Positions 1-64,000 of a stretch of 64,000 nt of DNA are shown here, one piece after another (position 1 is the stretch's first letter; each line of letters opens with the position of its first letter). A program made the translations under genes and the position numbers. The stretch covers positions 2,156,501-2,220,500 of the forward strand of contig NZ_CAKLBX010000001.1 in the NCBI RefSeq assembly GCF_920987055.1, given 5' to 3'. The stretch comes from Novosphingobium sp. CECT 9465. GTDB lineage: Bacteria > Pseudomonadota > Alphaproteobacteria > Sphingomonadales > Sphingomonadaceae. The notes under the pieces were generated by a model that worked only from the letters and a program-made list of their open reading frames with translations, made no database searches and was not told the DNA's origin.

Positions 1-1083
1 CCAGTCGACGCCCTGATGCGCAACGCCGAGGAAGAACATCGCGCCCGGCACCTTTTCGAGCACGTAGGAAAAGTCTTCCGCCCCCATGATCGGATGATCG
101 AGACGTTGAAACAGGCCATGCCCGATCAGGTCATGAACGACCGTTTCGCCAAGATCGACCGCGCGCCCATCGCAGACCGTGACCGGGAAACCCGGCGTTA
201 TGGTCAATTCTGCTGTCATGGCGTGAGCGGCGGCGATATGGGTGGCGACTTGTGCCAAGGCTTCACGCAAACGGGTGCGGTTGCCCGGCGAAAGTGTGCG
301 CAAGGTGCCCTTCAAGGTGGCAAAATCGGCGATGACGTTGTGCGCCGTACCGCCTTCGATCCGGGCGACCGTGGCCACGACCGGGTCCGATACGGGAAAC
401 CGGCGGGTGACCATTGCCTGTATCGCCATCACGATCTCGCAAGCGACAGGAACCGGGTCCAGCGCATCATGCGGCATGGAAGCGTGGCCGCCCTTGCCCC
501 GCACGACGATCTCGAACTGGTCGGCCGACGCCATCAAGGTGCCTGCGCGGCCGGCCACCTGCCCATGCGGACTGTTGGGCATCACATGGAGCGCGAAGGC
601 GGCATCGGGCAGCGGATCGATCAGGCCATCATCGAGCATGAACCGCGCGCCGTGGTAGCCTTCCTCGCCGGGCTGGAACATGAACTGGACTTCGCCTGCC
701 AGCATGTCGGCACGGGCACACAGGAGTTCGGCGGCGCCTGCCAGCATGGCGGTGTGCGTATCGTGTCCGCAGGCGTGCATTGCGCCGGGGACGGTCGAGG
801 CAAACGGCAGGCCGGTGTCCTCGGTCATCGGCAGGGCGTCCATGTCTCCCCGCAGAAGCACACGCCGACCTGGGCCTGACCTGCCTTTGAGCGTGGCGAC
901 CAGCCCGGTGGTCGATGGACCTTCGCGCCATTCCAGCGGAAGATGAGCGAGCGCCAGCCGCACCTTGTCACGCGTTCGCGGGGTACGCAGGCCGAGTTCC
1001 GGTTCGGCGTGAATGGCGCGGCGCAGGGCGATGATTGCATCGGAATACCCGCGCGCCTGTTCAAGCAGTTCGTTATGCAGCAT
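1..1083 (-). CDS. M20 family amidohydrolase (hippurate hydrolase-like), 3' end cut off
   Basis: Metal-dependent amidohydrolase of the M20D type, which cleaves N-acyl or N-acetyl amino acids. The first 361 residues are present and the frame runs off the left edge, so the last few dozen residues are missing. Visible motifs are RGDMDALP, the metal-ligand stretch MHACGHDTHTAML, the catalytic-glutamate segment QPGEEG, the dimerisation-domain motif GKGGHASMPH, and GAEDFSYVL near the cut end. I see no signal peptide, so a cytoplasmic role is likely. The start is the ATG at 1083, which gives the family's usual N-terminus (hydrophilic helix, then RRAIHAEPELG). It is divergent from the histidine kinase that follows. 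The true substrate cannot be told from sequence. Confidence 0.93.
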   Translation of the reverse strand, partial: MLHNELLEQARGYSDAIIALRRAIHAEPELGLRTPRTRDKVRLALAHLPLEWREGPSTTGLVATLKGRSGPGRRVLLRGDMDALPMTEDTGLPFASTVPGAMHACGHDTHTAMLAGAAELLCARADMLAGEVQFMFQPGEEGYHGARFMLDDGLIDPLPDAAFALHVMPNSPHGQVAGRAGTLMASADQFEIVVRGKGGHASMPHDALDPVPVACEIVMAIQAMVTRRFPVSDPVVATVARIEGGTAHNVIADFATLKGTLRTLSPGNRTRLREALAQVATHIAAAHAMTAELTITPGFPVTVCDGRAVDLGETVVHDLIGHGLFQRLDHPIMGAEDFSYVLEKVPGAMFFLGVAHQGVDW

Positions 1084-1319
1084 CGGCGCCTCCGGGAAGC
1101 ATCTGGTTGAAATCGGATGGATCAGGCTGGCACGTCTTGCCAGCAGTGTCGAGCCTGCGGACTCGACGAGGACTCCGCCGTGGCACGGCTGGCGTGGATA
1201 CAAGAGAACGGCTCCGAAGCCCCGGATTTACTGGGGTTCCGGGAACAATTTCATCGATTATGCGGCCTTATTCTTGAAGATGTTGCACCTGATACGAAAT
1301 TTGTGCATGGTTAAGCGGC

Positions 1320-2348
1320 ATGACCTTGCTGCCGCGCGCAATTTTCCAGCCGATCCGCGGCAATGTGTCACGTTATGGCGCAGCCTTTCTGTTCGCAGGA
1401 CTGGGCGCTGGTGTGCGTTTTCTGGTGGATGGTGTGCTCCCGCCGGGCTTCCCGTTCGTGACATTTTTCCCGGCGGTGATCATCTGCACGTTTCTGGCAG
1501 GGCGCGGGCCGGGCGTCGTGTGCGCGGTGCTGAGCGGCCTGGCTTCCTGGTACTGGTTCATCCCGCCTTTTCACAGCTTTGGCATGAATGCCTCGGTCGT
1601 GGCGGCGATGCTGTTCTACGTGCTGGTGGTGGCGGTTGACGTTGCCCTGATCGATGGACTGTTGCAGCGCCAGCAGCGGCTGGTCGAAAGCCAGCGCCAG
1701 CTTGCCGAAATGGCCGAGCACCAGACGCTGCTGTTCAAGGAACTGCAACACCGGGTGGCCAATAACCTTGCCTCGATCGCATCGATGCTGCGGCTTCAGC
1801 GCCGCCGGATCGAGCGCGATCCTGCATCGGCGCTGGCGGTAGTGGATAGCGCCGACGCACGGATCGAACTGATGGGACGGGTCCACCGCCAACTCTACGA
1901 TCCCGCGGCCCGGCAACTTGCCCTGCCCCAGCAGATCGATCACGTCGTACGGCAAGCGCAGGCGGTGGCCGGGGCAGGCCACATCACCATCACGGTGGAC
2001 GCGATCGACGCGCGGATCACCGTGGACCGGATGATGACGCTGATGCTGCTGATAAGCGAAGTGCTGACCAACAGCATCAAACATGCATTCATCGACGGAC
2101 GGTCAGGCGAAGTCCGATTGACGCTGGACCGGACCGAAACCGGCCAATTGCGCTTGACGATCAGGGATAACGGCATCGGCTTTCAGGATCAGCTGCCGGA
2201 AGCGGCATCCCGGCGGCGTGGTCTTGGCACAACGATCATTCGCGGGTTCGCCGCACAATTGCACGGTACGCTGAAGGTGGATGGCAGCAATGGCATGACC
2301 ACGATGGTCGAATTTCCCGAAGACGCGCCCGCGCCGCTCCTGCCCTGA
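1320..2348 (+). CDS. Membrane sensor histidine kinase, HisKA_2 type
   Basis: Two-component sensor kinase of 342 residues. Residues 20-112 hold about four hydrophobic segments resembling the DUF4118/KdpD-type membrane domain, with almost no periplasmic loop. The HisKA_2 dimerisation domain follows, with the H-box ELQHRVANNL (phospho-acceptor His about residue 144), an N-box (LTNSIKHAF), a G1 box (DNGIGF) and a G2-like RRGLGTTI. Such kinases in alphaproteobacteria often feed the PhyR/EcfG general stress response or blue-light-type pathways (family knowledge). No response regulator is adjacent, so the partner is unknown. The ATG at 1320 is preceded by a GGTTAAGCGGC leader without a strong Shine-Dalgarno. 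Confidence 0.9.
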   Translation: MTLLPRAIFQPIRGNVSRYGAAFLFAGLGAGVRFLVDGVLPPGFPFVTFFPAVIICTFLAGRGPGVVCAVLSGLASWYWFIPPFHSFGMNASVVAAMLFYVLVVAVDVALIDGLLQRQQRLVESQRQLAEMAEHQTLLFKELQHRVANNLASIASMLRLQRRRIERDPASALAVVDSADARIELMGRVHRQLYDPAARQLALPQQIDHVVRQAQAVAGAGHITITVDAIDARITVDRMMTLMLLISEVLTNSIKHAFIDGRSGEVRLTLDRTETGQLRLTIRDNGIGFQDQLPEAASRRRGLGTTIIRGFAAQLHGTLKVDGSNGMTTMVEFPEDAPAPLLP

Positions 2349-2364
2349 GATCACGCGCCGTGAT

Positions 2365-3699
2365 TCACGGGGCCGCTGCGATCGGTCCTGCCTCGTTCGC
2401 CACGATTTTCAGCACTTCGGTCCACGCGGCCACATTTTGCGCCAGGTCCGCCGGATCGACCTTGTCCAGCGTATCATCGGGCGTGTGGTGCAGATCGAAA
2501 TAATGCGTGCCGTCCTGGTCGAGATCGACCACGGCGAGTTTCTGCTTTTCGATCATCGGTTCCACATCGGTGCCGCCATTGGCCTTGCCCGAACCGCGCA
2601 CGATGCCCATTGGCGAAAGCGCCGTGGCAATGCGGTCTGCCAGCGGCTTGTTGGCATCGCCGATGGTAAAGTTCACGCGCCATACCTGGCCAGCGCCGAA
2701 ATCGCTTTCCATCGCCAGCGCGTGGGGTTCGGCATGCTTGGCCGCATAAGCCTTGCCACCAAAGCCTCCCAGTTCTTCAGACCCTGCCCAGAGCACCCGG
2801 ATCGTGCGCAAGGCCTTGCCGCTGGCTTGTGCATTCAATGCCGCAGCCGTGATGATCGCGCAGCCCGCCGCATCGTCAATCGCGCCAGTGCCAAGATCCC
2901 AGCTGTCGAGATGGCAGCCGACGAGGATCAGCGGCAGCGATGGATCACGGCCCGGCAAATCGGCAACGACATTGCCCGAAGGAAGACCTTCGGTGGTCTT
3001 GCCCGTGAGCGTCAGGTTCAACCGGATCGGTTTGCCGCTACGCGCGATGCGCGCGATCAGATCGGCATCGGGGTTGGACACCGCGCCCGCCGGGATCGGC
3101 TTTGCACCGTCGGCAAAGGTCGTGCCGCCGGTATGCGGGTTGCGATGGCTGTCGGTCCCGATGGAGCGGATCACCACGCCGATTGCGCCCTTGCCTGATG
3201 CGATGGCGGGACCTGCGCGGCGCACCTGTCCGTAAGGCCCGTAGCCACTGCCATCCTGCGCACGCTTCATCGCATGGTCGATGAAGGCGATCTTGCCGAT
3301 CAACGATCCGGCAGGAGCGGCCTTCAACGCATCGAGTGTGGCGAAATAGACGACTTCGCCCTCGATGCCCTTTTCCGGCGTGGTGCCGCTGTAGCCCAGC
3401 GCAGTCACCGCCAGCTTGAACGGGAACGGCGCGGTCAGGCTCGCCTCATCCCGGCCCCGCACATAGCCGCGAATGGCAAACGGCTCGACGGTTACATTGC
3501 TGAATCCCAGCGCCTTGAGCCGCGCCTCTGCCCAGACCCGTGCCCGCGCTTCGGCTTCGCTGCCCGGCATGCGCGGGCCGACCTCGCTGGTGAGACCTGC
3601 GAGGATGCTCCACGCTACATCGCCTTCGGGCGCCTGCGCATGGGCGGCGTGGGCGGCGATCAGGGCGGAGAGCGCGACGGCGCGGAGGGTGTTTCGCAT
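2365..3699 (-). CDS. Secreted M28 family zinc aminopeptidase/carboxypeptidase
   Basis: Exported di-zinc peptidase of 444 residues. The ATG at 3699 was chosen because it opens directly into a signal peptide (MRNTLRAV...AHAAHAQ); the frame extends 42 codons upstream but that part looks non-coding. Zinc-ligand motifs are in the expected order: GCHLDSWD (His), GAIDDAAG (bridging Asp), GSEELGG (catalytic and ligand Glu), MESDFG (Asp) and LHHTPDDT (His). A protease-associated-like insertion lies between the signal and the catalytic domain, at about residues 120-250. It probably degrades peptides in the periplasm or outside the cell. It is convergent with the upstream kinase gene, ending 16 bp from it. 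Confidence 0.92.
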   Translation of the reverse strand: MRNTLRAVALSALIAAHAAHAQAPEGDVAWSILAGLTSEVGPRMPGSEAEARARVWAEARLKALGFSNVTVEPFAIRGYVRGRDEASLTAPFPFKLAVTALGYSGTTPEKGIEGEVVYFATLDALKAAPAGSLIGKIAFIDHAMKRAQDGSGYGPYGQVRRAGPAIASGKGAIGVVIRSIGTDSHRNPHTGGTTFADGAKPIPAGAVSNPDADLIARIARSGKPIRLNLTLTGKTTEGLPSGNVVADLPGRDPSLPLILVGCHLDSWDLGTGAIDDAAGCAIITAAALNAQASGKALRTIRVLWAGSEELGGFGGKAYAAKHAEPHALAMESDFGAGQVWRVNFTIGDANKPLADRIATALSPMGIVRGSGKANGGTDVEPMIEKQKLAVVDLDQDGTHYFDLHHTPDDTLDKVDPADLAQNVAAWTEVLKIVANEAGPIAAAP

Positions 3700-3847
3700 G
3701 GCGCCATGCCTAACTTTCCGTCTGGCCGCTGCCAAGCCCGGACTGGCATGGCCCAACACCCTTGTTCGCCAACCGCCGCTTGCCCAGCCCCACGCGCTCG
3801 GATAGAGGCGGCGCAACCGTTTCACGCCATTCCATCAAGGACCCGTC

Positions 3848-5521
3848 ATGGCTGCCCAATATGCCTACGTCATGAAGAACATGACGAAGACCTTCCCCGG
3901 CGCACAGAAGCCTGTGCTCAGCGACATCAGCCTGCAGTTCTACCAGGGTGCCAAGATCGGCATCGTCGGGCCGAACGGCGCGGGTAAATCGACGCTGATC
4001 AAGATCATGGCGGGGATCGACAAGGATTACACCGGCGAGGCATGGCCGGGTGAGAACATCACGGTCGGCTATCTTGAACAGGAACCGCAGCTCGACGAGA
4101 GCAAGACCGTGCTCGAAAACGTCAAGGACGGTGCGCGCGGGATTGCCGACATGGTCGATCGGTTCAACCAGATCGGCATGGAAATGGGCGAGGAAGACGC
4201 CGATTTCGACGCGCTTGGCGCCGAGATGAGCGAGTTGCAGGACAAGATCGACGCCGTCGATGGCTGGACGCTCGACAACCAGCTCGAAATCGCGATGGAA
4301 GCGCTGCGCTGCCCGCCGGGCGATTGGCCTGTGACCAGCCTTTCGGGCGGTGAAAAGCGCCGTATCGCGCTCACCCGCCTGCTGATCCAGAAGCCGTCGA
4401 TCCTGCTGCTCGACGAACCGACGAACCACCTTGACGCAGAATCCGTCGAATGGCTGGAAAATCACCTCAAGGAATATGCCGGCGCGGTGCTGATGATCAC
4501 CCACGACCGCTACTTCCTTGACAACGTGGTGGGCTGGATCCTCGAACTCGATCGTGGAAAATACTTCCCTTACGAGGGCAATTACTCGACCTATCTGGAA
4601 AAGAAGGCCAAGCGCCTGGAACAGGAAGACCGCGAGGAAAGCGGCAAGAAGAAGGCGCTTACCCGCGAACTCGAATGGATCAGGCAGACGCCAGCCGCGC
4701 GCCAGACCAAGAGCAAGGCGCGTATCCGCAAGTTCGAGGAACTGCAGAACGCACAGGACAACCGCCCCATCGGCAAGGCGCAGATCGTCATCCAGGTGCC
4801 CGAACGCCTTGGCGGCAAGGTCATCGATGTGAAGAACATCTCGAAGGCTTATGGCGACAAGCTGCTGTTCGAAGACCTTTCGTTCATGCTGCCGCCGGGC
4901 GGCATCGTGGGCATCATCGGGCCGAACGGCGCGGGTAAATCAACCCTGTTCAAGATCCTGACCGGCAAGGAACAGCCAGACAGCGGCACCGTGGAAATCG
5001 GCAGCACCGTTCACCTTGGCTACGTCGACCAGAGCCGCGACGATCTCAATCCCAAGAACAACGTCTGGCAGGAAATCTCCGACGGTCTGGACTACATGAC
5101 CGTAAACAAGCAGGAGATGAGCACGCGGGCCTATGTCGGCGCGTTCAACTTCAAGGGCGCGGATCAGCAGAAAAACGTCGGCAAGCTTTCAGGCGGTGAA
5201 CGCAACCGCGTTCACATGGCCAAGATGCTGAAGCTGGGCGGCAACGTCCTCCTGCTCGACGAACCGACCAACGACCTTGACGTGGAAACGCTGAGCGCGC
5301 TGGAAGACGCCATCGAAAACTTCGCGGGTTGCGCGGTGGTCATCTCGCACGACCGCTTCTTCCTTGACCGTCTGGCCACGCACATTCTGGCCTTCGAAGG
5401 CAACAGTCACGTCGAATGGTTCGAAGGCAACTTTGCGGCTTACGAAGAAGACAAACGCCGCCGTCTGGGCGATGCGGCGGATCGTCCAACCGCGCTGGCG
5501 TACAAAAAGCTGACGCGCTGA
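3848..5521 (+). CDS. ettA: Energy-dependent translational throttle protein EttA (ABC-F)
   Basis: Soluble ABC-F ATPase of 557 residues that binds the ribosomal E site and gates the first peptide-bond steps according to energy state (family knowledge). It has two complete nucleotide-binding domains: Walker A GPNGAGKS at about residues 41-48 and 358-365, signatures SLSGGEKRR and LSGGERNRV, and Walker B LLLDEPTNHLD and LLLDEPTNDLD. Between them lies the charged P-site tRNA-interaction linker (about residues 240-320, Lys/Arg/Glu-rich). There are no membrane segments. Length and the opening MAAQYAYVMKNMTKTFPG match EttA rather than Uup or YheS. It is a stand-alone gene with a hairpin just after the stop. 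Confidence 0.97.
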   Translation: MAAQYAYVMKNMTKTFPGAQKPVLSDISLQFYQGAKIGIVGPNGAGKSTLIKIMAGIDKDYTGEAWPGENITVGYLEQEPQLDESKTVLENVKDGARGIADMVDRFNQIGMEMGEEDADFDALGAEMSELQDKIDAVDGWTLDNQLEIAMEALRCPPGDWPVTSLSGGEKRRIALTRLLIQKPSILLLDEPTNHLDAESVEWLENHLKEYAGAVLMITHDRYFLDNVVGWILELDRGKYFPYEGNYSTYLEKKAKRLEQEDREESGKKKALTRELEWIRQTPAARQTKSKARIRKFEELQNAQDNRPIGKAQIVIQVPERLGGKVIDVKNISKAYGDKLLFEDLSFMLPPGGIVGIIGPNGAGKSTLFKILTGKEQPDSGTVEIGSTVHLGYVDQSRDDLNPKNNVWQEISDGLDYMTVNKQEMSTRAYVGAFNFKGADQQKNVGKLSGGERNRVHMAKMLKLGGNVLLLDEPTNDLDVETLSALEDAIENFAGCAVVISHDRFFLDRLATHILAFEGNSHVEWFEGNFAAYEEDKRRRLGDAADRPTALAYKKLTR

Positions 5522-5536
5522 TCTTCAAGCAGATGC

Positions 5537-5577
5537 GGTGTTCCGCTTACCGCCCCTTGCGGCGGAAGCGGAACACC
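5537..5577 (+). terminator. Hairpin terminator inside the 3' end of the convergent gene
   Basis: A perfect 12-bp inverted repeat (GGTGTTCCGCTT at 5537-5548, AAGCGGAACACC at 5566-5577) has a further CCGC/GCGG pairing inside. It lies 16 bp after the ettA stop and is followed by a T-rich GTTTCTTCC. It overlaps the last codons of the convergent gene, so one structure could serve both genes. Confidence 0.6.
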
Positions 5578-6029
5578 AGCGTTTCTTCCTTGGCGCCTTC
5601 AGTGACCTTGACCATGGCGGTCATCGCGTCCGGGCCGGTCCGTTCATAGACCAGGCCGGAGAAATCCCAGCGATCCTTGCCCGTCGCAGTCAAAGGGAAC
5701 GCGGTGACCTTGTCCTTTTCCTCCCACCCGGTCAGGTCGGCATTGAAGTGCTTGAGCCGATAGGCCAGCGAGCCGCCCTCCTCGACGATGGTGATGATTT
5801 CATAGAACATCACCGAGCCATCCTTGTTCAATTGGCGGAAGTGTCCGACCATTTGCCCGCCTGCCGCCGGTGCATAGGCTTCGAGCGCGGGCGCACCTTC
5901 GATCCCTTCGCCTTCCCACGATCCGGCAAGCCAGCCGAGATCGGCCAGGGAAGCCACGGGACCATCCATCGCATTGGCGGACATGGGCGAGCAAAGGCAA
6001 AGCGCCAGTATTGTCAGGATCTTTCGCAC
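5547..6029 (-). CDS. Secreted DUF6265-like hypothetical protein
   Basis: Exported protein of about 160 residues. I place the start at a GTG (6029), because it is preceded by GGAG with 8-base spacing and opens straight into a signal peptide (MRKILTILALCLCSPMSANA); the longer ATG start at 6101 would put 24 hydrophilic residues in front. The mature part begins with LGWLAGSWEGEG and ends in a conserved-looking FRFRRKGR. The pattern resembles the DUF6265/lipocalin-like beta-barrel proteins described as 'LxWLxGxW' proteins. The function is unknown. It is convergent with ettA. Confidence 0.72.
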   Translation of the reverse strand: MRKILTILALCLCSPMSANAMDGPVASLADLGWLAGSWEGEGIEGAPALEAYAPAAGGQMVGHFRQLNKDGSVMFYEIITIVEEGGSLAYRLKHFNADLTGWEEKDKVTAFPLTATGKDRWDFSGLVYERTGPDAMTAMVKVTEGAKEETLVFRFRRKGR

Positions 6030-6264
6030 CAGACGTTCTCCATGCGGCAGCACTGCTGAGTGAGTGAGGATTGATCGTACAGCGCGCTGCGATCCGATCA
6101 ATGGAAAGCGATAGTGTGGCAGCGCTGCCGTTCATCATAAAACGACCCAACATGAACAGAAAGCCACCAAGGCGGTTCAGGGATGGGACAGTGCGAATCG
6201 GTTATCAAGTTGTTAACAGGCCGAAACAGGTGTTGCGGCTGGTACAATCGGGAAAGGGTCGGCC

Positions 6265-7179
6265 ATGATGTCCGGCAGTTCGATATTTGGAAAGGGCGTG
6301 CTGGGCGCGCTCGCCATGGCGCTTGTGACAACGGCCATTCCGGCAACCGCGTTCGCGCAGCAGGAACGGCGCGAGGAACGCAGCGGGCGTTCCTGGGGTG
6401 GTGGTGAAGGTCGCGCGCGGGGCACAGCCCAGGCGCAAGTGCGCCCACAGCAGGCCCCGGCACAACAGGCGCAGGCTCCAAGGGCGCAGTCGCAGCAGCA
6501 GCGGCCGGTCTGGAATGGATCGGCACCGACCCGCGTGGATCGCTCAGGCCCGGCGCAGGCACCTCGCGCCACCACACAGCAGCGTGGTTGGGACGGTACG
6601 CGGTGGAACCCGACGAACCCCGCCCGCCAGCCGGATCGCAATGGCGGCCGTGACTGGAACCGTGACCGTGATGGTGACAGGAACAGGGGTGACCGCAACT
6701 GGAACGAAAACCGTGACCGTTCGCAATCGTGGAACGGGCGCAACCCCGGCTACACCGACCGCGACCGCAACCGCGACTATCGCCGCGACAATGATCGCAA
6801 TGGCTGGAGCAACCGCGACAACTGGAACAACCGCAACGGCTGGAACAACGACCGCCGTGACAATGACCGCCGCTGGAGCAACAACTGGCGTAACGACCGG
6901 CGTTACGACTGGAACAGCTATCGCAGTTCCAACCGTTACCACTATCGCATGCCGCGCTATTATGCGCCCTATCGCGGTTACAATTACAGCCGCCTCTCGA
7001 TCGGGATTTTCCTGAACTCAGGCTTTTATGGCAACAACTACTGGATCAATGATCCATGGTCTTACCGTTTGCCACCGGCCTATGGCGGCTATCGTTGGAT
7101 CAGGTACTACAACGATGTCCTGCTGGTTGATACATACACGGGCGAAGTAGCCGATGTGATCTACAACTTTTTCTGGTGA
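6265..7179 (+). CDS. RcnB family periplasmic protein, Asn/Arg/Asp-rich
   Basis: Exported protein of 304 residues with a signal peptide (MALVTTAIPATAFAQ). A Gln/Arg-rich segment follows, then a long low-complexity block (about residues 110-220) built almost only of Asn, Arg, Asp, Trp and Tyr in degenerate WNNRN/DRN repeats. The C-terminus (RYYNDVLLVDTYTGEVADVI) is the recognisable RcnB-type domain. RcnB in E. coli affects nickel/cobalt export (family knowledge), but many sphingomonad members sit in unrelated contexts and no metal exporter is adjacent here, so a metal role is only a suggestion. A second ATG lies at 6268. Confidence 0.8.
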   Translation: MMSGSSIFGKGVLGALAMALVTTAIPATAFAQQERREERSGRSWGGGEGRARGTAQAQVRPQQAPAQQAQAPRAQSQQQRPVWNGSAPTRVDRSGPAQAPRATTQQRGWDGTRWNPTNPARQPDRNGGRDWNRDRDGDRNRGDRNWNENRDRSQSWNGRNPGYTDRDRNRDYRRDNDRNGWSNRDNWNNRNGWNNDRRDNDRRWSNNWRNDRRYDWNSYRSSNRYHYRMPRYYAPYRGYNYSRLSIGIFLNSGFYGNNYWINDPWSYRLPPAYGGYRWIRYYNDVLLVDTYTGEVADVIYNFFW

Positions 7180-7236
7180 TGCATGACACGCGGTGATTGA
7201 CCGTACGCTGGATATGACCGCGAACCGGAGAAAGAC

Positions 7237-7266
7237 AAGGCCCCGCCACGATGTGCGCGGGGCCTT
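7237..7266 (-). terminator. Rho-independent-type terminator
   Basis: A perfect 10-bp inverted repeat (AAGGCCCCGC at 7237-7246, GCGGGGCCTT at 7257-7266) has a 10-base loop. Read on the minus strand it is followed by TTGTCTTTCT, about 50 bases past the MarR-type gene stop. It may also stop transcription coming from the RcnB-like gene. Confidence 0.65.
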
Positions 7267-7314
7267 CACTGCCATCCGTGTTCTGCAATTGCGGCACCTG
7301 TGGTCTCGGAGAGA

Positions 7315-7689
7315 TTACCCTTTCGTCGAGCAGATTGGCGAGATTGCAGCCAACACGGCTTGCATCATGATTCGGCCCTGTTCGGTCAGCCGGACATAGC
7401 GGCGACGCGCGTCAGCAGTATCAGCCGTGCGATAGACAAGACCTTCGTCTTCGAGGCGAGCGATCCATCGCAGGATCGTCGTCGATGGCACACCGGAATC
7501 CAGACAAACGCTGGATACCTGAAGGTCGGTCTGTCGTTGCTGTGCAATATAGAGATCGAGCAGGATATCCCAGCCCGGTTCGCCGAACAAACCCCTGCGA
7601 CCGGATGCTGCGTCCCTTTTTCTGCGAAGCTCATAAAGAGAAGCTGCCAATCGCAGGCGCTCTTGCTCCGGGTTGACGAAGGCGTCCAA
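7315..7689 (-). CDS. MarR-family-like winged-helix transcriptional regulator
   Basis: Small DNA-binding protein of 124 residues. The centre reads as a winged helix: VSSVCLDSGVPSTTILRWIARLEDEGLV (quoted in parts) gives the helix-turn-helix, with recognition helix PSTTILRWI, and the TADTADARRRYVRLTEQG segment is the typical wing and start of the following helix in MarR proteins. It lacks the long N-terminal helix of full-size MarR, and resembles the short MarR-like regulators common in sphingomonads. The gene is divergent from the 2OG oxygenase, and the shared 240-bp region contains inverted repeats that could be operators. Confidence 0.8.
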   Translation of the reverse strand: MDAFVNPEQERLRLAASLYELRRKRDAASGRRGLFGEPGWDILLDLYIAQQRQTDLQVSSVCLDSGVPSTTILRWIARLEDEGLVYRTADTADARRRYVRLTEQGRIMMQAVLAAISPICSTKG

Positions 7690-7750
7690 CTAATACTCCC
7701 TCAACACTTCGACCCGATTGCTTGCCTGACACCTGAGTCAGACTGCTTGA

Positions 7751-7781
7751 GCATTTGAACGACGCCCCACACGTCAAATGC
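7751..7781. promoter_or_regulatory. Candidate operator (inverted repeat) in a divergent region
   Basis: Perfect 8-bp inverted repeat GCATTTGA (7751-7758) and TCAAATGC (7774-7781), 62 bp upstream of the MarR-type gene start. A second short repeat, CTGAC/GTCAG, lies just beside it near 7728-7743. MarR proteins commonly autoregulate from such palindromes; the assignment is inferred from position only. The rest of 7690-7929 shows AT-rich DNA and no gene. Confidence 0.4.
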
Positions 7782-7929
7782 CAAACACTACAATCCGATC
7801 CTCAGACCCTGGTTAATTTTTCATTCCGCCGATGGTTAACCCAAACTTGACTGAATTGCTTGCGCAAATGGCATCATGCATCCGCTTCGGATCATTCGGC
7901 GTCTCTTGCGCAGTCCTCAACGATGAAGC

Positions 7930-8622
7930 ATGTTCAATTCGATCATGATCAAGTTTCAACGTAATTCCGCTTCTTCAATTGAACAGCAGGCGTTAAGGAA
8001 AGTGGGCGATGCTGTTCGCAAGCGCCTGTCTGGTGACCCTGGCGTTTACCAGATACCTGTCGATGGCATCGAGATATTCGGAGTGGCCGACTTCTTTACC
8101 GCTGCCGAGTGTGCGCGGCTGATCGAGAAGGTGGACAGCGTAGCCCGGCCCTCACCAACCTACAAGGGGACCGACGCTTCGGGCCGGACCAGCTATTCGG
8201 GCGATGTCGATCCTTTCGATCCGTTCGTGCTGATGCTTCAGCGCCGGATCGATGATCTGATGGGGATCGACCCGGCCTTTGGTGAGACGATCCAGGGACA
8301 GCGCTATGCGCCTGGGCAGGAATTTCGCGGACATTTCGACCACTTCCTGCCATCGCAACCGTTCTGGGATTCGGAACAAAAGCGTGGTGGCCAGCGTAGC
8401 TGGACTGCCATGGCCTATCTCAATGCCGTTGAGGAAGGCGGGCATACCGATTTTACGCGCATCGACCTTTCCATTCCGCCGCAGCCCGGTGCCCTGCTGA
8501 TCTGGAACAACATGAAGCCTGACGGGACACCCAATCCAAATGCCATGCACGCCGGAATGCCGGTAGTGCGCGGCACCAAGTACGTGCTGACCAAGTGGTA
8601 TCGGGCGCGTCCATGGCAATGA
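7930..8622 (+). CDS. Prolyl 4-hydroxylase-like 2OG-Fe(II) oxygenase
   Basis: Fe(II)/2-oxoglutarate dioxygenase of 230 residues with the procollagen P4H fold. The iron ligands are readable as HxD in GHFDHFLP and the distal His in NAMHAGMPVV, followed by the 2OG-binding Lys/Arg region (RGTKYVLTKWYR). The double-stranded beta-helix core includes WTAMAYLN and GGHTDF. Bacterial members hydroxylate proline on proteins such as EF-Tu or free substrates (family knowledge); the target here is unknown. Residues 1-50 are an N-terminal extension with no signal peptide. The stop overlaps the start of the next gene by ATGA, which suggests translational coupling. Confidence 0.9.
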   Translation: MFNSIMIKFQRNSASSIEQQALRKVGDAVRKRLSGDPGVYQIPVDGIEIFGVADFFTAAECARLIEKVDSVARPSPTYKGTDASGRTSYSGDVDPFDPFVLMLQRRIDDLMGIDPAFGETIQGQRYAPGQEFRGHFDHFLPSQPFWDSEQKRGGQRSWTAMAYLNAVEEGGHTDFTRIDLSIPPQPGALLIWNNMKPDGTPNPNAMHAGMPVVRGTKYVLTKWYRARPWQ

Positions 8623-10475
8623 TGCGGACCTGGCGGATCGGGGCCGCGCTGCTGGTATTGGCGACAGGATTTCCCGCACGTTCGCCTGCGCAGGACGCCA
8701 GTGCAATTGTCCGCATAGATGCTGCTCCGGCAACGCCGGTCCGGCTTTCCGCCAATGCCATGCTGGACCGCCTCTTTGCCGAAGATGTGCGCGAGGCCAT
8801 GGCGCTCGATCCACTGGGCGCACTTGAGCAGGGGCAGCGCGTTTCGGTGCAACAGTTCGCATTGCTGTTCACCCCCGAACTTGCCCGCAAACGCCACGAA
8901 AGCAACGCCCGCACCCTGGCGGCGCTGGCGCAAATCGATCCCGAACAGCTCGACCCCAGCCGCCGCATATCGCACGCGGTGTTCGAGGAGACGAAGCGCA
9001 ACGAACAGGCGCTGATGGCGCCCGATGTTCAGGCGTTGACTGCGGTCCAGCCGTTCAACCATTTCGGCGGCTTCCACATCGCCTATCCTGAACTTTCTGC
9101 AGGGGGGAGCGGCAGCACACTGAATTCGGTGGCGGATTACGATCTGCTGATCGCCCGGCATCGCGCCCTTCGGCAGGTATTCGGACAGGCAATCGCACGG
9201 TTTCGCGAAGGCATGGCAAGCGGCATTACCGAACCGCGCCTGACCGTGGACAACATGATCGTGCAGATCGACGGACTGCTGGCACAAAGGATCGACCGAT
9301 CCCCGTTCATGGCCCCTGCCCGCCAGTTTCCGCAGGACTTTACCCCGGCCGACCGCGCCCGCATCGGGCGGGAACTGACAGAGGTGACGCGCCGGGACAT
9401 CTATCCGGCCTATCGTGCGCTGCGCCGGTTTCTGGTTGAGGAATATCGCCCGGTCACGCGCGAGCAACCGGGGCTTTCAGCCGTGGCGGGTGGTGACAGG
9501 CTTTATCGCCTGCTGGCGCGCCATCACACCACGCTCGATCTTGATCCGGCCGTGGTGCACCAGACAGGGCTGACGGAAGTGGTCCGCATTCAGACCCAGA
9601 TGGACGGAGTGAAACAGCAACTGGGGTTTGCCGGCCCATTGCGCGCCTTCTTCGACCGCATTCGCAGCGATCCGCGGTTTCATCCACGCAGCGAACATGA
9701 ACTGGCCGAAGGCTTCCGGTCGGTGGGGCGCAAGGTGGATGCGCTGGCGCCGCAATACTTCCTCCATTTGCCCAAGGCGCCGCTGCATATCCAGTCGTAC
9801 CCGGCCTATCGCGCCAAGTTCGAGGCGGGGGGCAGCTATGCGCAAGGATCTGCCGACGGGACGCAGCCGGGCGTGTTCTTCTTCAACGCCTATGACCTGA
9901 AAAGCCGCTTCCTGACCGGCGTGGCGACACTGTATCTGCACGAAGGCGCGCCGGGGCATCACTTCCAGATCAGCCTTGCGCAGGAAAACACCGCCCTGCC
10001 CGATTTCCAACGGTTTGGCGGCAACACCGCCTATATCGAAGGCTGGGCGCTTTATGCCGAAACGCTGGGGTACGAGATGGGCTTTTACGCCGATCCGATG
10101 CAGCACTGGGGCACACTGGACGATGAGATGCTTCGCGCAATGCGGCTGGTGGTGGATACCGGCCTGCACACCAAAGGCTGGAGCCGCGAACAGGCGGTCG
10201 ATTACATGCTGGCCAATTCGGGCATGGGGCGGAGCGATGCCGAAGCCGAAGTGGACCGCTATATCGCCAATCCGGGGCAGGCGCTGGCCTACAAGATCGG
10301 CGCGCTGACCATACAGCGGTTGCGCAAGGAAGCGGAAAGTGCACTGGGCAGCCGGTTCGACATCCGCCTGTTCCACGATCAGGTGCTGGGCAGTGGCGCC
10401 TTGCCGATGGCGGTACTGGAAGCCAAGGTCCGGCGCTGGATTGCGGCAGGCGGGCGCGCTGGGTACTTGCGCTGA
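8619..10475 (+). CDS. Secreted DUF885 family protein (putative zinc peptidase)
   Basis: Exported protein of 618 residues. The start was set to the ATG at 8619 because it makes an ATGA overlap with the oxygenase gene and leads into a signal peptide (RIGAALLVLATGFPARSPAQ). The DUF885 hallmark HEGAPGHH is at about residue 441, with a downstream EGWALYAE helix carrying the likely third metal ligand; this HExxxH-like arrangement suggests a metallopeptidase fold. Its length is usual for the family. It probably acts in the periplasm. It is the second gene of a plus-strand set that continues with the yjfL-yjfM-yjfC-like genes. Confidence 0.88.
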   Translation: MMRTWRIGAALLVLATGFPARSPAQDASAIVRIDAAPATPVRLSANAMLDRLFAEDVREAMALDPLGALEQGQRVSVQQFALLFTPELARKRHESNARTLAALAQIDPEQLDPSRRISHAVFEETKRNEQALMAPDVQALTAVQPFNHFGGFHIAYPELSAGGSGSTLNSVADYDLLIARHRALRQVFGQAIARFREGMASGITEPRLTVDNMIVQIDGLLAQRIDRSPFMAPARQFPQDFTPADRARIGRELTEVTRRDIYPAYRALRRFLVEEYRPVTREQPGLSAVAGGDRLYRLLARHHTTLDLDPAVVHQTGLTEVVRIQTQMDGVKQQLGFAGPLRAFFDRIRSDPRFHPRSEHELAEGFRSVGRKVDALAPQYFLHLPKAPLHIQSYPAYRAKFEAGGSYAQGSADGTQPGVFFFNAYDLKSRFLTGVATLYLHEGAPGHHFQISLAQENTALPDFQRFGGNTAYIEGWALYAETLGYEMGFYADPMQHWGTLDDEMLRAMRLVVDTGLHTKGWSREQAVDYMLANSGMGRSDAEAEVDRYIANPGQALAYKIGALTIQRLRKEAESALGSRFDIRLFHDQVLGSGALPMAVLEAKVRRWIAAGGRAGYLR

Positions 10476-10521
10476 TCGGGCAAGCCTGCTGTTATCGCGC
10501 GGCCTATTGCTGGGGGACAGG

Positions 10522-10929
10522 ATGCTTGGCTATTTCATCGCGGCATTGCCACATTTCCTTGCCTATTTTGCATCGGCCATGGCGCTGGCTGCGGCATTCC
10601 TGTTTCTCTATTCGCGTTTCACCCCGCATCGCGAATTCGAACTGATCCGTCAGGGCAATTCGGCAGCGGCAATCCAGTTGACGGGCACCTTCATCGGCTT
10701 TGCCATTCCGGTGGCAGTGGTGATCGGCCATTCGGCGAGCATCCCCGACATGCTGCTGTGGGGCGCAGTGGCGGCGGTCGTCCAACTTGGCGTGTTCGTG
10801 ATCATTTCCCGGCTGCTGTTCAGGGCGATTTCGGACAAGATCACCGAAGGCTGCGCGGCATCGGGGCAATTCGTGGGCGGCATCGGCATCGGCGTGGGCA
10901 TTCTGCAAGCCGCCTGCATGGTGCCCTGA
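10522..10929 (+). CDS. DUF350 inner-membrane protein (YjfL-like)
   Basis: Small integral membrane protein of 135 residues with about four hydrophobic helices (residues 5-30, 52-72, 78-98 and 110-132), matching the duplicated two-helix architecture of DUF350. The start at 10522 has a good GGGGGACAG ribosome-binding site; the open frame extends upstream, but that part overlaps the previous gene. It sits in the order DUF350, small lipoprotein, glutathionylspermidine-synthase-like ATP-grasp, the same order as E. coli yjfL-yjfM-yjfC. The function is unresolved. Confidence 0.85.
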   Translation: MLGYFIAALPHFLAYFASAMALAAAFLFLYSRFTPHREFELIRQGNSAAAIQLTGTFIGFAIPVAVVIGHSASIPDMLLWGAVAAVVQLGVFVIISRLLFRAISDKITEGCAASGQFVGGIGIGVGILQAACMVP

Positions 10930-10932
10930 GCG

Positions 10933-11334
10933 ATGAACAAGCACCTTGCCCTGACTACGGCGATGGCGGCGACGCTGGCCGGTCTTTCGGGCTGTTCATC
11001 ACGCAACGACTGGGACGATGACGTGGTGGTGGACCGCGATACGCGCGTCTGCGTTGACCAGAACGGCTATCGCGTGGAAGACGGCCGCTGCGGCCAGAGC
11101 GGATACTACGGCGGTGGGTCGCACTTGTGGTATTACGTGAACCGGGGCAATCGTGTGCCCTATTACGGGGATCGGGTGAACGATCCGCGGCTGGGCTTCA
11201 AGGGCAGCTATTTCGCCACCAAGGGCGCGCAATATGCCAGCGCTCCCGCGAAATCGAACCTTGTGCGATCCACCCCGGTATCGCGCGGCGGGTTCGGTTC
11301 GAAGGGCGGCTTCTTTGGCGGTGGCAAGTCCTGA
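10933..11334 (+). CDS. DUF1190/YgiB-like lipoprotein
   Basis: Lipoprotein of 133 residues: a signal with lipobox LSGC (Cys about residue 21), then a short acidic stretch and a Gly/Tyr-rich tail. The C-terminal STPVSRGGFGSKGG closely resembles the RGGFG tail of E. coli YgiB/YjfM (DUF1190), though the protein is much shorter. It starts 3 bp after the DUF350 gene and ends 3 bp before the ATP-grasp gene, so all three are one transcription unit. Its role is unknown; it is probably an envelope partner of the ATP-grasp enzyme. Confidence 0.75.
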   Translation: MNKHLALTTAMAATLAGLSGCSSRNDWDDDVVVDRDTRVCVDQNGYRVEDGRCGQSGYYGGGSHLWYYVNRGNRVPYYGDRVNDPRLGFKGSYFATKGAQYASAPAKSNLVRSTPVSRGGFGSKGGFFGGGKS

Positions 11335-11337
11335 TCG

Positions 11338-12483
11338 ATGCAAAGGCTGACGCTTGCCCCGCGCCATGATTGGCAGGCGGCGGTAGAGGAACTGGGGCTG
11401 CTGTGGCACAGCGATGACGATGGTCCCTACTGGGATGAGTCCGCGTGCTACCAGTTCAGCCTTGCCCAGATCGAAACGATCGAAGCCGCCACCGAAGCGC
11501 TGCATCAGCTTTACCGTGAGGCAGGCGAACGCATTTCGCGCGACGAACGCATGCTGGCCGCCTGCGGCATACCTGCGGAATATCACGGTGCTGTCCGCGA
11601 AGGCTGGCGCGGCAATACCCCCGCGCTCGATTTTGGCAGGTTCGATCTGGCGTGGGACGGCACGGGCGACCCGAAGCTGCTCGAATACAACTGCGATACG
11701 CCCACATCGCTGCTGGAAACAGCGATCATCCAGTGGAACTGGAAGGAAGCGGTGTTTCCCCACGCCGACCAGTTCAACAGCTTGCACGAACGCCTGATCG
11801 AGCGCTGGCAATTGATCGCCCACGCCCTGCCCGGACGGCGGGTATGGTTCACGCATGTGGGTGACACGGTGCACGAAGACACCATGACCACCACCTACTT
11901 GCGCGATCTGGCGCAGCAGGCGGGCCTTGAAACGCGGGGACTGCTGATCGACCAGATCGGCATCGATGGCGACGGTCGCATCGTCGATCAGGACGATTAC
12001 CTGATTACCGCCTTGTTCAAGCTCTACCCTTGGGAATGGCTGGCGGCCGAAGAGTTCGGAACGCAAATCCTGCCGCACATGAAGGACACAGTGTGGCTGG
12101 AGCCGTTGTGGAAGATGATGTGGAGCAACAAGGCTGTCCTGGCTGTGCTGTGGGAGATGTTTCCCGGCCATCCCAACCTGCTGCCCGCCGCGTTCGACGC
12201 CAGAGCGGTCGGCGAAGACTACGTGTCAAAGCCGGTGCTGGCGCGTGAAGGCGCCAACATCGAGGTCGTGTCTGCCGGGCAGGTTCTGGCCAGCACCGGT
12301 GGCGGGTATGATCGCGGCAAGTTGGTTTACCAGCAACGCTATCCCTTGCGCGATTTCGGAAAGGGCTATCCGGTGCTGGGAAGCTGGATTGTGGGCGGCG
12401 AGGCAGCGGGCCTCGGCATCCGCGAAGATGGCCTTATCACCAGCAACCGGGCGCGCTTCGTGCCCCATATCATCGTGGATTGA
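11338..12483 (+). CDS. Glutathionylspermidine synthase-family ATP-grasp protein (YgiC/YjfC-like)
   Basis: Cytoplasmic ATP-grasp ligase of 381 residues, matching the C-terminal synthetase half of glutathionylspermidine synthase; the amidase half is absent. Readable features are the substrate segment KLLEYNCDTPTSLLE, the loop YDRGKLVYQQRYPL and the C-terminal SNRARFVPH. E. coli YgiC and YjfC share this fold but have no proven glutathionylspermidine activity (family knowledge), so the product is unknown; a peptide- or amine-ligating role on a small substrate is likely. It is the last gene of its operon and converges on lysK with a 6-bp gap and no obvious terminator. Confidence 0.88.
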   Translation: MQRLTLAPRHDWQAAVEELGLLWHSDDDGPYWDESACYQFSLAQIETIEAATEALHQLYREAGERISRDERMLAACGIPAEYHGAVREGWRGNTPALDFGRFDLAWDGTGDPKLLEYNCDTPTSLLETAIIQWNWKEAVFPHADQFNSLHERLIERWQLIAHALPGRRVWFTHVGDTVHEDTMTTTYLRDLAQQAGLETRGLLIDQIGIDGDGRIVDQDDYLITALFKLYPWEWLAAEEFGTQILPHMKDTVWLEPLWKMMWSNKAVLAVLWEMFPGHPNLLPAAFDARAVGEDYVSKPVLAREGANIEVVSAGQVLASTGGGYDRGKLVYQQRYPLRDFGKGYPVLGSWIVGGEAAGLGIREDGLITSNRARFVPHIIVD

Positions 12484-12489
12484 CTGCCG

Positions 12490-14094
12490 TCAGTCGAGCG
12501 CTTCGGCGATCAGCTTGCGCGTGTTGGCCACACCATAGAGTGCGATGAAGCTGCCCATGCGCGGGCCTTGGGCCGATCCCAGCAGCGTTTCGTACAGGCA
12601 CTTGAACCAGTCACGCAGGGTTTCGAAGCCGTAGTGCGGGTCCTTCCCGATTTCGTAGACGATGTTCTGCAATTCTTCGGCGGTGGCATCGTCGGACGTT
12701 GCCGCCAGTTCCTCGTCCAGCGCAGCAAGCGCCAGAGCTTCACCCGCTTCGGGCTTGCGCCGGATCAGCGTGGGCGCAATGAAATCGCGGTTATAGGCCA
12801 GCGCGCGCGTGACCAGACCGTCAAGCGCCGGATGGGCCGCAGGGTCTGCGTTTTCAACATAGTTGCCAAGATAGGACCACACCTGATCGCGGCTGGCCCC
12901 CGCGCCCAGCACGCCGACAAGGTTCAGCAGCAGGCCATAAGTCACCGGCAGGCTTTCACCGTCGCCGCCCTGATAGCCATTGGCGCGCAACAGGTGCCAC
13001 ACCGGGTTGCCGAGTTGTTGTTCCACCGGCTGCGTCGGCAGCTTTTCGCGGAACTGCCAGTATTCATCGACCGCGCGCGGGATGATGCCGACGTGGAGCG
13101 ACTTGGCGCTTTTGGGATCGCGGAACAGGTAGAAGCTCAGCGATTCCTCGCTGCCGTATTCCAGCCACTGTTCGATCGTCAGGCCGTTGCCCTTGGACTT
13201 GGAGATCTTCTCGCCCTTCTCATCAAGGAAAAGTTCGTAGATCAATCCTTCGGGGCGACGACCGCCGAGCACTTGCGCGATACGGCCCGATTGCGTGACG
13301 CTGTCGGTCAAGTCCTTGCCGCACATTTCATAATCGACGCCCAGCGCGACCCAGCGCATGGCCCAATCGACTTTCCATTGGAGCTTGGACCAGCCGCCCA
13401 GCACGGTGTGCTCGATCACATCGCCATTGCTGTCGGTGAAGCGAACGATCCCGGCGTCTGCATCGACCACCTCGACCGGCACTTGCAGCACTTGGCCCGT
13501 TGTCGGCGAAACCGGCAGGACCGGGGAGTACGTCTTGCGGCGTTCCTCGCGCAATGTCGGCAGCATGATGTCCATGATCGCCTGCCAGTTGCGCAGGACA
13601 TTCTTCAGGGCATCGTCGAACCCGCCCGCATTGTAGCGGTCAGCCGCCGAGACGAATTCGTAATCGAAGCCGAACTGATCCAGAAACGCGCGCAGCATGG
13701 CGTTGTTGTGATGCGCAAAGCTTTCGTGCGTTTCGAACGGATCGGGGATGCGGCTGAGCGGATGGCCGAGGTTGGCTTCGAGCACCGCCTTGTTCTCGAT
13801 ATTGTCGGGAACCTTGCGCAAACCATCCATGTCATCGGAAAACGCGACCAGCCGCGTGGGGTGGCCACCTGTCAGCGTTTCATAGGCGCGGCGGACCAGC
13901 GTGGTGCGCAGCACTTCCTGGAACGTGCCGATGTGCGGCAGGCCCGACGGGCCATATCCCGTTTCGAACAGCACGGGCACGAGATTGCCGGACGCATCGC
14001 GTTTGCCGCCCGGAAACCGCTTGGCGATCTTGCGGGCTTCCTCGAACGGCCATGCCTTCGAAGTCTGGGCTGCTGTGTGGATTGCGTCTGTCAT
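12490..14094 (-). CDS. lysK: Lysine--tRNA ligase, class I
   Basis: Class I lysyl-tRNA synthetase of 534 residues, charging tRNA-Lys in the cytoplasm. The catalytic Rossmann motifs are GPSGLPHIGTFQE (HIGH equivalent, residues 54-57) and KISKSKGNG (KMSKS). An anticodon-binding helical C-terminus follows. Most bacteria use class II LysRS; the class I form is usual in alphaproteobacteria. The start at 14094 (MTDAIHTAAQ) was preferred over an in-frame ATG 14 codons upstream that encodes a Lys/Arg/Pro run. It is convergent with the ATP-grasp gene. Confidence 0.96.
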   Translation of the reverse strand: MTDAIHTAAQTSKAWPFEEARKIAKRFPGGKRDASGNLVPVLFETGYGPSGLPHIGTFQEVLRTTLVRRAYETLTGGHPTRLVAFSDDMDGLRKVPDNIENKAVLEANLGHPLSRIPDPFETHESFAHHNNAMLRAFLDQFGFDYEFVSAADRYNAGGFDDALKNVLRNWQAIMDIMLPTLREERRKTYSPVLPVSPTTGQVLQVPVEVVDADAGIVRFTDSNGDVIEHTVLGGWSKLQWKVDWAMRWVALGVDYEMCGKDLTDSVTQSGRIAQVLGGRRPEGLIYELFLDEKGEKISKSKGNGLTIEQWLEYGSEESLSFYLFRDPKSAKSLHVGIIPRAVDEYWQFREKLPTQPVEQQLGNPVWHLLRANGYQGGDGESLPVTYGLLLNLVGVLGAGASRDQVWSYLGNYVENADPAAHPALDGLVTRALAYNRDFIAPTLIRRKPEAGEALALAALDEELAATSDDATAEELQNIVYEIGKDPHYGFETLRDWFKCLYETLLGSAQGPRMGSFIALYGVANTRKLIAEALD

Positions 14095-14164
14095 GATGCC
14101 CGCCCTTTTGCGCGGGGGCGCGGCTTTCGCAAGCAAAAGCTGGTGCTGGGGCGCAACGCCGAAA

Positions 14165-14194
14165 GGCCGGAACCGCGCGTATGCGATCCCGGCC
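14165..14194 (-). terminator. Possible terminator after flagellin
   Basis: Inverted repeat GGCCGG (14165-14170) and CCGGCC (14189-14194), with weaker pairing inside. It begins about 28 bases past the flagellin stop and is followed on the minus strand by TTTC. The T-run is short, so the call is tentative. Confidence 0.4.
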
Positions 14195-14221
14195 GTCCGT
14201 GGAGTGCTTCTGAAGGGAGGC

Positions 14222-15115
14222 TTACTTCAGAAGCGAAAGTACATTCTGCTGGGCCTGATTGGCCTGCGCGATCATCGCGGTCGATGCCTGCGAAAGGATC
14301 TGCGCCTTGGCCATCGCGGTCGTTTCTGCCGAATAATCGGTATCGACGATGCGCGACCGGGCATCAGACAGGTTGGTGACATTGTCGTTGAGGTTGTTCA
14401 CCACCGATTCGAGGCGGTTCTGGCCTGCACCGAGGCCGGCGCGGGTAGCGCTGACGGCGGCGAGTGCGGCATCGACGTTGTCGATCGTGTCACTGGCATT
14501 GGTTGCGCCGCTGCCGTCTCCGGCCACGGTATCGTTCACCTTGAGCGACTGCGTACCGCCAGCGGTGTAGGCGACGGCGCCGGTGCCGAACAGCACATCG
14601 CCATCGAAGGCCTTGCTGGAAAGCGTCACCGTATCATTGGTTTCGCCGCCGGTCTGGATGATGAATTCGAGATCGTCGGCCGCGACCGGCGCGGTGGCCA
14701 CGGCAAACAGTTCATTGCCGTTGAACTTGGTCTTGGTCAGGACTTCGCTGACCTGGCTGGTCAGGTTCTCGACTTCGGACTGCATCGCGTTGCGATCCGA
14801 TTCCTGATAGGTGCCCGATTTGGCCTGAACCGCCAGTTCGCGAATACGCTGGAGCATCGCGGTCACTTCATTCAGCGCGCCATCGGCGGTCTGGGCAAGG
14901 CTGATGCCGTCGTTGGCATTGCGTACGCCCTGATTCATGCCCTTGATCTGCGCGGTCATGGTCGTGGTGATCGCAAGGCCCGCCGCATCGTCCTTCGCGC
15001 TGTTGATGCGCTTGCCGGTCGAAAGGCGTTCCATGGCCATGCCAAGCATCTTGGCGGCCGAATTCGAAGCATTGGTAGCGCGGATGGCGCTGATATTGGT
15101 ATTGATGACTGCCAT
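14222..15115 (-). CDS. fliC: Flagellin
   Basis: Flagellar filament subunit of 297 residues. The start [13 protein letters not shown] with a GGAG ribosome-binding site is the canonical flagellin N-terminus; the frame's 50-codon upstream extension is discarded. Conserved N-terminal D0/D1 helices ([24 protein letters not shown]) and C-terminal helix ([14 protein letters not shown]) flank a short variable centre of roughly 110 residues, so this is a compact alphaproteobacterial flagellin. No other flagellar gene is in the window; the gene sits alone between lysK and a helicase gene, so filament export and assembly genes must lie elsewhere. Confidence 0.96.
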
Positions 15116-15279
15116 GTCCCATTCTCCACTATGGGGCGAAGCCGGGTTGCGCTCCGCGATTGGTCCCGCAGAGAAGGACGACAGGCGCGCGGACGTTTTA
15201 AGGGCCTTGGTGAATCGCGTGGCAATATCTTGCCGTGGCCGGTTGACGCTTGCCCCGTGTTCCATTCCTGTTCTAACGC

Positions 15280-18006
15280 ATGCCGGTGACGGACACGCCC
15301 GCCCTTTCGCTTCCGGCGATTCACGCCAGCCATGGCGGGTGCTGGCTGCGCGATGGCTTTGCCACGCGCGGTGTGGGCAAGGGCGATGCCATCGTGGCGG
15401 CAGCAGACACGCCGCTGCTGATGCTGAACGCGCCGCTGGTGGCCAGTCGGCTGGGCTATCCCGATCTTTCCGGGCTGGACCTGCTCGAACTCTATGCGTT
15501 CATCCACCCTGCCCGCTTCGTGGTGCCAACGCCCAAGGGGCTTGCCCACGCATTGGGGCTGGATGAGCCACGCGGGGATGACGCGGTGCCGCTGTTGCTG
15601 CAACAGGCCGCAGCAGCTTTGCTTGCGGTGTGCGAGCGCGACGACTGGGCAGAACGCGAGGGTGCGTGGACGGCGTTGCAATCGCTGGTGCGGATGCGCT
15701 GGCCCTGGGCGACGCTGCTGACCCCGCGCATCCGGCGACCCGAAAAGGCCGAGCGCTGGCTGTTCGCGCGATTGCCGGAATGGGAGGAGACCGCCGACCG
15801 CGCCCAACCCGCGCAAGTGGTGCTGGGCGCAGAAGCCATCGCCGCGCGTCTGGCCGAACTGACCGGCAAGGATGCCGAAATGCGCCCGGCGCAACGCGAA
15901 TATGCGCGCGAAGCCGGGCAGGCGTTCGCGCCGCGCACAACCCAGCGCCAGCCTCATATGATACTGGCGCAGGCGGGCACCGGCACCGGCAAGACCTTCG
16001 GTTACCTTGCCCCCGCCTCGCTATGGGCTGAACAATCGGGCGGAACGGTGTGGGTCTCGACTTACACCAAGGCCCTGCAACGCCAATTGCGCCGCGAAAG
16101 CCGCCGGGCGTTTCCGGCGGAGAGGAATGGCAAGCCGCCGGTGGTAGTGCGCAAGGGACGCGAAAATTACCTGTGCCTGCTCAATCTGGAAGATGCGTTG
16201 CAGGGCGGCTTCGGCGGGCGGGCGGCAATCCTGGCGCAACTGGTGGCGCGCTGGGCCGCCTATTCGCAGGACGGAGACATGATCGGCGGCGATCTGCCGG
16301 GCTGGCTGGGTACGCTGTTCCGCAAGCGCGGGATCGCGGCCCTGACCGACCAGCGCGGCGAATGCGTCTATGCCGGATGCCCGCACTATCGCAAATGCTT
16401 CATCGAACGGGCAGCTCGCGCATCGGCCGATGCCGAACTGGTGATTGCCAATCATGCGCTGGTCATGGTCAACGCCGCGCGGGGCCGCGATACCGCACAG
16501 CGCCCGACGCGGATCGTGTTTGACGAAGGCCATCATGTGTTCGAAGCGGCGGATTCCACGTTCGCCGCCGCCCTGACCGGGGCAGAAACCATCGAACTGC
16601 GCCGCTGGGTGATCGGCCCGGAAGGCAAATCGCGCGGGCGCCGGCGCGGGCTTGCCGCGCGCCTTGCCGATGTTGCCAGCTATGACGAGGAGGGCGCGCG
16701 CGCGATCACGCAGGCGCGCGAAGCTGTCGAAGCCCTGCCCGGCGATGGCTGGCTGGCGCGGATCGTGGAAAGCACTCCGTCCGGCCCGCTGGAGGACCTT
16801 CTGTCAGCCGCTCGCGCGCTGACTTATGCGCGTGACGAAAGTGGCGGGCAGGACGCAGGTTACGGGCTTGAAACCGAAATCGCGCAATTGGACGGTCCAT
16901 TCATCGAAGTGGCTGGCCGTTCGCAGGAAGCGCTTGAGGCCTTGCGCAAGCCGCTGGTCCGGCTTGGCTTGCGGCTGGAAGCGCTGATCGAGGATGGGCC
17001 GGACTGGCTGGACGGCCCTGCCCGTGCGCGGATCGAAGGCGCGCGCGGGGCGATAGGCTGGCGCACAGACCTGCTGGCCGGGTGGATCGCGCTGCTGGCA
17101 CGGCTGGGTGGTCCCGGCGATCCCGATTTTGTCGACTGGATCGCGGTCGAACGCTCTGACGGGCGCGAATGGGATGTGGGACTGCACCGCCATTACCTCG
17201 ATCCGATGAAGCCTTTTGCCAATACCGTGCTGGCGCCCGCGCACGGCGTGATGATGACATCGGCCACGTTGCGCGACGGCGAGGACTGGGACAGCGCCAT
17301 CGTCCGCAGCGGCGCTCCGCATATCGAGGTAGCCCCGCGCCTGTTCGCGGCGGAAAGCCCGTTCGATTATGCGGCGCAGGCCGAAGTCCTGATCGTGACC
17401 GACGTGGCGAAAGGAGATATTCCCGCGCTGGCAGCGGCATACGGGCGGCTGATCGAGGCATCGGGCGGCGGGGCGCTGGGCCTGTTCACGGCAATCCGGC
17501 GTTTGCGCGCGGTCTATGGCCGGATTGCCGATCGGCTTGCGCGCGGCGGACTGCCGCTGTTCGCCCAGCATGTCGATCCGATCGATACCGGTACGCTGGT
17601 GGATATTTTCCGCGACGATCCGCGCGCCTCGCTGCTCGGCACCGATGCCCTGCGCGATGGCGTGGATGTGCCGGGCGATTCGCTGCGGTTGGTCATCATG
17701 GAGCAAGTGCCCTGGCCCAAGCCTTCGATCCTCCATCGCGCGCGGCGGTTCGCGGGCGGCGGGCAGGCGCATGATGACCGGATCATTCGCGCCCGGCTGG
17801 CGCAGGCGTTCGGGCGGCTGATCCGTTCGGTGGGCGACAAAGGCCATTTCGTGGTGCTTTCGTCCGCATTTCCTTCACGCCTCCTGACGGCATTCCCGCC
17901 GGGCACCCCGATCCGTCGGGTTACGCTCGATGTGGCTTTACAAAGCGTGATGGGCAGTGTTTCTGAGACGGCAGCCGCGCATGACCGACCAGAGGGAATT
18001 TCGTGA
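15280..18006 (+). CDS. DinG/XPD-type iron-sulfur ATP-dependent DNA helicase
   Basis: Superfamily 2 helicase of 908 residues. Walker A is [16 protein letters not shown] (about residues 229-244), the DEAH box is FDEGHH, and motif VI-like arginines are at the end. Four cysteines suited to a 4Fe-4S cluster lie between motifs I and II: one in ENYLCLLN and three in [12 protein letters not shown]. DinG-like enzymes unwind forked DNA, R-loops or G-quadruplexes during repair (family knowledge). Residues 1-200 form an N-terminal extension found in alphaproteobacterial members. Its stop is embedded in the GTG start of the next gene. Confidence 0.92.
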
Positions 18007-18548
18007 AGACACTCGCCCTGTTCCGCCATGCCAAGTCGGACTGGAGCGATGCGCGTGCGCGGGATTTCGACCGTCCGCTGAACGAACGCGGCCAGCGCGG
18101 TGCCCGCGCGATGGGAGGCTGGATCAAAGCCACCGGGCGGCAGTTCGACCGCATGATAGCATCGCCAGCCGTACGCGCCGCCGAAACCGTGGAAGAAGCG
18201 AGCAAGGCCTGGGGCTGCACGTTCAAGGTCGAATGGGACCGCCGGATTTACCTCGCCAGTTCGGCAACGCTGATCGACGTGCTGAAGGAACTTGAAGGCG
18301 AGCCTGACAGCGTACTCATGGTGGGGCATAACCCCGGCCTTGAAGACCTGATCTTCGACCTTGTGCCGGATGACGGTTCATCGCCGTTGCGCGATGTTGT
18401 CGAACAGAAATTCCCGACCGCGACCTTTGCCGTCATCGAACTGGATGCCAGCCGATGGGCAGATGTAACAGAAGGCTGTGGCCGGTTGGTCGAACTCAAG
18501 CGACCGCGCGACCTCGATCCCGCGCTTGGCCCTCAATTGATAGACTAA
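18003..18548 (+). CDS. SixA-like phosphohistidine phosphatase
   Basis: Histidine-phosphatase superfamily protein of 181 residues. The catalytic RHG-type motif reads LFRHAKSDW (His about residue 9), with the second His in [10 protein letters not shown] and conserved Arg residues in [10 protein letters not shown]. SixA acts on phosphohistidine of HPt domains or the nitrogen PTS (family knowledge). The start is a GTG that overlaps the helicase stop as GTGA, so translation is probably coupled. The stop codon interlocks with that of the convergent MerR-type gene over 4 bp. Confidence 0.9.
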
Positions 18549-18988
18549 CCGGGCTGATCGCCCAGAGCAGTTGCCAGACGATCGCGGATCGCCTGAATCT
18601 GCGCAGCGAGCCAAAGATCACTGCCTTCGCCACCGGCTGCAATCGCTGATGCAGGGTAGGGCGCTGGCGCAGGACCGAGCACTGGCGCAGGACCGGGTTT
18701 GGTCCCGCGCAGGGCCTGCCGGGCGCCTTTGATCGTATAGCCTTCGCGATTGAGCAGCCGATCGATTTCACCGATCAGCGCGACATCTTCAGGCCGGTAA
18801 TAGCGCCGCCCGCCCGCCCGCGTAAGCGGGCGCAGCGTCGGGAACTGTTCTTCCCAGTACCGCAGGACATGCTGGCGAATGCCCAAGGCGCTTGCCACTT
18901 CGCCAATCGTGCGAAATGCGGCAGGATCCTTGCCATCGCCGTTGCTGGAAATGCCCGAAGATTCACCGGGAAGACTGGGATCGTTCAT
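18545..18988 (-). CDS. MerR family transcriptional regulator
   Basis: DNA-binding regulator of 147 residues. A MerR helix-turn-helix spans residues 25-95: [22 protein letters not shown], quoted here in parts as FRTIGEVAS and [11 protein letters not shown], followed by [14 protein letters not shown]. The C-terminal part is a Pro/Gly/Ala-rich linker and a short amphipathic helix, without cysteines for metal sensing. Its place directly after ihfA in the plsX-fabH-ihfA order is conserved in alphaproteobacteria. The effector is unknown. Confidence 0.92.
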
Positions 18989-18998
18989 GCCGGGAAAC

Positions 18999-19295
18999 TC
19001 AGCCCTGGCCGATGCGGTCCTTCAGCATCTGACTGGCGCGGAAGCTCAGGACGCGGCGCGGGGTGATAGGCACCTCGATACCGGTCTTGGGATTGCGCCC
19101 GACCCGCTCCGCCTTGTCGCGCAGCAGAAAAGTGCCGAAGCCCGAAATCTTGACGTTCTCGCCGTCAGCGAGCGCGCCACACATGTGCTGCAGAATGGAT
19201 TCTACCATCACCAGCGAATCCGCCCGCGACAGCCCCACCCGGCGATTGATGCTTTCCGCGAGATCCGCCCGCGTAAGTGTGCCAATGGAACGCAT
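18999..19295 (-). CDS. ihfA: Integration host factor subunit alpha
   Basis: DNA-bending HU/IHF family protein of 98 residues. Typical features are [10 protein letters not shown] at the N-terminus, the beta-arm signature [18 protein letters not shown] (with the GRNPKTG arm tip), and [16 protein letters not shown] at the C-terminus. IHF heterodimers assist replication initiation, recombination and sigma-54 transcription. It lies 10 bp upstream of the merR gene on the same strand. The gap to fabH is 154 bp, leaving room for its own promoter. Confidence 0.95.
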
Positions 19296-19449
19296 CCCCC
19301 TCGTTCTCCCAAACCGTCCTGACCAAAGAAGGCGGCAGAATAACGCCGTTTCTCAGGAACGCAATGCAATGGCTTGGGGATAAACGATAAGGCCCAAAAC
19401 GAAACGCAGAATGCGATCACGCCCGCACGGGAACAGACCCCCGCGAGGA

Positions 19450-20427
19450 TCAGACCCGCGCGAGGCAGGCCCCCCAGGTAAAGCCGCCGCCCATCGCCTC
19501 GAACATCACAAGGTCGCCCGGCTTGATCCGGCCATCCTGCACAGCCGTATCATAGGCCAGAGGCACGGATGCCGCGCTGGTATTGGCATGGCGATCGACC
19601 GTGACGATCACCTTTTCCGATGGCAGGCCCAGCTTGCGCGCCGTGGCATCGAGAATGCGCAGATTTGCCTGATGCGGCACCACCCAGTCGATATCGCCCG
19701 ATGCCTGGCCCGATGCTTCGAGCACTTCGGTCAGCACATTGGCAAGGTTGGTGACGGCGTGGCGGAACACTTCGCGCCCGCGCATGCGCAGCTTGCCGAC
19801 AGTGCCGGTGGTGGATGGACCGCCATCGACATAGAGCAGTTCATTGTGTGCGCCATCGGCGTGGAGCCGCGTTGCGATGATGCCCGGCGCGGACGGATCG
19901 CTATCGTCAACGTCCTGCGCTTCGAGCACGATGGCCCCTGCCCCATCACCGAACAGGACGCAGGTTGTGCGGTCTTCCCAATCGAGAATGCGGCTGAAGG
20001 TTTCGGCCCCGATCACCAGCGCACACTTGGCCATGCCGGTGCGGATCATCGAATCGGCGGTAGCCATGGCATAGAGAAAGCCGGAACAGACCGCCGCTAC
20101 ATCGAACGCGATCCCGCCATTGCAACCAAGGTTGTGCTGAACGATGGTGGCGGTTGCGGGGAACGTCTGGTCAGGGGTTGCGGTCGCCAGAACGATCAGG
20201 TCGACGCGCGATGCGTCAACCCCGGCTGCGGCCAGCGCCTTGCGGGCGGCCTCGGTTGCCAGCGTCGCTGTGGTTTCCCCCTCGCCCGCTATGTGGCGAT
20301 TGCGGATGCCGGTCCGCTCGACGATCCATTCGTCGGTGGTATCGACCATCGTCGCCATTTCGGCATTCGATACGGCACGTTTCGGCAGGGCGGAGCCGCT
20401 TCCCTTCAGAACGCTGCGCAAGGTCAT
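19450..20427 (-). CDS. fabH: 3-oxoacyl-ACP synthase III
   Basis: KAS III of 325 residues, condensing acetyl-CoA with malonyl-ACP to start fatty acid synthesis. The catalytic triad is readable: Cys in [11 protein letters not shown], His in VPHQANLRI and Asn in [12 protein letters not shown]. The [11 protein letters not shown]-terminus is standard. Its ATG overlaps the plsX stop by 4 bp (ATGA), so the two are translationally coupled. It belongs to the rpmF-plsX-fabH-ihfA-merR cluster, linking phospholipid and fatty acid initiation. Confidence 0.97.
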
Positions 20428-21506
20428 GCCGCGTTCTCGCCATTCATGGCGGCCGATTTGCCACGCCCGTTTGAACGAATGGCCTCGGCGCCCAGGCGGG
20501 CAAGATCGGCCTGGATCCGTTCTGTCAGGTTTTCCTCCAGCAGACGCGCCGTGACCGCAACCGCGTTCGCCACGCCAACTGCCGAAGCGCTGCCATGGCT
20601 CTTCACGACGATGCCGTTAAGTCCCAGAAAAACCGCGCCGTTGTGATTGTTCGGGTCAAGGTGATGCTTGAGCAATTCGGTGGCCGGACGCGAGATCAGG
20701 AAACCGAACTTGGAGCGCAGCGAGGAGGAAAAGCTGCGACGAAGGAGATCGGCCACAAAACGGGCCGCGCCTTCCATGGATTTCAACGCGATGTTGCCCG
20801 AAAACCCATCGGTGACAACCACATCGAAATCGCCGCGCGACAGCTTGTCAGCCTCGGTGAAGCCGTCAAATGACATCGCAAGATCGTCAGCCAGCGCCTT
20901 GAGCTGGTTCGCGGCATCGCGCAGGGTATCGGTGCCCTTGGATTCTTCGGTGCCGATGTTCAGCAGGCGCACACGCGGCGCCTGAAGATTGCTGACGATA
21001 CGGGCATAGGCCGCGCCCATGATCGCAAATTGAACGAGGTTGCGGGCATCGCAATCGGTGTTGGCGCCAAGATCGAGCATGACGAGATCGTTATCGCCAA
21101 GAGTCGGCAGCAGACCCGACAATGCAGGCCGGTCAATCCCCGGCATCGTTCGCAGCGCCAGCTTGGCCATGGCCATGAGCGCACCGGTATTGCCCGCGCT
21201 GACAGCAGCGCCGGCATGACCCTGCTTCACCGCATTGATGGCCATGCCCATCGATGTGGTCTTGGCGCGTCGCAGGGCCTGCGTGGGCTTTTCTTCACCG
21301 CTGACGGTATCGGGGGCGTGGAGGATCTCCGACGCCCCGCGAAGGTTCGGGTGATTTTCGAGCGCTTGCTTGATGCGCGCTTCATCCCCGACCAGCAGGA
21401 ACTTGAAACGATCATGGCGACGGCGGGCAAGAGCCGCGCCTTCCACCATAACGCGCACACCCTCATCACCGCCCATCGCATCGACGGCGATACGCGGCAG
21501 GCTCAT
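20424..21506 (-). CDS. plsX: Phosphate acyltransferase PlsX
   Basis: Acyl-ACP:phosphate acyltransferase of 360 residues, making acyl-phosphate for PlsY in phospholipid synthesis; a peripheral membrane enzyme. Signature parts are [13 protein letters not shown] at the N-terminus, [17 protein letters not shown], and [13 protein letters not shown] followed by EG. Length and order are normal. It is followed by fabH with an ATGA overlap and preceded by rpmF at 27 bp, the standard bacterial arrangement. Confidence 0.97.
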
Positions 21507-21533
21507 ATTCCCGAATCCCCCCCGTTGATGGGC

Positions 21534-21713
21534 TTAAAGCCCGACAGCGATGACTTCGCGACCGTTGTAGTGACCGCAAGCGTTGCACAGGTTGTGCGGA
21601 CGCTTGAGTTCACCGCAGTTCGAGCATTCGTGGAATGCATCGACGCTGAGCGCGTCATGGCTGCGGCGCATGCCCCGGCGTGAGGGCGAAGTCTTTCTTT
21701 TGGGGACGGCCAT
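21534..21713 (-). CDS. rpmF: 50S ribosomal protein L32
   Basis: Ribosomal protein L32 of 59 residues, found by direct translation of the minus strand. It begins [20 protein letters not shown] and carries a zinc-ribbon cysteine pattern: CSNCGE, then CNACG. The C-terminus is [11 protein letters not shown]. It lies 27 bp upstream of plsX, as in most alphaproteobacteria. The 261 bp between it and the divergent MAPEG gene shows no further gene and probably holds both promoters. Confidence 0.96.
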
Positions 21714-21974
21714 TTCGGCACCTGTTCCTGAAATTGCTTACGTTTGATGCGGGCGCGATAGGGAATACCGATCCATCGCACAAGCCCAATCCCGACCACG
21801 ATAGCCGGACGCTGGACCCGCACGCAGCGACGAGCGCAGCAGGAACGGGATTCGCCGAAACACGGGCGAAGGCGCGCCTATACGGAATTTCTGGTGCTTT
21901 GCAAGCTTGCGCGCGCTAGGCTGGTGCAAGATCGTCAGGGACTGGCGAATTTCATCGGGGGAGCATTTGAAGGC

Positions 21975-22367
21975 ATGACCATTTTACCGATCACGCTGTG
22001 CGCAGCCGCAGCCGCAGCCGCAATCAACATATGGCTTTCAATCCGCATCGGCATGATCCGAAGCAGCCGTAAAATCAGCATCGGTGATGGCGGCGACATG
22101 ACCCTGATCGCGCGGATGCGCGCGCAGGCCAATTTTATCGAAAACACCCCAATCGTGCTGGTGCTGGTTGCGACGATCGAACTGGCCCGCAGCGGCAACC
22201 CGTTCCTGCTCGGCACGGCGGCCATCTACTTGCTGGGCCGCGTCGCCCATGGCATCGGGATGGACGGGGGGCCGCTGGGCTTCCTGCGCGGCCTCGGCAC
22301 ACTCACGACCATGGCGGCACAACTGGGCCTTGGCGTTTGGGCGGTGTCGATCGCGCTCGATATGTAA
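21975..22367 (+). CDS. MAPEG family membrane protein
   Basis: Integral membrane protein of 130 residues with four hydrophobic helices, matching the microsomal glutathione S-transferase/MAPEG fold. Conserved residues include RMRAQANFIENTPIVL (quoted 16 residues) around helix 2, where MAPEG proteins bind glutathione, and the Arg/Gly turn LLGRVAHGIGMDG. The ATG at 21975 gives the usual short N-terminus. It probably conjugates glutathione to hydrophobic electrophiles; the exact activity is unknown. It is divergent from rpmF. Confidence 0.88.
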   Translation: MTILPITLCAAAAAAAINIWLSIRIGMIRSSRKISIGDGGDMTLIARMRAQANFIENTPIVLVLVATIELARSGNPFLLGTAAIYLLGRVAHGIGMDGGPLGFLRGLGTLTTMAAQLGLGVWAVSIALDM

Positions 22368-22409
22368 CGCCCTTGGCGCGGACCTGCCGACGGCTATCCC
22401 TGCGCGCAC

Positions 22410-23087
22410 TTATTGCTTGAGCGCGAAATCGCTGACGAAAGAGTTGGTCTGGCGTTCGCGGCCAAAGGTGCTGTGAGGCCCATGGCCGGGGACGAACATG
22501 GTATCGTCCCCCAAGGGCCAGAGCTTCTGCGTGATCGAATCGAGCAGGTCCTGATGATTGCCCATCGGAAAATCGGTGCGCCCGATCGATCCCTGGAACA
22601 GGACATCGCCGACAATTGCAAAGCGGGACGGCGCGTGATGAAACACCACGTGGCCCGGTGTATGGCCGGGACAGTGGACCACATCGAGTTCAAGTTCACC
22701 GATGGTTACCTTGTCGCCGTCTGACAGCCAGCGGTCCGGCTCGAACACTTCGCCGGTAATGCCCCAGCGGCGGCCATCATCGTCGAGCCGCGAAATCCAG
22801 AAGCGGTCGGCCTCATGCGGGCCTTCGATCGGCACACCCAGATCCTTCGCCAGAATTCCGGTGACGCCGCAGTGATCGACATGACCGTGCGTGACGAGCA
22901 GTTTCTCGACCGTCACCCCGGACCGCTCGACCGCCAGCTTCAGCTTTTCGATGTCACCGCCGGCATCGATGAAGGCGCCTTTCATCGTTCTGGTGCACCA
23001 CACCAGCGTACAGTTCTGTTCAAGCGGGGTCACGGGAATGATCGCCACTTTCATGGGTGGCTGGGCTTCGTGCTGGTTCATGGCCAT
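22410..23087 (-). CDS. MBL-fold metallo-hydrolase (YcbL/glyoxalase II-like)
   Basis: Metallo-beta-lactamase-fold hydrolase of 225 residues. The metal-binding HxHxDH is THGHVDHCG; further ligands are in HCPGHTPGHVVF, IVGDVLF and VPGHGPHSTFGRE. Compact size and the opening IIPVTPLEQNCTLVW place it with the YcbL/glyoxalase II-like type I proteins, which lack the C-terminal substrate helices of true GloB. I chose the ATG at 23087 because GAGG lies 8 bases upstream; an ATG at 23054 (MKVAII) is the alternative. It is divergent from the GNAT gene. Confidence 0.88.
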   Translation of the reverse strand: MAMNQHEAQPPMKVAIIPVTPLEQNCTLVWCTRTMKGAFIDAGGDIEKLKLAVERSGVTVEKLLVTHGHVDHCGVTGILAKDLGVPIEGPHEADRFWISRLDDDGRRWGITGEVFEPDRWLSDGDKVTIGELELDVVHCPGHTPGHVVFHHAPSRFAIVGDVLFQGSIGRTDFPMGNHQDLLDSITQKLWPLGDDTMFVPGHGPHSTFGRERQTNSFVSDFALKQ

Positions 23088-23147
23088 GAAATTGGCCTCA
23101 ACCCTGGCCAATTGCAATGCCGTTGGCGGGCGAATAGTTTGCATGCC

Positions 23148-23594
23148 ATGATTTCCCTGCGCCTTTCCCGGCCGGACGATGCAGCGCGCACCCTTGCCGT
23201 CTGGGCCGCTGCCGTCGATGCCACGCACCCGTTCCTGACGCCCGCCGATCGCGTTGCCATCGGTGATGAAGTGGCCGCCTTCCTGCCCCATGTTCCCCTG
23301 CTGCTGGCCGTTGATGAAAATGACTGCGCAATCGCGTTCATGCTTGTAGCGGACGGAATGCTGGAAGCCCTGTTCGTTGATCCTGCACACCATGGCACCG
23401 GCATCGGCAAAGCCCTGGTTTCGCGCGCCCTGGCAGACAATCCCGGAATGTCCATCGATGTGAACGCACAAAACGGCGGCGCTGTGCAGTTCTATCGGCG
23501 GCTGGGCTTTGTCGAGACCGGGCGTTCAGACCGCGACGGACAAGGGCGAGCTTATCCGTTGGTCCACATGCGCCACGCGGGCTGCAATTCCTAA
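23148..23594 (+). CDS. GNAT N-acetyltransferase, YjaB-like
   Basis: Acetyltransferase of 148 residues using acetyl-CoA. It follows the E. coli YjaB pattern along its length: LAVWAAAVDATHPFLTPADR, then EALFVDPAHHGTGIGKALV (acetyl-CoA P-loop region GTGIGKAL), and DVNAQNGGAVQFYRRLGF. The substrate of YjaB is not firmly known. The start at 23148 is the only ATG that fits. Its 3' end overlaps the convergent S24 gene by 4 bp. Confidence 0.88.
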   Translation: MISLRLSRPDDAARTLAVWAAAVDATHPFLTPADRVAIGDEVAAFLPHVPLLLAVDENDCAIAFMLVADGMLEALFVDPAHHGTGIGKALVSRALADNPGMSIDVNAQNGGAVQFYRRLGFVETGRSDRDGQGRAYPLVHMRHAGCNS

Positions 23595-24283
23595 AGTCGC
23601 CCGCCTTTCCAGACGACCCGGCCGATGATCTCGACGTCCTGCGCAGGCCGCTCCATGCGCGGATAGGCAGCGTTATCGGAAATAATGCGCAACGCCCCGC
23701 CCGCTCCCGATTCGAGCCGTTTGACCAGCAGGACATCGTCCAGCCGGATCACGTGAATCCCGGCGCGCAAGGGCCGCGGAGTGCGGTCGACAAGGATTTC
23801 GTCCCCATCGCGCAGGGTCGGCTCCATCGAATCACCCTCGACCTCGATGACCGAGAGCATCACAGGTTCAAGCCCCTGCGCCTTCAGCCAACGATTGGAA
23901 AAACGCAGACGGCCGGAGGGAATTTCCTCTGATGTGTGTGCGCCCGGCCCTGCCGAAGCGCCCAACGGCAGGCGCGGAACATCTGCCCATTCGGCCAGTG
24001 CCGCCCGCTGTCCAACGGGTGCCACAACACCGCCACCCTGCCCGATCGCCGCCACCGCGCCGCGCGCCCCAGCGCCCAGTTCCTGTTCAGGAACGCCGAA
24101 GAACTGGGCCAGAGTCCGCCGGTCATTCTCCTCAAGCTTACGGGGGCTGCCCTTGCGCACGAACTGCTGGAGATAAGTCGTGTTCCGACCGATCAGCCCG
24201 GACAGCGCGGCAAGGCTGACGCCCCGCGCCGCCGCCAGCGCGACAAGACGCGAACGCGCTCCGGCATCGTTTTCGGCTTCCAT
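23591..24283 (-). CDS. LexA-like S24 peptidase-domain repressor with N-terminal HTH
   Basis: Phage-repressor-type regulator of 230 residues. The N-terminus (residues 10-65) has a small helix-turn-helix around VSLAALSGLIGRNTTYLQQF. The C-terminus is an S24 LexA/UmuD fold with catalytic Ser in EGDSMEPTL (residue 152) and Lys in VLLVKRLES (residue 188). An Ala-Gly at 111-112 is 41 residues before the Ser, a spacing compatible with LexA/CI-type self-cleavage (inference). It is divergent from two small genes over palindromic sites it may bind. The signal could be DNA damage, but RecA dependence is not visible. Confidence 0.88.
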   Translation of the reverse strand: MEAENDAGARSRLVALAAARGVSLAALSGLIGRNTTYLQQFVRKGSPRKLEENDRRTLAQFFGVPEQELGAGARGAVAAIGQGGGVVAPVGQRAALAEWADVPRLPLGASAGPGAHTSEEIPSGRLRFSNRWLKAQGLEPVMLSVIEVEGDSMEPTLRDGDEILVDRTPRPLRAGIHVIRLDDVLLVKRLESGAGGALRIISDNAAYPRMERPAQDVEIIGRVVWKGGRL

Positions 24284-24311
24284 CGGACCTTACTCCACTT
24301 TCGAAGGACTT

Positions 24312-24340
24312 TTCCTAGCCATGTAGGATTTGAACGTCAA
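24312..24340 (-). promoter_or_regulatory. Predicted promoter of the S24 repressor gene
   Basis: On the minus strand, TTGACG (24335-24340) is separated by exactly 17 bp from TAGGAA (24312-24317). A TCCTA/TAGGA half-site pair (24313-24317 and 24324-24328) overlaps the -10, which would suit autorepression. This is a consensus match only. Confidence 0.45.
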
Positions 24341-24341
24341 C

Positions 24342-24357
24342 ATAGGATTTATCCTAT
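24342..24357. promoter_or_regulatory. Palindromic operator candidate ATAGGAT-TT-ATCCTAT
   Basis: Perfect 7-bp palindrome with a 2-bp centre, in the 123-bp divergent region between the S24 repressor and the small plus-strand genes. It shares the TAGGAT/ATCCTA half-site with sequences over the predicted repressor promoter, so it is likely a repressor binding site. Confidence 0.55.
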
Positions 24358-24406
24358 TTCGAGTCGCTTCTCATTTTTGCTTATGTCCGGGAGGGTCAAA
24401 CCGAAG

Positions 24407-24595
24407 ATGCTCATCCGTAAGATCGAAAAATTCATCGAGAACACGGGGATGCCCGTGACCAAGTTCGGCCGCCTTGCCGCGCATGATCCCCGGCTGGTCG
24501 GTGATCTGCGCAACGGCCGCGAGCCGCGTTCTGCGATGGTACAGCGCGTGGAACATTTCATGAACACTTTTGGAGCAAATGTCCATGCTGCTTGA
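24407..24595 (+). CDS. Small HTH-like protein, conserved hypothetical
   Basis: A 62-residue basic protein beginning MLIRKIEKFIENTGMPVTKF. The segment VTKFGRLAAHDPRLVGDLRNG reads as a helix-turn-helix of the type seen in small DNA-binding proteins of sphingomonads. A GGGAGG lies 11-12 bases before the chosen ATG; an in-frame ATG at 24383 has no visible ribosome-binding site. It is divergent from the S24 repressor and overlaps the next gene by 11 bp, so the pair is probably co-regulated. The function is unknown. Confidence 0.7.
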   Translation: MLIRKIEKFIENTGMPVTKFGRLAAHDPRLVGDLRNGREPRSAMVQRVEHFMNTFGANVHAA

Positions 24596-24962
24596 TCTGC
24601 GCGCTTTTGAGACAAAAGCTGAAGCCACCACGATGCCGCCACCACGACGCCTTTCAGTGGCAGAGCGGCTTCTGCGTGAACTGCGCGAAATTGCCGGACC
24701 GCTGGCGCAAGTGATTGCCCATCGCGAAACGCCATGGGCAAGCATCACGTTCACCGGCACCCGTCACACCATGGTCCTGCGCTTTGCAGGCAGCGATGCG
24801 GTGAGCGACGGCGAACGCTTTGTCCTGATGCTGCCGGACCATGAGTTCCGCCTGCGCAGCAAGTTGGTGGCCGATGCAAGCATTGCGCGGGTGGACCATG
24901 AACTGCTGCCCGCGCCACTGATGGAAGTGGAATGTGAACTGCTGCTGCTTGATCAGGACTGA
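24585..24962 (+). CDS. Hypothetical protein
   Basis: Protein of 125 residues I do not recognise. The start at 24585 has GGAG 9 bases upstream; ATG 24579 and TTG 24570 are in-frame alternatives with poor spacing. It has a basic N-terminal helix (SVAERLLRELREIAG) and a predicted alpha/beta C-terminal part ending in EVECELLLLDQD, with no signal peptide, membrane span or cysteines. It overlaps the small HTH-like gene by 11 bp and ends at a strong hairpin, so the two form a short operon opposite the S24 repressor. Confidence 0.65.
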   Translation: MLLDLRAFETKAEATTMPPPRRLSVAERLLRELREIAGPLAQVIAHRETPWASITFTGTRHTMVLRFAGSDAVSDGERFVLMLPDHEFRLRSKLVADASIARVDHELLPAPLMEVECELLLLDQD

Positions 24963-24976
24963 TCCGGTGAGGAATG

Positions 24977-25000
24977 CCGGGCGCCTGCGTGGGCGCCCGG
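24977..25000 (+). terminator. GC-rich hairpin terminator
   Basis: Inverted repeat CCGGGCGCC (24977-24985) and GGCGCCCGG (24992-25000) with a 6-base loop, followed by pyrimidine-rich TCTCCTCTCC. It is 15 bp after the hypothetical gene and 25 bp from the end of the convergent decaheme gene, so it may act in both directions. Confidence 0.65.
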
Positions 25001-25024
25001 TCTCCTCTCCAACTGGCAGATAGC

Positions 25025-28000
25025 TTAGCGGTCCATCCGGGACAGCAGCGGAGCCGCCTTCGCGCCGACCCACAGGCTCATGTCCACCGCATTCGACACA
25101 CGGAACACATCACCCTTGGCGTTGAGGAACAGTTCCTCCATCTCGCTGCGATTGAACGGACGCGAGCCGAGGCGACCGAACACCGCCATCTGTCCCCCGG
25201 TCTCGTCCACACCACGATCACGGTCCAGCCCCTTCGACAGGGCAATGGCCGGGGTTGGCGTACGCGCCCATGCGATCAGTTCGGGCTTGGGTTCGGGCGA
25301 GAAGCCATAGAAATTGGGCTGGCTGGAGGGCGAGGTCAATTGCAGCACCTTCATCCCGTTCCGGCCATCGGCGACATAGGCAAACAGCGAGGCGTTGGTT
25401 GACGCGACGATCACGTCCTCAGCATCGTTGAGCTGCCCGCCGGCTGTGTAGCTGGCGTAGATCGAGGGCCGCACAGGCGCGGTGATGTCAACAATCACCA
25501 GGCCTTGCGACTTGGCCGCAACATAGGCGTAAGTACGCGCAAGATAGACCCGCCGTGCATCGGTGAGCGGCACCACGGCGCCCGCAACTGCCTTGGGCTG
25601 GGCCAGATTGGTCACGTCCATCAGTTCAAGACCGTTCGCCGTCGTTACCCAAAGATAGCGGAATTGCACGGCGGTTGCGCGGGGATCCCGCAAGGGCACG
25701 ACCGAGGTGATGCGCGGCGCAAGGCAGGTCTCGCCACCCTTGGCATTGCTCACTTCGCAAGGCTTGTCCGGGCTCCATGGCTTGGTCAGGTGAACCGTGA
25801 CCAGCGCCTTGTCCGTAACGACATAGGCGTAGTCACCGGCCAATGTGATATGCCTTGCGCCCGTCAGCACACCATCGGGATTGAACGTCATCGCACGGGT
25901 GAAGAAATTGTTGCGGAATTCGCCATCGGCCAGGGTATCGACATTGACCGCGATCAGGCCTTCGACCGCATCGGTGACGAAGGCATAGCTGTAGATCGGC
26001 GAGAACGGCTGCTCCTGATTGACCGCCCGCAGTTCTGGCGAATTGCGCGTGGGTGCAATGGCCTGATTGGTGGGCAAGGCCATGCAGGTGGCATTTGCGG
26101 TCTTCACATGAGTATCGTGGCCCAGCGCCGAGAACGGCGCGGTGACGATACGCTCGGAGAAGCCCTTGTTCCCGATCGCCGCGATATCATAGGCGCGGAA
26201 ACCGCCCTTGCCTTCGGCCACGAACATGTATTCGCCGCGCATCTGGAGGCAGCGGACTGCATCCTTGGTGCCTTCCACCACGTTGGCAAACTGTTCCTGC
26301 CCGGTGGTTTCGCCCGAAAGCTTGCTATCCATGATCTTGCCGCGCGTCCAGTTCTTCAGTTCGCGGTCGTTGGTCTCGACGTGCTGCTTCCAGTAATCGG
26401 GATAGGCATAGCGATGGAGATACGATCCGATGACAGCTTGCGGCTCGTCCCATTCGGTCACGCGCACGGCTTCAAAGCCGCCATCAAGACCGAACCAGGC
26501 GTTGAGACCCACGAAGTTCACGTAATTGGTGCCCAGCAGCAGCAATTGCGCCATCGTGGCGTTATTGTCTTCATCCTGGCTGATGTGACAATCGGTGCAC
26601 TGCTTGGTCTCGTTCTTGCGGACGGTGTGCGGGAAGTGCGGCGCGAAGGCTTGCGATGAATAGCCGATCGACGAAATCGGAGGCTGCTGCACATAGATGC
26701 GTTCGCGGTTGATGTTCGTGGATGACAGGATCAGTGCCGAGGTCGAGCGGATCGGCGCGGTGATCGCCTTGCCCGACACCGGATTGCCCGCCGCATCGAA
26801 CTGCACCGGATCACTGCCCGACGACTTGTTGCGCTGATGCTTGCCCAGCTGGAACATGTCATCGCGCGCAACCTGCGGGTTATACGTCGCGTAATTGCGG
26901 GTGTAGTCTTCCTCGTACTTTTGCGTAGCCGTTTTCCAGTTTGCCTCGATTGGCAAATGGCAGCCTGCGCACGATGTCGTCCACGAAAGATGGCAGGTGA
27001 AGCAGGCCATGTCGTCGTCACGATGAGCGCGCGCTTCCTTGGCAACGCCGGTGCCGAACTTGTAGGCGCCGTCATCAGAGGCAGACTTCGCCATCAGCTT
27101 CGCGCGCGCGGCCTTGGGATTGAAGATCGGCTTGCCAGCGGCATCCATCTGCCCCTGATAGCGCGCATCAACCGAATCCTTCACCAGGCTGACTTGCCAC
27201 GACAGGTTGGGATCGATGATCGAGCGCTGGACCAGAACGCGACGACCGTCAGGCTGGTTGAACCATTCGAAGCGGCGCTGTCCATCGGCGTTGCGCAGCA
27301 GCGAAAGGTTGTTGCCCTTTTCTGGCGCGGCGAGATTGGAGGTCAGCAGCGTCGGGTACGCATCGGGCGTACCGTGGCAATCCTTGCAGCCGATCTCGAC
27401 CGCGTTGGCGACTTCGCCATAGATCATGCCATTGCCGTGGCTGTCCTGCGAGAAGTGGCAATCGGCGCATTGCATGCCGATCTGCGCATGGATGTCCATC
27501 ATGTGGACCGCCTTGCCCGGATTGTCCGGCCCGGCTTCCACGAACTTGGCTTCGCCTGCCTTGCGGAACTTTTCCGGGTCAGCCGGATCGATGATGTGCG
27601 CCTTGTCGGTGCCATAGGACGACATGTCGCCTTCGTCATCGAGCAGGTTACCGCGGCGATCGCGCTTCAGGATCGCGCGGAAATTCCAGCCGTGGCCGTG
27701 ATAATCGGCGAACTGGGTGTCCTTCAACTGCGGGTTGAGATCATAGACGTTACGCAGGAATTCGACGTCGCGCCACAACCCGCGCGTGGATGCGCCTTCG
27801 GGGTTGCGGTCCAGCACTTCGCGCTGTTCGTCGATGTTTGGCTGGAACTGCTTCTTGAAATACTTCGAATAGTCCTCGTCGGTCATGCCCGCAGGGCGCG
27901 GCGCACGGTTTTCCGGCCCCGGCCACATCGAATCCGCATCGGATTCGTAATCCCACATGGTGTAGCCAAGGTAGGTGTTCAGGAAGATATTGGGCTGATG

Positions 28001-29617
28001 CATGTGGCAGTTCATGCACTGCGCGGTCGGGATCGCGCGGGTAAAGGCATGCACCAGCGGATGGCCCCTCTCGCGGTCCTGCATGGCGACGGGACCGGTT
28101 CCGGCATGTTCGTCGCCATGGACGCCTGCCTTCCTGGCGTGGCCCTTTTCATCAAGACCAGCCGCAGCATGGGCCGATGCCTGATCCATCTTTTCATGGT
28201 CCATCGTGCCATGCGGGGCGACACCCTTTGCCGGGGCATAGACCAGTTGCTGGGCCGAAGAGATTGCGCGCGCGCAATCGCCTTCCATATCGGCAGATTG
28301 TTCAGGAACAGACTTGTCGCCGGTAACGTATGCGCCCTTCCCGCGGAGCACAGTGCCACGCACCTTGTCGTGATGCTCTTCCTTTTCAGCGTCGTAGCTG
28401 CCGTATGCCCCCTTGCGGTGCTGGCCTTCGCGCAAGCCGTTGATCGTGGGATCGGCGGTGACCGTCTGCCCATCACGCCCGCACTTGCCATAGTTCAGGC
28501 TGTGGCGCGGTTCGCGGTCGTTGGCATAGATTACGTGGCAAGCAGCGCAGCCCGATGAGCGATAATCGCCCGGCTGGTCATTGGTGCCCATCTGGAACAG
28601 GAATGGATCGTTAAGGCGCGTCTTGTGGATGTTCAGCACCGGAATGGCCACGCGCAAGCCAGTGGCGGGGCCACGGTTCGACTGCTTGAGATCGGGGCGA
28701 CCCGGTTCGTCAAGCCGCTGGATCAGGCCGGTCGAGTTGGGCAGGCCGATTTCGGGGAACTGCGGATTGATGGTGCGGCCACCATCCTCGAACACCCGGA
28801 ACACGTCGCCCGGCGGGATCGTGTGCCACCGCGGCAAGGGATACATGACCGGCAGCGCGCCGCGGGCCTTTTCCTTTGGTGTGACCGTACCCCACATCGG
28901 CTTGCCGTCCGGCCCGATTTCCTTCGAGCCGGATTTGAGCAGCGCCGGTTCGCCGGTACGGGTAAAGCTTTCGCCAAAAAGGTAATTCTTGAACGGTACG
29001 ATGCCGTTGTTATAGGCCGCCCCGCCCCACAGCATCGCGCCCGTGCTCATCAGCGAGCGTTCGGACGCCTCGATGATCGACATGTGGCAAGCGCCGCACG
29101 AATCGCGCGCGACGCGGTAGTCCGACGGGTTGACGAAGCGGACGAATTCCGGGCTTTCCTTGGCGAGCAGTGCATAGGAGCGCTTCGGATTGGCCGAAGC
29201 TGGCCAGCCCCAAGCGGCGGGATACCTGGGCAGGACGTGCGCGTCCTTCAGTGCGCCCATATACTCCATCGAATTGCTGTTCCACGAACGGTCCGCGACG
29301 ACTTTGGTATTGCCGCCATGACAATCGACGCACGACAGCACCACGGCGGGGCTGGCATGCATCGTGCGGTGATCGCTCTTGGTGTGGCAACTGACGCAGC
29401 CGACGTTCTGCTTGTCGACGAAAGCCCATTGTTCTTCAGCCGTTTCGCCCGGTTGGCCGCGCGGCGCGGCAGGGGCGCGGCTGTGCGCCACCTTCTGTGC
29501 CGCTTCTTCGCCCGAAGCGTAAAGCGCGCTTGGCACCAGCAGCACGGTGAGTGCAGCGATCAGCCATGCCAAGGGAAGTTTGCGAGTGCGGCGCGGTTTG
29601 GTCATGGGATGATTCAT
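25025..29617 (-). CDS. Decaheme c-type cytochrome with C-terminal LVIVD-repeat region
   Basis: Exported protein of 1530 residues. The N-terminus has a signal (LAWLIAALTVLLVPSALYAS). Ten CxxCH heme sites are readable, at about residues 74, 96, 174, 357, 534, 717, 744, 872, 883 and 1007. A His-rich linker (about 458-525) separates sites four and five. From about 1120 on, repeats such as YAYVAAKSQGLVIVDI, TTANGLELMDVTNL and LFAYVADGRNGMKVLQL are LVIVD units that probably fold as a beta-propeller. Heme attachment places it outside the inner membrane; the propeller could face outward. Its ATG overlaps the barrel gene's stop (ATGA). It is last of four coupled genes and much longer than the ~300-residue MtrA decahemes. 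No enzyme activity can be assigned. Confidence 0.88.
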   Translation of the reverse strand: MNHPMTKPRRTRKLPLAWLIAALTVLLVPSALYASGEEAAQKVAHSRAPAAPRGQPGETAEEQWAFVDKQNVGCVSCHTKSDHRTMHASPAVVLSCVDCHGGNTKVVADRSWNSNSMEYMGALKDAHVLPRYPAAWGWPASANPKRSYALLAKESPEFVRFVNPSDYRVARDSCGACHMSIIEASERSLMSTGAMLWGGAAYNNGIVPFKNYLFGESFTRTGEPALLKSGSKEIGPDGKPMWGTVTPKEKARGALPVMYPLPRWHTIPPGDVFRVFEDGGRTINPQFPEIGLPNSTGLIQRLDEPGRPDLKQSNRGPATGLRVAIPVLNIHKTRLNDPFLFQMGTNDQPGDYRSSGCAACHVIYANDREPRHSLNYGKCGRDGQTVTADPTINGLREGQHRKGAYGSYDAEKEEHHDKVRGTVLRGKGAYVTGDKSVPEQSADMEGDCARAISSAQQLVYAPAKGVAPHGTMDHEKMDQASAHAAAGLDEKGHARKAGVHGDEHAGTGPVAMQDRERGHPLVHAFTRAIPTAQCMNCHMHQPNIFLNTYLGYTMWDYESDADSMWPGPENRAPRPAGMTDEDYSKYFKKQFQPNIDEQREVLDRNPEGASTRGLWRDVEFLRNVYDLNPQLKDTQFADYHGHGWNFRAILKRDRRGNLLDDEGDMSSYGTDKAHIIDPADPEKFRKAGEAKFVEAGPDNPGKAVHMMDIHAQIGMQCADCHFSQDSHGNGMIYGEVANAVEIGCKDCHGTPDAYPTLLTSNLAAPEKGNNLSLLRNADGQRRFEWFNQPDGRRVLVQRSIIDPNLSWQVSLVKDSVDARYQGQMDAAGKPIFNPKAARAKLMAKSASDDGAYKFGTGVAKEARAHRDDDMACFTCHLSWTTSCAGCHLPIEANWKTATQKYEEDYTRNYATYNPQVARDDMFQLGKHQRNKSSGSDPVQFDAAGNPVSGKAITAPIRSTSALILSSTNINRERIYVQQPPISSIGYSSQAFAPHFPHTVRKNETKQCTDCHISQDEDNNATMAQLLLLGTNYVNFVGLNAWFGLDGGFEAVRVTEWDEPQAVIGSYLHRYAYPDYWKQHVETNDRELKNWTRGKIMDSKLSGETTGQEQFANVVEGTKDAVRCLQMRGEYMFVAEGKGGFRAYDIAAIGNKGFSERIVTAPFSALGHDTHVKTANATCMALPTNQAIAPTRNSPELRAVNQEQPFSPIYSYAFVTDAVEGLIAVNVDTLADGEFRNNFFTRAMTFNPDGVLTGARHITLAGDYAYVVTDKALVTVHLTKPWSPDKPCEVSNAKGGETCLAPRITSVVPLRDPRATAVQFRYLWVTTANGLELMDVTNLAQPKAVAGAVVPLTDARRVYLARTYAYVAAKSQGLVIVDITAPVRPSIYASYTAGGQLNDAEDVIVASTNASLFAYVADGRNGMKVLQLTSPSSQPNFYGFSPEPKPELIAWARTPTPAIALSKGLDRDRGVDETGGQMAVFGRLGSRPFNRSEMEELFLNAKGDVFRVSNAVDMSLWVGAKAAPLLSRMDR

Positions 29618-31656
29618 CAGAAGGCCAGGGTCGCGTTGGCGAGGACGGAATAGAAGCGGCTTGCCTTGCCCTGCTGGGCGAACAGGTCATCGAACCCGCC
29701 GCCCGGCTCAAGCACCGCGCCCGAAAGGCGGAACACGAGATTCTGCGAGGCATTGGGACGCCAGATGGCAGAGACCGACGCATCGAAGCCAATATCGCGC
29801 GGTATCGAGCCTTCGTTGCGCAGAACCTGAAGGACTTTGGTGTTTTCAAACCAAAGGTGATTGAGATTGGTCGAAACCCGCAAGGTAGGCGTCAAATCGA
29901 AATCGGTGCCAAGCCCCACCAGCATCGTGCCGGGATTGGTGAAATTCGACTGGCCTTGCTCCTTGGACGAACGCAGCGAATTGAGGATGCCGTTGCGGCC
30001 GTTGACCGAAATTGCGCGACCACCGCCCGCAAACGGGATCGTCTGGCGGATCCAGTAGCTGGTATCGGCGCCTGCAAACTGCGGATTCTCGAAGATCGCA
30101 TCGAAGCCGCCTTCGATCCTGTCGTAAGGATCACTGTCGCCGCTGGCCCAAAGGCCGGACAGGCGGATACGCGTCCAATCGATGTCGTAACTGACTTCGG
30201 CGGCAGCCATGAAAGCCCTGATTTCTGCCGCGCGGCTGGTGAGGAAATTGTTGCGGTCCTCACCCAGTGCGGCATAGAACTGCCCTGTCAGGTTGATCCG
30301 ACCGATCCGGCCATCGGCAGCGTAGCCGAGATAGACCACATCGTATTCGCGCCCGCGCAAATCGCCCAGCAATGCCGGACGAACCGGAAAGCCGTTGGTG
30401 TCGACGGTAACTTCATTGCGCTCGCGGTTCATGTTGTATGTGACCGAAACCTGGCTGGTCAGGCCGACCACCGGGAAATCCTGGCGATAGAGGTTTGCCA
30501 TGAACACCCAGTCGTTGCGCGGTGCGCGGCTGACATCGTTGAGGCCGGAATTGGTTTCCTTTTCAAGCCGCCAGAATGCAGCAAGATTGAACTGGAAGCG
30601 GTTGTTGTCCCGATTGCCGAACAGGCGCACGCCCAGTTGGTTGTCGTTGAACAGGAAACCGCGAAAGTCAGACTGCATCGGCTGGATACCGGCGCGCATG
30701 CTGATGAAATCGTAGCGTTTGTTATCAAAACGACCAATGTGGTAGTCGATGAAGGCTTCCTGTAAGCCGATGAAGGCATCGGTGCGGCGCGTCCCCTTGG
30801 ACGGTTCGACGAACAGAATACGGCGTTCCGGCACCTGAACGTGGTTCAGGTTTGCCGCCACCGCGATCCGGTATTCCACCACTGGCGGCTTGTATGCGGT
30901 CATGCCCTTGAGCAGCGAAATGCCCGCAATGAAGGTCTGCGACAAAACAAGGCTGTGGCTGCGCCCGAACGTATCGATGGCGTTCGGGTTGGTCGTCGTC
31001 TGGTTGCCCACGGGGATCGGGAAACTGCGCGGCTCGACCACGGTATCGGACACGGCGCTGGCGATCAGGAACCAGTCATCACCCTTCAGAAAACCGGGGC
31101 GCTTGCCCCTGGCCAGCGGAAGATCGCCCTTGATCAGGTTATGATGGAATGGATCGAGCTTGGAATGGCAGACATATTCGAGCCTGGGAAACAAAGTGTA
31201 AAGCGAACGATCCTTCTTGCCCGTGGCCGCGTCCCTTTGCGGGCAGAGCGAAGACATGATGCGCCAGCGATCGGGCAGGCCGACTTCGAGTCCAAGATCG
31301 CCGATCGGGCCATCGCCATCATATTTATCATAGAAGGCTTCGGGTGGCGGGGCGTTTACCGCGCCCGGATTGTCCTGTTCGACGCGTTCGGGAAGCTGTT
31401 TGTTGAAGCCCGGACGGCGACGACCATCGATCAGGGCCTGGTCAGCCTCGGTTTCGCCACCGGGCAAGGCCGGGGTCTCTGCCTGGGGCATCTGCGAAGC
31501 ACTGTCCGACTGAGCCGAAGCGGCTTCCGGTGCAGCCATCGTACCCGGCGTGGCCGCCTGTACGGCCGCAAGGACGTGGAACGGCAAGGCCATGGGCGGT
31601 GCCGCCGGTGTGGCGAGACCTAGCGCGGGCGCGATTAGGGCGATGACCTGCTGCAT
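29617..31656 (-). CDS. Outer-membrane beta-barrel protein of a multiheme operon
   Basis: Exported protein of 679 residues. The start is the ATG at 31656, which overlaps the preceding stop as ATGA. After an Ala/Pro-rich leader and a low-complexity segment (to about residue 110), the rest is alternating aromatic/polar beta-strand sequence with many Asn/Asp turns, such as RFQFNLAAFWRLE, and it ends in LANATLAF, with the C-terminal Phe that outer-membrane proteins use for BAM recognition. It contains no CxxCH. I do not recognise the family; by position and topology it may sheath or dock the neighbouring cytochromes, as MtrB does for MtrA, but similarity to MtrB is not visible to me. Confidence 0.75.
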   Translation of the reverse strand: MQQVIALIAPALGLATPAAPPMALPFHVLAAVQAATPGTMAAPEAASAQSDSASQMPQAETPALPGGETEADQALIDGRRRPGFNKQLPERVEQDNPGAVNAPPPEAFYDKYDGDGPIGDLGLEVGLPDRWRIMSSLCPQRDAATGKKDRSLYTLFPRLEYVCHSKLDPFHHNLIKGDLPLARGKRPGFLKGDDWFLIASAVSDTVVEPRSFPIPVGNQTTTNPNAIDTFGRSHSLVLSQTFIAGISLLKGMTAYKPPVVEYRIAVAANLNHVQVPERRILFVEPSKGTRRTDAFIGLQEAFIDYHIGRFDNKRYDFISMRAGIQPMQSDFRGFLFNDNQLGVRLFGNRDNNRFQFNLAAFWRLEKETNSGLNDVSRAPRNDWVFMANLYRQDFPVVGLTSQVSVTYNMNRERNEVTVDTNGFPVRPALLGDLRGREYDVVYLGYAADGRIGRINLTGQFYAALGEDRNNFLTSRAAEIRAFMAAAEVSYDIDWTRIRLSGLWASGDSDPYDRIEGGFDAIFENPQFAGADTSYWIRQTIPFAGGGRAISVNGRNGILNSLRSSKEQGQSNFTNPGTMLVGLGTDFDLTPTLRVSTNLNHLWFENTKVLQVLRNEGSIPRDIGFDASVSAIWRPNASQNLVFRLSGAVLEPGGGFDDLFAQQGKASRFYSVLANATLAF

Positions 31657-33644
31657 CACTTGCCCTCGCAAGCGTTCTGTTCGGAGGTATCGAGGAACGG
31701 CGCGAACGGGCAGTTCACATAGCGCAGCCTGACCCCCGATCCGACCGGAACCACGATGGTATCGGCACGGATCGCCTTGGGCGCATTGCCGATTCCGCCC
31801 GCTTTCACCCCGCCATTATGCGCACCAAGGAAGGCGATCATGTCATCCTGATCGATCCCGTCACCTGAAATACCGATAGCGCCGACAAGCTGGTTCCCGC
31901 GGTAGATCGGCACCGAGCCGGGGAAAATCTGGATACCGTTGGCCAGACGCTTCTTGCCGGTGGGCGTATCGGGCACGGCGGTGCAGGTCTGCACCACATC
32001 GCGCGCGTTCAGCCGGTTTTCGACGAAGACCGCGTGCTGAAGGAGATTGGCCTTGACCAGCGCGATCTGCAGGCCGGTCGCGAATGGACTGAAATCGGTG
32101 ATTGGGCGCGACAGCGGACCATTGGGACGACCAACTTCGCCATCGGGGAAGAACGGCCGGGAAAGATTGCCGCCGGCCCGATCGGCAAAGGCGATCTTGC
32201 CGGTCAACGCGGTCTGATCCCCCAGGAAATCGCGTGTCCGCTGCACGAATGCCGGCACTTCGGCGTCAGTGTTCTCGTTCAACTGCTGCGCAGCAACGCT
32301 GCTGGAGAAGAACGCGGCAGTACGCGCCTTCTGCAGCGAAACGTCGATGCCAAAGATTGGCGCGTCAGGCCCGCGAACAAGGCCGAGCACTTCGCCGAAG
32401 GTATCGACCACGGAAATCGAAACCTGCGCGCGGCTGTCCAGTGGACGGCGAATCTGCGCGCGGGCGCGGGTCATGATCGTGAACGCCTCTTCCAGCACGG
32501 CGCGCACTTCGGCGGCCGTGAGCGGCTGGCTGACCACGCCCGCATCGGTAGCCGCCTTGATCGGATAGCGCGGAGTGCCCGACCCGTTGGTCAGCACATA
32601 AGCGTCGGCCAGCGAAAACTCCGAAGACGTGGCGCGGCGTATCCCGCTTTTTTCCGTGCCATACGGCGTGCCGGGGATAACCGCTGTGCCATCGTAATAG
32701 CCGCGCACAGGAACCAGTGCGCCGACCACGTTGTTGATAGCGGCAAAGCTGGTTTCCAGCGGATGCAGGCCCTCGATACGCGCATCGGCAAAGCGGAGTG
32801 TCGTTCCGTCAACGGTTATGCGATCGGCGCGAATGTCGGCGGCGGGGGCAAACCCCTGAATCCCGGCAAGCGCCATGAATTCTTCGGGATCGCCGTCGAC
32901 ATTGCTTACGTCGGGATCGTAGCCATAATCACCATCGGCCATCACGCCGATGCCGCCGACGACCACGCCATTCTTGTAAAGCGGCAGACCGCCAGGATCA
33001 GCGGCGAGACCGAGCGGCGCGCGTTTCGGACCGATGAAGGCTGCCGAGCCTGCGTTACCGGTGAGAAACCGCGCCGAGAGATCGGAACAGGGCAGTGAAC
33101 TGAACTGCACCCCGAACAACGGCCCTGCTTCAAGGCCCGGCGCATTGGGTGCTGGCGGAAAATGTTCCTGCACAATCATGCTGGCAGTGCGGGTGGAAAA
33201 GGCATTGCCGCTGGACGAAAGGTAGGCCGCAGTCACCGCTTTGGAGATTGCGCCCATCGTCGCCTCGACATCGAGACCTTGCGCATCCACTTCACGTGGG
33301 GAAATCTCGCCCGTCGCGGTGCGCTGACTCGTGATCATGCGGGTGACCGCACCGTTCATGCGGAACACGGCGAGGACATTGCCGACCCGGTCCACCACGG
33401 CGATGATCGCGGGGTAATTGAGCGCCCTTGCCTCACCCACGGCCTGCGCGATGATCTGCTGCACTTCGGCAGTGGTCAGCGCTTCCTGCGCCGGATCGGC
33501 AAAGAAGCGCGCACTGGCCGTTGGTGTCGGCGTTGGTGTGAACGTGCCGCCAGAGCCAGAATCACCGCCGCCGCATCCGGCAAGGGTGAGCGAGAGCGAC
33601 GCCACCATCGCCGTCGTCTGGCGCAGGAACAGCCCGGACTGCAT
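31656..33644 (-). CDS. Lipoprotein with two HbpS/GlcG heme-binding-type domains
   Basis: Lipoprotein of 662 residues: lipobox LAGC at about residues 21-24, then a Gly/Ser/Thr-Pro linker. Two HbpS/GlcG (DUF336) domains follow. The first (about 55-280) has LTTAEVQQIIAQAVGEA, then AIIAVVDRVGNVLAVFR and NGVVVGGIGVMADGDYGYD; the second (about 365-650) has LTAAEVRAVLEEAF, then SISVVDTFGEVLGLVRG and NQLVGAIGISGDGIDQDD. Known members bind heme, iron or corrinoid (family knowledge). Tandem fusion on a lipid anchor is unusual; single-domain members are near 140 residues. Both ends join neighbours by ATGA overlaps. Its role in the operon may be heme delivery or sensing. Confidence 0.85.
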   Translation of the reverse strand: MQSGLFLRQTTAMVASLSLTLAGCGGGDSGSGGTFTPTPTPTASARFFADPAQEALTTAEVQQIIAQAVGEARALNYPAIIAVVDRVGNVLAVFRMNGAVTRMITSQRTATGEISPREVDAQGLDVEATMGAISKAVTAAYLSSSGNAFSTRTASMIVQEHFPPAPNAPGLEAGPLFGVQFSSLPCSDLSARFLTGNAGSAAFIGPKRAPLGLAADPGGLPLYKNGVVVGGIGVMADGDYGYDPDVSNVDGDPEEFMALAGIQGFAPAADIRADRITVDGTTLRFADARIEGLHPLETSFAAINNVVGALVPVRGYYDGTAVIPGTPYGTEKSGIRRATSSEFSLADAYVLTNGSGTPRYPIKAATDAGVVSQPLTAAEVRAVLEEAFTIMTRARAQIRRPLDSRAQVSISVVDTFGEVLGLVRGPDAPIFGIDVSLQKARTAAFFSSSVAAQQLNENTDAEVPAFVQRTRDFLGDQTALTGKIAFADRAGGNLSRPFFPDGEVGRPNGPLSRPITDFSPFATGLQIALVKANLLQHAVFVENRLNARDVVQTCTAVPDTPTGKKRLANGIQIFPGSVPIYRGNQLVGAIGISGDGIDQDDMIAFLGAHNGGVKAGGIGNAPKAIRADTIVVPVGSGVRLRYVNCPFAPFLDTSEQNACEGK

Positions 33645-35062
33645 CAGCGCAGGCTCCGTATCGAACGCACCGCACTGCCCAGCGCCCGCCGGAACGCGAG
33701 CGGCTGGAAGCCATTGGGATCGCGCACCGCGGCGTAGGCCTGATTGATCTGGATGCGCAGGGCACCGGCCGAAGCGGTCGAGACCATGCCCTGATTGACC
33801 AGCCCGTTCAGCAGGGTATCAACGGCCATGACCGATTGAACCGCGCCTTCATAATCGGTGAAGCGTTCGCCAATTGCTTCGCTGGCAATCGAGTCCATGA
33901 TCGCGAAAGTCTGTTCGCGGGTGAAAGCTGCCGACGAGAACCGGGCAGAAAGCTGATCTGCCGATTGGCGTAGCTCCTGTGCGGCGGCAACGGTTTCCGC
34001 GCGATTTGCGCCCATGGCACGATGGAACGCCTTGCTCTTGGCATCGAAGTTCACCGCGGCATCTGGCGCAACGGCGCGCGCTGCTGCGAGCAGCATGATC
34101 ATGTTCTCATCATTATACGGAGGCGCACCAAGCTGGATCGGACGACCCGGATTGGGGATGGCGGTTACCTTGCCCTCTTCCCCGTCATAGATGCGGCGAT
34201 GGCAGGAATGGCAATCGTAGAAGGTAAATTCGGGAAAAATGCCGTTCATTGCGCGCGCGGGCTGGCTGAACAGTTCAAGGCTGCGCTTGACGGCTTCGGC
34301 TTGCCCCACCGCCCACATCCGCATCGAGTTGGACTTGCCACCCTTGCGCTGGACATAGTCGGCGTCTTCATCGTGATGCTGCTGAAGCGTGGTGAACAGA
34401 TCGAGTTCGAACGAGATGCGCGGATGGCCGGCCGCCATGATGCGGTGCGCGATGAACTGGCCCTTGGCGTCGCCAGAGAAGTGGCAGTCGAGGCAGACCT
34501 GCGCCTTCACCTGCGGCCGGGTGAGATCGGTCATCCCTTGCGCGACATTGCGCGAATGGCTGGCACCGACCGCGTAATGAGTCGAGAGCCACGCGCCCGA
34601 TGCGCCGTGGCAAGCTTCGCAATCGACGCCATCTGAGGCACGTGCGGCACCGGGCGACGAATGGCAGCCTGCGCATTCGCGCTGCACACCTGCCGAATCA
34701 AGGCCCATGCGCCGGACGATGGCCTGCCCGCGCGGCTCCTGAATCACTTTCCAGGCACGACTATGCGCGCCCGAAGGCGACGAATCTTCCTGCCAGCGCA
34801 TGACTTCGTCCTGGCGGACGACCGCGCCATCGGCAGCGCTGCGGCCATGGCAGGTCGATCCTGCACATGATGCAACGCCCTGATGACCACGCAGGGTTGC
34901 CCCTGCGCTTTGCGCCTGAACCGCAGCCGGAGAAACAAGCGACGAGGCGCCCAGTGCGGCCCCGGCCATAGCCAGACACGCAACCAGTGCCATCGCGCCT
35001 GAACGCGGCATAGCCCGACACACTGCGATCAGTCGCCGGAAAGACAAGAAATTGTCGAGCAT
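33644..35062 (-). CDS. Periplasmic multiheme c-type cytochrome (c554-like), five heme sites
   Basis: Exported cytochrome of 472 residues, first of four coupled genes. The ATG at 35062 has GAGGGG just upstream; a GTG 8 codons earlier is less likely. A signal/anchor lies near residues 23-50 (MALVACLAMAGAALGASSLV). Heme sites are one CX4CH (CAGSTCH, residues 66-72) and four CxxCH at about 130, 148, 190 and 284, with distal-His candidates such as HSRAW and HYAVGASHS. The pattern resembles cytochrome c554 and related electron-transfer proteins. The C-terminal third is helical and Ala-rich without hemes. It probably shuttles electrons in the periplasm to the decaheme partner. Confidence 0.87.
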   Translation of the reverse strand: MLDNFLSFRRLIAVCRAMPRSGAMALVACLAMAGAALGASSLVSPAAVQAQSAGATLRGHQGVASCAGSTCHGRSAADGAVVRQDEVMRWQEDSSPSGAHSRAWKVIQEPRGQAIVRRMGLDSAGVQRECAGCHSSPGAARASDGVDCEACHGASGAWLSTHYAVGASHSRNVAQGMTDLTRPQVKAQVCLDCHFSGDAKGQFIAHRIMAAGHPRISFELDLFTTLQQHHDEDADYVQRKGGKSNSMRMWAVGQAEAVKRSLELFSQPARAMNGIFPEFTFYDCHSCHRRIYDGEEGKVTAIPNPGRPIQLGAPPYNDENMIMLLAAARAVAPDAAVNFDAKSKAFHRAMGANRAETVAAAQELRQSADQLSARFSSAAFTREQTFAIMDSIASEAIGERFTDYEGAVQSVMAVDTLLNGLVNQGMVSTASAGALRIQINQAYAAVRDPNGFQPLAFRRALGSAVRSIRSLR

Positions 35063-35239
35063 TGCCCCTCGTCCCCACTGGTCCACCCGCAGCCCGGCTT
35101 TTGCCTGGTGCTGCGCGCTTGCCAGAAGTGCTGCAATGCGACCCCGATGAATACAGACTAGGCTACAGTGGCCCTGCGGTTCAAGTGGCTATTCATGTTT
35201 CCGGCAGATTTCCGAAGAAAACCGATCAGCCTGCCCGCA

Positions 35240-36673
35240 TTATTGCCGACGAATGACAAGATTGCGAATTTCCGACATGTCTTCCATCGCAAATCGTATA
35301 CCTTCACGGCCCAGCCCCGAATCCTTGACCCCGCCATAAGGCATGTTGTCGACGCGATAGCTCGACACGTCATTGACCACGATTCCGCCAACATCGAGCC
35401 GGTCCCATGCGTCCATGACCTTGTGCAGGTCTGATGTGAACAAGCCCGCCTGAAGCCCGAACTTGCTGTCGTTCACCTCGTCAAGCGCGGCGTTCCAATC
35501 GGTGAACTGCGACAGGATCACCACCGGGCCAAACGCCTCCTCGGTATAGACGTCCATTTCGCGCGAGCAGCCTTCGAGAAGCGTTGCTTCGAGCATGTTG
35601 CCCGCGCACCCGCCACCTGCCAGCAAGGTTGCGCCGCCAGCAACCGCAGCATCGATCCAAGATTTCAGGCGCTGCGCTTCCTTGGCCGAGATCATCGGCC
35701 CGATGAAAGTATCGCGATTCTTCGGGTCACCCGATTTCAGCGCCTTGACCTTCGCCGCCAGCATATCCCGGAACCGGTCGTAGATGTCGGCGTGAATGAT
35801 CACGCGCTGCACGTGAATGCACGACTGGCCCGATTGATAATAGCCGCCGAACACGATCCGGGCGAGCGCATGTTCCAGATCGGCGTCCTTGTCGACCACC
35901 ACGGCAGCATTGCCACCGAGTTCGAGCACGACCTTCTTCTTGCCAGCCTTGGCCTTCAGGTCCCAGCCCACGCCGGGCGATCCGGTGAAAGACAGCAGCT
36001 TCAGCCGCTCGTCCGTGGTGAACAGGTCCGCCCCGGCGCGCGCGGCCGGCAGGATCGAAAACGCGCCTTCGGGCAGAACGTCGCATTCTGCCAGCACTTC
36101 GCCCATGATGATTGCGCCAAGCGGCGTCATTGAGGCCGGCTTCATCACGAACGGACAGCCCATGGCGATGGCAGGCGCAATCTTGTGCGCGGCCAGATTC
36201 AGCGGGAAGTTGAACGGCGAAATGAAGCTGCATGGGCCGATCGGCACACGCTTCCACATGCCCATGTAGCCCTTGGCGCGCGGGCTGATATCGAGCGGCT
36301 GGATCTCGCCGTAATTGCGCGTGGATTCCTCGGCGGCAATACGGAAGGTGTCGATCAGGCGCCCGACTTCGCCTTCCGAATCGGCAATCGGCTTTCCAGC
36401 CTCGACGCAGAGCGCATAGGCCAGTTCATCCTTGCGCTCGGCAAAGCGCTTCACGCAGTGATCGAGCACGTCGCGCTTTTCATAGCTGGCCAGCCGCGCC
36501 ATCGGCTCCGTCGCGCGGACCGCCCCGGCAATCGCCGCGTCGATCACATCGGGCGTCGCGAGCGCGGTGCGGAACGCGACCTCGCCGGTGAACTTGTCCG
36601 TCACCTCAAGATCGGCGTTGGGCTGCACCGCCTTGTTGTTGAGATAGAGCGGATAGACGTCTTTGAGCTTCAT
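35240..36673 (-). CDS. Aldehyde dehydrogenase, NAD(P)-dependent
   Basis: Cytoplasmic ALDH-superfamily enzyme of 477 residues, oxidising an aldehyde to the acid. Conserved motifs are the active-site glutamate stretch VVLELGGNAAVVV, the catalytic Cys in SGQSCIHVQR, the nucleotide-binding FTGSPGVGWDLK, and EAFGPVV plus NDVSSYRVDNMPYGG near the C-terminus. It is closest in feel to lactaldehyde/succinate-semialdehyde dehydrogenases (inference). The start at 36673 (MKLKDVYPLYLNN) is the natural N-terminus. An acetolactate-synthase-like gene lies upstream on the same strand, 131 bp away across a palindromic repeat; the multiheme operon follows 177 bp downstream. Confidence 0.92.
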   Translation of the reverse strand: MKLKDVYPLYLNNKAVQPNADLEVTDKFTGEVAFRTALATPDVIDAAIAGAVRATEPMARLASYEKRDVLDHCVKRFAERKDELAYALCVEAGKPIADSEGEVGRLIDTFRIAAEESTRNYGEIQPLDISPRAKGYMGMWKRVPIGPCSFISPFNFPLNLAAHKIAPAIAMGCPFVMKPASMTPLGAIIMGEVLAECDVLPEGAFSILPAARAGADLFTTDERLKLLSFTGSPGVGWDLKAKAGKKKVVLELGGNAAVVVDKDADLEHALARIVFGGYYQSGQSCIHVQRVIIHADIYDRFRDMLAAKVKALKSGDPKNRDTFIGPMISAKEAQRLKSWIDAAVAGGATLLAGGGCAGNMLEATLLEGCSREMDVYTEEAFGPVVILSQFTDWNAALDEVNDSKFGLQAGLFTSDLHKVMDAWDRLDVGGIVVNDVSSYRVDNMPYGGVKDSGLGREGIRFAMEDMSEIRNLVIRRQ

Positions 36674-36705
36674 CGTTCGACCTCTGTTGGAGCGTCCTGC
36701 CCCAG

Positions 36706-36797
36706 GTTCGTCATTGCGAGCGGAGCGCAGCAATCCAGTGCGGATGCGCGCGGCCACTCTGGATTGCTTCGTCGCTACGCTCCTCGCAATGACGAAG
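36706..36797. repeat. Large REP-like palindrome
   Basis: Long imperfect inverted repeat: TTCGTCATTGCGAGCGGAG running to GCAATCCAG on the left, CTGGATTGCTTC running to CTCCTCGCAATGACGAAG on the right, with about 20 bp between the arms. The GTCATTGCGAG/CTCGCAATGAC core belongs to a dispersed intergenic palindrome known in many proteobacteria. It fills most of the gap between the ThDP enzyme and the aldehyde dehydrogenase genes and could form an mRNA hairpin that separates their expression. Confidence 0.8.
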
Positions 36798-36804
36798 TTT
36801 GCAA

Positions 36805-38466
36805 TTACAGCGCCTTCGACAGATCCTTGATGTCCTTGTTCAGAATCTGGTCGTTCTCCGAATAGTCCACCGGGCAATCGATCAGGTGAACACCCGGCGT
36901 CGAATTGCAGTGGGCGAGCAGTTCCTTGAGGTGCGCAGCACTTTCCACGCGGTAGCCACTGGCGCCATAAGCCTCGGCGTATTTGACGAAATCGGGGTTG
37001 CCATACGTCAGCCCGAAATCCTCGAACCCCATGTTCGCCTGCTTCCAGCGAATCATGCCATAGGAATTGTCGTTGAGGATCAGCACCGTGAGGTTCAAAC
37101 CCAAACGGACGGCAGTTTCCATCTCCTGGCTGTTCATCATGAACCCGCCATCGCCGCAGATCGCCATCACCTTGCGTTCAGGATAAAGCATAGCGCTCAT
37201 CATCGCGGACGGCAGCCCTGCGCCCATTGTGGCCAGCGCATTGTCGAGCAGCACGGTGTTCGGCTGGTAAGCCGCATAGCCGCGCGCGAACCAGATCTTG
37301 TAGACGCCGTTATCAAGGCAGATGATCGCATCTTCGGGCAAGGCATCGCGGATCGCCTGCACCAGATGCGGCGGGAAGATCGGGAAGCGCGTGTCTGCGG
37401 CCAGCGGCGCGGTGTGCGCCACTTCGGCGGCGCGATAGGCCAGCATATGATCGAAATTCCACGTCGGATTGGGCGTGATCGCTTCCTTCATCTGCCAGAT
37501 CGCGTTGGCGATATCGCCGATCACCTCGATACTGGGGAAGTATACCGGATCGACTTCGGCGGTCTTGGTCGAAACGTGAATCACCGGGGTTCCGCCTTCA
37601 CGCATGAAGAACGGCGGCTTTTCGATCACATCGTGCCCGACGTTGACGATCAGGTCGGCATCTTCGACGGCACGATGAACGAAATCGCCTGCCGAAAGCG
37701 CCGCACAGCCGAGGAACTTGGGGTGCCGTTCATCGATCACGCCCTTGCCGAGCTGGGTCGTCAGGAACGGAATCCCGGTCTTCTCGACGAATTCGGCCAG
37801 CATCTTGCCGGTCAGTTTGCGGTTTGCGCCCGCGCCGATGACCAGCACCGGGGCTTTGGCGTTCTGCAGTGCATGCACCGCCTGCATCACCGACTTGGCA
37901 TCGGCATTGGGGCGGCGGACAAGGCTGCGCTTGAGCGGCGTCGAATCAGTGTGCTCGTCGGCAATGTCTTCCGGCAGTTCGATATGCGTTGCGCCGGGCT
38001 TTTCCTCTTCGGCAAGGCGATAGGCCTCACGCACACGGCTGGGGATGTTGTCCGATGATTGCATCTGGTGCGTGAACTTGGTGATCGGCGCCATCATCGA
38101 GACGACATCGAGAATCTGGAAGCGGCCCTGCTTGGATTTCTTGATCGGCTTCTGGCCGGTGATCATCAGGATCGGCATGCCGCCCAGCGTGGCATAGGCC
38201 GCCGCGGTGACGAAGTTGGTCGCGCCCGGTCCCAGCGTTGCGATGCATACGCCGGTTTTGCCCGTGTGGCGGCCATATGTTGCGGCCATAAAGCCCGCGC
38301 CCTGTTCATGGCGGGTGAGGATCAGCTTGATCTTGGTGGAACGGGACAGCGAATCGAGGAAATCGAGGTTTTCTTCGCCCGGAACGCCGAAGATATATTC
38401 GCAGCCCTCTTCCTCAAGGCATTCGATGAACAGGTCTGATGCTTTCTTGCCAATACCGTCGGCCAT
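36805..38466 (-). CDS. Acetolactate-synthase-like ThDP-dependent enzyme
   Basis: Thiamine-diphosphate enzyme of 553 residues with the three-domain acetolactate synthase architecture. The ThDP activating glutamate is in LTRHEQGAGFMA, the Pyr-domain loop is TLGPGATN, and the PP-domain Mg/ThDP motif runs from GDGGFMM to NDNSYGMIRWKQ. The ATG at 38466 gives the standard start (ADGIGKKASDLFIE). No regulatory small subunit is adjacent, so a catabolic (AlsS-like) or side-branch carboligase/decarboxylase is as likely as branched-chain amino acid synthesis. An aldehyde dehydrogenase follows downstream, which suggests the pair may process an aldehyde or 2-oxoacid. Confidence 0.9.
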   Translation of the reverse strand: MADGIGKKASDLFIECLEEEGCEYIFGVPGEENLDFLDSLSRSTKIKLILTRHEQGAGFMAATYGRHTGKTGVCIATLGPGATNFVTAAAYATLGGMPILMITGQKPIKKSKQGRFQILDVVSMMAPITKFTHQMQSSDNIPSRVREAYRLAEEEKPGATHIELPEDIADEHTDSTPLKRSLVRRPNADAKSVMQAVHALQNAKAPVLVIGAGANRKLTGKMLAEFVEKTGIPFLTTQLGKGVIDERHPKFLGCAALSAGDFVHRAVEDADLIVNVGHDVIEKPPFFMREGGTPVIHVSTKTAEVDPVYFPSIEVIGDIANAIWQMKEAITPNPTWNFDHMLAYRAAEVAHTAPLAADTRFPIFPPHLVQAIRDALPEDAIICLDNGVYKIWFARGYAAYQPNTVLLDNALATMGAGLPSAMMSAMLYPERKVMAICGDGGFMMNSQEMETAVRLGLNLTVLILNDNSYGMIRWKQANMGFEDFGLTYGNPDFVKYAEAYGASGYRVESAAHLKELLAHCNSTPGVHLIDCPVDYSENDQILNKDIKDLSKAL

Positions 38467-38651
38467 TGTCGCGTCGCTCCATCTGCCAAGAGAACCGCAA
38501 AGCTGCGGCGTCTCTCTCCCCAATGTGGATGCGACCCTCAGGACGTTTCACCGATGCCAGCCGTTATCGACCCCGCACCTGCCCCTTGGAACAAGGACTA
38601 GCAAGGCAGGCGGACAGAGTCACGCTGTGCCTGCAATTCCAGAAATCGTTT

Positions 38652-39050
38652 TCAAAGGTGGCGGTGTTCGATTTCTTTGCGCGCAGCATCGGCCAGAAAA
38701 GCACTGCGCGTGAGATTGCGTTCAGACGCAGCGCGATCAATCGCCTCAAGCATCCCGCGATCAAGCGAGATGTTCGCCCGAACCTGCCGCCCGGTGCGGC
38801 GAATGTGCGGCACGGCAACCAGAAATGCACCCTCGGCAAGGTCGGCAGCGGCGGCTTGACGAATGTCCTCAAGGCTACTGGGCGCGATGGTTTGATCTGC
38901 GTCCTCGAACCAGAGCTCCAGCGCTTCGCAAGCGTTTGGCACCAGCTGCTCAACCTCATCCGACGCGGAAAAGCAGCCGGGAAGATCGGGAAAGTGGACG
39001 CCAAATGCGCTGTCTGCCTGCTTGTGAACGACTGCGTAAAAATATGTCAT
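38652..39050 (-). CDS. hicB: HicB-type antitoxin
   Basis: Antitoxin of 132 residues. An N-terminal HicB fold (FYAVVHKQADSAFGVHFPDLPGC; key part VHFPDLPGCF) is joined to a C-terminal ribbon-helix-helix DNA-binding part (VRANISLDRGMLEAIDRAA, then RSAFLADAAR). It neutralises HicA and represses the operon (family knowledge). The ATG at 39050 overlaps the hicA stop as ATGA; a TTG 6 bases upstream is possible. hicA precedes hicB, the common order. Confidence 0.92.
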   Translation of the reverse strand: MTYFYAVVHKQADSAFGVHFPDLPGCFSASDEVEQLVPNACEALELWFEDADQTIAPSSLEDIRQAAAADLAEGAFLVAVPHIRRTGRQVRANISLDRGMLEAIDRAASERNLTRSAFLADAARKEIEHRHL

Positions 39051-39229
39051 AGCCAACCTGCCATCATTGCGATGCTGCGCGCAGTGCCAAGCGGCATGTC
39101 CTTTTTCGGATGAGGGACGATCACGGTTACACCATCACGGCGGAACTTGTGATGCGATCCTTTGACCGATATCTCGACAAAGCCTTCGGCGAGCAACCGT
39201 TTGACAATCTTGCGGCTATCGCGCTCCAT
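39047..39229 (-). CDS. hicA: HicA-type mRNA interferase toxin
   Basis: Toxin of 60 residues with the dsRBD-like HicA fold: SRKIVKRLLAEGF, then the catalytic-His loop KGSHHKFRR and VTVIVPHPKKDMPLGT. It degrades mRNA or tmRNA when free of HicB (family knowledge). I prefer the ATG at 39229 over the one at 39235, because a -10 box lies so close that the transcript would begin about at 39229-39231; a leaderless message is therefore likely. It is coupled to hicB by an ATGA overlap. cysS ends 32 bp upstream on the same strand. Confidence 0.88.
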   Translation of the reverse strand: MERDSRKIVKRLLAEGFVEISVKGSHHKFRRDGVTVIVPHPKKDMPLGTARSIAMMAGWL

Positions 39230-39236
39230 GTGCATT

Positions 39237-39265
39237 TATATACACACAAATGCGCGAAGTAACAA
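39237..39265 (-). promoter_or_regulatory. Predicted hicAB promoter
   Basis: On the minus strand, TTGTTA (39260-39265) and TATATA (39237-39242) are 17 bp apart, directly after the cysS stop (39268-39270). The distance from the -10 to the second hicA ATG is 7 bp, which implies a leaderless mRNA. HicB probably represses here. Confidence 0.5.
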
Positions 39266-39267
39266 GG

Positions 39268-40785
39268 TCAACCAAGCTTCCATTCCCAGCCAAGCGGATC
39301 GCCGTCCATTGCCTCGACGCCGTGGGCAGCAAGTTCATCGCGTAGCGCGTCAGAGCGAGCGAAGTCTTTGGCGGCGCGGGCTTCCTTGCGGGCGAGGAGC
39401 GCGGCTTCGATTTCGGCTTCGTCGAGTTCGACGCCTTTTGGACGGATGCGCAAATCTGCACGATCCAGTTTCAAAAGATCCAAGCCGAGGACCTGATCCA
39501 TTGTAGCGATAAGGTGCCAACGCTTCTTATGGCTTATCATTTTATCGCCAAGGACTTCCTCAATAAGAGGTAGGCATTTTGGTGTATTGAGATCGTCAGA
39601 GATGGCCTCCAAGAACTCAGTAAGAACACCGGTCTCGTCAGCCACCTCCCACTCTTCAGTTGGGATCGGAAGGTATGCACGTGTGGAATCAACCGGTTGG
39701 CCAGCCGACTCAAACTCCTTCGAAAGTTGAACCGCCACAGCCTTGTACATCCGCTTCAACCGCGTCAGCGCCGCGCCCAGCCCTTCCCAGCTGAACTCCA
39801 GTTCGCTGCGGTAGTGCGCCTGCAGGCACATCATGCGGTAGGCGAGCGGGTGGTAGCCCTTGTCGATCAGCAGTTGCAGGCGCAGGAATTCGCCCGACGA
39901 TTTGCTCATCTTGCCAGACCGCTCGACCAGAAAGTTGTTGTGCATCCAGATCTTCGCGCCCGAATTGGCGGGAAGGTCAAGGCCGTTGGTGCAGCAGAAC
40001 GCCTGATTCTGCGCGATCTCGTTAGGGTGGTGAATCTCGCGGTGATCGATGCCGCCGGTGTGAATGTCGAACGGGAAGCCCAGCACTTGTCCCGACATGA
40101 CCGAGCATTCGAGATGCCAGCCCGGTGCACCCCGTCCCCACGGCGAATCCCATTCCATCTGGCGCTTTTCGCCCGCAGGCGTCTTGCGCCAGATCGCGAA
40201 GTCCGCCGCATTGCGCTTGCCCTTGACCGCCTCGATCCGGCCCTCACCGTCATCAGTCTGCGCCCGCGCCAATCGGCCATAATCGGCCACCGTCGAAACA
40301 TCGAAATACAGCCCGCTATCCAGTTCATAGCAGTGCTGCGGCGCGATCTTTTCGGCAAACTGGATCATCTGCGGGACGTATTCGGTCGCCACGGTCCACT
40401 GCGCGGGCTGGCGGATGTTCAGCGCGCGAATGTCAGCCCAGTAGGCCTGCTTGTAGTGTTCGGCGATGTCCCAGATCGAACGCGATTCAGCGCGCGCCAT
40501 CTTCTCCATCTTGTCTTCGCCCGCATCGGCATCGTCGGTGAGGTGACCGACATCGGTGATGTTGATGACATGCGTCAGCTTGTAGCCCTTGAACGACAGC
40601 GTCCGCCCCAGCACATCGGCAAACACATAAGCGCGCATGTTGCCGATGTGCGGGTAGTTGTAGACGGTCGGCCCGCAGGAATAGACACGCGCTTCACCTG
40701 CATGGACCGGCTGGAACGGCTCCAACTGGCGGGTTAGGCTGTTGAACAGCTTCAGCGGGGCGGCATTGGTGGACGCATCGGACAT
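39268..40785 (-). CDS. cysS: Cysteine--tRNA ligase
   Basis: Class I cysteinyl-tRNA synthetase of 505 residues. The first zinc-ligand Cys is in YSCGPTVYNYPHIGN (Cys about residue 37, HIGN 46-49); further ligands are Cys in HLECSVMS and the following GGIDH and HHPNEIAQ, and the KMSKS loop is GKMSKSSGEFL. It charges tRNA-Cys in the cytoplasm. The start MSDASTNAAP at 40785 was chosen over a 12-codon upstream extension of Gly/Ala. An insertion at residues 370-420 is longer than in E. coli CysRS. It lies 54 bp after the giant TpsA gene on the same strand. Confidence 0.96.
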   Translation of the reverse strand: MSDASTNAAPLKLFNSLTRQLEPFQPVHAGEARVYSCGPTVYNYPHIGNMRAYVFADVLGRTLSFKGYKLTHVINITDVGHLTDDADAGEDKMEKMARAESRSIWDIAEHYKQAYWADIRALNIRQPAQWTVATEYVPQMIQFAEKIAPQHCYELDSGLYFDVSTVADYGRLARAQTDDGEGRIEAVKGKRNAADFAIWRKTPAGEKRQMEWDSPWGRGAPGWHLECSVMSGQVLGFPFDIHTGGIDHREIHHPNEIAQNQAFCCTNGLDLPANSGAKIWMHNNFLVERSGKMSKSSGEFLRLQLLIDKGYHPLAYRMMCLQAHYRSELEFSWEGLGAALTRLKRMYKAVAVQLSKEFESAGQPVDSTRAYLPIPTEEWEVADETGVLTEFLEAISDDLNTPKCLPLIEEVLGDKMISHKKRWHLIATMDQVLGLDLLKLDRADLRIRPKGVELDEAEIEAALLARKEARAAKDFARSDALRDELAAHGVEAMDGDPLGWEWKLG

Positions 40786-40839
40786 GCCCTGCCCTTGCCC
40801 CGCACCCGCCCGTCCGGTCAAGCCTTCAGCAGTCCCGGC

Positions 40840-43800
40840 TCACTCATCCTCTTCATCGTCACCCAGCAGATCGTCATTGCCGGTGCCGGTCACCGGCTCA
40901 TCGATCAGCGGTTCGAACCCGGCGGGCGCGATCTGGTTTATCTGGATCAGCGTGCTGCGGGTGAAACTGTCGGCCACTTGCAGCGCGGTATCTTCAGGAT
41001 TGTCGTCCAGCACTTCGGCGATCACATCGCGGACGATGACCTGATCGAACACCGGCGGCTCCTCCACCGGCTCGACCCCGCAGGACGCGACATTTGCGAT
41101 CACGCAGCCGTTGACCGACGACAGCGGGGTGAACTCCTCCTCAAGGTCGATAAGATCGATGGCATCGATGCCGGTTGCCCCATCGACCGTGCCGTTGATC
41201 ACGATGTCGAGCGTGCCGCCATCGCGGCTGTCTATCGACAGGCTGCCCGCAACAAAGCCACGCCGCTCGGCAAAGCCGGTGCCGACCGCGGTGTTCTGGA
41301 CATAGACTTCGCGGTCCGATTGCAGGTCGATCACTTCGGCTTCGATCAGCGTACGATCAGCCGTGACACCGTCATTCGCTGACAGGCGCTCGGTGATCGC
41401 AGCCGTGTCGGTCAAGGCAGAGATGTCCTCCAGCGCATCGCGCGTGACCATGGCGATGCCGCTGCCCGATATGCGAAGCGTACCCCCGCGCGCCTGCCCT
41501 TCGGTGAGCCGGATAGACCCTGTGGTGGCATCAAGGAACACGCCGTCCGATCCATCGACCGAGAGCGTGTTGCCCGCCGCATTGGCAAGCGAGACTGCGC
41601 CAAGGAAAGAGACCAGCCCGCTGGACTGAAGCGAAAGCCGCCCCGTCTGGCCAATCTGGCCTGCTGTGGTTCCCGATTGCGCCGTGGCCGCAAGATCACC
41701 CACCAGCATTGCGCTGCCGCCGCCGATGGACAGGTTGCCGCGTGACTGGATACGGGCAAATTCGGCCTGACCCAGAGCGTATACGCTGGTTTGCGACGCA
41801 ATGGCATCGCCCAGCCGGGTGACGCTTTGCCCAGCGTTCGACAGGACAATGTCATCGGTGTGCGAGGATTCGCCGAGTTGCCCCGTGCTGGCGATGGCTA
41901 TGTCTGCCGATGACAGAGCCATGGTCTTTCCGGTGGCGAGCCCATTGAGGCGGATGGTGCCGCCTGCGTTGGCGACAAAGGCGTTGGCCGCATCGGCAGT
42001 CGTATCGATCTGGATATCGCGCAAGGCATCGATCACAATATCGCCCTGCCCGATCACCCCCGGAACGACATTGGCCTGGGGGCGCACGGCATCGCTGAAC
42101 ACATCGGCGTAGCCTGCCGAAAGACGCCGGATCGAAACATCTGCTCCGGTGGAGCGCAGCGCGATATCGCCCCGCGCATTGATCGTGTCACCGTTGATGG
42201 TGCCTGCTGCGGTAACATCGACATTGCCGTTGGTCGCGTCGATCAGGCGGATGCGCAAGGCGCCGGGCGAGGTCAGGCTGACCGCATCGGCCTGTGCCGT
42301 CACCTCGCCAGTGGCCGTGATCGAGGCAAGGTTGATCGCACCATTGGACGAAAGATCGAAATCAGCGCCGGAGATCGAGGCCAGCGAAAGGTCATCGTTG
42401 GTGTTGATCGAGACGTCGCCTTTGGCCGTGATGGCATTGCCGGTCATCGAACGGTTGTTCGTCGCGAAGCCTGCACCAGCCTTGATCGTGTCAAAGGCCA
42501 GCGAACCCGCATCGATCCCGACGGAACCCGTGGCATCCAGTTGTGCGACGGTCAGCGCGCCGGTCGTTCCGATATTGATCTCACCGCTTCTGCCCGATCC
42601 GCCGCGCGCGCGGATGTTGCCGCCCGCGATGCTGGCACCGCGCAGGAAGATGTCGCCGCCATCGAGCGTGGCATAGCGCAGTTGCCCGCCGACATTGAAG
42701 CGCACCAGACCCGGTGCATTCACCGTGCCGCCGATAACGCTGCCATCGGCCACGACATCGGCGTTGCCGCCGGCGCGGATCGAATCGAACGTGAACGAAC
42801 CGGCATCGACCAGCACGCTGCCTCCAGCCACCGTTTCGGCAATGTCGATTGCGCCGCCGCTATAACTGATCGCTCCTCCGGCGCGTACGCTGCCAAGATC
42901 CAGCGTTGCCCCCGAAAGTTCTGCCGATGTCCCCGCGACCACCGTCCCGCCGGAGACAGCGCCGCCTGCGACCCGCGCAAGGCCAGCCGAGTTGACGCTT
43001 TCAAAAGTCACGTCGCCGCCGGTCGTCGACCGGATCGAAACCATGCTGCCGGTGATGGTTTGCCCCAGCACGTCAGCCCCGGTGATGTTCACACCAGTCC
43101 CGGAAAGCGCATCGAAAGTGATGTCGCCTGCGGTGATGGTCAACGCCTGCCCTGCCGTGGCGGTGCCCAGCGTGGCCGGTCCGCCGATGGTCAACGCAAT
43201 GTTGCCCACTGCCGAAAGCGACGGCGCGGTGAGGCTGGCAGCAGCGATGGCCAATGACGACCCGGCACTTGCCGAGATCAGGGAAAGCGGGCCGGTTCCC
43301 ACGATATCAAGCGTCGTCCCGGCATCAACCGTGCCGCCGGTGATCGTGCCGCCCGCAAGGCTGATCGCCCCCGCAGCCGAAATGGCATCGAACGTCAACA
43401 GCGCCGGATCGATGAAGACCGAACCACTGTGCGATTCTACCGTGCCGAGCGCGGCGGTGTTCACCACTGTCAGTGTAAGGTTGCCGAGCGAGCGAAGGAA
43501 CCCAACCGTCAGATCATCGGCTGTAACGTCCAATGTACCAACTGCTTCGGCTGCAAATCCGGTAACCGTCGAGCCATTGAGCGAGAGATCGCCCAAAACA
43601 GTCAGCGCGCCAAAATCGATAGTTTCGGCTGAAAGCGAGAGATCGTCCACATCGGCCAGGAAAGTTGAACCCAGCGCGATAGTCCCAACGGCATCGAGGG
43701 CGCCGCTGTTGCCACCCAGTTTGAGCGTACCGACCATGATGTCACCACCGGCATTGATCCGCGCATTGGTTGCCGCGCTGCCAGTGCCAAGGCTGAGCGC

Positions 43801-46800
43801 ATCCACGCGCAGCGATCCGGGGGTGGTGAACGAAGCTTCCGGTGCACCGCCAATGGCGGCGGCGGTGGTCAATTGCCGGGCAGCCGTGATCGAGCCGGCA
43901 TCGATATCGCCGCCAAAGGTCAGGCCGACATCGTCCGTGAAACTTTCGACATGGCCGGTCCCGGTCAATGATCCTGCGCCCGAAAGCGCGACGCTGCCGC
44001 CGTTGACTGTCGAACCGCCAAGCAGCGCGATATCGCCTTGCGTGGATGCGATGGTCGCATTGGCGGTGCCGGAAACGAAAACCTGCGATTCAAGATCACC
44101 GGCGGTGATGTCACCCAGCGCGCGAATGCGGACGGTCGAACCCGATATCGCACCGGCGAGACGGACATCGCGGGGACTGGCGCTGCCCTGCCCGATGGCA
44201 ACATTACCATCCATGAAGATTTCACCGATGCAGATCGCGCCGTCGAGACAATCGGGATCGAGACGACCTCCGTCGTCGCGGCGTTCATCGCCAAGAGCGA
44301 TCAGCGAAGTGACGTCTGCCTGCAAGCCGTTGCCGAAGAATGTCGCCTGCCTTGCGTCGATTGCGGCGCCCGACAGGGTAATCGTGCCATTGTTGGAATC
44401 GACGCTTGTTCCGCCGCCGAAAGACAGTGCCGCGATGTCACTGGGTTCAAGCGTGTGGTTCACGGCAAGCCCACCGGCGCGGAAGCGCATGCCCCCTGGG
44501 TTGGCTGGCTGGCTGGCATTCGCCGCAATCAGATTATTCCCGTCCACGACGATATCGTTGCCGCTGGCGAAATCCATCGCGGTTGCCGATTCGATGACAT
44601 TGCCTTCCGTCACGAAGATGCCACCGCCGCTGGCGAAGCTGGCCGTGCCATCGGCACGAATTTCGCCACCGCCTTCAACTTCGCCCAGGGTGAGCGTGGC
44701 CGGGTAATAGAATGTCTGCCCATCGACGACTGCGCCCGCAGCGATCGCGATGTTGTTGCCGTAAGCGTTGCGCACGGTCACATCGTTGCCGCCGCGCACC
44801 AGCACGTTGCCGTTGGAGAAATAGCCGCTGCGCGAATCGCCGGTAATATCGTTCCCGGCATAGACATCGACACTGCCCAGACCAGCGGCGTTGGCGGGGC
44901 CATAGAGGTTGAAGTTGAAGTTGGCGTCCACCCTGAGGCTGCCGCTGGCGTGGACAGGCGCGCAGGTGGCATCGGGGCAATTCACGCTGGCGATATCGAT
45001 GGAGCCGAAGCTGCCGAGGTCGATGTCAGTGGCATTGAACTGGCCACCGTCAAAACCGGTGATGAAGATGCCGCTATCGCTGCGCAAAACGGCCGTGCCA
45101 CCCACCGTGAGGCCCGCGGAACCGAACATATCGACGGTGATGATGCCGGAAGCCTCAAGCGTCAGTGCCCCATCGATGGTGATCGGCGAAAGAAATGCAT
45201 CAATCACGATGCCGGGTTGCGCGCCGCCTGTTCCCGTTGCGTTGCCGGTGAAGCTGGCAAAGCGCATGGTATCGCCCGCCGGGTGACTGAAGTTCCGCAG
45301 GATGATGGAGCCTGCATCGTTGGCGAACAGGAAATCCCCATTGCCGGTGATGTAGTTCGTAGCGCTGGTTACATCGACATCCGTGCTGCCTGCGACAAGG
45401 TTGCCGATGTTGCCATCAAGATCATCGAACGAGGCGAAGGTGACGGTGCCACCCGCAGCATTGTCTACCGTGGCGGAACCGCCCTGCCCCGATCCACCGG
45501 GGCCGAAGCCCCCTGAGGAAAAGGCGAAATTGAAATAGGTAGTGCCGATCGCGTCGATTTCCAGTGCGCCAGCGACGAGTTCGCCGCCGTCTGCACTGAA
45601 GGAAACCACGCCGCCGCGACCGCCGAGGCTGCGTCCGGCGTTGCCGCCGTTGCCGCCGATCGCATCGGGATCGCTGGTATTGACCCCGCTGCCATCCCCG
45701 CCGATGCCTGCCAGACCGCTATCGCCATTGGCGAAAATGAGGGTTGTGTCCGTCGGTGCAAGGTTGACCGTTCCGGTCGAATTGGCGGCAATCGAAATCG
45801 ATCCACCAAGTCCCGTGCCGCTGTTACCGCCCGTACCTCCGTTTCCGCCATTGCCATTGGCATTGAAGATGGCGGAAACGCCTGTGCCGCCGTCACCACC
45901 GAAGGCATTGGCGTTCAGTTCCGCACCACCACCAGGTTCGGCCACATCGAGCCGCCCGCTGTATTCGGCGAGAAGCTGGATCGACCCCCCGGTGGCCGCG
46001 CCACCTGCGCCACCCGAAGCACCAAGGCCGGTGACAAGATCGTTGCCCGCCCCACTTGCCGCGTTGCCGCCATAGCCGTTAGCATTGGCCAGAAGGCTGC
46101 CGATGCTGAGCGTTGCCTGCGGGCCAGAGGTGATCAGGCTGATCGTGCCGCCGGTGCCACTGCCGCCTGATGCGCCGGCCGATGCCTTCAAGGGCGAATC
46201 AACGTCTGCATCCGACAGATCACCACCTGCACCGCCCACACCGCTGGCGTCGAACGCCGCAATCCCGAAGGCCAGTGCGCCGCCATCTTCGGCGCGGCCC
46301 GCGATAGAACCGCCCGTGCCCGAACCGCCAGCCCCGCCTTGCCCCGTGGAGGTCCAGCCGTTGGCGGAGGCATTGCCACCCAGCCCGCCATCGCCGCCCA
46401 GACCTTCAACCGCCAGGTTGCGCGAATCGACAAAAGCGGAAACGTCCAGCTGACCAAAATTGGCAGCGATGAAGGAAACGCTGCCGCCCGTGCCTGAACC
46501 GCCTGCACCGCCGCTGCCCGCGCCATCGACCAGATCGGACCCGTTGCCACCATCGCCGCCCGAACCGCCGCGCCCCCACGCCGCAATGGCATTGCCGCTG
46601 AGTGTCAGATTGGCTTCGAACCCGTCGGAAAGGATTTCAATGCTGCCGCCCTGCGCATTGCCGCCCGCGCCGCCATGCTGATCGAGTGTGGAATTGCCGC
46701 CATTGCCAGCGCTGCCCACTGCCGAAAGTGCAGGCGTGTTCAGCGTGACGAACCCGCCAATCGCATTCACGATGGCACTGCCGCCCGTGCCGTTGCCCCC

Positions 46801-49800
46801 TGCGCCGCCGGTCTGCCCGGCTTCACCCGCCCGGCCGATACCGTCAGCGTTGAGGCTTATCAGGCGCAAATCATCGGACGACGTGAGATCCGAAAAGTCG
46901 GTGCCGATCGCGAACGTGGCCGTGCCGCCTGTGCCGCTGCCACCCGATCCGGCCAGAACCGCGCTTTCACCACCGCCATAGGCCTGGTTGCCTGAAAAGC
47001 CGCCAAGCCCGGTTGCAACGATCGCGACGGACGCAGCATCCAGATCGCCGGAAAGATAGCTGACGCCAGCCGAACCGCCAATTCCGGCTCCGCCGGAACC
47101 GGAATTGGCAAGATAGGGGCTGAAGGTGGAATCAGAGTAGGTTTCACCGCCTGCTCCACCTTCGCCGATGGCCTGGACCAATACCGACAGGTTTGTGACG
47201 TTGGGATCGGCCGCATCCTGCAAGCCGCCACCGTCGATTGTCAGCAGCGCCGTGCCGCCCTGCCCGATGCCGCCCGCGCCAGCTGTTCCGTCCGCATAAT
47301 AGACACCGCCGCCGTTGCCGTAATAGCGGGTATAGCCATAGCCGTAATCGATGGACTGATTGCCATTGGCCGAAATGGTCACCTCGTCGCTGACCAGCAG
47401 CCCGCCGGTCAGGGTGGCCGACGCATTGCCGCCGGTGCCGTTGCCGCCATTGCCTGCGCCAACGCCGGTATAGTCATCGTGATCGGCGCCGTCGCCACCG
47501 AGACCCGCTGCCGAAATTTCGAGCGAATTGGCCGTTACGATACCACCGCTCACCACCAGCGATGCGGTTCCGCCCGTACCGTTGCCGCCGTTGCCCGGAT
47601 CGAACCCGGCAAAGTTGGCGCCGTTGCCGCCTTCGCCATTGGCCATGATCTGCAGGTCGTTGACGGTGAACAATCCGTTTTCGACGGTGAATGATGCCGT
47701 GCCGCCAAAGCCGTCCGCGCCATCGCCGCTACCTGTGCCGAGCGCAAGCGAGCTGAATGCCAGAAGCCCCCCTTCACCGGAATTTGCGGTGCCCATGGCA
47801 TCCATCTGGAAACTGCCAACCTCGAAGCTGGAGGTACTGCCAGTCTGGCGGAAGCTGGTTGTTCCCCCGCGCCCCGCGCCAGAGGCTCCGCCATCGCCAT
47901 TGCTGTAACCCGCCGTGCCGATGGAGCGCTGATCGAAATTGCTGGCGGCAAAGGTGCTGGCATCAAGCACAAAGCTGACATCGCCGCCGATGCCGTCGCC
48001 ACCATCAACGCCATCGTCCCCATTGGCGCCATAGCCATAAGAGTACAGCCCGACAGAGTAGAGCGCATCCAGCGTTGCCCCGTTGCGCAGCGCCAGAGCA
48101 ATATCGCCGCCAGTGGCGTCCGATCCATCATTCGCGGCAGAAGCCGTGGTGTAGGCCTGGAAACTGCCGAGCGACAGCGAACTGCCGTCAATCGTGATCG
48201 CAATGGTTCCGCTGGTCTGCTCGCCGATCTCACCGTAGGCATAAGCGTTGAGAGCAAGGTAGCCCTGCCCCAGATCGAGCGCCGCGCCGTTGACGAGCGA
48301 CAATCCCACCGTGTTGGGCGTGGCAAGCGCGCCGTAGGCATTTGATGAAATGCCAAGATAACCATATAAACCATCGGTGATCGTCACATCGGCATTATCG
48401 AGCGAAAGCGCGACATCGCCGAGGGCGACGCCACCGCCTTCCGATGCACTTGCTGAGTTGCTGAGGCCGAGCGACGAAATCAGGAACGTATCGACACTGT
48501 TGGCGAACGATGCCTCTACCCAGCCCGCGCTTGCCTGCTGCGGGGCAAGATCGCTACCGAAACTCGCATTGGCTGAAGAGTCCAGTGTCATGCGGTCGGC
48601 AAAATGCAGACCGCCATCGACTGCGAAAGTAACATCGCCGGCAATCGAGGACGCTCCGGCAAGCGGGATCTGCGACTGGGAAAAATAGGCGGCGGACGCA
48701 ACGGATGTCAATTGCACACTTGCGAGCGAAACCTGCCGCGCCGGTGAATTGGGATTGTCTTGCAGTGCCGCGAATCCGACGTTGCCCGCCTGCGCGGTTC
48801 CCACCGACAATTGGCCGATACCGCCGGTTGCCTCGGACATAAGGACTGTGTCGCCATCGACGAAAAAGTCCGCATCGCGCACGACGATGCTGACATTGCC
48901 CGAACGGACGTCATCGCCCACCGATCCCGCTTCAAGGACATCGCCGTTGTTCGGGTCGCGCTTTACCAGGCCGATTGCCGTGGAAACCGCGTTCAGGTCA
49001 CCCGTGACCGCAAGACTGGCTCCGCTTGCAAGATCGACGGAAATGTCCCCGCTTGCCGTTGTGGAGGTGGAGCGAAGGTCCAAGGTTCGGCCCACCGTCA
49101 GGGCACGGCCCGTACCGATATCGACATTCAGATCGCCAGCCGCCCAGAGATAGGCATTGCCCGCGAACGCTACGTCAGCCGTCGTGGCGTCCACCGCGAT
49201 CGTGCCGCTGGCGTAACCGCTGATGTCGTTGGTGGCGGTCAGGCCTTCGATCGACAGCGAGGCATTCGCGCCCACCGGCGTATCGGTCGGCACCGATTGA
49301 CCGGCGACATTGTACCCTGCCGAAAGGATGATCGAACCATCGATATCGAACTGGGCATTGGTGGCTGCCGCATAGCCGAGCGAGCCGGAAACCACGGCGG
49401 TCATCGCCTGGTTCTTCGGCACGGCAACCAGATAGATGCGGTGGTTCGGATCGGAGAAGTTCGCAGCCGGGCCGGTGGTCGTACCAGTGTGCGAAACGCC
49501 GGTGGAATCGTCGCTTCCGCTATCGACGACGATGTCGAACAGGCCGTTGTTGATCGTGATCGTCGCAGCTTCTGCGCCGACATAGGCCACCGAACCATCG
49601 ACCCGGACCGTGCCGCCTTGCGACACGCGCGGGGCGACCATGGCGACATAACTGCCACTGGCAGAATTGGCGTTGATCTGCGCGCCGCCCGCAATCGTCA
49701 CCGACGATGCGGGATCGGGCGCCGCGCCGAAACGGATCTCGCCATTATCGCCGAACAGCCGCGAAACCGTGTCCGTAGCGGGGTCTACCGTGATCGGCGA

Positions 49801-50355
49801 AGACGTCAGCACAAGGCTGCCGACATCGAACACACCGGTCGAACCGACGACCCAGCCGCCGGGGTTGTAGAACCAGACCTTGCCATTGCTTTCGGATTCG
49901 ACCCGGCCGGCAATCGACAGCGGGCCACCGAATTGCGACGATGTGACCCGGTTGAGGACGGTATAATCCTCGCCGCCGCCATCGAACCGCAACGTATTGC
50001 CTTCGGGCAGGAACACGCCGGTCGAACTCGTCGCGTTCCAATCGAGCAGGGCTTCCGAAGCGATGACCACCACGGTATCGGTCTTCGTGCCGGAATCGCG
50101 CAGCACGGTCTCTATGCCGAACTGGATATCGGGCGTGCCAACCACGCCCTGGGCGCGAACGGGTGCAGGCGTGGCCATGAAAGCCAGCACCGCAGCGCCC
50201 GTCGAGATACCCGCCATGAGCCCGGCCAGCGCCGATGTGCGACGCCGCTTCGGCGCGCGAACGCCCGCGCGTTCCGGCATCCGCAACCACGCCTGCGTGG
50301 CGATGACGTGACCGTTGTTCAACACCGCTTGCCTGCGCACGATCGCCTCCGCCAT
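40840..50355 (-). CDS. TpsA-type giant exoprotein (filamentous-hemagglutinin-like)
   Basis: Secreted beta-helix protein of 3171 residues. The start at 50355 overlaps the tpsB stop as ATGA. An extended signal (LAGLMAGISTGAAVLAFMAT...VRAQ) precedes the TPS domain (about residues 70-210) with FNPGG-type motif YNPGGWVVGSTGVFDVGSL, the part recognised by TpsB. A glycine-rich block (about 870-1630) repeats units like GGNGTGGTASL and GGAGGSGTGGS. The region from about 1900 to 2700 has regular beta-helix turns of the form GTVNAGxxL. It ends in an acidic tail (NDDLLGDDEEDE) and shows no CDI-type toxin or VENN motif. The cargo is therefore probably structural or adhesive. Confidence 0.9.
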   Translation of the reverse strand: MAEAIVRRQAVLNNGHVIATQAWLRMPERAGVRAPKRRRTSALAGLMAGISTGAAVLAFMATPAPVRAQGVVGTPDIQFGIETVLRDSGTKTDTVVVIASEALLDWNATSSTGVFLPEGNTLRFDGGGEDYTVLNRVTSSQFGGPLSIAGRVESESNGKVWFYNPGGWVVGSTGVFDVGSLVLTSSPITVDPATDTVSRLFGDNGEIRFGAAPDPASSVTIAGGAQINANSASGSYVAMVAPRVSQGGTVRVDGSVAYVGAEAATITINNGLFDIVVDSGSDDSTGVSHTGTTTGPAANFSDPNHRIYLVAVPKNQAMTAVVSGSLGYAAATNAQFDIDGSIILSAGYNVAGQSVPTDTPVGANASLSIEGLTATNDISGYASGTIAVDATTADVAFAGNAYLWAAGDLNVDIGTGRALTVGRTLDLRSTSTTASGDISVDLASGASLAVTGDLNAVSTAIGLVKRDPNNGDVLEAGSVGDDVRSGNVSIVVRDADFFVDGDTVLMSEATGGIGQLSVGTAQAGNVGFAALQDNPNSPARQVSLASVQLTSVASAAYFSQSQIPLAGASSIAGDVTFAVDGGLHFADRMTLDSSANASFGSDLAPQQASAGWVEASFANSVDTFLISSLGLSNSASASEGGGVALGDVALSLDNADVTITDGLYGYLGISSNAYGALATPNTVGLSLVNGAALDLGQGYLALNAYAYGEIGEQTSGTIAITIDGSSLSLGSFQAYTTASAANDGSDATGGDIALALRNGATLDALYSVGLYSYGYGANGDDGVDGGDGIGGDVSFVLDASTFAASNFDQRSIGTAGYSNGDGGASGAGRGGTTSFRQTGSTSSFEVGSFQMDAMGTANSGEGGLLAFSSLALGTGSGDGADGFGGTASFTVENGLFTVNDLQIMANGEGGNGANFAGFDPGNGGNGTGGTASLVVSGGIVTANSLEISAAGLGGDGADHDDYTGVGAGNGGNGTGGNASATLTGGLLVSDEVTISANGNQSIDYGYGYTRYYGNGGGVYYADGTAGAGGIGQGGTALLTIDGGGLQDAADPNVTNLSVLVQAIGEGGAGGETYSDSTFSPYLANSGSGGAGIGGSAGVSYLSGDLDAASVAIVATGLGGFSGNQAYGGGESAVLAGSGGSGTGGTATFAIGTDFSDLTSSDDLRLISLNADGIGRAGEAGQTGGAGGNGTGGSAIVNAIGGFVTLNTPALSAVGSAGNGGNSTLDQHGGAGGNAQGGSIEILSDGFEANLTLSGNAIAAWGRGGSGGDGGNGSDLVDGAGSGGAGGSGTGGSVSFIAANFGQLDVSAFVDSRNLAVEGLGGDGGLGGNASANGWTSTGQGGAGGSGTGGSIAGRAEDGGALAFGIAAFDASGVGGAGGDLSDADVDSPLKASAGASGGSGTGGTISLITSGPQATLSIGSLLANANGYGGNAASGAGNDLVTGLGASGGAGGAATGGSIQLLAEYSGRLDVAEPGGGAELNANAFGGDGGTGVSAIFNANGNGGNGGTGGNSGTGLGGSISIAANSTGTVNLAPTDTTLIFANGDSGLAGIGGDGSGVNTSDPDAIGGNGGNAGRSLGGRGGVVSFSADGGELVAGALEIDAIGTTYFNFAFSSGGFGPGGSGQGGSATVDNAAGGTVTFASFDDLDGNIGNLVAGSTDVDVTSATNYITGNGDFLFANDAGSIILRNFSHPAGDTMRFASFTGNATGTGGAQPGIVIDAFLSPITIDGALTLEASGIITVDMFGSAGLTVGGTAVLRSDSGIFITGFDGGQFNATDIDLGSFGSIDIASVNCPDATCAPVHASGSLRVDANFNFNLYGPANAAGLGSVDVYAGNDITGDSRSGYFSNGNVLVRGGNDVTVRNAYGNNIAIAAGAVVDGQTFYYPATLTLGEVEGGGEIRADGTASFASGGGIFVTEGNVIESATAMDFASGNDIVVDGNNLIAANASQPANPGGMRFRAGGLAVNHTLEPSDIAALSFGGGTSVDSNNGTITLSGAAIDARQATFFGNGLQADVTSLIALGDERRDDGGRLDPDCLDGAICIGEIFMDGNVAIGQGSASPRDVRLAGAISGSTVRIRALGDITAGDLESQVFVSGTANATIASTQGDIALLGGSTVNGGSVALSGAGSLTGTGHVESFTDDVGLTFGGDIDAGSITAARQLTTAAAIGGAPEASFTTPGSLRVDALSLGTGSAATNARINAGGDIMVGTLKLGGNSGALDAVGTIALGSTFLADVDDLSLSAETIDFGALTVLGDLSLNGSTVTGFAAEAVGTLDVTADDLTVGFLRSLGNLTLTVVNTAALGTVESHSGSVFIDPALLTFDAISAAGAISLAGGTITGGTVDAGTTLDIVGTGPLSLISASAGSSLAIAAASLTAPSLSAVGNIALTIGGPATLGTATAGQALTITAGDITFDALSGTGVNITGADVLGQTITGSMVSIRSTTGGDVTFESVNSAGLARVAGGAVSGGTVVAGTSAELSGATLDLGSVRAGGAISYSGGAIDIAETVAGGSVLVDAGSFTFDSIRAGGNADVVADGSVIGGTVNAPGLVRFNVGGQLRYATLDGGDIFLRGASIAGGNIRARGGSGRSGEINIGTTGALTVAQLDATGSVGIDAGSLAFDTIKAGAGFATNNRSMTGNAITAKGDVSINTNDDLSLASISGADFDLSSNGAINLASITATGEVTAQADAVSLTSPGALRIRLIDATNGNVDVTAAGTINGDTINARGDIALRSTGADVSIRRLSAGYADVFSDAVRPQANVVPGVIGQGDIVIDALRDIQIDTTADAANAFVANAGGTIRLNGLATGKTMALSSADIAIASTGQLGESSHTDDIVLSNAGQSVTRLGDAIASQTSVYALGQAEFARIQSRGNLSIGGGSAMLVGDLAATAQSGTTAGQIGQTGRLSLQSSGLVSFLGAVSLANAAGNTLSVDGSDGVFLDATTGSIRLTEGQARGGTLRISGSGIAMVTRDALEDISALTDTAAITERLSANDGVTADRTLIEAEVIDLQSDREVYVQNTAVGTGFAERRGFVAGSLSIDSRDGGTLDIVINGTVDGATGIDAIDLIDLEEEFTPLSSVNGCVIANVASCGVEPVEEPPVFDQVIVRDVIAEVLDDNPEDTALQVADSFTRSTLIQINQIAPAGFEPLIDEPVTGTGNDDLLGDDEEDE
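45470..47750 (-). repeat. Glycine-rich coding repeats inside TpsA
   Basis: A run of degenerate GG-N-GG-x-GTGG units in the TpsA frame, each about 40-60 residues with a beta-strand spacer between glycine blocks. DNA-level similarity between units is moderate (GGCGG/GCCGCC-rich), so they are old duplications or under composition pressure. Limits are approximate. Confidence 0.6.
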
Positions 50356-52229
50356 CACAGCCTCCACGGAAGGAGCTGGGCCGAAAGATTAAGCATGAAA
50401 CGCGCCTTGCCCTTGACGTTGAGGCCCAGCGGATCGTGCAGTGGCACCGCCACGCCTGCATCCACGCGCACCGTATCCAGCAACGAAACGCGCATGCCGC
50501 CGCCAAGCGAAACAACCTTCTGCGGGTTCAGCCCCCGATAGGCTACATCATGATTCCACACCCATGCAGCATCGACGAAGGCATAGGGTTGTGCGGCGTT
50601 GCTGCCCGCCACCTTGGGAATCAGCGAACCGACGCGCACTTCGCCGCGCGCACCCACGCCGCTGTCACTGATGATCGAACCTGGATCATAGCCGCGCCCG
50701 ATGGTGTAGTTGCCGCCGGAGAATTCTTCATAGGAAAGCAGCTTGTCGGGCGAATACTGCGCGCGCGGTTGCAGACTGAACGTCAGCCGCCTGATCGGAC
50801 GATATTCGAACACGCCGCTGGCGCGCACGACAAAGCCCTTGGCCGTGCCCTCGATCCGGCTGGGCGTGACGGCGCCCGCGCCGATGCAGGTGACGGCAAG
50901 CGTCCCGCGACAGCCGCGAGTTGCATCGAACACGCCGATGCCCTGGCGCACCTCGACCGTCGTCCCCCAGGCCCAATTGGGTTCGAACGGGGTGAACCCG
51001 TCGCGCCCGGTCAGGCTGGCCTTTGAAACCCCGTTCGTTTCGACGCGCGCATAGAGCACCCGCAGACGATCGCGATTGAGCGGAATGTTGCCGAAATCGA
51101 GGTTCTGGTTCGCAATCTGGCCACCAGCCGAAACCGAAAGGTTGTAAGCCTGCGAACGCAGCACCGGATACGTGCCCTCGATCGAGGCCGAAAGCGTTCG
51201 CGACCGGAAATCCGATGCGGCGCCGGTAATTGTAGGATCGGTCCAACCATAAGTGAAATCGCCGTGGAGCACGAAGCCTTCCCCGCCGATCCGCATGTCA
51301 TGGCCGATCTGGAGCACTTTCTGCTCATCGAAATCGGCGCTGGCAAACAGGCTGGCGGTGGTGGCATCACCCATGCCGGTCAACCCGTTCAACTGGACGC
51401 GCGCCAGTCCGTTGTAGCGTCCGACGCTGTATGATCCGTAATTCTGCAGGCCAAGTTCGGCAAAGACAGGCACACGCCGCACGGTGACTTCGCCGATCAC
51501 CTCGCCGGGCGACCCTTCGAGCGGGCGCAAGGCCAGTCGCACATCGAGACCGGGCACGTCCTTGGCCAGCAACAGATAGCGCTCGGCAGTATGCGTATTG
51601 AACACCGGCTCAAGCGTCAGCTTGTTGAGGTACTTGAGAAGTATCCCTTCCGATGCGCCCGGATCACCCTTGACCTGTACGCGCTTGAGATGAGCGAGCA
51701 GCACATCAAGCCGCACATTGCCGCCTTCGATCTTCTGCGGCGGCACCTGCACCGCGGCGAGATAGCCGGCCTGGCGCAATGCGGTGGCCGCACGGTCACG
51801 AATTTCGCAGATGACCGAAACGGGCTGATCGGTGCCTACATAGCCCGCATAGCTTTGCGACAGGTTGAAACCGGGCAGAACCTGCATACCGGTAAACGTC
51901 ACCGACGACAGCTTGAGCCTGATCCCGGCAAAGTCAGGCGCAGCCAGCGGGCAAGGCGCGCGCTCCACCTCGGATGCGTCAACGCTGACCGGGCCACTCT
52001 GGTTAAGGGTGGCCTCGGCCACCCCGCGCTCGATTTCCTCGCGCGTCGGGGCCTGAATGCCCACCGGCGGAACCGCCTGGGCAAAAGCCGTCCCGGCCCA
52101 GCCAAGGCCGGAACATGCCAGCAAACAGGCCAGCGTAAACCGAATGCGTCGCGCTGACCTTATCAGCCCCGGAGCACATGCAGGGTAACGCGCTCTGCCA
52201 GAGAGCGACACAGGTTCGCGATAGGCCAT
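50355..52229 (-). CDS. TpsB outer-membrane transporter (ShlB/FhaC/HecB family)
   Basis: Omp85-superfamily secretion pore of 624 residues that exports TpsA. It has a signal peptide (LACLLACSGLGWAGTAFAQ), a linker, a POTRA-type domain (about residues 110-190, including VICEIRDRAATALRQAGYLA), a second POTRA near 190-270, and a C-terminal barrel with the typical L6 region YTIGRGYDPGSI (VRGY equivalent) and aromatic strands up to FMLNLSAQLLPWRL. It is followed directly by tpsA with an ATGA overlap. The 114 bp before it may hold a separate promoter; the two genes before that are FecR-like secreted proteins. Confidence 0.93.
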   Translation of the reverse strand: MAYREPVSLSGRARYPACAPGLIRSARRIRFTLACLLACSGLGWAGTAFAQAVPPVGIQAPTREEIERGVAEATLNQSGPVSVDASEVERAPCPLAAPDFAGIRLKLSSVTFTGMQVLPGFNLSQSYAGYVGTDQPVSVICEIRDRAATALRQAGYLAAVQVPPQKIEGGNVRLDVLLAHLKRVQVKGDPGASEGILLKYLNKLTLEPVFNTHTAERYLLLAKDVPGLDVRLALRPLEGSPGEVIGEVTVRRVPVFAELGLQNYGSYSVGRYNGLARVQLNGLTGMGDATTASLFASADFDEQKVLQIGHDMRIGGEGFVLHGDFTYGWTDPTITGAASDFRSRTLSASIEGTYPVLRSQAYNLSVSAGGQIANQNLDFGNIPLNRDRLRVLYARVETNGVSKASLTGRDGFTPFEPNWAWGTTVEVRQGIGVFDATRGCRGTLAVTCIGAGAVTPSRIEGTAKGFVVRASGVFEYRPIRRLTFSLQPRAQYSPDKLLSYEEFSGGNYTIGRGYDPGSIISDSGVGARGEVRVGSLIPKVAGSNAAQPYAFVDAAWVWNHDVAYRGLNPQKVVSLGGGMRVSLLDTVRVDAGVAVPLHDPLGLNVKGKARFMLNLSAQLLPWRL

Positions 52230-52343
52230 TCGACTCTACTCTCCATCAGGCGCGACCCGTGATGTCATTTATCCTTCGGCTTATTACTGCCTAAACCTCC
52301 AAATCAAAGCTTTTCGGTCAAGCCAGACTTTCACCTTCCCGTA

Positions 52344-53123
52344 TCAGGGTGAAACAACCGGCGGTTCTTCTGCCAGTGATTCCGCCAGCCAATCGAACTG
52401 TGCCTTGCAGCCATTGTCCAGCAACAACGTGCCCAGCGCCTCTGCATCGGCAGGGACGGCCTCCGGCTCGATCATCACGATCTGGAATTCGGCCACAGTG
52501 TCAGGCGTCGCTTCATCATAGATGCGATAAGTCCGGCCTTCCTGCGGCGCCAGCATTGTCTTGGGCCACGCAATGCCGACCGTCTTGGGCGGCCACTGCA
52601 TTCGCACCATTTCCCCGCCGGTCGCCTCGGTCAGCCACGTGAAGCTGCGCCGCGAATTAGCGGTACGCCACAGATAGAGATCGCTGCCGCGAGGAACGCA
52701 GACCGTGCCCCCTTGCTCGGTGTCGGCCAGCCAGATGCTTACGGGCAGGATATTTTCGCCAGACGTATCGCCAATGCCACGCACAGCCCCTGCCCGCACG
52801 GATGCTGGATTGCTCAACGAACGGGCCAGCAAGGCCGCGGCTCCGCGATCGCGGTTGACCGCGCCGTTCAGCGAAAAGGTGCCCGCTCCGCGCAAAATCC
52901 GCGTACCTGCCTTGTCGAGCACCGTCACCACGTCGCCCGCCTTGAGCGTTACCGCGGCATTAGCCGGAAGGCGCTTGCCCTTGGGATAGTTCACCGCCGA
53001 TGGGCCAGTTGACCGCACGACGACCGCTTGCGCCAGCACTTGTGCCGAAGCCCCGATGCCAAGCGTCAATGCCGCGATCATCGCGATCGTTCGCTGGGCT
53101 TTCCCGCCTGTTGAAACCGCCAT
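52344..53123 (-). CDS. FecR-like secreted protein, copy B
   Basis: Exported protein of 259 residues with a signal peptide (MIAALTLGIGASAQVLAQA). Residues 33-90 (VVVRSTGPSAVNYPKGKRL, then VTLKAGDVVTVLDKAGTRIL and GAGTFSLNGAVN) resemble the beta-rich FecR ligand-sensing domain. The C-terminal half has a second small domain with Cys residues in GGTVCVPRG and DNGCKAQFDW. It is clearly a paralogue of the next gene upstream (copy A), which ends 1 bp away. It lies in the CHAT/CHASE2/TPS operon; a role in sensing or assembling the exoprotein is an inference. There is no FecI sigma factor nearby. Confidence 0.72.
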   Translation of the reverse strand: MAVSTGGKAQRTIAMIAALTLGIGASAQVLAQAVVVRSTGPSAVNYPKGKRLPANAAVTLKAGDVVTVLDKAGTRILRGAGTFSLNGAVNRDRGAAALLARSLSNPASVRAGAVRGIGDTSGENILPVSIWLADTEQGGTVCVPRGSDLYLWRTANSRRSFTWLTEATGGEMVRMQWPPKTVGIAWPKTMLAPQEGRTYRIYDEATPDTVAEFQIVMIEPEAVPADAEALGTLLLDNGCKAQFDWLAESLAEEPPVVSP

Positions 53124-53124
53124 T

Positions 53125-53907
53125 TCAGCCTCCCGCCTGCGTGGCCGCAGCCAGATTTGCCAGGAGATCGAGTTGGGCTGTGCAGCCCTTGCCCGCCATT
53201 GCCGCCGCTACTTCGATTTCATCGCTCGGCACTGCGGTCAGCAACATGGTGCGTATCTTGACCGGCGCCCCGACCGCGTTGCTGAAAGTGTAAGTCTGCC
53301 CGTCTACTACCGGCACACTCGCCGACGGCCAGACCTTCAGCGCACTGCCCGCGCGCCAGGTCACATCGGCGCTGCTGCCGTCCTGCGAAAGCAGCTTGCC
53401 GGTGCCTTCATCGGTGCGGGCGGGCCGCCACATGACCAGCGTGGCGGGATCGGCTACGCAGTAGGTGCCGCCCTTGCTCACGTCGATATGCCAGACGTTC
53501 TCCGGCCCTGTGGGCGCGGCGGGAACCGGCGCAGACAAGGCGCCGCGCACTGCTCCGGTCCGCGTACGTGCGGCGCCACCGCGCGCCATCATCGCTGCCA
53601 GTGCCGTGCCGCCCGAAGCGTCGCGATTGACCGCGCCGTTCAGCGTGAACGTGCCCGGCCCTGAAAGCACCCGCGTACCCGATTTGTCGAGCACGGTAAC
53701 GAGATCTCCCGCCCGCAGCGTGACGGCCGAATTTGCCGCCAGCTTCTTGCCCTGGGGATAGGTCGCCGCGGAAGGTCCGGTCGATCGCACGACCACCGAT
53801 TGCGCGCAGGCAGCGCCCGCCAGCATCAGCCCGGCCATGGCCGCAGCACCTGCCAGAACAGCCTTTGCGGCCCCTCCGCGCGTGAATGGTGCATCAACCC
53901 AGAACAT
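53125..53907 (-). CDS. FecR-like secreted protein, copy A
   Basis: Exported protein of 260 residues with a signal peptide (VLAGAAAMAGLMLAGAACAQ). The core VVVRSTGPSAATYPQGKKL, followed by LRAGDLVTVLDKSGTRVLSG and GPGTFTLNGAVNRD, aligns without gaps to copy B. A paired-cysteine pattern (GGTYCVADP and GKGCTAQLD) is shared as well, suggesting a disulphide. The start overlaps the end of the CHASE2 cyclase gene by 14 bp. The family has no name I can give with certainty; FecR-like is the closest description. Confidence 0.72.
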   Translation of the reverse strand: MFWVDAPFTRGGAAKAVLAGAAAMAGLMLAGAACAQSVVVRSTGPSAATYPQGKKLAANSAVTLRAGDLVTVLDKSGTRVLSGPGTFTLNGAVNRDASGGTALAAMMARGGAARTRTGAVRGALSAPVPAAPTGPENVWHIDVSKGGTYCVADPATLVMWRPARTDEGTGKLLSQDGSSADVTWRAGSALKVWPSASVPVVDGQTYTFSNAVGAPVKIRTMLLTAVPSDEIEVAAAMAGKGCTAQLDLLANLAAATQAGG

Positions 53908-55939
53908 AACTTTCTCCCTTGTGCGTATGCCGCAGTCTCTCGATCAAATTCATCATTGCATCGTCTTCATGCGCCGATTCGAGGATCGTGTCTGTGAGAG
54001 CCTGCACACGTTCCACCTCACCCGCTGAATGCGCGCTGACGGCATCTCTTGCCAGATTGCGCTTCTCTGCGGCCATGTCTGGAACCGGCTCAAATATATC
54101 AACAGGGGTTTTGCGCCCCCGCAGCGTGACCGAACCCATAGGCCGGAACCAGTCAAGGCCCGACCGTTCCGCCGCCTCCCGGCTGACCAGAACTTTCGTA
54201 TCGAGCGGCTTGTTCGCCCCTTCAAGGCGCGCCGCGGTGTTCATGGCATCGCCGAGCGCGGTGTACTGGATGCGACCCTCGCCGCCGAAATTGCCCACCA
54301 CAGCATCGCCATAATGCAGCCCCACGCGCGTCCGTCCGATTTTCGGTACGCCTTCGGGCACAGCCTTGCGAAACTCCTCGCCCGCCAGATACATCGCATA
54401 GGCGGCCTTCACCGCCCGCTCACCATCGTCGGGATAGGCAATCGGCGCGCCCCAGAAGGCCACCACCGCATCGCCCACGAACTTGTCGAGCGTACCGCCG
54501 TATTGCAGCACCACCGCGCTCAACCGATCGAGGTAATCGTTGAGCAACCGTGCGATGACTTCCGGCTCGACCGCATGCGTCAGCTTGGTAAAGCCTTCCA
54601 GATCGCTGAACAGGCAGAATATTTCGCGCTTTTCACCATGAAGCGAAAGGCGTTCCGGGTTGCGCATGATTTCAGCGGCAACAGAGCGTGGCAGATACTT
54701 GCCCAGCGCGCCTTGCGCAAATTCGCGCTGTGCCGCGTTGATCGCGCGCAAGCTGGAACTCAGCGCGGTGTAAGCGATCAGCCAGCCGACCAGCCAGCCG
54801 GTTGCGGGCAGGCCCAGCGTGTCGAATCCCGCGCGCTCGACCACGAATGGCACTGCAAGGAAAAAGCCGAATTGCGCGATCACCGCCAGCGCCAGCACCC
54901 ATGTGCGCGTCTGGACCAGCGCTGTCAGCGCACCCAGTCCTACAGCCAGCAAGGCCGCCAGCACATTAACCCACATGGCGGGCGGCGCCTTCCAGGCCTT
55001 GTCCAGCAATTGCGCCAGCATCGAGGCGTGAACCTCGACGCCGATCATGCGCGTTTCGCCAGTCACCGGATTACCGGTGCGCGTGAACGGCGTATCGAAC
55101 TGGTCGAAGTCTGAAAAATCGCCGCCAATCAGCACATAGCGCCCCTTGACCGCCTCTGCGACCAGCGGAGCGGTTTCCGGGTCGGCCAGCAGGTCGATCG
55201 GAATCTTGTCGAAAACCGGACGGTCGCTGGCGGTGGGGATGCGGTAACGGATCGGGCCTGTGTACTTCGCAAAACGAGGATCGGCGTCCGGCCCGCCATT
55301 GGTCAACGCCAGCGACAGCAAAGGCGGCAGGCCCGCATGCTGCCGCGGCCAGCGGCGCGCCACATTGTCCGCATCGGTTTCAAGCAGGATCGATGCAGGT
55401 TTTACCAGATCGGTCTGCGCAGATGCCATGAAGGCGCGCAAGTCCTGTTCCTGCTCGTAAGTTATCGCATTGGGATTGGTTCGGTTGTCCGCAAAGGCCA
55501 GGAAAACCGGCGTTCGCATGGCCTTGAGCGATGCCCGCAGGGTATCATCGTCATCTTGCGGGCTATCGAACAACACGTCGATGCCAATACCCTTGGCGCC
55601 CAGCTGGTCGATCTGCACCAGCGCTTTTGCAAGAATCGTGCGGTCAACCGGTGAAATCTGCCCGGTCGCGCGATTGGTGTCGGCGGTGTAGACCACCATC
55701 GTGATCCGCTTGTCGGTATCGGTCGGTGGTGCGAAGCTGGCGGCGCGGATATCGTAGAGCGCGGCCTCGGCATCGTGCAGCAGAGGCAAGCGCCAGGAAT
55801 TGAACGCAAAATACAGCGCCAGCGCCACAAGAATGGCGGCGATTCCCATCCTCTGCCAGCCAAGCTGCTTCATGCCGCGCCGTGCGGCCAGGCCCATTTC
55901 GCGCGGACTGTTTCTGGTATTTGCGCCCGATTGAGGCAT
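53894..55939 (-). CDS. CHASE2-domain receptor adenylate cyclase, class III
   Basis: Membrane cyclase of 681 residues. A first transmembrane helix (about 30-48) leads into a periplasmic CHASE2 domain (about 50-310), then three further helices (about 318-400) and a class III cyclase domain (about 430-625). Metal-binding Asp residues are in FSDLEGFTKL and KFVGDAVVAFWG; transition-state Asn/Arg are in NTAARLE. The substrate-defining Lys is in LDKFVGD and the partner position is Thr (IQYTALGD), the class IIIb pattern typical of bicarbonate-responsive adenylate cyclases (family knowledge). It begins 3 bp after the CHAT gene and overlaps copy A by 14 bp. Confidence 0.92.
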   Translation of the reverse strand: MPQSGANTRNSPREMGLAARRGMKQLGWQRMGIAAILVALALYFAFNSWRLPLLHDAEAALYDIRAASFAPPTDTDKRITMVVYTADTNRATGQISPVDRTILAKALVQIDQLGAKGIGIDVLFDSPQDDDDTLRASLKAMRTPVFLAFADNRTNPNAITYEQEQDLRAFMASAQTDLVKPASILLETDADNVARRWPRQHAGLPPLLSLALTNGGPDADPRFAKYTGPIRYRIPTASDRPVFDKIPIDLLADPETAPLVAEAVKGRYVLIGGDFSDFDQFDTPFTRTGNPVTGETRMIGVEVHASMLAQLLDKAWKAPPAMWVNVLAALLAVGLGALTALVQTRTWVLALAVIAQFGFFLAVPFVVERAGFDTLGLPATGWLVGWLIAYTALSSSLRAINAAQREFAQGALGKYLPRSVAAEIMRNPERLSLHGEKREIFCLFSDLEGFTKLTHAVEPEVIARLLNDYLDRLSAVVLQYGGTLDKFVGDAVVAFWGAPIAYPDDGERAVKAAYAMYLAGEEFRKAVPEGVPKIGRTRVGLHYGDAVVGNFGGEGRIQYTALGDAMNTAARLEGANKPLDTKVLVSREAAERSGLDWFRPMGSVTLRGRKTPVDIFEPVPDMAAEKRNLARDAVSAHSAGEVERVQALTDTILESAHEDDAMMNLIERLRHTHKGESYVLG

Positions 55940-55942
55940 TCT

Positions 55943-58900
55943 TCAGTTCCCCTTCGCGATGCGCGCAGGCTGCGCCATCGCCATACGGGCCGTGCGCGAA
56001 ACCAGCGGCCTTGCGCTGTCGCCGATGACTGCAAACCCAGCCCAGTAGTAAGGGTGCGAGGTATCGACGTCAGCCATGAGCACCTGTTGTGCCTTGAGCA
56101 GGGCTTCACCGGAAGACGTTCCGGCAGGTGCTTCGAAAAGACCGTTGATCAGGCGCGCGGTTGCATTGAAATCATCCGGTGCGGGCCAATGGCTGGCCAG
56201 CACCGACCGGCTGCCCGCCCCGATGAACGCGCGCACCAATCCTTCGAGCGCCGAGCCGCCGCCACTGACGATACCCGCCGCGCGCGTTGCCGATATGTCT
56301 GCCTGCCCGGCCGTATCGCAGGCCGACAGGATAACCATGTCCGCATCGAGCTTCAGGTCAAAAATCTCTGAGAAGCTCAGCAAGCCGTCAGAACCGGTCG
56401 GCCCGAACGAGGTGACCAGCGCGGGCCTTGCCGGACAGGTCGGTTGCGGTGGCGTGACCAGACCGTGCGTCGCAAAATGCAGGATGCGGAAATTATCGAG
56501 GTCTGGGCGGGACTTGATTGCCGTATCCGAGAAAGCTTGTCCGACCATGAGGTCAGCGCCCTGCGATCCCAGCAGGGTCCGGGCGTTTATCAGTTCGGCT
56601 TCGGATATGGGGCGGTTCCACGTCGCCAGCGGCCAGCTGCAATCGGCCATCGCCGCACCGTCCGCCCCGCGAACCTGGGATCCGCGAAGGACACTTGCGG
56701 ATGACACGGCGGTATTGCGCCCCATACCCAGATAAGCCTCGTTCGCCTTCGATCCCGGCTGCTTGCGCGCATCCATGAACGAACGCGCCGAAACTGCCGT
56801 GGACACCAGCTTGTCACGCGCGAGCCAGTTCATCCCGCGCAGATCGAACGGATCGCCGCTTGGACGGGCTGCCTGCTCGACATAAGCCTCTGCCGATTTG
56901 GCATCGGCAACCAGTACGTTGACCGGCAAGGACAGCATCGCACCGTCCGGTTCGAAGATCAGGTGACGGGCGGTGGCAACATCCTGTGCAACCGGTGCAA
57001 ACAGCGCAGTATACAGCGCATGGGCCTCGTTTGCGGCAAAGGCGCTCGTCACATATTGCCTGCCATCGAAGCGCGAGATCGAATTGCGGATGGTCTGGAC
57101 CGACTTCTCAAGTTCGCGTGCAGAAATCTGCGCACGATAGCCGATGGCACGATCCTTGTTGGCAAAATAGACGAACACGTCTGGTCCGAGCACCGCCATC
57201 TTGACATAGGCCTCGCCCGGCATGAGGCCTTCACGCAATTCTTTTTCTGAAATTACCCTCTGAGAAACAACACAATAGCGTGAGAAGTTCGCAAGCTGTA
57301 TGATGGTTGCCTGTTCCTGCGCTTCCAGATCCTGAATGCGCTTGGCAGCTTCGGCGATCTCGTCCGTGCGGGCAGAGGCATCGTCCAGCCGCTGGAGCGC
57401 CGCATAAGTCATGCGTGTCCTTTCGATGCCGCGAGACAGGCTGTTCGATTGCCGAAAAAGCCTTGCTGCATCGTCACTTCCACCCGAAAGTTCGCGTGAA
57501 AGCACAGCCTGTGTTTCGGCAACGCCCGGCCGTACCAGAACCTGGCTGGCGATGAAGAATGCATCGCTGGCTGCCGGATCGGCCTGCGCCTGACCTGCCA
57601 GCATGTCGAACCACGGCGCCATCTGCTTCGAAAGGCCGGAAAGACCGTTCTCGCGCTCCACCGAACGCGCAACGACTTCGCGATAGATCGGTGCGGCCTG
57701 ATCGGCCTTGCCGTGGCGCGTCAAAAACGCGGCCAATCGCGCTTGCGCCGCGGCCATGCTGCGCGTCTCCGGATATTGTACGCCAACAATCTCGACGGCC
57801 GAGCGCAGCAGGCTTTCCGCATCGGCGGTCCGGCCTTCTTCTTCGGCCAGCGCGGCGAGTTCCGACAAAAGTTGCGCGCGCATCCGCACGATGGACACGA
57901 CCCGTCCGTTGCGAACCGCCAGCGCCTGCGCTTGTGCCTGCTCCAGCGCCGTGCGCGCATCGGCACGGTTTCCTGTCAGCCGCCACGCCGTACCTTTCAA
58001 TTGCAGGGTCTGGGCATCAAGAATCGTGGCGCGCTCGTCATCGGTCAGGCGCAAGTCGTCTACCAGACCCATCGCATTGGCGGTCATGTCCGATGCATTG
58101 ATGCGCCGCGCCACAGACGGGGTGAGTTCCATCGTATCACGCAGGGTTTGCGCGCCCAGCGATGCGGTTTGCCGCAAGGCTTCGCCCAGCCGCACCAGCG
58201 CCGCTTCATACTTCCCCTGATTGAGCAGATGGACCGCTTCATAATTGCGCCGCAGCCGCTCTACCACACCACTTCCTGCCGACATTGCAGCAGCTTGCGC
58301 AAACAACCTGTCAGCATCTGCGAACTGGCCCAGGTTGGACCGCTGGAGCGCGGCATTGACCAGAAACTCCACCCGGTCGATCGGCACATCCCCGGTTGAT
58401 GCCTGGCGCTGGTCGAGCGTTTCGAAAAAGGCAGCGGCCTCGGCATAGTCGCCAGAACTGTTGCGGCGGTAACCTTCGGCCAAGGCGGTCGAGGGATCGA
58501 GAGTCAGCGCCTGGATACGCGCATAGGATTCGGTGTCATTGACCGAGGTCGTCGCAACCTCGATAGGTTCATCGATGACGCGATCAGCGAACACCGAGCG
58601 CAGCGCAAGGTCCAGCGCGCCATGATAGGCGGAAAAACCTTCGACAACATAGACGGTTTTTCCGCGGGTTATGCTGACCACTTCATAAGCGAGATCAGGA
58701 TCGATCCAGCGGCAGTCCTGGCGCATCCGCCCGGCCACAGATGCCGTCATCGCACTTGCGCAATTGGCACTGGCCTTGCGCCGGTCCGCAAGGCGGGCGA
58801 GCACATCGTCCTGTCCCTGCCTGAGCGCGAAGACATGGCCCACGGGCAGCGCCGAATCGCGGCAGACGATGGCCCACGTCCGGTCCATCGGACTGCGATT

Positions 58901-59080
58901 TGCCGCGTCCACCGTGCGCGATTGCATCTGGCACAGCGCCTTGCTGCCCCCCGAACCGAGCGGAAAACTGTCCTTCAACAACAGTGATCCATCCTGTGCC
59001 GAAGCCGACGTACCACACAAGGCCAGGCTTGCGACGCCAGCCGCCAGTGCTGCCCAGTTCATTGCCCTATGGTATCGCAT
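55943..59080 (-). CDS. CHAT-domain (caspase-like) secreted protein with TPR-like middle
   Basis: Exported protein of 1045 residues with a signal peptide (AALAAGVASLALCGTSASAQ). The start at 59080 has GGGAG 8 bases upstream; an ATG at 59062 is an alternative. Residues about 190-510 are helical repeats of TPR type (such as SSGDYAEAAAFFETLDQRQ). The CHAT protease domain (about 700-1020) has an apparently intact catalytic pair: His872 in HFATHGL and Cys921 in LSACDTAG, and the GGSALEGLVRAFIGAG and VLASHWPAP segments are standard. It heads the CHAT/cyclase/FecR-like/TPS run, so it may process the exoprotein or an envelope target. Confidence 0.9.
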   Translation of the reverse strand: MRYHRAMNWAALAAGVASLALCGTSASAQDGSLLLKDSFPLGSGGSKALCQMQSRTVDAANRSPMDRTWAIVCRDSALPVGHVFALRQGQDDVLARLADRRKASANCASAMTASVAGRMRQDCRWIDPDLAYEVVSITRGKTVYVVEGFSAYHGALDLALRSVFADRVIDEPIEVATTSVNDTESYARIQALTLDPSTALAEGYRRNSSGDYAEAAAFFETLDQRQASTGDVPIDRVEFLVNAALQRSNLGQFADADRLFAQAAAMSAGSGVVERLRRNYEAVHLLNQGKYEAALVRLGEALRQTASLGAQTLRDTMELTPSVARRINASDMTANAMGLVDDLRLTDDERATILDAQTLQLKGTAWRLTGNRADARTALEQAQAQALAVRNGRVVSIVRMRAQLLSELAALAEEEGRTADAESLLRSAVEIVGVQYPETRSMAAAQARLAAFLTRHGKADQAAPIYREVVARSVERENGLSGLSKQMAPWFDMLAGQAQADPAASDAFFIASQVLVRPGVAETQAVLSRELSGGSDDAARLFRQSNSLSRGIERTRMTYAALQRLDDASARTDEIAEAAKRIQDLEAQEQATIIQLANFSRYCVVSQRVISEKELREGLMPGEAYVKMAVLGPDVFVYFANKDRAIGYRAQISARELEKSVQTIRNSISRFDGRQYVTSAFAANEAHALYTALFAPVAQDVATARHLIFEPDGAMLSLPVNVLVADAKSAEAYVEQAARPSGDPFDLRGMNWLARDKLVSTAVSARSFMDARKQPGSKANEAYLGMGRNTAVSSASVLRGSQVRGADGAAMADCSWPLATWNRPISEAELINARTLLGSQGADLMVGQAFSDTAIKSRPDLDNFRILHFATHGLVTPPQPTCPARPALVTSFGPTGSDGLLSFSEIFDLKLDADMVILSACDTAGQADISATRAAGIVSGGGSALEGLVRAFIGAGSRSVLASHWPAPDDFNATARLINGLFEAPAGTSSGEALLKAQQVLMADVDTSHPYYWAGFAVIGDSARPLVSRTARMAMAQPARIAKGN

Positions 59081-59150
59081 TGCGCGCTCTCCCAGCCGGG
59101 GCCGCTGCCCCTGACCTTGCCACGAATAACCTGCGATGCCCGAAGAGTCT

Positions 59151-59171
59151 TATGCTGTTGCGCACAGCATA
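59151..59171. promoter_or_regulatory. Perfect inverted repeat upstream of the CHAT operon
   Basis: TATGCTGT (59151-59158) and ACAGCATA (59164-59171) with a 5-base centre, 71 bp before the CHAT gene start. It could be an operator for the 18-kb run, or a weak terminator for the nitroreductase gene; there is no T-run on either side. The rest of 59081-59260 shows no gene. Confidence 0.4.
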
Positions 59172-59260
59172 GGCGCATTGCCCCGCTGCTGCCAATGCCG
59201 ATACACCCGGCAAAGCGGTGGTGATTGTATCAATTCGACGCCGGTCGCCTTCGATCCCGA

Positions 59261-59932
59261 TCAGAAACCGAGAAAGCGGACATTCCCCTCGACCGGTTCG
59301 CGGGCGCGTTCGAACCCGTTTACCACCGCGGTCGCATCGCGATAGCCAATCGCTATGCCGCAGAAAAAGATATGCGTTTCATCCGAAACCCCGATCGCTT
59401 CCTTGATCAATCGCGCGTGGAAGGACAGGAACTCCTGCGGGCAGCTGTCGAGACCTTCCTCACGCAAGAGCAGCATGATCGTCTGCAACCACATGCCCGT
59501 ATCGGACCATTGCGGCGGCCCCATCCGCCTGTCGAAATAGCACATCAGGACCGCAGGCGCACCGAACGACAACACATTGTTGCGTATGAAATCTGCGCGA
59601 GCGGCGGCATCAGCGCGACCGATGCCCATCGCCTGATACATCGCAGCGCCCACTTGCTTCAGGCGCGCCTTGCATTCCGGGATCGCTTCAGGTGCGCTGA
59701 AGCTGTATTCCTGCGGGTCCTGGAACGGGGCCTCCAGCATCTTGCGCTGCAAGTCCGCCAGCGGTGCTCCGGCCACGATGGTCGCTTCCCATGGCTGAAA
59801 ATTGCACCCCGAAGGCGCCCAGCGCGCCTTGTCCATCACTCTGCGCAACAGCTCCAGCGGCACCGCGTCGGGCCTGAACGCCCGGATCGAACGACGGGAC
59901 AGGACGGCTTCGCTGACGGACATCTCGCTCAT
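59261..59932 (-). CDS. Nitroreductase family flavoprotein
   Basis: FMN-dependent NAD(P)H oxidoreductase of 223 residues, reducing nitro groups, quinones or enones in the cytoplasm. N-terminal FMN-phosphate motif: RRSIRAFRPD; dimer-interface and FMN segment: ARWAPSGCNFQPWEA; C-terminal FMN-loop: GIAIGYRDATAVVNGFERAREPV. The substrate is unknown. It lies 42 bp after cobT on the same strand and 180 bp before the CHAT gene. The start at 59932 is used; an in-frame ATG at 59923 is possible. Confidence 0.92.
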   Translation of the reverse strand: MSEMSVSEAVLSRRSIRAFRPDAVPLELLRRVMDKARWAPSGCNFQPWEATIVAGAPLADLQRKMLEAPFQDPQEYSFSAPEAIPECKARLKQVGAAMYQAMGIGRADAAARADFIRNNVLSFGAPAVLMCYFDRRMGPPQWSDTGMWLQTIMLLLREEGLDSCPQEFLSFHARLIKEAIGVSDETHIFFCGIAIGYRDATAVVNGFERAREPVEGNVRFLGF

Positions 59933-59974
59933 GCCGGTTCGACTGCCCGGTTAGGGCCTGACGGTCAAGCCGCG

Positions 59975-61789
59975 CTATTCGTCCTCGAACAGGTCGGCCA
60001 GTTGCTCGATGATCGTGCCGCCAAGCTGTTCGGCGTCCATGATCGTGACGGCGCGGCGGTAGTACCGCGTCACGTCATGGCCAATGCCGATGGCTACGAG
60101 CTGGACCGGCGATTGCTTCTCGATCCAGTCGATCACCTTGCGCAAATGCTGTTCAAGGTAACCCGCATTGTTGACCGAAAGTGTCGAATCATCCACCGGC
60201 GCGCCATCGGAGATGACCATGAGGATACGGCGGTCTTCAGGCCTCGCCAGAACCCGGCTGTGCGCCCACAGCAGCGCCTCTCCGTCGATGTTTTCCTTGA
60301 GCAGGCCCTCGCGCATCATCAGGCCGAGGTTTCTGCGCGCGCGCCGCCACGGCTCATCAGCCTTCTTGTAAACAATGTGGCGCAAGTCATTGAGGCGGCC
60401 GGGTTGTGCAGGTTTTCCGCCCGATAGCCAAGCCTCGCGGCTTTGCCCGCCCTTCCACGCGCGAGTGGTGAACCCCAGAACTTCCGTCTTCACGCCGCAA
60501 CGCTCCAGCGTACGCGCCAGGATGTCCGCGCTGATCGCCGCGATGGAAATGGGCCGCCCGCGCATTGAGCCGGAATTGTCGATCAGCAGCGTGACGATCG
60601 TGTCCTTGAACTCGACATCGCGCTCGATCTTGTATGACAGCGAATGGCCCGGCGAAATCACGACGCGCGCCAATCGGGCAGCGTCGAGCAGCCCCTCTTC
60701 CTGATCGAAATCCCACGAACGGTTCTGCTGCGCCATCAGTCGGCGCTGAAGCCGGTTGGCCAGACGGGTGACGACGCCCTGCAAGCCCTTCAACTGCATG
60801 TCGAGATAGGCGCGCAGCCGGGTCAGTTCCTCTTCGTCGCACAGTTCGGTCGCCGAGATCACTTCATCGAACTGGGTGGTATAGGCGTTATAATCGAAGT
60901 TTTCGGGCAGATCGGTCCATGGCCGATTGGGGCGCGTTGGCAGCATGCCTTCCTCGCCCTCATCCGACATATCGGCATCGGCAGCATCGTCGTTCTGCTC
61001 GATATCCTGCTCGGAGTCCGAATCCTCGTCACCCTGGCTGGTGTCGCCCGCAACCTCGGACGGTTCCTGATTCTGGTCGTCTGACGAATCCGGTTCTTCC
61101 TCGCCGTCGTCCTCCTGATCCTCGCCTTCGTCTTCCTCGTTCTCCTCGTCCTGCTCGCTGGCGGACTGTGTCAGTTCGAGATGCTGGAGCATGTCCAGCG
61201 CCAGTTGTTGAAATGCGCGCTGGTTATCGAGCGACTGCGCCAGTCCCGCAAAATCGTCGCTGGCCTTGCTTTCGATCCAGCTGCGCACCATCGCCATGCC
61301 GACGTCCGTGCTGGCGGGCGCGGCCTGTCCGGTAAGCTTTTCGCGCAGGAGCAGCGCAAGCGCCGATGGCAGGGGTACTTCTTCGGGCCGGGTGGCGCGC
61401 GCGATCGGGTCCGAGGCCATGCGCATGGCCAGCGCTGCATCAAGGTTGCCGCGCATACCGGCAAAGTCCTGCGATCCGAGCGCTTCGTAACGCACCTGTT
61501 CCACGGCATCGTAGCAGGCCCGCGCCAGAGCTTCGGTCGGTGCGTTGCGGCCATGCAGCGCGGCATTGTGATGCCTGAGGCGCAAGGCCATCGAATCGGC
61601 TGATCCGCGCGCCTGCGCCACCTGTTCAGGCTGCAGTGTGCGGCCCGGCATGGGCACACGCATCGAATTGCCCGACTGCACCGCCGCGTCTGCCGTCCAC
61701 GCCACCTCAACCTCCGGATCGAGCGAGATCGCGCGGGCGGTGCCGGTCAGCACCGAACGGAAACGGTCGAGAGGGGTTTCGTCAGCCAA
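59975..61789 (-). CDS. cobT: Cobaltochelatase subunit CobT
   Basis: Subunit of the CobNST aerobic cobaltochelatase that inserts cobalt into hydrogenobyrinate a,c-diamide, of 604 residues. A central acidic low-complexity stretch (about 215-300, Glu/Asp/Ser-rich) and a C-terminal von Willebrand A domain with the MIDAS motif [11 protein letters not shown] (about residue 400) are characteristic. CobS, its AAA+ partner, is usually next to it but is not in this window. The upstream gene on the same strand is a transaldolase (30 bp away). Confidence 0.94.
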
Positions 61790-61819
61790 AACGGATGCAC
61801 TCGTATCAAAAAGTTCGGA

Positions 61820-62473
61820 TCAGACGATGTTCTGGCCGGTCTTGGCCCAGTCGGCAAGAAAGCCTTCGATGCCCTTGTCGGTAAGGACATGCTTGAACAG
61901 GCCCTTGATGACCGCAGGCGGCGCGGTGATCACGTCTGCACCGATCTTTGCGCTTTCCAGCACATGCATGCCGTGGCGGATCGAGGCGACAAGGATCTGG
62001 GTTTCGAAGGCGTAGTTGTCATAGATCAGGCGGATGTCGCGGATCAGGTCCATGCCATCGAAACCGTTGTCGTCATGGCGGCCCACGAAGGGCGAGATGA
62101 AGGTCGCGCCAGCCTTCGCCGCCAGCAGCGCCTGATTGGCCGAGAAGCACAGCGTGACATTGACCTGGGTGCCTTCGCCGGTCAGCGCCTTGCAGGTTTT
62201 CAGGCCATCGATGGTCAGTGGCACCTTGATGCACACGTTGTCGGCGATCTTGCGCAGCACTTCGGCCTCGCGCATCATCGTGGCGTGATCGAGCGCGACG
62301 ACTTCAGCCGAAACCGGGCCATCGACCAGACCGCAGATTTCACGCGTCACTTCGATGAAGTCCTTGCCCGCCTTGGCGATCAGGGTCGGGTTGGTGGTCA
62401 CGCCATCAAGCAGGCCGGTGGCGGCAAGGTCTGCGATTTCGGCGGTATCGGCGGTGTCGACGAAGAACTTCAT
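61820..62473 (-). CDS. tal: Small transaldolase (TalC/MipB type)
   Basis: Single-domain transaldolase of 217 residues, typical of the short class 3B/TalC family (about 210-220 residues). It transfers dihydroxyacetone units between sugar phosphates in the pentose phosphate pathway. The Schiff-base Lys is in VCIKVPLT; the N-terminus [12 protein letters not shown] and [11 protein letters not shown] are standard. Fructose-6-phosphate aldolase has the same fold and cannot be fully excluded. The start is the ATG at 62473 with GGGG-rich leader; 16 upstream in-frame codons look spurious. Confidence 0.92.
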
Positions 62474-62543
62474 GGGGGCAGGCCTTCCAGACGGGAGAAT
62501 GATTCCCCCGCCTATAGGCAAGGCGACCGCGTCTGTCAGTCCG

Positions 62544-63227
62544 CTACTTGATGCCGAACGCGCCCATCAGGACAGGGTCGTTGGTTGAGCGCGGGTCGGC
62601 ACGGATCGCCGCTTCCTCGCGACCGATGGCGCGGAAGATCGCGTTGTCCGCCTCAAACGCAAGCGAATTGGCGATCCCGCCCACGTCAACGCCGGTCAGC
62701 GCGGCGAGCACTTCCCCGACCAGCGGTTCGCGGCTGACGCGGAGGGCATCGCCAAATTCGGGCACCATGATCGCGATCAGGCTCGTGCCCATTTCCTGAT
62801 GCAGGAAATTGGTCGCCGCCATCGGATCGCTGCCCCGCAGCAGCGCCAACGCATTGCGGATGCCGATGGTGCGGACGGCATCGGTCACCGCAGGGGCCGC
62901 GCGTTCCGCCGCGTCATAGGCCATGTCGTTGAACGCGCGTTGGAGACGTTCGCGGAAGATCGGGCCGGTCAATATTCGCTGCATGATCCCGCCGCGATTG
63001 CCGATCACTTCGGGCAAGGCGAGGCGCGCCACCGAATCGTCCCAGAATCCGCCCGGTTGCAGCAGGCGGGCAAAGGCGCGGTCGGTCGATACGTACAGCA
63101 ACCTGCGCACGGCGTCTTCCAGCGTGAACGCCGGGAACGTGGCGCAGCCCGCCAGCGAGAGCACGGCAAGCGATGTCATGCCACCAAGAACGGCCCGGCG
63201 ATTCGGCGATACCTGAAGCTGCGACAT
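62544..63227 (-). CDS. DUF4197 lipoprotein
   Basis: Exported lipoprotein of 227 residues: a twin-arginine-like start ([16 protein letters not shown]) ending in lipobox LAGC (about residues 24-27), so a Tat-type route is possible. The mature part matches the DUF4197 pattern: helical, with [30 protein letters not shown] and the C-terminal [12 protein letters not shown]. The function is unknown. The start at 63227 fits the signal peptide; an upstream extension is discarded. It is divergent from priA with 70 bp between. Confidence 0.87.
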
Positions 63228-63297
63228 GGCTTTCTCCTCAATTCCTTTTGCGGCAGGCTTTGCCCGTCGCATCCCGGCCCCATATAGGCGGTTCAAC

Positions 63298-64000
63298 ATG
63301 AACCGTGTCCGATGCCTTGTCTTCAACGCCGCGCTGGGTCCGCTCGACTATCGTGTGCCCGAAGGCATGGACGTGGAACCCGGCAGCGTCGTGATCGCGC
63401 CACTGGGGCCACGGCAGATCATCGGCGTGGTCTGGGAAGCGGAACGGCTCCCCGCAACCGAAGTTCCCGCGAACAAGCTGCGCCCGCTGCTTTCCGTGCT
63501 GCCAGTGCCGCCCCTCCCCGCCCCGTTGCGTCGCCTGATCGAATGGACGGCGGACTACTACCTCGCTCCCCTGGCCTCGGTCGCGCGGATGGCGCTGTCC
63601 AGCACCGGCGCGCTGCGCGGGGGCAGCACGATCACCGAATATCGCCTGACCGGGAACGAGCCCGGCCGCCTGACACCGCAGCGCGCCAAGGCCATCGAAG
63701 CGCTCGACGGACAACAGGCGACGATCCGCGAGCTGGCCGAGATTGCAGGCGTTTCGGATGCGGTGCTGCGCGGCATGGTCAATGCGGGGCTGCTTGAGGC
63801 TGTGCTGGTCGATTCGGACCGGCCCTATCCGCCCGCCGATCCATCGCATGCGGCGCCTGATCTGTCCGAAGACCAGATGGGCGTTGCGGCACGGTTCGTC
63901 GCCTCGGTCCACGCGCACGAGTTTCAGCCCTACCTGCTCGATGGCGTGACCGGATCGGGCAAGACCGAGACCTATTTCGAAGGAATCGCCGCCGCGATCG
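63298..64000 (+). CDS. priA: Primosomal protein N' (PriA), 5' part, cut by the window end
   Basis: Replication-restart helicase; about 234 residues visible. The N-terminal DNA 3'-end-binding domain (LDYRVPEGMDVEPGSVVIAP, then GVVWEAERLP) and the linker winged helix (ATIRELAEIAGVS) are present. The Walker A motif begins at the very edge (LDGVTGSGKTETYFE). The start ATG at 63298 opens MNRVRCLVFNAALGP. PriA reloads DnaB at stalled forks (family knowledge). The helicase lobes and the cysteine-rich zinc region lie outside the window. Confidence 0.95.
   Translation, partial: MNRVRCLVFNAALGPLDYRVPEGMDVEPGSVVIAPLGPRQIIGVVWEAERLPATEVPANKLRPLLSVLPVPPLPAPLRRLIEWTADYYLAPLASVARMALSSTGALRGGSTITEYRLTGNEPGRLTPQRAKAIEALDGQQATIRELAEIAGVSDAVLRGMVNAGLLEAVLVDSDRPYPPADPSHAAPDLSEDQMGVAARFVASVHAHEFQPYLLDGVTGSGKTETYFEGIAAAI

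Follow-up and report, generated by a model that had tools for sequence, protein, structure and literature searches.

A conserved multiheme cytochrome operon of Novosphingobium sp. CECT 9465 probably encodes the outer-membrane part of a bipartite electron conduit

Results and Discussion

Four coupled genes encode two cytochromes, a lipoprotein, and a barrel

Within the window (the whole 64,000-nucleotide stretch of Novosphingobium sp. CECT 9465 DNA that was analyzed), four back-to-back open reading frames lie on the minus strand at 25025..35062 and encode, in operon order, a pentaheme cytochrome (cyt1), a tandem-HbpS lipoprotein, a barrel, and a decaheme-LVIVD protein (Table 1). The initial annotation read the three junctions as ATGA; each is in fact TGATG, a one-base rather than a four-base overlap. 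The four genes themselves are confirmed. A scan for promoters and terminators found sites no more numerous than in shuffled sequences.

Table 1. Features of the operon and of the FHA-domain decaheme cytochrome encoded elsewhere in the genome.
Feature	Position	Strand	Remarks
cyt1, exported pentaheme c-type cytochrome, 472 aa	33644..35062	-	4 CXXCH + 1 CX4CH
CX4CH motif CAGSTCH, cyt1 residues 66-72	34847..34867	-	overlooked by CXXCH counting
TGATG, one-base stop/start overlap, cyt1/HbpS lipoprotein	33642..33646	-	
Tandem HbpS/GlcG-like lipoprotein, 662 aa	31656..33644	-	PF03928 + lipobox LAGC, Cys24
TGATG, one-base stop/start overlap, HbpS lipoprotein/barrel	31654..31658	-	
Outer-membrane beta-barrel, AlgE-like predicted fold, 679 aa	29617..31656	-	
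18 long predicted strands, barrel residues 195-678	29623..31074	-	AlphaFold2
TGATG, one-base stop/start overlap, barrel/decaheme-LVIVD protein	29615..29619	-	
Decaheme-LVIVD protein, 1530 aa	25025..29617	-	N-terminal signal-like hydrophobic segment
Decaheme part, residues 74-1011	26585..29398	-	ten CXXCH
His-containing variable linker, hemes 4-5, about residues 391-515	28073..28447	-	
C-terminal beta-propeller, about residues 1123-1480	25178..26251	-	mapped by alignment
FHA-decaheme cytochrome, CECT 9465 genome	G000:C1:182878-184695		outside the window

The 15 covalent heme sites originally counted are present as attachment motifs, five in cyt1 and ten in the decaheme-LVIVD protein. When each cytochrome was shuffled 2000 times, CXXCH occurred 0.014 times on average and never more than once. 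All five cyt1 sites, including the CX4CH site (C66, C71, H72), are invariant in 79 sequences counting that of the window, and the ten CXXCH motifs of the decaheme-LVIVD protein are invariant in an 18-row alignment. Searching the PDB by sequence yielded weak, unrelated matches for cyt1 and no match for the decaheme-LVIVD protein.

The second gene product is a lipoprotein with tandem HbpS, as first proposed: in addition to its lipobox, it scores 91.5 bits against the HbpS-like family PF03928 (gathering cut-off 25) over four stretches. By this match it is a member of the HbpS-like family, with putative heme binding. The barrel, which ends in Phe as claimed, matches no Pfam or NCBIfam family at E values as high as 1. 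Its AlphaFold2 model is of modest confidence (mean pLDDT 64.4, pTM 0.65), with no confident model for the N-terminal ~128 residues and a poorly modeled region with three further short strands at residues ~532-568. The best fold matches in a structure search are AlgE and OprD-type barrels, so that a plain solute channel is formally possible; MtrB is absent among the structural matches listed, and the model is compatible with an MtrB-type fold all the same. MtrB has 26 strands, and the 18 predicted here count against the conduit reading proposed below, as does the fact that none of our models places a cytochrome within the barrel.

In the decaheme-LVIVD protein, no lipobox was seen on inspection of the sequence. 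Its LVIVD repeat was confirmed at 53.7 bits against PF08309 (gathering cut-off 20.2), and the match, at residues 1353-1391, falls within the propeller. We took the propeller fold from a model of the homologue P0291 lacking the first heme (mean pLDDT 59.3), which is reliable in the propeller region only. The first Foldseek matches of this region are to AztD, presumably a zinc chaperone; they are weak and near those of many other propellers. The His-containing linker shrinks to 7 residues in the three measurable sequences from outside Sphingomonadales.

The operon recurs intact and travels with a second gene set

The initial annotation called for a neighborhood search across Sphingomonadales and took separation of the four genes elsewhere as grounds against its proposal; all four stand together and in order in 68 of 80 Sphingomonadales loci, and 11 of the 12 incomplete loci run into a contig end. 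At locus L076, a barrel and a decaheme gene are present with no HbpS or cyt1 match in the 8 kb upstream, which counts against the conduit reading.

As a complete unit, however, the operon did not hold up: the four genes look like only the outer half of a system whose inner half, a trio of genes outside the window, lies ~2 Mb away in the same genome. The trio comprises a flavoprotein, a predicted di-heme-b membrane protein, and a decaheme cytochrome with an FHA domain. The flavoprotein is of the NAD(P)H type and combines two cyclic-nucleotide domains (two GE..L..R.AT cassettes in CECT 9465) with a four-cluster ferredoxin end, whose 16 Cys residues are kept in at least 94% of 51 sequences; with the pattern used, 34 of these 51 contain two cassette motifs, 10 contain one, and 7 contain none. 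In the membrane protein, H100/H114 and H276/H290 are invariant across 51 sequences, and every position of the CECT 9465 motifs W96/H100/H114, W272/H276/H290, and S137-G138-x-x-G141 is shared by at least 85% of them. The ten CXXCH motifs and ten additional His residues of the FHA-decaheme cytochrome are kept in at least 98% of 49 sequences, and its FHA domain scores above the Pfam cut-off in the CECT 9465 and L131 proteins and below it in L121. A gene for an SpdA/CpdA-like phosphodiesterase, which at 134.8 bits falls short of the 400-bit family cut-off, is found no more than 1 kb from the FHA-decaheme gene in all 25 loci where both were called. The FHA-decaheme search also returned two weaker matches in the CECT 9465 genome, each to a 7-heme protein at another location.

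Co-occurrence of the two halves was scored in 196 Sphingomonadales genomes (E <= 1e-30 for the decaheme-LVIVD protein, E <= 1e-20 for the FHA-decaheme cytochrome). The same 39 genomes, CECT 9465 included, carry both proteins; these are raw genome counts with shared ancestry included, and presence is mixed within at least five genera (g1, g3, g4, g6, and g7). The flavoprotein is found in every one of the 39 positive genomes and in none of the 20 negatives examined, so the inner partner set accompanies the operon in 39 of 39. The trio lies directly downstream, in convergent orientation, at 33-34 of the 80 Sphingomonadales loci; the decaheme gene is intact and followed by 5.5 kb or more of sequence in 65 of the 80. 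Outside Sphingomonadales, a stretch of up to 20 kb contains the FHA-decaheme gene in 17 of 19 loci, the ferredoxin end in 17, and the membrane protein in 16, and at a locus matched to Colwellia echini the partner genes and outer genes are all on one strand.

In wider draws, the FHA-decaheme cytochrome accompanied the true decaheme-LVIVD protein in 20 of 20 genomes at the class level and 11 of 11 at the phylum level, leaving out as local matches (~40-42 bits over 44-49 positions) G306 from the class search and G568, G697, and G662 from the phylum search. Seven class and four phylum genomes carry the FHA-decaheme cytochrome without the decaheme-LVIVD protein, which counts against the conduit reading, although absences in these searches are weaker because only 2-7 candidates per genome were scored. 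Two of them, G615 and G219, have HbpS reaching the contig end, with a barrel as well in G615; G299, G254, and G314 have PCC4-type genes; the others are G246, G417, G450, G481, G506, and G614.

Comparison with described porin-cytochrome systems

The closest described system that we found is PCC4, a putative porin-cytochrome cluster reported from Zetaproteobacteria and Hyphomicrobium (He et al. 2017, PMC5566968). In the passages of that paper on which this comparison draws, PCC4 is a prediction, described without an extracellular cytochrome and modeled with an extracellular donor whose electrons enter the quinone pool. As portrayed there, it includes an inner-membrane protein with two WX3HX13H motifs and SGXXG, a signature carried by the CECT 9465 membrane protein; a 10-heme cytochrome, whose counterpart is the FHA-decaheme cytochrome outside the window; a 4-heme periplasmic cytochrome, whose counterpart is cyt1 (29.5% identity, E 7e-54, to the cytochrome of the PCC4-type locus L157:11419-12750); an Fe-S protein (pfam13247), a family matched by the CECT 9465 flavoprotein; and other redox proteins. 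In place of the PCC4 5-heme cytochrome and porin, the operon has the HbpS lipoprotein, the AlgE-like barrel, and the decaheme-LVIVD protein. Neither a PCC4-type 5-heme cytochrome nor a PCC4 porin homologue was found in any of the 39 positive Sphingomonadales genomes (46 genomes searched, 4 matches elsewhere for each), and profile comparison of the PCC4 porin with the operon barrel, from shallow alignments, gave a probability of 0.2%. Because these two components are missing from all 39 genomes, we reject PCC4 membership as such. The earlier statement that there is no characterized equivalent thus stands insofar as we found none, but the predicted PCC4, in the portion of its description used here, has the inner half and the 4-heme cytochrome in common with the present system. 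The open-licence literature that we searched contained nothing recognizable on the operon and no experimental work on any homologue; the supplements to He et al. may list relatives.

MtrCAB, MtoAB, and PioAB share the general plan of a barrel with periplasmic and surface multiheme cytochromes. They differ in that the cytochrome beside the barrel here, cyt1, has five heme sites and is not an MtrA/DmsE-type decaheme, that HbpS and the propeller are extra, that the barrel is predicted to be AlgE-like with 18 strands, and that the inner half consists of a flavoprotein and a b-heme protein. Membership of the MtrCAB family was rejected, as cyt1 (17.4 bits) and the CECT 9465 FHA-decaheme cytochrome (30 bits) score below the 192.2-bit cut-off of the DmsE/MtrA model TIGR03508. 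A weak match of the FHA-decaheme profile (E 2e-4) is to chain 6r2q_A, which is listed as cystathionine beta-synthase and which we take to be MtrA of MtrCAB. The Ext selenite/tellurite family was likewise rejected: the decaheme-LVIVD protein is locally similar to ExtM (NF040943) across the heme motifs, at 60.8 bits against an 800-bit cut-off, and the other Ext matches are at chance level against cut-offs of 200 (ExtN and ExtO ~17 bits; ExtH 11.2, to the lipoprotein). Unlike the AlgE alginate exporter and the OprD porins, the operon barrel lacks any family match and sits in a redox gene context. With the membrane domain of NADPH oxidases and ferric reductases, the inner-half membrane protein shares two HX13H pairs as predicted sites for two b hemes, and an NAD(P)H-type flavin partner, but here a second protein, which also has the cyclic-nucleotide domains, carries the flavin and Fe-S parts, and electrons would go on into multiheme c cytochromes. 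The same likeness of the HX13H pairs is pointed out for PCC3 and PCC4 in the part of He et al. (PMC5566968) used here.

A model for outward electron flow

We propose that the operon is probably the outer-membrane half of a two-part, outward, nucleotide-gated conduit that moves NAD(P)H-derived electrons to the cell surface. From the genes and their linkage we infer its cofactors, assembly as one complex, surface location, direction, gating, and final acceptor as follows. Cytoplasmic NAD(P)H would reduce the flavoprotein, with its two cyclic-nucleotide-binding domains and four [4Fe-4S] clusters, and the two b hemes of the small multi-helix protein would provide the route across the inner membrane. 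The next carrier would be the FHA-decaheme cytochrome, anchored in the inner membrane with its N-terminal FHA domain predicted to be cytoplasmic, and cyt1 would act as the periplasmic relay to the 18-strand barrel, the HbpS lipoprotein, and the decaheme-propeller protein at the surface. Flow may be gated by cyclic nucleotide and by phosphothreonine at the FHA domain, and candidate final acceptors are metal oxides, Fe(III), humics or quinones, or a surface enzyme. The initial suggestion of a trans-envelope redox conduit is strengthened by the ordered loci and the inner partners, whereas its alternative of heme or metal handling is backed by hardly more than the name of the HbpS family and the His-containing linker. 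The named hosts are mostly aerobic heterotrophs for which extracellular electron transfer is not known, and this counts against a conduit.

More tentatively, it is possible, though we would not lean toward it, that this is a quinone-independent line in common aerobic bacteria, exporting electrons from cytoplasmic NAD(P)H to the surface and gated by cyclic nucleotides at its start and by phosphothreonine binding at the inner membrane, in which one inner-membrane module serves interchangeable outer modules, either the PCC4 porin and 5-heme cytochrome or the HbpS lipoprotein, AlgE-like barrel, and decaheme-propeller protein. If the conduit reading is true, an undescribed wire linking cytoplasmic NAD(P)H with the exterior exists in part of Sphingomonadales, in other Alphaproteobacteria, and in marine Gammaproteobacteria (Colwellia and the Haliea/Halioglobus group, for instance), often-cultured and mostly aerobic bacteria where it is unexpected. 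Conduits would then be modular, such that different outer halves can be joined to a single inner half, and could be switched by second messengers; the cultured hosts make the reading directly testable.

The same parts are symmetric as to direction, and a surface decaheme could instead take electrons from an extracellular donor, for example Fe(II) or Mn(II), to the inner membrane. However, the flavoprotein at the inner end is of the NAD(P)H type and carries a ferredoxin, the hosts are by general knowledge mostly heterotrophs, Fe(II) can reduce NAD(P)+ only with an input of energy, and outward electron flow is favored by the membrane potential, so we regard inward flow as unlikely, even though the passages of He et al. 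(PMC5566968) used here propose that direction for PCC4. The HbpS match, the solute channels among the best fold matches of the barrel, the His-containing linker, and AztD at the head of the propeller matches would also fit a non-respiratory surface reaction, in which metal or heme is mobilized reductively, or a secreted redox enzyme is reduced, and the barrel passes solute. This is rather unlikely in view of the weak, unspecific AztD matches, the short linker outside Sphingomonadales, and the lack of an uptake system beside the operon among the annotated neighbors, which are part of the conserved ones. That the two halves belong to separate pathways, found together through a shared redox way of life or because they were transferred horizontally in linkage, is highly improbable: the sets are unlinked in CECT 9465 and the FHA-decaheme cytochrome can occur without the outer genes, but the two halves occupy identical genome sets with mixed presence within genera and are physically clustered in other classes.

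Conservation of the Four-Gene Operon

An initial annotation had read four adjacent minus-strand genes, encoding a pentaheme cytochrome (cyt1), an HbpS lipoprotein, a barrel and a decaheme-LVIVD propeller protein, as a new trans-envelope redox conduit or a heme/metal handling complex, and all four are present in the window where it had placed them. Motif counting returns the same 15 heme sites, one of which, in cyt1, is of the form CX4CH. All five sites of cyt1 are invariant in an alignment of 79 sequences, window included, as are all ten of the decaheme-LVIVD protein in 18 aligned sequences. The HbpS-like character of the lipoprotein and the LVIVD region of the last protein were borne out by Pfam, both above cut-off (91.5 and 53.7 bits). 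In family-model searches, both cytochromes matched, above cut-off, general heme-domain models only, and the barrel matched no family model up to E 1. The junctions had been described as ATGA overlaps; the sequence is instead TGATG, giving one-base overlaps, with which tight coupling of the four genes is still plausible.

Homologues of the operon proteins are very numerous: with about 8000 candidates scored for each of the two, 5599 were found for the decaheme protein and 4938 for the barrel at E ≤ 0.001, 120 of each being among the matches listed. By gene neighborhood, which the initial annotation had named as a check on its reading, the four genes stand together, in order and on one strand, in 68 of 80 Sphingomonadales loci, these being the best 80 of at least 586 confirmed stretches from a scan of named genomes. 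Eleven of the other 12 end at a contig end; the twelfth, L076, holds the barrel and decaheme genes, with HbpS and cyt1 unmatched upstream. In another locus (L063), a 1.6 kb gap separates HbpS from the barrel. The decaheme-LVIVD gene is also plasmid-borne: of 15 matching plasmid records, 13 (H1–H13; 0.4–1.3 Mb, from Sphingobium and Sphingopyxis) span 80% or more of its product.

In the decaheme protein, hemes 4 and 5 are separated by a variable, His-containing linker. Across 67 sequences of the Sphingomonadales set, that of the window among them, its median is 58 aa with 6 His; in three other sequences caught by the pattern it is 7 aa long and lacks His. A very long open reading frame (~3,175 aa), whose N-terminus looks like that of an exported protein, has relatives in 8 of the 80 loci of the Sphingomonadales scan.

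Coordinates of individual features (L023, L140 and L141 denote loci outside the window)
Feature	Sequence	Coordinates	Strand
Heme 4–5 linker of decaheme protein	window	28073-28447	
Very long open reading frame	window	40840-50367	minus
Metallophosphoesterase	L023	14689-15570	
Seven-CXXCH protein	L140 (own genome, contig 3)	6396-7211	
Seven-CXXCH protein	L141 (own genome, contig 3)	6221-6925	

An Inner Trio Accompanies the Operon

In 19 loci from outside Sphingomonadales, HbpS-barrel-decaheme has further redox genes nearby, whose products are a cyclic-nucleotide-binding/4Fe-4S protein, a membrane protein of ~276 aa and another decaheme protein. The last has an FHA match above cut-off in locus L131 and in the genome of CECT 9465, and none in L121. 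This FHA-decaheme cytochrome is found in 17 of the 19 stretches; of the two misses, genome G710 carries it further along the same contig and G371 on another. Within Sphingomonadales, the trio lies directly downstream of the operon, facing it, in 33–34 of the 80 loci, 65 of which have an intact decaheme gene plus at least 5.5 kb beyond. In CECT 9465 the trio (flavoprotein, membrane protein, FHA-decaheme) is outside the window, 2.0 Mb away from the operon along the contig that both share, and is adjoined by a divergent TPR gene, weakly NrfG-like (45.4 bits against a cut-off of 306). In 28 of 28 loci, the TPR gene and the flavoprotein gene are no more than 1 kb apart.

The CECT 9465 flavoprotein matches PF13738/PF07992, PF00027 twice and Fer4, giving two cyclic-nucleotide domains and Fe-S clusters, and keeps both nucleotide-cassette motifs; by the pattern used, 34 of 51 sequences have two, 10 have one and 7 none. 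Its ferredoxin end has 16 conserved Cys. In the membrane protein, H100/H114 and H276/H290 are invariant (51 sequences), a pattern predicted to hold two b hemes, and hydropathy gives four clear segments. The FHA-decaheme has a single predicted membrane helix, placed after the FHA region. It also has ten CXXCH motifs, and ten additional His are conserved in at least 98% of 49 sequences, which suffices to give every heme bis-His ligation. In all 25 loci with both called, a metallophosphoesterase gene stands no more than 1 kb away from the FHA-decaheme, which would fit cyclic-nucleotide gating; the sole copy scored, that of L023 in a 28-locus cluster, is SpdA/CpdA-like (134.8 bits, below the 400-bit cut-off).

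Profile searches of 196 Sphingomonadales genomes found the decaheme-LVIVD protein (E ≤ 1e-30) in 39 and the FHA-decaheme (E ≤ 1e-20) in the same 39. Presence is mixed within five genera (g1, g3, g4, g6, g7), the two profiles agreeing in each. The flavoprotein is in all 39 positives and in none of the 20 negatives searched, out of 157. The FHA-decaheme also occurs in 20 of 20 true decaheme-LVIVD genomes of a class draw (289 genomes), plus 7 more, and in 11 of 11 of a phylum draw (398 genomes), plus 4 more; the draws overlap and the counts are raw, uncorrected for shared ancestry. In loci L152 and L154, BLAST matched none of the outer genes near the FHA-decaheme modules, perhaps a third kind of output; upstream lies a DUF1924 cytochrome-like gene in L152 and an apparent look-alike of it in L154.

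Relationship to PCC4

The main text of He et al. 2017 (PMC5566968) describes PCC4 as a putative porin-cytochrome cluster that combines a porin with 4-, 5- and 10-heme cytochromes, further redox proteins and an inner-membrane protein that has five segments and two WX3HX13H motifs. This description fits loci L155, L157 and L160; in L160 the 4-heme cytochrome is shorter and the flavoprotein unmatched. The operon and its trio share several features with PCC4: the W/H and SGXXG residues of the membrane protein fit the signature in that text, cyt1 is homologous to the 4-heme cytochrome of L157 (E 7e-54), and the inner trio is common to L155 and L157. Identity with PCC4 is rejected: neither the 5-heme protein nor the porin of PCC4 type was found in any of the 39 Sphingomonadales positives or in genomes G710, G810 and G803. 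Profile comparison, with shallow alignments, detected no similarity between the barrel and the PCC4-type porin. Given these differences and the shared trio, the operon with its trio is a sister arrangement to PCC4, with a common inner half and a different outer half. In genome G353 the two systems coexist on separate contigs. LVIVD, HbpS, Sphingo- and Colwellia are unmentioned in the main text of He et al. 2017 (PMC5566968).

A Proposed Electron Path

A literature search found no experimental work on the operon. Electrons would pass from NAD(P)H through flavin, Fe-S clusters and b hemes to the FHA-decaheme, then through cyt1 to the barrel and decaheme-propeller protein at the surface, with a cyclic nucleotide as the putative gate. 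Flow would be outward, because the flavoprotein is of NAD(P)H type and the membrane potential would favor electron exit. The MtrB barrel is wider than the barrel predicted here. Surface exposure is suggested by a signal-like N-terminus, the linkage to a barrel and a type II secretion GspE-like gene near cyt1. In 6 of the 19 non-Sphingomonadales loci (L121, Pfam-checked, and, by likeness, L118, L122, L126, L127 and L128), this gene and a GspF-like one stand ~1 kb away from cyt1, hinting at a possible route of the decaheme protein to the surface; in Shewanella, surface cytochromes are exported by type II secretion.

Two further CECT 9465 proteins, with seven CXXCH motifs each, are encoded near apparent MerR regulators and metal-resistance genes.
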